A DNA stretch of 20,367 nucleotides from a virus, in IMG/VR virus record IMGVR_UViG_3300025083_000287, positions 1 through 20,367 of that record. One strand, given 5' to 3'. Below are positions 1-20,367 of the stretch, in pieces. The notes below the pieces were generated by a model. It had not been told where the DNA came from. It worked only from the letters and a program-made list of their open reading frames with translations, and ran no database searches. Each line of letters starts with the position of its first letter. Positions within the stretch are counted from its first letter, which is position 1. A program made the translations under genes and the position numbers.

Positions 1-2
1 CA

Positions 3-3000
3 TTTGATATTTTCTTAGGAACACTTGATCATCCAAACACATACGTTAGTGGTGGTACTATAACATTCAATGGCAATTCTTACAATATTAGTGATTTTGT
101 ATATGACACAACTGTAACTGGTGTTGCTACAATTACTACTACTGCAGCTGCTATATCTGCACTGTCAGAAGATGACACTGTTCAATTAGCAGATATCTTA
201 ATTTCTTGTGCTGCTGGACAAAAAATTTATCCTGCATATAGTTCCCCAACAAACGCAAATACTGGGTCTAACGGTGATGAGCAGTGCAGACAAGATGTTA
301 TTCATTTTTTAAATGCTCTTGTTCGAGATCTTGAATTTGGATCTAACCATAATATTCTTGAAGCTGCCAGTAAGTACGTTGTTGGTGGTAAAATTACATA
401 CATTGAAGATGAAATTATACAGAATGTGCGTGCCATTGAATATGCCAGAGAATTGGCAATTTATGCAATGTGTAATTGGAGGATTAAGGATAGAACAATT
501 AATGATCCCGTTTACACAGTAAAGCATTCTACATTACCCAGATATATTGACGATACTATAATTTCAGCAACTGCAGGTGATCCTGCTTGTGATGATGTAA
601 GATCTGCTATTGATACACTAGCATATCTTTGGGCAGATGTTATTACAAATGATGCATCTGGAACATATCTGGATGCTGCTTATCTAATTGCTAAGAATGC
701 TGATCTAATTGCAGACCAAGCACTTATTGATACTGAGGTAGCATATCCAACTCTAGGTCTTTCAAACATTCGCCAAAGAAAATGTCGTAGAGATATTAGA
801 CTTGTAGTTGAAGGTCTTGTAAGAGACTTAGTATTGGGAGGAAACCATGGTGTTGTTTCTGCTGCAGAATCATATTTTAGCGGAACTGTTCTTTCTGGAA
901 TTCCAGAAGCACAATTAGAAGAAACTAGATATGCATTCCAGAAAGTAAAAGATCTTGCTATTGCGGCAATGCGTAATTGGTCTGATGGTGATGTTGTACC
1001 AACAACACCAACAGGATCTACATATGCTCCAACTACTGGAATACTTACAGTAACTTTCCCTAATCTTGCTATTATACCATCCCTTCAGGATAGGGTTGCT
1101 TTTGCTGAAGGTGCAATTACATACAGTTGTTCTCATGATGGTGGTGGTAATGATGCAAGTCCCTATAGAACTGATTTAAATTTTGGAAAAAGTTTCGCGC
1201 TTACAGATGTTTCATCTTCTGGCGGAAATACTACAATTACTGCTAATGTTGGAGTTGCTGGAACTAACACAGATGTACATGCGTTCGTAAGTGCTTTATC
1301 AAATGGAACTAAAATTATCTATGCTCCATTTGCTACTACATCACCTATTCCTAAGTTTGAGGATTGGAGTATTCTGGAAGACAGTGCAAACCCATCTTGT
1401 GCTGCTATTGCTTCTGCTATCACAACATCATTAGCAACTTTCGATAGTATTTTAGAGTATGCATCCGATGCTATAAATGGAACTGCTCCAGGTGCTATCA
1501 CTCAAACTTTCGGAACTTTATTTGATTTTGCTAGTATCATCAATTATCCAGATAGTTTTATCTATGATTTTAATAATCAGAGAATGGCAATTCGTGGTAG
1601 ATTTGATGATCTACCAATTATTGAAGCATCTCCATATACACAGAATGCTTCTATTATTTCTTTCAGAGGTGGTGGTGGTGCTCTAATTGATGGAGATAAA
1701 GTTAAGCAACCAAACTGTCCTTTCGCTGGTCTAGAACCAGACGGAACAGCATCGTTCCCAAATCAGGGTAAGTCGATGGTTGCTGCGGCATTCACGATTG
1801 TTTCCTTTGGTGGCACAGGATATAAAGTTATCAACGATGGTTATACCCAGTTAGTTTCCGTCTTTGTTATCTTCTGTCAAGATGGTGTTCTTTCTGAGAC
1901 TGGTGGTTATGCTTCTATCACAAACTCTGCTACAAACTTCGGCACCTTTGCTCTAAGAGGAACAGGTTTCCGTAAAGACGCATATGAGTTTGATGCAGGA
2001 ATTATAAACACTGTTTCACAGACTCCAACTGGTAGAACAACTCTTCGTATTGGAGATATTGGAAGAGAACCACTAGAACATTACATTGTTAAACTTGATG
2101 GGTATAGAAACGCAGATCCAGATAAAGAATTCTTTATTGATGCTGTATCTGAAGTTACTGTTGGTCCACCATTTGCTGCAACACTTACTATTGATGATGG
2201 TATAGGAAATGGTCTTTCTTTAATTAGAGAGTCTGATGGAGCTACTATCTCTGGTTTAACTGGACTACAGCAAGCACTGACGCCTGCAGGAGCAACAAAC
2301 GCAACTATAAGATTACACAGACCATCTATTGTTAACTCTTCTTCTCATACCTGGGAATTTGCTGGTTCTGGTAATAATTACCTCGCACTACCAGAGAACG
2401 GTGGAACTAAAGTTGAGGCAAATGAACAAGTATCCGAAAACTATGGTCGTGTATATGTCTCAGGTACTGACGAATTAGGTGATTTTAAGGTTGGAACATT
2501 TGCAAGAATTGAAAACAGAACTGGTAATATTACTTTCACAGGTACTGTTACAATTTCGGAAGTTGAATTCCTGAAATTGAAAGGTGGTGATGTTGTTGTT
2601 ACTGGTTTCGATAACTCTAATACTCTTGGTGGTGCCAATACCAGTGATTCTAAACTACCTACTCAGAAAGCAGTTAAGGATTATATTACCAACAACCTTG
2701 GTCCATATATCAACAAACCATATTCTACGAACGCTGTTCCTAGAGCACTAGTAGAACTTACTGACTCTGGTAAGATTTCCATTGACCAAATTCCAGCATT
2801 AAGACCTTTCCAAGTCTTTACAGTTCCAGACCAAGCAGCAAGAACTTCTCTTGATGGAGCACTTGCAGGTGATATTGCAATTCAGCAAGATACATCACAA
2901 TCATTTATTTTAAACAATGATCTCGATAGTTTGTTCTTAGCGTTTGCAGTAGATTCAAGCCTCGTATTTAATATAAACGATGTTTATACAGGCACACCTT

Positions 3001-6000
3001 CTACCGGTAGAATTCAAGCTACAGAATATAGAGAGGGTGTACTTCACACTATCAACATCTCAAACGGTGGTTCTGGATATACAGTTGCACCTACTGTAAG
3101 TATCAGTGGTGGCAATCCTGTTGCTGGTGCTGTTCCCGCAACTGCAACATGTAGCATTGCTAACGGCGAAGTTGTTACTATCACAATCGAAGAAAACGCT
3201 GGTTTAGTTGGTGGTTCCGGATATACAACACAACCAGTAGTTACTATCACAGCACCTCCTGGAGCTGGCACACAAGCAACTGCGGATGGATTTATTGAAA
3301 GCAGATTGTATGGCGATATTGTTAACAATATCAAGATGCTTGATACTGATACTTTTGATGATAGTGATTCACCAAGTGCAAATACAATTAATATTACTAG
3401 AGTTGTTAATACTTCTTCTAATGATATTAATAATTGGGTTGGACTATCATCCAACCAGATTGCTGCTTCTGATATTCAATCAGGTACTATCGAAACAGAT
3501 AGATTAGCAACTGGTGGTGCTGCAAACTCATTCACATTCCTACGTGGTGATCAGAATTTTGCTCCTGCTGTACAATCTATTAAAGGTGCTGAAACAAGAT
3601 ACTTTGCAAGACTATTCACGACAGCATCAGATGGTTCAAGTTCCTTTATTTTTGAGTTCAATCAAAATGCTTTAATTGGTCATGAAGTTATCGCTAATAT
3701 AGCAGGAATTCCAGCAAATACAACTATTAACGGTGTTTCAACTGTTGCTGGAATTACGACAGTTTCAATTAACAATCCCGTCACTGCTGATATTGCAGCA
3801 GGAACTGTTATTGAATTTGAAAGAGGTAGTTCTCCTTTAACGTTTGACTCTTCAAATACAACTGGTAATTTTATTGATAGCGTTGTTATTGCTAACCCTG
3901 GTAGTGGTTATACCAATGGACAATTTTTTGATATTCGTCTAGATGGTGGATCAGGGGTTGATCTTAGAGCTAATTTAATTATCTCTGGTGGTGAAATTAC
4001 TGACGCTACTGTAACAAACTCTGGTAGTGGTTATACTTCCGACTTCCAAGTCACTCCAAATCCAGCTACTATTGGTGGAGGATCTAACCTAGTTCTTCTT
4101 GCAAAAGTTAGCACGGTTAATAAACAGTTTGCTAATGTTGCTATTGATATTCAGAGAGTTTCTGATCTAACTATTTCTGCGGATGAATTTGGATCTATTG
4201 GTGTTGCCAGATTCAGAAAATCTCAGTTTAATATTGGTCAAGAAGGTAATGGATCTATTACAATTAAAACAGGTAATCAGAGTGGACTTGACGCTGATTT
4301 GCTGGATGGTGCTCAAGGTGATTTCTACTTAGACGGCAACAATTTTGGTGATAGAAGTATTGGACCAGATAAACTTAAAGATGATACTTATGGTATTAAT
4401 ATTGGTGGCAGATCCGGTAATACTCTAAGACTACTAACAGGTACTAGTAATCCAGCGTCCAATTTATCACCAAGTGAAAATGTTGAAGGTGTATCAGTTA
4501 AAACTGTATTTAATAGTTCTAATGGTCTTTTATCTGCATTCCCAAGTGTAGATACTGGAACTTCTAACTCTGCCAAACATTTGGTAATGACTCTCCGTAA
4601 TGGTGGATCTGGTATCGATACTTCGTTTGGTGGTGTAAGACAACTTGCGTTTGCTAATGATGATCGACTTTATTTGCGTGGTTCTGGTGATGCTGTAACA
4701 TCTTTCGGATCTTGGTATGAAATTTGGAACTCTGGAAACCAAGGTATTGATTCTGGACTAGATGCAGATAAACTTGATAACAAACAGGGTGCTTGGTATC
4801 AAGATGGTTGGAATATTCAGAAAAATGAAATTTTTGATACAAGACTTCCATCATGGAGAAGTTCTACTAAGTTCAGAGATAAGATTGAAATTAAATCTTT
4901 CTCCGGATCAGATGTCTCTTACAGAATTCTAGTAAGACAAGTTCTTGATGCTTCGCCAGGTGGAGTTTTTGCACCAGGATCTCAGATTAATATTTACAAC
5001 ATTAACAAGCAAGATATTGGTGATTTCTTCATTGATCTTGCTCCTCAATTAAATGATGCTAATGATTCTGCTAATAGTTATACAATGCTTATTGGTAGAT
5101 TAGCATCTGGTGGTAATCTTGAGGATGCAGTATTCCTTGGTGTTGCAGGTGATGAAAGACGCTTTGAAAATTATGAAATTTTTGACAGCAACACAACACA
5201 GTTTGCTGAACTTGGAAACAATTCTGGTAATGGATTCTTAAGACTTGGAAGATATGATGGTTTGTTTGCTACAAGTCCATATGTATATTTCAACTCATCT
5301 CAATCACAAGCAGTAGATAACAACGGAGATCCTACTTTTAACTCTGCTATTATTGCGACTGGTGGTGATGCAAATGAAGGATCTGGTAGTCTTGAATTTA
5401 AGGTTGTCAACGAAAATGAACTGACAGTTAATAATAATATTATTTGGAACGCAGGTAATGTTGCATTTAATAGTGCTAATGTAGTTTCTACAACATCACT
5501 TAAGTCTGCTGTGATGAGAGATACCTCTGGTAATTTTACTGCCAATACAATTACTGCTGGACTGACTGGTGCTGCTTCTCTCAACGTATTGAAAACTGGT
5601 GATACAATGACTGGTGGTTTGACTATCACTGGCAATAACAATATCAATATCCAAGGAACTGGTACTTTTAATGTTGGTGGTAATGCTACGCTAGGAGCAG
5701 ATCTAACTGTTGATAGTGGAACTTTCTACGTTAATTCTACCGATAATTTAGTTAACGTAGGTCAGACAACTAATGCTAATAATCTCACCTTTAATGTTTA
5801 TACAGAACTTGGTGATGATGAGTTTGCTACAGGAGCAGCATTATCTTCTCAAAGATCACTTTACCAATCAAGTGTATTTAACCAAGTAGATACTGGTGAA
5901 TCTGGCATCATTCTACAGCATGGTGCTTCTGGTGCTGCACAGTGGGGTATTACAACACACAGAACAGGTAGCAGTGTTGGTGAACTTATTATTAGAACCA

Positions 6001-6845
6001 GAACAGCAACTTCTACTTCCGCAACACGACTCACAATTTCTAATGGTGGTAATATTCTTCCTGGTGCTGATAGCGACCAAGATTTAGGTAGTGATTCTGT
6101 AAGATGGCAGAATATTTACAGTGATATTACACATGCACTTAACAGTGTAAGAATTGCTAAAGGAACTGCAAACCAAGAAGCAGACTTACAGTTTAGAGGT
6201 GGTGGAACTGGAGCAGGTGGCGGTAGAGGATTCCGTTTAGGAAACAACATTGGCGGTGGAGCTGATTTGTTTGAAATCTATGCATCACAAACAGTAGGAG
6301 ACGATGATTGGAAGAGTCTCGCAACTCCAAATGCATTACCACCAGCACTTTCAATTCAAGGTGAAAATAATAGAGTTGGTATTAACACTAACACTTTCTC
6401 TGGTACTGACACCAGTGCATCTCCAAATATTAACAGAGATTATATCCTGAATGTTCAGGGTGATATGAACCTCAACGGTCAATTCTTCCAAAACAATGAG
6501 GAGTTTGTTACTTCTAGATGGACAGAATCTACCAACCAAACGGATATCTACAGACTATCTAAAGTAGGTATTAATGTTGCTAATCCAACAGATACATTAC
6601 AAATTTCTGGTAATGTCAATATTGAAGGATCTACTTTTACTAGTGGACAAAATACTTCTGTTCTAGAAGCAAATGGAGAAAAACAATATATTGACACCTA
6701 CGGAATTGTCAAGAGAAACAGTAATCAAATTTCTGAAGATCTTACAGTTGGTTCTAATGATAGATGCATGTCAACCGGACCTATTGAAGTTATTGGTGAT
6801 GTCGTGGTAACTGTACAAACAGGTGGTGTATGGGTTGTGTTATAA
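3..6845 (+). CDS. Giant fibre/adhesin-like virion structural protein (5' partial)
   Basis: The frame is open from the left edge of the window to a TAA at 6843-6845, giving 2280 visible residues. A GTG at 426 is simply an internal Val codon, so the real start lies upstream. Visible residues about 93-326 hold two helical Cys-containing modules that resemble each other. Later parts carry hallmarks of phage tail fibres: SDSKLPTQKAVKDYI (about 881-896), two LDAD-type motifs, GLDADLLDGAQGDFYLDG (about 1428) and GLDADKLDNKQGAWYQ (about 1585), and KTGDTMTGGLTI (about 1863). Gly-rich GGSGYT beta-modules lie at about 1017-1100 and 1293-1368. Composition is rich in Gly, Asn, Ser and Thr, as in beta-structured fibres. 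In T4-like phages the region just before gp13 encodes baseplate and fibre proteins, which fits. The exact place in the virion cannot be told; a baseplate-attached long fibre is the simplest reading. Confidence 0.85.
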   Translation, partial: FDIFLGTLDHPNTYVSGGTITFNGNSYNISDFVYDTTVTGVATITTTAAAISALSEDDTVQLADILISCAAGQKIYPAYSSPTNANTGSNGDEQCRQDVIHFLNALVRDLEFGSNHNILEAASKYVVGGKITYIEDEIIQNVRAIEYARELAIYAMCNWRIKDRTINDPVYTVKHSTLPRYIDDTIISATAGDPACDDVRSAIDTLAYLWADVITNDASGTYLDAAYLIAKNADLIADQALIDTEVAYPTLGLSNIRQRKCRRDIRLVVEGLVRDLVLGGNHGVVSAAESYFSGTVLSGIPEAQLEETRYAFQKVKDLAIAAMRNWSDGDVVPTTPTGSTYAPTTGILTVTFPNLAIIPSLQDRVAFAEGAITYSCSHDGGGNDASPYRTDLNFGKSFALTDVSSSGGNTTITANVGVAGTNTDVHAFVSALSNGTKIIYAPFATTSPIPKFEDWSILEDSANPSCAAIASAITTSLATFDSILEYASDAINGTAPGAITQTFGTLFDFASIINYPDSFIYDFNNQRMAIRGRFDDLPIIEASPYTQNASIISFRGGGGALIDGDKVKQPNCPFAGLEPDGTASFPNQGKSMVAAAFTIVSFGGTGYKVINDGYTQLVSVFVIFCQDGVLSETGGYASITNSATNFGTFALRGTGFRKDAYEFDAGIINTVSQTPTGRTTLRIGDIGREPLEHYIVKLDGYRNADPDKEFFIDAVSEVTVGPPFAATLTIDDGIGNGLSLIRESDGATISGLTGLQQALTPAGATNATIRLHRPSIVNSSSHTWEFAGSGNNYLALPENGGTKVEANEQVSENYGRVYVSGTDELGDFKVGTFARIENRTGNITFTGTVTISEVEFLKLKGGDVVVTGFDNSNTLGGANTSDSKLPTQKAVKDYITNNLGPYINKPYSTNAVPRALVELTDSGKISIDQIPALRPFQVFTVPDQAARTSLDGALAGDIAIQQDTSQSFILNNDLDSLFLAFAVDSSLVFNINDVYTGTPSTGRIQATEYREGVLHTINISNGGSGYTVAPTVSISGGNPVAGAVPATATCSIANGEVVTITIEENAGLVGGSGYTTQPVVTITAPPGAGTQATADGFIESRLYGDIVNNIKMLDTDTFDDSDSPSANTINITRVVNTSSNDINNWVGLSSNQIAASDIQSGTIETDRLATGGAANSFTFLRGDQNFAPAVQSIKGAETRYFARLFTTASDGSSSFIFEFNQNALIGHEVIANIAGIPANTTINGVSTVAGITTVSINNPVTADIAAGTVIEFERGSSPLTFDSSNTTGNFIDSVVIANPGSGYTNGQFFDIRLDGGSGVDLRANLIISGGEITDATVTNSGSGYTSDFQVTPNPATIGGGSNLVLLAKVSTVNKQFANVAIDIQRVSDLTISADEFGSIGVARFRKSQFNIGQEGNGSITIKTGNQSGLDADLLDGAQGDFYLDGNNFGDRSIGPDKLKDDTYGINIGGRSGNTLRLLTGTSNPASNLSPSENVEGVSVKTVFNSSNGLLSAFPSVDTGTSNSAKHLVMTLRNGGSGIDTSFGGVRQLAFANDDRLYLRGSGDAVTSFGSWYEIWNSGNQGIDSGLDADKLDNKQGAWYQDGWNIQKNEIFDTRLPSWRSSTKFRDKIEIKSFSGSDVSYRILVRQVLDASPGGVFAPGSQINIYNINKQDIGDFFIDLAPQLNDANDSANSYTMLIGRLASGGNLEDAVFLGVAGDERRFENYEIFDSNTTQFAELGNNSGNGFLRLGRYDGLFATSPYVYFNSSQSQAVDNNGDPTFNSAIIATGGDANEGSGSLEFKVVNENELTVNNNIIWNAGNVAFNSANVVSTTSLKSAVMRDTSGNFTANTITAGLTGAASLNVLKTGDTMTGGLTITGNNNINIQGTGTFNVGGNATLGADLTVDSGTFYVNSTDNLVNVGQTTNANNLTFNVYTELGDDEFATGAALSSQRSLYQSSVFNQVDTGESGIILQHGASGAAQWGITTHRTGSSVGELIIRTRTATSTSATRLTISNGGNILPGADSDQDLGSDSVRWQNIYSDITHALNSVRIAKGTANQEADLQFRGGGTGAGGGRGFRLGNNIGGGADLFEIYASQTVGDDDWKSLATPNALPPALSIQGENNRVGINTNTFSGTDTSASPNINRDYILNVQGDMNLNGQFFQNNEEFVTSRWTESTNQTDIYRLSKVGINVANPTDTLQISGNVNIEGSTFTSGQNTSVLEANGEKQYIDTYGIVKRNSNQISEDLTVGSNDRCMSTGPIEVIGDVVVTVQTGGVWVVL
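279..479 (+). repeat. Helical Cys module, copy 1 (within giant protein)
   Basis: This encodes a 67-residue module beginning EQCRQDV and ending AIYAMCNW. It aligns with the module at 771-980: both have C-R-x-D near the start, LVRDL, G-x-NH, an Ala-rich AA..Y stretch, and a helix ending in A-x-x-A-M-x-NW. It is likely an internal duplication within the fibre protein. Confidence 0.7.
771..980 (+). repeat. Helical Cys module, copy 2 (within giant protein)
   Basis: This is the second copy of the module at 279-479. Shared landmarks are KCRRDI, LVRDL, GGNHG, AAESY and LAIAAMRNW. A shorter, different Cys-containing helical motif (PACDDVRSAIDTLAYL, about nt 580) lies between the copies, and a weaker relative of that motif (PSCAAIASAI) is seen near nt 1390. 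Confidence 0.7.
3051..3300 (+). repeat. Gly-rich GGSGYT beta-module pair (within giant protein)
   Basis: Two units of the form I-x-x-GGSGY-T-x-x-P-x-V-x-I follow one another: NGGSGYTVAPTVSISGG, then GGSGYTTQPVVTITAPPG. A linker of alternating hydrophobic residues (GEVVTITIEE) lies between them. The same unit occurs inside the neck protein gp14 (13509-13712). Confidence 0.7.
3879..4106 (+). repeat. Degenerate GSGYT beta-module pair (within giant protein)
   Basis: Two more copies of the unit, ANPGSGYTNGQFFDIRL and TNSGSGYTSDFQVTPN, are separated by a Gly-rich strand segment. The P-x-V-x-I half is less well kept than at 3051-3300. Confidence 0.6.
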
Positions 6846-6848
6846 ATA
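6841..6848 (+). promoter_or_regulatory. T4-type late promoter box TATAAATA
   Basis: TATAAATA is the exact T4 late-promoter consensus. It overlaps the TAA stop of the giant fibre gene and ends 23 nt before the ATG at 6872. An AAGGA ribosome-binding site at 6861-6865 would be in the resulting leader. It probably drives the three-paralog cluster and the oxygenase genes behind it. Confidence 0.7.
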
Positions 6849-6871
6849 ATTGAGACGCCTAAGGAATACAC

Positions 6872-7978
6872 ATGGGAGCTGTAAAAGCTGATATCTTTAC
6901 TTCCACGGGCGGGCCCACTGGTATTTTAGGTTTTCCAACAGGAACAACTGCACAAAGACCCAGCCCCGCTCAGGAAGGATTTGCAAGGTACAATACTGAT
7001 ATTGGTGCCATTGAAATTTATTACTCTGGTGCTTGGAATAAACTTTCTTCTGGCGCAGCTGCTGGAGCAGATGGATCTTCGTCAGCAAATGCTTTTGCAA
7101 ATTTAGAAGATATTGTTGGTTTATACGACAATGGAACATATAATTTGTGGACCACTATTGGTGGAAATACATCAGCATTCCAAATGCCGATTTGTTTTGA
7201 TCATGGTGGTCCTTGGTATGTTTTAAGTTTTAATTTCCCAACATACGGATTTAATGAAACTAATAATACATTATGGTCATGGGCGTATAATACTACCACT
7301 TCAAGTGCTTTAAAAAATATCCATGATGACTTTGTTCATCATCACTTCTCTAGATCTGGCAATCAATATGGTTGGCAGATGGCAAATGCTGAAAGAAATA
7401 GAGAAGATATGGCAGGAATTGGTGGATCAGGAGTCTCTGGATATAACCAAACCAATGGTGGAGGTGGTAATAGTGGATATGTTGATATTAATTATTACAA
7501 TCATGCGTCCGGTTCTAATTTTACCAGTTCTCAATTAAATGCTTTGCGTGATACAGTCAGTCAATTATCGCATTTAACACCACACTATTCATTTACAGCT
7601 GATAGTGATGGTAATCTTTCAGGTAGTGTTGGTGATTGGACGGTTGACAATGATGAAACAACTCTAGGTTATGGACATTGTAACTGGATCAAAGATAAAA
7701 ATGGTCAAGCACAAAGAACCAGTAATGGTTTTGAAAATGCTGATAATAATGGTTTCTGTGGTTTCTGGACACATAACCAATACTCTAGATATTCTATTCC
7801 ATTTAACTGGGCATGGAGTCAAACAGTTGGTAATCCAGAAGGGTTAAGAACTAATGCTTTAATTATCCCAAATGAAATTAAAGGATACACTGGATCAGGT
7901 GGCGGCAGTGCATTTGGAACTTATTTTAGTGGTGCTGTAGGCAAAATTAATAACCGTGCTATATTTCTCTGTAGGTAA
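6872..7978 (+). CDS. Fibre-tip/adhesin-like virion protein, paralog 1 of 3
   Basis: A 368-residue protein. Its N-terminus (about 1-60) carries a pattern frequent in phage fibre proteins: a Thr-Gly stretch, GTTAQRPSPAQEGFARYNT, then E-x-YY-x-x-G-x-W. The middle has LYDNGTYNLWTT followed by FDHGGPWY (GGPWY at 112-116), a YNHA motif (about 209-212), an acidic DSDGN loop (about 245) and a C-terminal GYTGSGGGSAFGTY (GSGGG at 341-345) running to a short strand end. The 'GxYxxW...FxxxxCFDxGGPWY' arrangement is reminiscent of fibrinogen-like C-terminal domains, but I cannot confirm this. It has a good AAGGA ribosome-binding site and starts a tandem trio with the next two genes. A role at the host-contacting end of the tail fibres is inferred from the fibre-like N-terminus and position. 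Confidence 0.75.
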   Translation: MGAVKADIFTSTGGPTGILGFPTGTTAQRPSPAQEGFARYNTDIGAIEIYYSGAWNKLSSGAAAGADGSSSANAFANLEDIVGLYDNGTYNLWTTIGGNTSAFQMPICFDHGGPWYVLSFNFPTYGFNETNNTLWSWAYNTTTSSALKNIHDDFVHHHFSRSGNQYGWQMANAERNREDMAGIGGSGVSGYNQTNGGGGNSGYVDINYYNHASGSNFTSSQLNALRDTVSQLSHLTPHYSFTADSDGNLSGSVGDWTVDNDETTLGYGHCNWIKDKNGQAQRTSNGFENADNNGFCGFWTHNQYSRYSIPFNWAWSQTVGNPEGLRTNALIIPNEIKGYTGSGGGSAFGTYFSGAVGKINNRAIFLCR

Positions 7979-7983
7979 TAAAA

Positions 7984-9075
7984 ATGAGTAGAGTAGAAGC
8001 AGACAATTTTTATAGTGCTGGATCAGCATCAACTGGTGCAATAGGAATTCCAAAAGGTCAAGAAAACGAAAAACCAGTAAGTAATTTGCCTCAAGCTGGT
8101 CTCCGTTTCAATGAGACCACTGGAGGAATTGAGTTGTATGCAGGTGGTGCATGGTCTAGTTTTGGTTCTGGAGGTGCTGATGGATCTACTTCTGCCTCTG
8201 CATTTGGATATTTGTCCGAGGTAGAAGGTCTTTATACTGGCACTCAGAATTTGTGGACTACTGTTGGTGGGCAAGTTTCTCCATTTCAAATTAGTGTAAA
8301 TTTTGATATTGTTGGTGGACCTTGGTATGAAGCTTCATTTTCATTTCCAGATGGTATTACTAGTGGTGGTATGAGCAGTGATATGGTTCATGTTACCAAT
8401 AGTGCTACCAACGATGGTTTCAAAGGTGCATATAATGAAAATGTAAATGTCGGATATGGAGCACAAAGTTTTCCTTCTCTGTATGGACATTCTATTACTG
8501 CCACTCAAGGTGAAGGTATCACGGTAACAGGAGAAGTAACGACAGGATCTTCTGGTGGTACTACAAGTGTTAGATCAATTAATTATTTAAATCACGCAAC
8601 TAATTCTAATTTTTCATCTATACAATTAAATGCATTGAGAAATATTATTAGTAAGTTGTGTCCAGCAACTCCTTTTGTTGGTTCTGATTATGACTCTGAT
8701 GGTAATCAGTCAACACAAATTGGTTGGGAAAGACCGTGGGATCGTTATGCAGAATCTGGAACTGGGTATACACATATTGTTTATATTAGGGATGTAGATG
8801 GAAATACACAAATGACATGTGTTGGATCATCCGATCCATCAAACAATGGTCAAGCATACCTATGGACAGAAAACACATTCCAGAGAGTTAGAAATTATGT
8901 TGATGCTGAGGAAGCTGGTGTTGGTGCTGAACCATATGGTTTGTTAAATAGTAAGATGATTCTGCCAGCGCAATGGTTTGGTTATACTGGATCTGGAGGA
9001 GGTGCTGCTTTTGGTGCCTATTATAATTCAGATATTGGTAGAAAAAATAATAAAGTAGTATTCTTATTTAAATAA
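7984..9075 (+). CDS. Fibre-tip/adhesin-like virion protein, paralog 2 of 3
   Basis: A 363-residue paralog of the preceding gene, beginning 5 nt after its stop codon. The same landmarks appear in the same order: a fibre-like N-terminus with LPQAGLRFNETTGGIELY, LYTGTQNLWTT, GGPWY at 111-115, a YLNHATNSNF motif, a DSDGN acidic loop and GYTGSGGGAAFGAYY near the C-terminus (GSGGG at 336-340). The stretch between GGPWY and the NHA motif differs strongly from paralog 1. That is expected if this part varies for receptor recognition, though it is inference. The ribosome-binding site is a modest AGG next to the previous stop. Co-transcription with the flanking paralogs is likely because no promoter box or terminator lies between. 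Confidence 0.75.
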   Translation: MSRVEADNFYSAGSASTGAIGIPKGQENEKPVSNLPQAGLRFNETTGGIELYAGGAWSSFGSGGADGSTSASAFGYLSEVEGLYTGTQNLWTTVGGQVSPFQISVNFDIVGGPWYEASFSFPDGITSGGMSSDMVHVTNSATNDGFKGAYNENVNVGYGAQSFPSLYGHSITATQGEGITVTGEVTTGSSGGTTSVRSINYLNHATNSNFSSIQLNALRNIISKLCPATPFVGSDYDSDGNQSTQIGWERPWDRYAESGTGYTHIVYIRDVDGNTQMTCVGSSDPSNNGQAYLWTENTFQRVRNYVDAEEAGVGAEPYGLLNSKMILPAQWFGYTGSGGGAAFGAYYNSDIGRKNNKVVFLFK

Positions 9076-9080
9076 AAGTC

Positions 9081-10169
9081 ATGAGCACAGTACAATCCAA
9101 TCTTTTCGTAACGATAGGTGGCGACACTGGAGCCATGAAACTTCCTGTTGGAACTACATTAGAGAGACCACAGACACCACAAACTGGTTATCTTAGATTT
9201 AATAGCGATGATAAAGCTTTAGAATATTATACAAGCACCCAATGGAAACAAGTTGCTGGAACTAAAAAAGGAAGTAATCCTTCTGCAGCATTTGATTCTT
9301 TAAGTGAAGTTGATGGAGCATATAGTGGTCAACAAGTTTTATGGACTACAGCAGGTCAAGGAAGTAACATCATGCCTTTCAAAGTTTTGGTTGACTTTGA
9401 TACTGCGGGTGGTCCTTGGTATGTAATTACTCCACAAAATTATCCTGGTGGAACAGGAAACTCCAAATATGTATTTGGTGGTGCCTCATATGATATGGCG
9501 GGTAATGACATCATGAAGCAATCACATACACAGAATGTGGATATTGGTTTGGGTCAAGGATCACAAAATGTCAGATCTCTTTTTGGACTCACAGATAACG
9601 CAAACTTTGGTCAATTAGAAACTGCAGTTAGTGGAGCATTTACTCCATCTGATAATAGCAATAACATGTATGCATGGTTTCCGTATTTTTATTACAATCA
9701 TGCTACAAGTAGTCATTTTGCTGATGATCAGGTAAGAGCGATTGCGTCATCAATTAACACACTATCTCCATTAACACCATGGATTGGTGTTGATTCGGAT
9801 TCTGATAGTAATAGTTCTGGAAACAGCAATACTTCATGGAACTCTTATAGTACCAGTGGTCTTAGTAATGGACATACTACTTGGGTTAAAGATTTAAATA
9901 ATAATGTTCAGAGAATGATGAATGCGTTTTCTGGTAATAATGAGTCTTGCGTTTATGTCTGGACGAGAACTAGTTTTTCTAGGTTTAATACTGGAGGAGG
10001 GTTTAATAACTCAAATGGATCTCCAGGGGGACTACTTACAGATGCAATGATTATGCCAATTTTTCACAAATACTGGACAGGATCTGGCGGTGGTTCTGGA
10101 TTTGGACCTTACTACAACCCAGCAATTCAAAACAGAATTAACGGATATACCTATATGCTCGTGAAATAA
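9081..10169 (+). CDS. Fibre-tip/adhesin-like virion protein, paralog 3 of 3
   Basis: A 362-residue third member of the paralog set, 5 nt behind the second. It keeps the N-terminal fibre-type pattern GTTLERPQTPQTGYLRFN, the YSGQQVLWTT segment, GGPWY at 110-114, YYNHATSSHF, a DSDSDSN acidic loop and WTGSGGGSGFGPYY (GSGGG at 334-338). It looks the most divergent at both ends: the final residues are YTYMLVK, against AIFLCR and VVFLFK in the others. There is no clear Shine-Dalgarno sequence before the ATG, so translation may depend on coupling to the upstream gene. Three oxygenase-like genes follow directly, the first starting 2 nt after this stop. Confidence 0.75.
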   Translation: MSTVQSNLFVTIGGDTGAMKLPVGTTLERPQTPQTGYLRFNSDDKALEYYTSTQWKQVAGTKKGSNPSAAFDSLSEVDGAYSGQQVLWTTAGQGSNIMPFKVLVDFDTAGGPWYVITPQNYPGGTGNSKYVFGGASYDMAGNDIMKQSHTQNVDIGLGQGSQNVRSLFGLTDNANFGQLETAVSGAFTPSDNSNNMYAWFPYFYYNHATSSHFADDQVRAIASSINTLSPLTPWIGVDSDSDSNSSGNSNTSWNSYSTSGLSNGHTTWVKDLNNNVQRMMNAFSGNNESCVYVWTRTSFSRFNTGGGFNNSNGSPGGLLTDAMIMPIFHKYWTGSGGGSGFGPYYNPAIQNRINGYTYMLVK

Positions 10170-10170
10170 T

Positions 10171-10731
10171 ATGAATGAACCTATTGAATTTGGCGATGTT
10201 TTGCCAAAAATTTTATTTGATGAAATTGGAGAAGAATTATTTAAAAAAGGTTGGAGATTATCAAATAAATCTGTTAAAGGAACAAAGAGATTTTGGACAC
10301 AGTATCAGGTAGATAATCCAATCTTCAATAAAGCTGGAGAGATTGTATTAGAAAAGATAAAAAAATCTACAGATGAAAGTATTAAGTTAGTTAGAATTCA
10401 TTGTAACGGACAAACAACAGGTCAAGATAGCGCAGCTCATGTTGATTTTTGGGCAGATAATGTTTGGACTTTTATTTTATTCACCAATAAAATTTGGGAC
10501 GTTAGGCTTGGTGGCGGATTCAATGTTATAAATCCCGAACTAAAAAAACATCAATATTACCACTATGCATCTAATTGGGGTGTGTTAATTCCATCTAAGT
10601 GGATGCATTGGGGAGATCCCCCAAATTCTCATACCGATGAATTAAGAACTTCGGTTGCTTTTTCTTTTACAATTGCAGATCAATATGATATGATTAAACA
10701 GAAAGCAATTGAAAGTGAACCATCTAAATGA
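10171..10731 (+). CDS. 2OG-Fe(II) oxygenase-like protein 1
   Basis: A 186-residue protein. The double-stranded beta-helix signature of Fe(II)/2-oxoglutarate dioxygenases can be read: the iron ligands H90-x-D92 (in AAHVDFW) and H146 (in IPSKWMHWG), then R159 (in LRTSVAFSF) for binding the 2-oxoglutarate carboxylate. Between them lie strand-like segments (WTFILFTN) and a GGGF loop. Such enzymes hydroxylate or otherwise oxidise a substrate using O2 and 2-oxoglutarate; the substrate is not visible from sequence. The gene follows the fibre paralog by 1 nt and its stop overlaps the next start (ATGA at 10728-10731). This placement suggests late expression and possibly action on virion proteins, or on host small molecules. 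Many such genes are known in cyanophages. Confidence 0.7.
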   Translation: MNEPIEFGDVLPKILFDEIGEELFKKGWRLSNKSVKGTKRFWTQYQVDNPIFNKAGEIVLEKIKKSTDESIKLVRIHCNGQTTGQDSAAHVDFWADNVWTFILFTNKIWDVRLGGGFNVINPELKKHQYYHYASNWGVLIPSKWMHWGDPPNSHTDELRTSVAFSFTIADQYDMIKQKAIESEPSK

Positions 10732-11243
10732 TTTACAATCTAAGTAATCCTTTTACTGCAGATTACAAACAATTTAAAAACATTGTAACCTCATCAGATT
10801 TTCCATGGTTGTATAGTAAAACTACAAACATTGATTCTGAAGAAAATGATTGTGAATTGTTTTGTCATCCTTTACTGCAGAGACCAGGACCAGGATCAAG
10901 ATTTACAAAACAGTGTAGCAACTATACAGAGTTATCTGTGCATGTTGCCGAACAAATTTTAAATTACAATAGAGTTGAGTTTGAAACGTTTTGTCGCATG
11001 GCAGTCAACTTTACATATAACACTAAAGTTGGAAGTCCAAAACACGAAGATCATCCATTCCCACACAAAAATTTATTAGTATACCTCAGTTCTTTTGAGG
11101 ATGGTTCTACTGTAGTATGTGATGAGGATGAAATACATAAATCAAAACCAGTAGAAGATCTGCCAATCGTTTTTGCTGGATCACATTACAACGAACCACC
11201 ATCATCTGGAAACAGAATTGTTCTTATCGCAACCTTTATATAA
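10728..11243 (+). CDS. 2OG-Fe(II) oxygenase-like protein 2
   Basis: A 171-residue protein. The proposed ligands are H106-x-D108 (in PKHEDHPF) and H153 (in FAGSHYNEPP), with R163 (in NRIVLIATF) as the 2-oxoglutarate anchor. The spacing of 45 residues from D108 to H153 and 10 from H153 to R163 is typical of the prolyl-hydroxylase-like branch. The strand LLVYLSSFEDGSTVV after the HxD fits the fold. It is translationally coupled to the preceding oxygenase by an ATGA overlap, and the next gene begins right after its stop. The protein is short for the superfamily and mostly core domain. Its substrate is unknown. It is not obviously a close copy of its neighbours outside the catalytic signature. Confidence 0.7.
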   Translation: MIYNLSNPFTADYKQFKNIVTSSDFPWLYSKTTNIDSEENDCELFCHPLLQRPGPGSRFTKQCSNYTELSVHVAEQILNYNRVEFETFCRMAVNFTYNTKVGSPKHEDHPFPHKNLLVYLSSFEDGSTVVCDEDEIHKSKPVEDLPIVFAGSHYNEPPSSGNRIVLIATFI

Positions 11244-11771
11244 ATGACTATTGAAATTATTGATGATGCTTTAGCGCCAATGGAGATGGCTGCAATGGAA
11301 GGTCATCTAATGGGACAAGACATTCTTTGGAACTGGAATGAAAATATTGTTGCCGAAGAGAAAAGAGAGTGTGAGAAAAAATATGATCAACAAATGACAC
11401 ATTTGTTTTATATGAATCCCACATTTATGTCTCCAGATTACAGGTGTCTGGAACCTCTTTTTTATAAATTAAATGCTAGTGTTATGGTTCGGGTCAAAGC
11501 TAATCTAACATTTTGCACGGAAAAAAATATTCTTACAGGATGGCACACTGATGTAATTGAATCTTGGGGCAAAGAACATAAAACAAAAACAGCAATTTAT
11601 TATGTAAATGACACTAATGGATACACTATGATTAGAGATGATGACGGTGTAGAAACTAAAGTGGAAGGTAATAAAAACAGACTAGTTATTTTCCCATCAC
11701 ATTACAATCATGCGGGTGTTACTTGCACATCTCCAAGAAGAAGAATTGTAGTTAACGTTAATTATCTTTGA
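11244..11771 (+). CDS. 2OG-Fe(II) oxygenase-like protein 3
   Basis: A 175-residue protein with the clearest signature of the three: W100-H101-T102-D103, then TAIYYVND strands, a D-x-D-G hairpin, and FPSHYNHAG (H156 the likely distal iron ligand, H153 an alternative). The RRRIVVNVNY end (R165-R167) supplies the 2-oxoglutarate-binding Arg. The 'FPSxxxHxG...RxxxNxNY' ending is characteristic of small phage and bacterial 2OG-Fe(II) oxygenases. It starts on the base after the previous stop. It is the last gene of this transcription unit before a late promoter box at 11770. Its role is not determinable; virion-protein hydroxylation and host-metabolite modification are both possible. Confidence 0.8.
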   Translation: MTIEIIDDALAPMEMAAMEGHLMGQDILWNWNENIVAEEKRECEKKYDQQMTHLFYMNPTFMSPDYRCLEPLFYKLNASVMVRVKANLTFCTEKNILTGWHTDVIESWGKEHKTKTAIYYVNDTNGYTMIRDDDGVETKVEGNKNRLVIFPSHYNHAGVTCTSPRRRIVVNVNYL

Positions 11772-11777
11772 TAAATA
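11770..11777 (+). promoter_or_regulatory. T4-type late promoter box GATAAATA
   Basis: GATAAATA overlaps the TGA stop of the third oxygenase gene (11769-11771) and ends 28 nt before the ATG at 11806. It differs from the T4 consensus TATAAATA at the first base only. Confidence 0.55.
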
Positions 11778-11805
11778 ACTCTATACACAATTACATGTGA
11801 TAACC

Positions 11806-12003
11806 ATGGATCCAGCACAACTCAAAACAAATTTTGAAGAGCAAATTGCTACAACCGAAAAGCAAATTGCGGAACTAGAAGAAAACCTAACCAAGGCAAG
11901 AGAGTATAAGATTAAACTCCAAGGTGGTCTTGAAACTTTAGGTCTTCTAGAAGACAAACCTGAGGAAGCAGCAGCACCTGCGGCAGAAACCACAGAAGAA
12001 TAA
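11806..12003 (+). CDS. Short coiled-coil protein upstream of gp13
   Basis: A 65-residue, very acidic and helical protein. An in-frame GTG at 11797 would add three residues (MIT), but the ATG at 11806 is preferred because homologous small proteins usually begin at ATG and neither start has a good ribosome-binding site. Residues about 5-45 form a heptad-like coiled coil (FEEQIATTEKQIAELEENL) rich in Glu, Lys and Leu. The tail is a flexible Glu/Ala/Pro segment (EEAAAPAAETTEE). It has its own late promoter box upstream and a strong terminator just after its stop, so it is probably a one-gene unit made in quantity. T4 encodes the coiled-coil whisker protein fibritin (wac) in this position, but this protein is far shorter and no sequence match is claimed. 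Function unknown. Confidence 0.7.
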   Translation: MDPAQLKTNFEEQIATTEKQIAELEENLTKAREYKIKLQGGLETLGLLEDKPEEAAAPAAETTEE

Positions 12004-12010
12004 CTCTCAG

Positions 12011-12045
12011 ATCCCTTCTTCCTAAATAGGTAAGAAGGGATTTTT
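12011..12045 (+). terminator. Rho-independent terminator after the coiled-coil gene
   Basis: A perfect 10-bp inverted repeat, ATCCCTTCTT (12011-12020) and AAGAAGGGAT (12032-12041), runs into a TTTTT tract ending at 12045. The inner bases CCTA..TAGG can extend the stem. It begins 7 nt after the stop of the 65-residue gene. Confidence 0.85.
12022..12028 (+). promoter_or_regulatory. Late promoter box CTAAATA in terminator loop
   Basis: CTAAATA, the late-promoter variant seen in cyanophages, sits in the apical part of the terminator hairpin, 24 nt before the gp13 ATG at 12053. Transcription starting some 6 nt downstream would omit the left arm of the terminator, so the gp13 message would not be terminated by it. 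Confidence 0.55.
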
Positions 12046-12052
12046 GTGTGTA

Positions 12053-12853
12053 ATGGCGTCTCCAAATTCAAGAGCTGATCTTATCACATATTGTAAGAGG
12101 CAACTTGGTGAGCCTGTATTACAAGTCAACATTGATGACGAACAAGTAAATAATGTTATTGATGACACGTATCAGTTCTTCCAAGAGAACTGCTACAACG
12201 GCATGGAAAGATGTTTCATGAGGCATGAAATTACTGCCGATGACATAACTCGTTTCAATGGCAAATCAACAACATCATCTGGAACAACAAATTGGGAAGA
12301 GTCTACTAACTATATTCCTGTTCCAGATCATGTAGTTGGTGTCAGTAAAGTTTTTGGTTTAGTCAGCAACTCAATTAGATCCAATCTCTTTGGTGTTGAG
12401 TATCAGATGTTCCTGAATGATCTATATGCATTTGGGTCTCTTGATATTGTCAACTACTTTATGAACAAACAGTATCTAGAAACTCTAGATATGATTCTGA
12501 ATAATGGTTCGTTCCAACAGTTCAGATATACACAGCGTCGTGATCGTTTATATCTTGACATCAATAAAGCATTCCTCAAAGAAGATACCTATCTTGTAAT
12601 TGAGGCACATAGGATGATTGATCCTACGGATGCTACAGAGATGAATAATGATATGTTTGTCAAGAAATATGCTACTGCTCTTATGAAGAGACAGTGGGGT
12701 CAAAACTTGATTAAATATAACAACGTTCAACTACCTGGCGGTATCACGCTTAATGGTAGAGAATTATATACAGACGCATTAGGCGAGATTGAGAAGATCG
12801 AAAGCGAAGTTCTCAGTAAGTACGCCATTCCACCTATGGATATGATCGGATAA
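12053..12853 (+). CDS. 13: gp13-like neck protein
   Basis: A 266-residue protein matching the T4 gp13 head-completion/neck family. That protein joins gp14 in a ring under the portal, closing the filled head and receiving the tail. Recognisable features are the N-terminal [16 protein letters not shown] segment with a following [15 protein letters not shown] helix, and the C-terminal [20 protein letters not shown] region. T4 gp13 is 309 residues, so this is somewhat shorter. An in-frame GTG at 12044 would add MCV, but the ATG at 12053 gives the usual start ([10 protein letters not shown]). It is directly followed by gp14 (1 nt gap), as in T4. Expression is probably from the late box at 12022. 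Confidence 0.9.
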
Positions 12854-12854
12854 G

Positions 12855-13979
12855 ATGCCTACTAGTCCCTACTTTCCAACTTACTACGCAGGTCATAGCG
12901 GCGAGCAAGGTCTCGCACAGGATCTTGTGGATGAACAAATCAAACTGTTCGGAACAGACATATATTATATTCCTAGAGTAGCTCTAAAAGATAACACTCT
13001 TAATGAGGTTAGATACTCTAAGTATCAAGAACATTTTCAAATTGAGATGTTGCTTCAAAACGTTATGGGATTTGGAGACAACGCTGAGTTTATCTCTAAG
13101 TTTGGTTTAAGGATTACTGATGAGATTATCTTCAGAGTATCCACTAGAAGATGGGAGGAAGAAGTAGCAGATCACAATCCTACCATTACTGTTGAGAGCA
13201 GACCTAACGAGGGAGATCTACTCTACTTCCCACTAACAAAAGATATCTACGAGATTAAATTTGTTGGTAAGGAAGAACCATTCTTCCAGTTTGGTAAGAT
13301 CCAATTTTATGCTATCACTGCTGAGATCTATGAGGTTGGTAGTGATTCGTTTGATACAGGTGTTGAAGAGATTGATGATGTGGAAGAACTATTTGATCCA
13401 GCAATTAAACTATTCATGGACCCCGGTGGTATTGGGGACTTTGTAGTTGGAGAAGAGATTGTTGGCGATGAGTTCTTAGCAAAAGCAACATCTACTATTA
13501 CAGGCGATGTTGTTACAAGTATTACAATTTCAGATGGTGGAGCACATTATAAAGTTGCTACACCACCATCTGTAACTATTTCTGGAGGAGGTGGAACAGG
13601 TGCAACTGCTACTACAACGGTTAGCTCTACTGGTATTGTCAATGGCGTTTCTATCACTAGTGGCGGTTCTGGGTACACAAGTGCTCCTACTGTCACTATT
13701 GACTACAGCCCTAAAGACAACAGAGCAGAAGTTAAGTCCTGGGATAGCGCAACCAGAGCTCTCCAAGTCTACAATAGAACAGGAACCTTTACTACTGCTG
13801 AAGTAATTACTGGTATAACTTCAGGTGCCAAGTGGAGTCCTGAGACATTCGACACTCTAAATAATACCAACAGCAACTACGATCAGAATAGACAGATCGA
13901 AGATTCTGGTGATGAGATTATCGATTGGACTGAAGGTAATCCATTCGGTGAATTTGGCAACTTTACGGATAGCATCTAA
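12855..13979 (+). CDS. 14: gp14-like neck protein with inserted Gly-rich module
   Basis: A 374-residue homolog of the T4 neck protein gp14 (256 residues). The first 180 or so residues follow the family: [16 protein letters not shown], then [21 protein letters not shown] and [10 protein letters not shown]. The last residues ([15 protein letters not shown]) resemble the short conserved C-terminal patch of T4 gp14 (SPFDNDFMD). Between them lies an insertion. It includes FVVGEEIVG, a pair of GGSGYT-type units at about 219-286 ([21 protein letters not shown] and [14 protein letters not shown]), and a further [16 protein letters not shown] unit. These beta-rich repeats are not in T4 gp14 and match units in the giant fibre protein. 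With gp13 the protein forms the neck; the insertion may decorate the outside of the collar. Its stop codon overlaps the gp15 start by one base (TAATG). Confidence 0.9.
13509..13712 (+). repeat. GGSGYT beta-module pair inside gp14
   Basis: Two units of the 'GG-x-x-Y-x-x-x-P-x-V-x-I' type are encoded here ([19 protein letters not shown] and [16 protein letters not shown]). The second is nearly identical in pattern to the units at 3051-3300 in the giant fibre gene. Confidence 0.75.
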
Positions 13980-14779
13980 TGTTAGGATCACATTTTTATA
14001 ACCAAATAGTTCGCAAGAACATTATTGCTTTTGGTACACTCTTCAATAATATCACAATGAAGAGTTCTGATCCTGAAACAGGAGAAGTTTTAGAGGAAAT
14101 TAAAGTTCCTCTTGCCTATGGACCAAAACAAAAGTTCCTGGTTCGTATTGGAGAGAATGCTGGCAGCAGTAAAGTAGCAATTACTTTGCCTCGTATATAC
14201 TTTGAAATGACAGGTGTTGAATACGATTCTTCTCGTAAGACATCACCAATTCAAAAATACAAAACAATCATTGCTGATAATGGTAATGAAGTCAAAGTGC
14301 AGTATGTTCCTGTTCCTTATAATATAAGTTTTGAAGCGGGAATTATTGCTAAGTCTCAGGATGATGCTCTGCAAATTCTAGAGCAGATCTTGCCATACTT
14401 CCAACCATCATTTTCTGTGACTCTTAATATGATTCCAGATATGAACGAGAAAAAAGATATTGCTATTGTATTAAACAATATTGGCACCGAAGATGAGTGG
14501 GATGATAGTTTTCTAAACCGTAGATATATTGTTTACACTCTCAACTTCACAATGAAGTCATACCTCTACGGTCCTTACAGCACTTCTAATATTATCAGGA
14601 AGGCAATTATCCACGAAACTATTGGAGATGCTGCTGTCAGTCGTAGAACTATTACACGCACATATACACCCAAAGCAGTTGTAGACATTAATACAGATGG
14701 CGTTATCGATGTAAATGATGATGCATTAGTAGATGCTGGCGATGACTTTGGATTTAATGAAGGGATTGAATTCTTATGA
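13979..14779 (+). CDS. 15: gp15-like proximal tail sheath stabilisation protein
   Basis: A 266-residue protein, close to the 272 residues of T4 gp15, the ring that caps the tail and joins it to the neck. The N-terminus [19 protein letters not shown] followed by LFNNITMKSSDPETG is typical. KVPLAYGPKQKFLVRI, the RIYFEMTGVEYDSSRK segment and a Tyr-rich TLNFTMKSYLYGPYS region are also characteristic. The ATG overlaps the gp14 stop by one base, and its own stop overlaps the gp16 start (ATGA at 14776-14779), so translation is coupled on both sides. The C-terminus is unusually acidic (DINTDGVIDVNDDALVDAGDD), an EF-hand-like D-x-N-x-D-G pattern that might bind calcium. Confidence 0.9.
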   Translation: MLGSHFYNQIVRKNIIAFGTLFNNITMKSSDPETGEVLEEIKVPLAYGPKQKFLVRIGENAGSSKVAITLPRIYFEMTGVEYDSSRKTSPIQKYKTIIADNGNEVKVQYVPVPYNISFEAGIIAKSQDDALQILEQILPYFQPSFSVTLNMIPDMNEKKDIAIVLNNIGTEDEWDDSFLNRRYIVYTLNFTMKSYLYGPYSTSNIIRKAIIHETIGDAAVSRRTITRTYTPKAVVDINTDGVIDVNDDALVDAGDDFGFNEGIEFL

Positions 14780-15189
14780 GTAACCTAGAAGATAATATGG
14801 AGGAAATCCTCAACATTAGTGCTGAAGTTGTTGAGGAATCTAAACCATCTAAACCTCAACCACCCAAGGTTGATGCTGAAGATCGTGAGAAAGATTACAG
14901 ATATACACGTACAGAATTATACTCCCTCATAGACAAGGGTCAGGAGGCGGTTAACGGTGCCTTAGAGGTCGCTCAGGAGTCAGGGCACCCAAGAGCGTAT
15001 GAAGTCGCTGTAGCGGCAATGAAGCACGTTGCAGACATGACTGACAAACTTGCTGATCTTCATAAGAAGATGAAGGATCTTGACGAAGATAAGAAAGGTC
15101 CATCAAAAGTTACCAACAATGCTATGTTTGTAGGATCTACAGCAGAACTTCAGAAGATGCTTAAAGATATGAGTGGAGGAAAACGCTAA
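14776..15189 (+). CDS. 16: gp16-like small terminase subunit
   Basis: A 137-residue protein in the gp16 position between gp15 and the cargo block preceding gp17. The small terminase forms a ring that recognises phage DNA and stimulates the gp17 motor. The sequence is highly charged and mainly helical. The central stretch RTELYSLIDKGQEAVNGALE, AMKHVADMTDKLADLHKKM and the following Lys/Asp-rich segment agree with the helical core seen in T4-like gp16 proteins. T4 gp16 is 164 residues, so this is a little shorter. Identification rests on position as well as sequence character. The start overlaps the gp15 stop. The TAA stop is embedded in the next late promoter box. Confidence 0.8.
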   Translation: MSNLEDNMEEILNISAEVVEESKPSKPQPPKVDAEDREKDYRYTRTELYSLIDKGQEAVNGALEVAQESGHPRAYEVAVAAMKHVADMTDKLADLHKKMKDLDEDKKGPSKVTNNAMFVGSTAELQKMLKDMSGGKR

Positions 15190-15192
15190 ATA
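15186..15192 (+). promoter_or_regulatory. Late promoter box CTAAATA
   Basis: CTAAATA overlaps the gp16 stop codon (15187-15189) and ends 25 nt before the ATG at 15218, the same spacing as the boxes before gp13 and the paralog cluster. It would drive the DUF6321-like gene. Confidence 0.55.
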
Positions 15193-15217
15193 ATCTCGTA
15201 AAACCTCGTCGGTTGTT

Positions 15218-15643
15218 ATGAGAGATTTTAGAGAATTTAAGGAACTCTGCGAAGCTAAGCGTGGTTTGTATGCAAACATTCACGCAAAGCGAAAACGAGG
15301 AGAAGCACCAGCGAAGTCAGGTAGTAAGGATTACCCCGCTAAGGATGCTTTTCAAAAGGCGGCGAGGACTGCCAAAGAAAGTTTTGAACTCACCACAGAA
15401 GCAGCCTGGACAAAAAAAGCAGGCAAAAACAAAGAAGGAGGTCTCAATGAAAAGGGACGGAAATCTTACGAAAGAGAAAATCCTGGAAGCGACCTTAAGG
15501 CACCAAGCAAGAAGGTTGGAAATCCCCGTCGCGCATCATTCTGCGCTCGAATGAAGGGCATGAAAAAGAAACTAACCAGCAAAAAAACTGCCAGTGATAA
15601 GGACAGCAGAATCAATAAATCTCTACGTAAGTGGAATTGCTGA
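15218..15643 (+). CDS. Basic DUF6321-like phage protein
   Basis: A 141-residue, strongly basic Lys/Arg/Gly-rich protein. It has two blocks common in phage genomes. An N-terminal block (about 15-52) reads GLYANIHAKRKRGEAPAKSG followed by DYPAKDAFQKAART. A C-terminal block (about 63-141) runs from AAWTKKAGKNKEGGLNEKGR through NPGSDLKAPSKKVGNPRR to SFCARMKGM and the terminal LRKWNC. I recall the second block as DUF6321; this is from memory and unchecked. Function is unknown; the charge suggests nucleic-acid binding or association with packaged DNA. There is no clear Shine-Dalgarno before the ATG, and the start codon lies in a possible hairpin (15195-15222). It opens the cargo block between the small and large terminase genes. 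Confidence 0.8.
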   Translation: MRDFREFKELCEAKRGLYANIHAKRKRGEAPAKSGSKDYPAKDAFQKAARTAKESFELTTEAAWTKKAGKNKEGGLNEKGRKSYERENPGSDLKAPSKKVGNPRRASFCARMKGMKKKLTSKKTASDKDSRINKSLRKWNC

Positions 15644-15692
15644 CATACTTGTGAAAAGAATATTAAAATAAAGCAATTTTACTCACACAATC

Positions 15693-15698
15693 TATAAT
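15693..15698 (+). promoter_or_regulatory. Host-sigma-type -10 box TATAAT
   Basis: A perfect TATAAT in TCTATAAT lies in the 61-nt AT-rich gap between the DUF6321-like gene and the 55-codon ORF. There is no good -35 box at the usual spacing. The ATG at 15705 is only 7 nt downstream, so a transcript from here would be leaderless or start translation at a later ATG (15717 or 15723). Confidence 0.5.
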
Positions 15699-15704
15699 TA
15701 TATT

Positions 15705-15872
15705 ATGAGTTCTGATATGACAATGCGTTTAAATGACAGCGACATCACACGTCTAATCACAGCTTGCCGTCTCTACCAAGAGAAGACAGGTTCTGAATAT
15801 ATGTGGGACGAATACGACCATTTAATTACTAAACTCAATACTTATAAAGAACAACATTCTGTAGCGAAATGA
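15705..15872 (+). CDS. Small hypothetical protein upstream of plastocyanin
   Basis: A 55-residue ORF, MSSDMTMRLNDSDITRLITA onward, ending at a TGA that overlaps the plastocyanin ATG (ATGA at 15869-15872). Alternative in-frame ATGs lie at 15717 and 15723; none of the three has a strong ribosome-binding site. The sequence looks like a two-helix protein with an Asp/Glu/Tyr-rich middle. It loosely resembles the 63-residue protein at 16642 in length and in its 'LxxxDxxxLhhx...' pattern. I do not recognise it. The overlap with petE and the TATAAT box just upstream make it the likely first gene of the plastocyanin operon. Confidence 0.6.
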   Translation: MSSDMTMRLNDSDITRLITACRLYQEKTGSEYMWDEYDHLITKLNTYKEQHSVAK

Positions 15873-16192
15873 AATTTTTAATTACAACTCTGATTGTGCT
15901 ATTTTTTGCTGCTCCTGTGTGGGCAGTTGATGTATCAATGGGTGCTGGTGGCAACCTAGTATTTGAACCTAACGAGATTACAATCTCTGCAGGAGACACA
16001 GTTCATTTTATTAATGAAGCTCTACCTCCTCACAATATTATTGTAGAAGGTCGTGCAGATCTTTCTAGAGAAGCACTACTGTTTGCTCCAGGAGAATCAC
16101 AAGATGTTGTGTTTGCTGACGCAGGAGATTATAACTTTTTCTGTGGTCCTCATCAGGGCGCAGGCATGACTGGCGTTGTACACGTAAATTAA
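15869..16192 (+). CDS. petE: Plastocyanin
   Basis: A 107-residue type-1 blue copper protein. Residues 1-19 are a Sec signal peptide (hydrophobic core LITTLIVLFFAAP, cleavage likely after APVWA), which would send the protein to the thylakoid lumen. The copper ligands are all present: H55 (PPHNI), C92, H95 and M100 in FFCGPHQGAGMTG, with the C-x2-H-x4-M spacing of plastocyanin. In the host it would carry electrons from cytochrome f to photosystem I or a terminal oxidase. The mature form of about 88 residues is shorter than usual cyanobacterial plastocyanin (just under 100). The Tyr normally next to the Cys ligand is Phe (F91). The ATG overlaps the previous stop and has only a weak ribosome-binding site. 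Plastocyanin genes are known auxiliary metabolic genes of cyanophages. Confidence 0.93.
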   Translation: MKFLITTLIVLFFAAPVWAVDVSMGAGGNLVFEPNEITISAGDTVHFINEALPPHNIIVEGRADLSREALLFAPGESQDVVFADAGDYNFFCGPHQGAGMTGVVHVN

Positions 16193-16201
16193 GAGACCAC
16201 G

Positions 16202-16414
16202 ATGAATATCGCGGAATGGTCCCCGGAATTAATAAAAAGATATCATTTTGCTTTGTCGTCATTTTCAAGAATGTACGGCACAAATCATATCACTATGGAA
16301 ATGATGCATTTTAGTTATCTTTGGGCAGATTCTGATAACAATCATCCTGAAGGAACATTAACTCATATAGATTTTTATTTCCGAGACTTATGGACAAACG
16401 AAAAACCAATATGA
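16202..16414 (+). CDS. Small hypothetical protein downstream of plastocyanin
   Basis: A 70-residue protein, 9 nt after petE, with AAGAGA as a possible ribosome-binding site. It is rich in aromatic residues and His/Met (YHFALSSFSRMYGTNHITME, then HFSYLWADSDNN and HIDFYFRDLW). It has no membrane segment, signal peptide or Cys. I do not recognise the family. Its TGA stop overlaps the ATG of the next microprotein, so it is the first link of a run of coupled small ORFs. Confidence 0.6.
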   Translation: MNIAEWSPELIKRYHFALSSFSRMYGTNHITMEMMHFSYLWADSDNNHPEGTLTHIDFYFRDLWTNEKPI

Positions 16415-16494
16415 AAGTAATACCTTCATTAATAATTTTAGGTAGCATTGCTTTTTTTGTTATCTGGGGAATCAATAATGCTTATCCAGTATGA
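16411..16494 (+). CDS. 27-residue single-span membrane microprotein
   Basis: This ORF encodes 27 residues from MKVIPSLIILGSIAFF to WGINNAYPV, essentially one transmembrane helix with a short polar C-terminus. It starts in an ATGA overlap with the upstream stop, and its own stop overlaps the next ATG (16491-16494). That chain of overlaps is the main evidence that it is translated. The VIWGINN end resembles the VVWGRNG end of the cytochrome b6f subunit PetN (about 29 residues). The match is very short and recalled from memory, so it is only a suggestion. It could equally be an unrelated phage membrane peptide. Confidence 0.5.
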   Translation: MKVIPSLIILGSIAFFVIWGINNAYPV

Positions 16495-16649
16495 TGTTAC
16501 AATTTGCTAGATTTTGTGGAACAGTATTAAACAATCCATGGGGTTGTGGATTCTTAGCATGGTGCCTGGTCTTCGTTCCTATCATAGGAATGTGGGCAGT
16601 TCATAAATATGACTGGCAGCACTGGGAACCGTTCCACAAAAATGAATAA
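16491..16649 (+). CDS. 52-residue membrane microprotein
   Basis: A 52-residue ORF beginning MMLQFARFCG, with one hydrophobic span at about 19-37 (CGFLAWCLVFVPIIGMW) and a Trp/His-rich C-terminus (KYDWQHWEPFHKNE). A second ATG at 16494 could be used. Its ends overlap both neighbours: the start sits in ATGATG over the previous stop, and the stop lies inside the next gene. It contains three Cys and five Trp in 52 residues, an unusual composition. I do not recognise it. An interfacial or membrane-anchored role is likely. Confidence 0.5.
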   Translation: MMLQFARFCGTVLNNPWGCGFLAWCLVFVPIIGMWAVHKYDWQHWEPFHKNE

Positions 16650-16833
16650 GGATCCTGATTACATTGTCAATCTAACCATAGAAGACGTGCGTCTACTACA
16701 TCACTGTGTAATAAAAAGGTTGGAAATGTGGGAAGGGTCTCCTGCGCGGCCGCCAGAAGAACAAGAACACTTATGGTATATGAGAGATTCTCTTTACCGA
16801 ATGATGTTAGATTATCAATTTAATAACCTATGA
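16642..16833 (+). CDS. Small soluble hypothetical protein
   Basis: A 63-residue protein starting MNKDPDYIVNLTIEDVRLLH. A longer in-frame reading from 16609 would add 11 residues, but that stretch is the C-terminal coding region of the upstream microprotein, and the 16642 start fits the overlap pattern of the operon. It is predicted helical, with charged residues and a GSPARPPEEQEH turn in the middle. It vaguely resembles the 55-residue protein before petE. The segment encoding PARPP contains an unusually GC-rich spot (16744-16754). Its TGA overlaps the next ATG. Function unknown. Confidence 0.6.
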   Translation: MNKDPDYIVNLTIEDVRLLHHCVIKRLEMWEGSPARPPEEQEHLWYMRDSLYRMMLDYQFNNL

Positions 16834-16907
16834 GTACTGTATTTGTATTTGGATTTATTATTCTACTTACTGTAGGAATGGAACTTACCTGGTCTGTCAA
16901 AAAATGA
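16830..16907 (+). CDS. 25-residue single-span membrane microprotein
   Basis: A 25-residue ORF, MSTVFVFGFIILLTVGMELT followed by WSVKK. One hydrophobic helix is followed by a short positive tail. It overlaps the previous stop (ATGA at 16830-16833) and the next start (ATGA at 16904-16907). It was found from these overlaps, being too short for ordinary gene calling. In size and layout it is like small photosystem or cytochrome subunits, but no specific match is claimed. Confidence 0.5.
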   Translation: MSTVFVFGFIILLTVGMELTWSVKK

Positions 16908-17113
16908 ATTTAGTATTACGTCCATTGGATAATGCTAACGACCCTGTGTGGTCAGTAATTATATGTGTAATACTTGCAGTTATGCTCGCACTAGTTGCAG
17001 TTGTATACATACTAAGACAAGCATTTGCAGAGTTAGAAGATGGGAGCAATGACACCACCGAGCAGAAAGAGCTGCTACAACTTCCGAGTGACGGAGATCA
17101 ATCGTGTCCTTGA
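16904..17113 (+). CDS. 69-residue single-span membrane protein
   Basis: A 69-residue protein with a short N-terminus (MNLVLRPLDNANDPVW), a strong transmembrane helix at about 17-38 (VIICVILAVMLALVAVVYIL) and an acidic cytoplasmic-type tail (FAELEDGSNDTTEQKELLQL). It starts in an overlap with the preceding microprotein. The last 74 nt are shared with the start of the nuclease gene in another frame, a long overlap for a phage. I do not recognise it. Confidence 0.65.
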   Translation: MNLVLRPLDNANDPVWSVIICVILAVMLALVAVVYILRQAFAELEDGSNDTTEQKELLQLPSDGDQSCP

Positions 17114-17501
17114 TGGTGATACTATTGATGTTACTATCGACCTCGGGTTTGATTTATACAAGAAAGAAAGAGTTAGAGTTGCTGGAGTTGATACGCCAGA
17201 GAAGAGAACTAGAAACCTTGAAGAGAAAGCTCTGGGACTAGATGCTACTAACTGGATGAAAGAAAAACTAGAAGGTGCTATTGCTGGTGATGATGAACTC
17301 TCTGTCAGAACTGAATTGGTTGGCGGTATGGGTAAGTACGGTCGCCTTCTTGGTTGGTTATATATTGGAGACGCAGAAGTATCACTGAATGAGCAGATGA
17401 TTACAGAAGGGTATGCTCATGCCTATGATGGAGGCACAAAAGATATGAATCTTGAAAAACTAAGAGAGATTCGTAGAGCACATGGCACATTAATAGAATG
17501 A
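17040..17501 (+). CDS. Staphylococcal-nuclease-type (thermonuclease) nuclease
   Basis: A 153-residue SNase-fold protein (OB-fold; Ca2+-dependent cleavage of DNA or RNA in the well-studied members). Visible landmarks are VLDGDTIDV (about 23-31, metal-binding Asp), RVRVAGVDTPEK (catalytic Arg, Asp and Glu), and KYGRLLGWLYIG (second catalytic Arg) leading into the LNEQMITEGYAHAY helix typical of the family. There is no signal peptide, so it acts in the cytoplasm; a role in host DNA breakdown or genome processing is inference. The start may be the ATG at 17040 or at 17049; neither has a convincing ribosome-binding site. A start near 17086 would lose the first beta strand. The 5' end overlaps the preceding membrane protein gene by 74 nt, or 65 nt from the second ATG. 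Confidence 0.9.
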   Translation: MGAMTPPSRKSCYNFRVTEINRVLDGDTIDVTIDLGFDLYKKERVRVAGVDTPEKRTRNLEEKALGLDATNWMKEKLEGAIAGDDELSVRTELVGGMGKYGRLLGWLYIGDAEVSLNEQMITEGYAHAYDGGTKDMNLEKLREIRRAHGTLIE

Positions 17502-17548
17502 GTGTAAACTGACACTTATAAAAAAGTAGCTAAACGATACATCTTTTT

Positions 17549-17588
17549 CCACTACATACATCTATAATGTTTGTAGTGGAATATTTTT
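17549..17588 (+). terminator. Hairpin with T tract after the nuclease gene
   Basis: A perfect 8-bp inverted repeat, CCACTACA (17549-17556) and TGTAGTGG (17572-17579), with a 15-nt loop, is followed by TTTTT at 17584-17588. It would end the petE-nuclease transcript 48 nt after the nuclease stop. The loop also contains TATAAT, so the element may double as a promoter region for the next gene. Confidence 0.55.
17563..17568 (+). promoter_or_regulatory. Host-sigma-type -10 box TATAAT in hairpin loop
   Basis: A perfect TATAAT inside TCTATAAT, the same 8-mer as at 15691-15698. It ends 20 nt before the ATG at 17589, a normal spacing for a short leader carrying AGTGGA as a weak ribosome-binding site. 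No convincing -35 box is seen. Confidence 0.5.
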
Positions 17589-17813
17589 ATGCTCGGCATA
17601 TATTTAAGTATTACTCTCATTGTCCTCATGGTAGCGTATGCTGGCGTAGAAGAAACTATGCGTTTATTTGCATATGCTGATCTTATGATTAGATACCAGT
17701 GGATTAAATTTAGAATGTTTTTGATGAGACGTAAATTAGAACAACAACTTATAAAGGATCTACCTGATTACAACAAACTCATAAAGGAATTAAAAAAAGA
17801 TGACCAACGATAA
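17589..17813 (+). CDS. 74-residue membrane-anchored protein
   Basis: A 74-residue protein with an N-terminal transmembrane helix (YLSITLIVLMVAYAGV, about 5-20) followed by a basic amphipathic region (IRYQWIKFRMFLMRRKLEQQ) and a charged C-terminus ending ELKKDDQR. The positive-inside rule would place the C-terminal part in the cytoplasm. It could be a holin accessory or a membrane tether, but nothing specific is recognised. Its end overlaps the next gene by 14 nt. Confidence 0.65.
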   Translation: MLGIYLSITLIVLMVAYAGVEETMRLFAYADLMIRYQWIKFRMFLMRRKLEQQLIKDLPDYNKLIKELKKDDQR

Positions 17814-18060
17814 GGAACTGTCGGATCTCAAGATTGAGAGAAAAGAATGTCCTAAATGTGGTGCTACATGGATGAACGGTCAACACCGTTGGGCTACGGG
17901 TGCTGTAGGTAATGAAGCAGATCTAGCAGGTCTTGTTTGTAATAACCTAGGAGATAACACTTGTATCAATCCAGTAAAAGGAATGGAAGGTGGTGATACA
18001 TGGGAAAAAAGAATGGAATTCTTAGAAAAACTGGGAGAAGAAGATAAAGATAAATACTAG
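17800..18060 (+). CDS. Zinc-ribbon-like small protein
   Basis: An 86-residue acidic soluble protein. C17-x2-C20 in CPKCGATWM, then H29, C47 and C55 (VCNNLGDNTCINP) form a plausible zinc-binding site. The C-terminal 25 residues are a charged helix (WEKRMEFLEKLGEEDKDKY). It overlaps the 3' end of the preceding gene and lies just before gp17, whose late promoter box falls inside this gene's last codons. Function unknown. The CPxCG pattern is common in small phage proteins that bind nucleic acid or other proteins. Confidence 0.65.
   Translation: MTNDKELSDLKIERKECPKCGATWMNGQHRWATGAVGNEADLAGLVCNNLGDNTCINPVKGMEGGDTWEKRMEFLEKLGEEDKDKY
18049..18056 (+). promoter_or_regulatory. Late promoter box GATAAATA before gp17
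   Basis: GATAAATA lies in the last codons of the zinc-ribbon gene and ends 24 nt before the gp17 TTG start. That spacing matches the other late boxes here. A weak 5-bp inverted repeat with a T-rich tail (CTAGT 18057-18061, ACTAG 18067-18071, then TTTTTGTTTT) follows at once. Confidence 0.55.
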
Positions 18061-18080
18061 TGGTGAACTAGGTTTTTGTT

Positions 18081-19733
18081 TTGGCGACTGGTACTGATGT
18101 ATACTTGGGTAATCCCAACCTAAAAAAGGCGGGGACCCCAATACAATTTACGAGAGAGCAAATTGACGAGTGGATCAAGTGTAAGAATGATCCTATTTAC
18201 TTTGCGATGAACTATATCAAAATTATTTCTCTTGATGAAGGTTTGGTGCCTTTCAAGATGTATGATTTTCAAAAAAAGATTTTGAGTGATTTTCATGAAA
18301 CAAGATTTAACATCGCAAAACTCCCAAGACAAACAGGCAAATCTACTACGGTTGTCGCTTATCTTCTTTACTATGCAATCTTTTATGATAGTGTTAACAT
18401 TGGTATTCTTGCAAACAAGGCATCTACCGCTAGGGAACTCTTAGGAAGATTACAACTTGCTTACGAGAATCTACCAAAGTGGATGCAACATGGTGTATTG
18501 GTCTGGAACAAAGGTAATGTGGAGTTAGAGAATGGCAGTAAGATATTGGCAGCTTCTACATCTGCAAGTGCTGTCCGAGGCATGTCGTTTAACATTCTCT
18601 TCCTCGATGAGTTCGCCTTCGTTCCAAACCATGTTGCGGAGCAATTCTTTGCCTCTGTTTATCCTACTATTACTTCTGGTAAATCAACGAAAGTAATTAT
18701 TATCTCTACGCCTAACGGCATGAATCACTTCTACAAGATGTGGGAAGATGCTAGGCGTGGTAAAAATGATTATACTACTAATGAAGTTCACTGGTCTCAA
18801 GTTCCTGGCAGAGATGCTAAGTGGAAAGAAGAGACGATTAAGAACACATCTCCAAGACAGTTCGCACAAGAGTTTGAATGCGACTTCCTTGGATCTGCTG
18901 ATACTTTGATTAGTCCAGCAAAACTACAAACTATACCATTCGCTGATCCGATTAAATCAAATGCTGGACTTGATATCTATGAGAGAGTCGAAAAGGATCA
19001 CGAATATATTATTACTGTCGATGTTGCCAGGGGAATTGGTGGCGACTATTCTGCTTTCCTCGTGTTTGATATCACCACGATGCCGTATAAAATCGTTGCA
19101 AAGTACAGAAATAATGAGATTAAACCTATACTGTTTCCCTCAGTAATCTTTCAAATTTGTAAAGAATATAACAACCCATACGTTCTGGTAGAAGTAAATG
19201 ACATTGGAGATTCTATTGCTGCTACTCTCAATTATGATCTTGAATATCCTAATGTACTTATGTGTGCTATGCGTGGTAGAGCGGGTCAAGTTGTGGGTCA
19301 AGGATTCTCGGGATCAAAAACCCAACTAGGTGTTAAGATGAGTGTAACGGTCAAAAAAATTGGTTGCTCTAATCTCAAAGCTATTATTGAAGAAGACAAA
19401 TTAATATTCAATGACTTCCAGATTTTCCAAGAACTTACTACGTTTGTACAGAAGAAGCAAGCATGGGAAGCAGATGAAGGATACCATGATGACCTTGTAA
19501 TGTGTATGGTTCTCTTCGCATGGTTAGTCATGCAAGAATATTTCAAGGAGATGACAGATCAGGATATCCGAAGAAGAATTTATGACGAACAAAGAAATCA
19601 AATAGAACAAGACATGGCTCCATTTGGTTTCCTTGATGACGGCATGGGTGATGATACTTATATTGATGGAGATGGTAATCTCTGGGAGTATGGAGACAAG
19701 CAGGAAGAAGTTGGATACATGTGGAACTACTAA
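18081..19733 (+). CDS. 17: gp17-like terminase large subunit
   Basis: A 550-residue DNA-packaging motor (T4 gp17 is 610). It translocates DNA through the portal using ATP, and its C-terminal RNase H-fold nuclease cuts the concatemer. In the ATPase domain there is a Walker A-type RQTGKST (K87) and Walker B ILFLDEF (D176-E177). In the nuclease domain the likely acidic triad is D314 (TVDVARG), E371 (VEVNDIGD) and D470/D471 (HDDLVM). The start is TTG at 18081: an in-frame TAG lies at 18069, no ATG or GTG occurs between, and the first ATG is codon 43, which would lose the MATGTDVYLGNPNLKKAG N-terminus. The ribosome-binding site is poor. Its stop overlaps the next start (TAATG at 19731-19735). Confidence 0.95.
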   Translation: MATGTDVYLGNPNLKKAGTPIQFTREQIDEWIKCKNDPIYFAMNYIKIISLDEGLVPFKMYDFQKKILSDFHETRFNIAKLPRQTGKSTTVVAYLLYYAIFYDSVNIGILANKASTARELLGRLQLAYENLPKWMQHGVLVWNKGNVELENGSKILAASTSASAVRGMSFNILFLDEFAFVPNHVAEQFFASVYPTITSGKSTKVIIISTPNGMNHFYKMWEDARRGKNDYTTNEVHWSQVPGRDAKWKEETIKNTSPRQFAQEFECDFLGSADTLISPAKLQTIPFADPIKSNAGLDIYERVEKDHEYIITVDVARGIGGDYSAFLVFDITTMPYKIVAKYRNNEIKPILFPSVIFQICKEYNNPYVLVEVNDIGDSIAATLNYDLEYPNVLMCAMRGRAGQVVGQGFSGSKTQLGVKMSVTVKKIGCSNLKAIIEEDKLIFNDFQIFQELTTFVQKKQAWEADEGYHDDLVMCMVLFAWLVMQEYFKEMTDQDIRRRIYDEQRNQIEQDMAPFGFLDDGMGDDTYIDGDGNLWEYGDKQEEVGYMWNY

Positions 19734-19963
19734 TGAATATTGAAGACCAATTTTCATTAGAGCACTTACTGTTTAAAGAAAGAAAATGTAGATCATGTGG
19801 AATTAGGAAAGATCTTATCGAAGATTTTTACCTCACAAGAAAAACTAAGAAAGGACATCCATCAGCATATGCATACGAATGTAAAGAGTGTACTGTCAAA
19901 AGGGTAATGGAATCTAGGAAAAGAAGAGATCCGTTTCAAGATTGGGGATATCCAGATTGGTAG
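19733..19963 (+). CDS. Small CxxC/CxxC zinc-binding protein
   Basis: A 76-residue basic protein. C19-x2-C22 (KCRSCGIRKD) and C50-x2-C53 (ECKECTVKR) flank a short linker with FYLTRKTKKGHPSAYAY. This layout is the zinc-knuckle part found at the N-terminus of many phage HNH/endonuclease VII-type proteins, but the catalytic His-Asn-His part is missing, so it is either a trimmed derivative or an independent small zinc protein. The ATG at 19733 overlaps the gp17 stop; an in-frame GTG at 19721 lies inside gp17 and is less likely. It sits between gp17 and gp18, adjacent genes in T4. Confidence 0.75.
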   Translation: MNIEDQFSLEHLLFKERKCRSCGIRKDLIEDFYLTRKTKKGHPSAYAYECKECTVKRVMESRKRRDPFQDWGYPDW

Positions 19964-20001
19964 TTCATGCATAGTTCACCACCTCTGAAACATTCAAAAA
20001 T

Positions 20002-20008
20002 CTAAATA
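20002..20008 (+). promoter_or_regulatory. Late promoter box CTAAATA before gp18
   Basis: CTAAATA is 35 nt before the gp18 ATG and is part of a perfect 6-bp inverted repeat (TCTAAA 20001-20006, TTTAGA 20011-20016). A strong ribosome-binding site, AAGAGG, follows at 20031-20036. Tail sheath is made in high copy number, which fits its own late promoter. Confidence 0.6.
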
Positions 20009-20043
20009 CCTTTAGATAAATTTGATATCTAAGAGGTAAAAAC

Positions 20044-20367
20044 ATGGCAAGTCAAGTCTCGCCTGGTGTTGTTATTAGAGAGAGTGATTTATCCAATGCT
20101 GTTGTTGTAGGCGATGTAGCTATTACTGGCGCTATTGCTTCCTCATTCCGCAAAGGACCCGTAGGCAAAATTACAAACGTTAGTACCGAAAGGGAACTAA
20201 TCGACACATTTGGAGCACCATCTGAGGCTAATGCCGCTGATTGGTTGGTCGCTTCAGAATTCCTCCGTTATGGTGGAAGACTATCAGTTGTTCGTGCAGC
20301 AACTGCAGTTGTTAACGCAACAGAATCCGGCACTGGTGTTCTTATCGCTGATAAGGATTCATTTGAT
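20044..20367 (+). CDS. 18: gp18-like tail sheath protein (3' partial)
   Basis: The first 108 codons of the contractile tail sheath gene, running off the right edge. The start MASQVSPGVVIRESDLSNA is typical of T4-like sheath proteins. FRKGPVGKITNVSTERELID and the FGAPSEANAADWLVASEFLRYGG segment with RLSVVRAA match the conserved N-terminal domain. The sheath polymerises around the tail tube and contracts during infection. It has the best ribosome-binding site in the window (AAGAGG, 7 nt before ATG) and a late promoter box upstream, fitting high-level late synthesis. Confidence 0.95.
   Translation, partial: MASQVSPGVVIRESDLSNAVVVGDVAITGAIASSFRKGPVGKITNVSTERELIDTFGAPSEANAADWLVASEFLRYGGRLSVVRAATAVVNATESGTGVLIADKDSFD

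Follow-up and report, generated by a model that had tools for sequence, protein, structure and literature searches.

Why should a phage carry three consecutive 2OG-Fe(II) oxygenase genes directly behind its fibre genes, and on what might the encoded enzymes act? The genes lie in a 20,367-base IMG/VR record, referred to here as the window. Besides a plastocyanin gene, it contains T4-like neck and packaging genes (a gp13-like gene of phrog_211, and a large terminase identified by reading the sequence), and its proteins have relatives among cyanophages and pelagiphages. The virus is marine, T4-like and of the cyanophage type. The plastocyanin gene (petE, 15869-16192), a known host-derived cyanophage gene, sits among the packaging genes. 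The genes of interest run in the order large tail fibre, F1, F2, F3, OX1, OX2, OX3, a small phrog_580 gene and gp13, as follows:

3..6845, + strand: large tail fibre protein, 5' end beyond the window (phrog_5342 'tail fiber protein', 3268 bits)
6841..6848, + strand: TATAAATA, a late promoter motif of the T4/cyanophage type, lying 30 nt before F1 (motif search; conserved in L008, L010, L011 and the divergent L012)
6872..7978, + strand: F1, Gly-rich fibre-tip paralog (38/33% identity to F2/F3; N-terminus phrog_2803/1325; weak CBA120 TSP3 match over 40 residues)
7984..9075, + strand: F2, fibre-tip paralog (alignment with F1 and F3)
9081..10169, + strand: F3, fibre-tip paralog (tblastn, residues 10-116 resembling 'tail fiber-like' proteins of cyanophages; paralog alignment)
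10171..10731, + strand: OX1, 2OG-Fe(II) oxygenase, H90 D92 H146 R159 (phrog_274, E 2e-16; family matches PF13640, 10/11; motif invariant)
10728..11243, + strand: OX2, 2OG-Fe(II) oxygenase, H106 D108 H153 R163, ATGA overlap with OX1 (phrog_274, E 2e-26; AF2 model; Foldseek)
11244..11771, + strand: OX3, 2OG-Fe(II) oxygenase, H101 D103 H156 R167 (phrog_274, E 2e-41; PF13640, 31.7 bits)
11770..11777, + strand: GATAAATA, another late promoter motif, which overlaps the stop codon of OX3 and precedes the following gene by 26 nt (motif search)
11797..12003, + strand: small conserved protein, outside the F-OX unit (phrog_580)
12044..12853, + strand: gp13-like neck / head-tail adaptor, outside the F-OX unit (phrog_211, E 5e-44)

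A hairpin with a T-run (ATCCCTTCTT...AAGAAGGGATTTTT) was seen at the end of the phrog_580 gene (12004-12060). As this hairpin is overlapped by the TTG at 12044 that is listed as the gp13 start, gp13 probably starts at the ATG at 12053.

The three oxygenase genes are where the initial annotation had placed them, all with ATG starts and each with an intact H-x-D...H...R set. Every motif position given for OX1 and OX2 held, as did H101, D103 and H156 of OX3; the Arg of OX3, given as R165-R167, is R167, as this is the conserved residue and R165 is not. The iron triad and the Arg are invariant or nearly invariant in the family alignments (n = 11 for OX1, 11 for OX2 and 15 for OX3). All three proteins matched phrog_274 over nearly their full length, with E-values low enough (2e-16, 2e-26 and 2e-41) to exclude a chance match. 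Against PF13640, OX3 scored above the cut-off (31.7 bits, cut-off 27), OX1 scored below it (18.5 bits) and OX2 itself had no match, while the profile was matched by 10 of the 11 sequences in the OX1 alignment, 4 of 11 for OX2 and 12 of 15 for OX3 (26 of 37). An NCBIfam match to FlmC, a 2OG oxygenase, lay far below the cut-off and was dropped. The three proteins had been described as distant from each other, and blastp indeed found no match between them (E 0.07 or worse). Their family profiles were joined by hhalign with the catalytic residues aligned (OX2-OX3 99.8%, OX1-OX3 97.8%, OX1-OX2 92.5%). Judged by sequence, OX1, OX2 and OX3 are very divergent homologous members of the 2OG-Fe(II) oxygenase superfamily (PF13640 / P4H-like). 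Among near relatives dN/dS was 0.01-0.19 for the oxygenases, which shows that they are selected as proteins (purifying selection).

OX2, the weakest case for family membership, was chosen for AF2 modelling with 22 sequences, giving a mean pLDDT of 86.5 and a pTM of 0.84. The closest solved folds found by Foldseek were PHD2/EGLN1 and the Pseudomonas putida P4H (E about 1e-6; P. putida structures 4j25 and 4iw3, the latter with EF-Tu), with PiuC further down. The OX1 and OX3 profiles also placed EGLN1 near the top, weakly. OX2 is thus modelled as a double-stranded beta-helix fold, to which OX1 and OX3 are tied through hhalign. It has similar Fe/2OG residues to PHD2/EGLN1 and P. putida P4H, but shares only about 10-18% identity with them and had no match among PDB sequence profiles. 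In a maximum-likelihood tree, OX1, OX2 and OX3 each fell in a supported clade of their own (11, 8 and 15 rows, respectively), and every one of these clades included members from other phages and from other places in the genome. The tree rules out a recent tandem triplication; three lineages were therefore brought together at the F-OX block.

The label 'DNA endonuclease V / denV' is widespread for this family, in phrog_274 and in RefSeq records (e.g. L005:7983-8552 and L006:8001-8489). The domain of T4 DNA endonuclease V (DenV; PF03013) was matched by 0 of the 37 family members, of which 26 match PF13640 instead, so the label looks like a propagated error. The PF13532 profile of AlkB-type DNA repair dioxygenases was likewise unmatched by OX1-OX3 or the 37 members. 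A profile seeded with OX3 also picked up a 'minor coat protein' (L064:16150-16848 and similar; E 1e-12), and this label may therefore also hide oxygenases. In motif, size, tandem occurrence and near-full-length match, OX1-OX3 resemble the cyanophage 2OG-Fe(II) oxygenases of phrog_274 (PF13640; T4-GC 100 'denV'). They differ in that identity to their best matches in isolates reaches only about 35-42%, and in that three lineages here share one late-type block with fibre-tip paralogs. The enzymes add new and divergent representatives to a superfamily already known from cyanophages, and the novelty is their arrangement with fibre-tip genes.

The F1-F3 proteins were mutually 33-38% identical by alignment, and full-length relatives were found only within the same contig group. 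A 40-residue N-terminal piece of F1 superposed on the CBA120 tailspikes TSP3/TSP4 with probability 1.0 but an E-value of 0.13. Apart from this piece, the F1 AF2 model, which was poor (pLDDT 57.8), had no significant fold match, and the F domain had no match among PDB profiles. The most plausible reading of F1-F3 is as fibre-tip or receptor-binding proteins whose C-terminal domain is specific to this lineage. They offer no collagen-like substrate: the longest run of Gly-X-Y repeats was 3 triplets in F1-F3 and 4 in the large fibre. The Gly-X-Pro repeat substrate expected for a peptidyl-prolyl hydroxylase of collagen type is not encoded nearby. A virus-encoded 2OG enzyme described in 1999, cited in PMC9301287 under a title announcing evidence for hydroxyproline in viral proteins, is a parallel in part; as cited there it is tied to collagen-type fibres, whereas F1-F3 and the large fibre lack collagen-like repeats.

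The genes from F1 to OX3 are tightly packed, with gaps of 5, 5, 1 (F3-OX1), -4 (OX1-OX2) and 0 nt (OX2-OX3). The cyanophage late-promoter motif has been described as NATAAATA (PMC2984593), and this motif brackets F1-F2-F3-OX1-OX2-OX3, with one copy upstream of F1 (at 6842), one at the OX3 stop (at 11771) and none between. Both copies are kept in three near relatives (L008, L010, L011); the distant L012 retains the first. As the count of ATAAATA in the window was not above chance, the argument lies in the position and conservation of the motifs and not in their number. Sigma-70-like sites and terminators inside the block were fewer than, or barely above, those in shuffled sequences, and were not used as evidence. 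With a motif before the first gene, tight packing and no internal late promoter, the block looks like a T4-type late transcription unit. Because the genes are tightly packed between two late-promoter motifs, in an arrangement kept in relatives, OX1-OX3 are probably made late, together with the fibre proteins.

Five near relatives retain the adjoining genes of the block as far as their contigs extend; one of these, L007, does not differ from the window where the two overlap and could be the same virus. The distant relative L012, whose gp13 is just 42% identical, keeps F1-F3 (50-59%), OX1 (65%) and OX3 (40%), and OX1 is more conserved there than gp13. It lacks OX2. Thus the proposed pairing of oxygenases with fibres persists over this distance for OX1 and OX3, but not for OX2. 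Between the block and gp13, L012 also encodes a class-III aminotransferase (11618-12820) and a 1703-aa subtilase/virion-structural fusion (12858-17969).

Further afield, the stretch between the fibre and gp13 is a hypervariable cassette slot, with differing cassettes among phages. In Sf-CH3 (L063 5686-14554) it holds Gly-rich fibre-tip genes, a tryptophan halogenase, 2OG oxygenases and a JmjC_2 (YcfD-type) protein; in S-SSM7, heptose, carbamoyltransferase and epimerase genes alongside 2OG genes; in HTVC008M, four 2OG genes on the strand opposite to the fibres; in S-RIM32, one short 2OG gene; and in S-H9-2, F-like fibre genes and no oxygenase. The Sf-CH3, S-SSM7 and HTVC008M cassettes share with the window the identical slot and the succession of fibre, small fibre-like genes, 2OG oxygenases and then gp13, but they have other oxygenase lineages, together with halogenase, JmjC_2 or sugar genes, and the HTVC008M genes are reversed. 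The Sf-CH3 slot resembles a protein-modification cassette. PrnA-type tryptophan halogenases recur near 2OG arrays and fibre or fibre-assembly genes, in L066 (syn9; 344-12606), L064 (S-SSM7; 8390-16848) and L065 (HTVC008M; 12443-19001). In S-H9-2 (L266:12536-15086), fibre-tip-like genes alternate with genes of 110-120 aa, and these small ones may be chaperones or alternative partners. It is conceivable, though unlikely, that in cyano- and pelagiphages the slot serves as a locus dedicated to protein tailoring, in which oxygenases, sometimes joined by a tryptophan halogenase and by a JmjC_2 hydroxylase, would chemically diversify receptor-binding fibre tips post-translationally. We found no description in the phage literature of adhesion tuned by chemically diversified fibre tips.

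Co-occurrence of oxygenases and fibres was analysed in 11 complete genomes (L154-L264), chosen for holding relatives of OX1-OX3. These contained 134 genes of the superfamily (5-22 per genome), which occurred throughout the genome and also formed tandem arrays. The rotation test used preserves the oxygenase genes' own clustering, and takes ORFs of at least 900 aa as a structural proxy that misses short fibre genes. By this measure the oxygenases were not enriched within 3 genes of such ORFs (15 vs 15.6 expected, p 0.57) or within 5 (25 vs 23.0, p 0.39), and showed a weak, borderline excess within 8 (43 vs 32.3, p 0.07). A general linkage of 2OG genes to fibres was therefore rejected. Oxygenase genes do cluster together (42 neighbouring pairs vs 14.7 expected), with divergent members in tandem arrays. 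The one structural place enriched was the stretch just upstream of gp13 (8 within 5 genes vs 2.8, p 0.02; 4 of 11 genomes), which is suggestive only, because several window sizes were tried. In these genomes the co-occurrence shrinks to a modest signal at the gp13 slot, and in S-H9-2 that slot has F-like fibre genes without oxygenases.

What do the enzymes do? The dedicated fibre-modification step envisaged at the outset gains from finding three distinct oxygenases, with a predicted protein-hydroxylase-like fold, in a compact block with fibre paralogs between late motifs. On this reading OX1-OX3 are Fe(II)/2-oxoglutarate dioxygenases that were recruited independently of one another, their predicted core being a double-stranded beta-helix of the prolyl-hydroxylase (PHD2/P4H-like) type. 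They would be transcribed late, as a single unit with the three paralogous fibre-tip genes, and would hydroxylate residues of the new fibre-tip proteins, of the large fibre or of its partners, either while the virion is assembled or beforehand. We favour late hydroxylation of fibre-tip proteins as the most likely function, tentatively and at slightly less than an even chance, because of the tight packing with fibre-tip genes, the late-type motifs, the protein-hydroxylase fold and the intact active sites. Several observations count against it. The closest isolate relatives of OX1 (Sf-CH8) and OX2 (S-CAM1) adjoin tRNA/NAD or clamp-loader genes, and three genes exceed the need of one modification site. 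The missing OX2 of L012, the oxygenase-free slot of S-H9-2, the opposite strand in HTVC008M and the lack of genome-wide enrichment also weigh against fibre hydroxylation. Our literature search found no example of a modified phage fibre.

The main rival among published readings is modulation of 2OG/nitrogen, proposed for cyanophage 2OG genes by Sullivan et al. 2010 (PMC3037559). Here the genes would be passengers in a hypervariable slot, drawn from a mobile cyanophage oxygenase pool that serves host takeover (2OG/nitrogen or energy metabolism), and their proximity to fibres would be incidental. The 5-22 copies per genome, scattered and in tandem arrays, and the differing cassettes that fill the slot fit this, as do the 24 such genes in one cyanophage genome, 'function not investigated' (Wang et al. 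2022, PMC9602691). Packing with fibre paralogs between two late-promoter motifs and the F-OX pairing retained in L012 do not, and mere consumption of 2OG would presumably not require three divergent active sites; we consider this reading somewhat unlikely. Modification of a small molecule or sugar (e.g. a glycan precursor for the fibre or host envelope) in place of a protein side chain is improbable: the sugar genes of the S-SSM7 slot, and the sugar and methyltransferase genes near the OX1 relative in Sf-CH8, point towards it, but the scan of window proteins picked out no sugar gene, and the solved structures closest in fold are protein hydroxylases, even if a fold leaves the substrate undecided. 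The same folds would allow hydroxylation of a host protein, such as a translation factor, to aid late phage production, as P. putida P4H does with EF-Tu. The matches to 4j25 and 4iw3 reflect the general P4H fold, however, and the neighbours are fibre genes and not translation genes, which makes a host substrate quite improbable. Least probable by our estimate, and very much so, is nucleic-acid repair, whether AlkB-like or as 'DNA endonuclease V'. A role in AlkB-type repair has been put forward for Syn9 genes that carry prolyl-hydroxylase domains, in a paper that also reports true denV to be absent from cyanophages (PMC2984593). The P-SSM2 and S-CAM1 relatives do adjoin clamp-loader genes, but none of the 37 members scanned against Pfam has either repair domain, and here OX1-OX3 are packed with fibre genes.

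Cyanophage genomes carry 5-24 such oxygenases, to which the literature consulted assigns no tested substrate. Where three of them occur in one late-type unit alongside a small set of defined fibre proteins, the search is reduced to a handful of candidate substrates. The F-OX arrangement makes a 15-year-old speculation (2OG metabolism or DNA repair) directly testable, with fibre finishing as a concrete hypothesis. If the fibres are modified, phage receptor binding would gain a chemical layer that is invisible to sequence.
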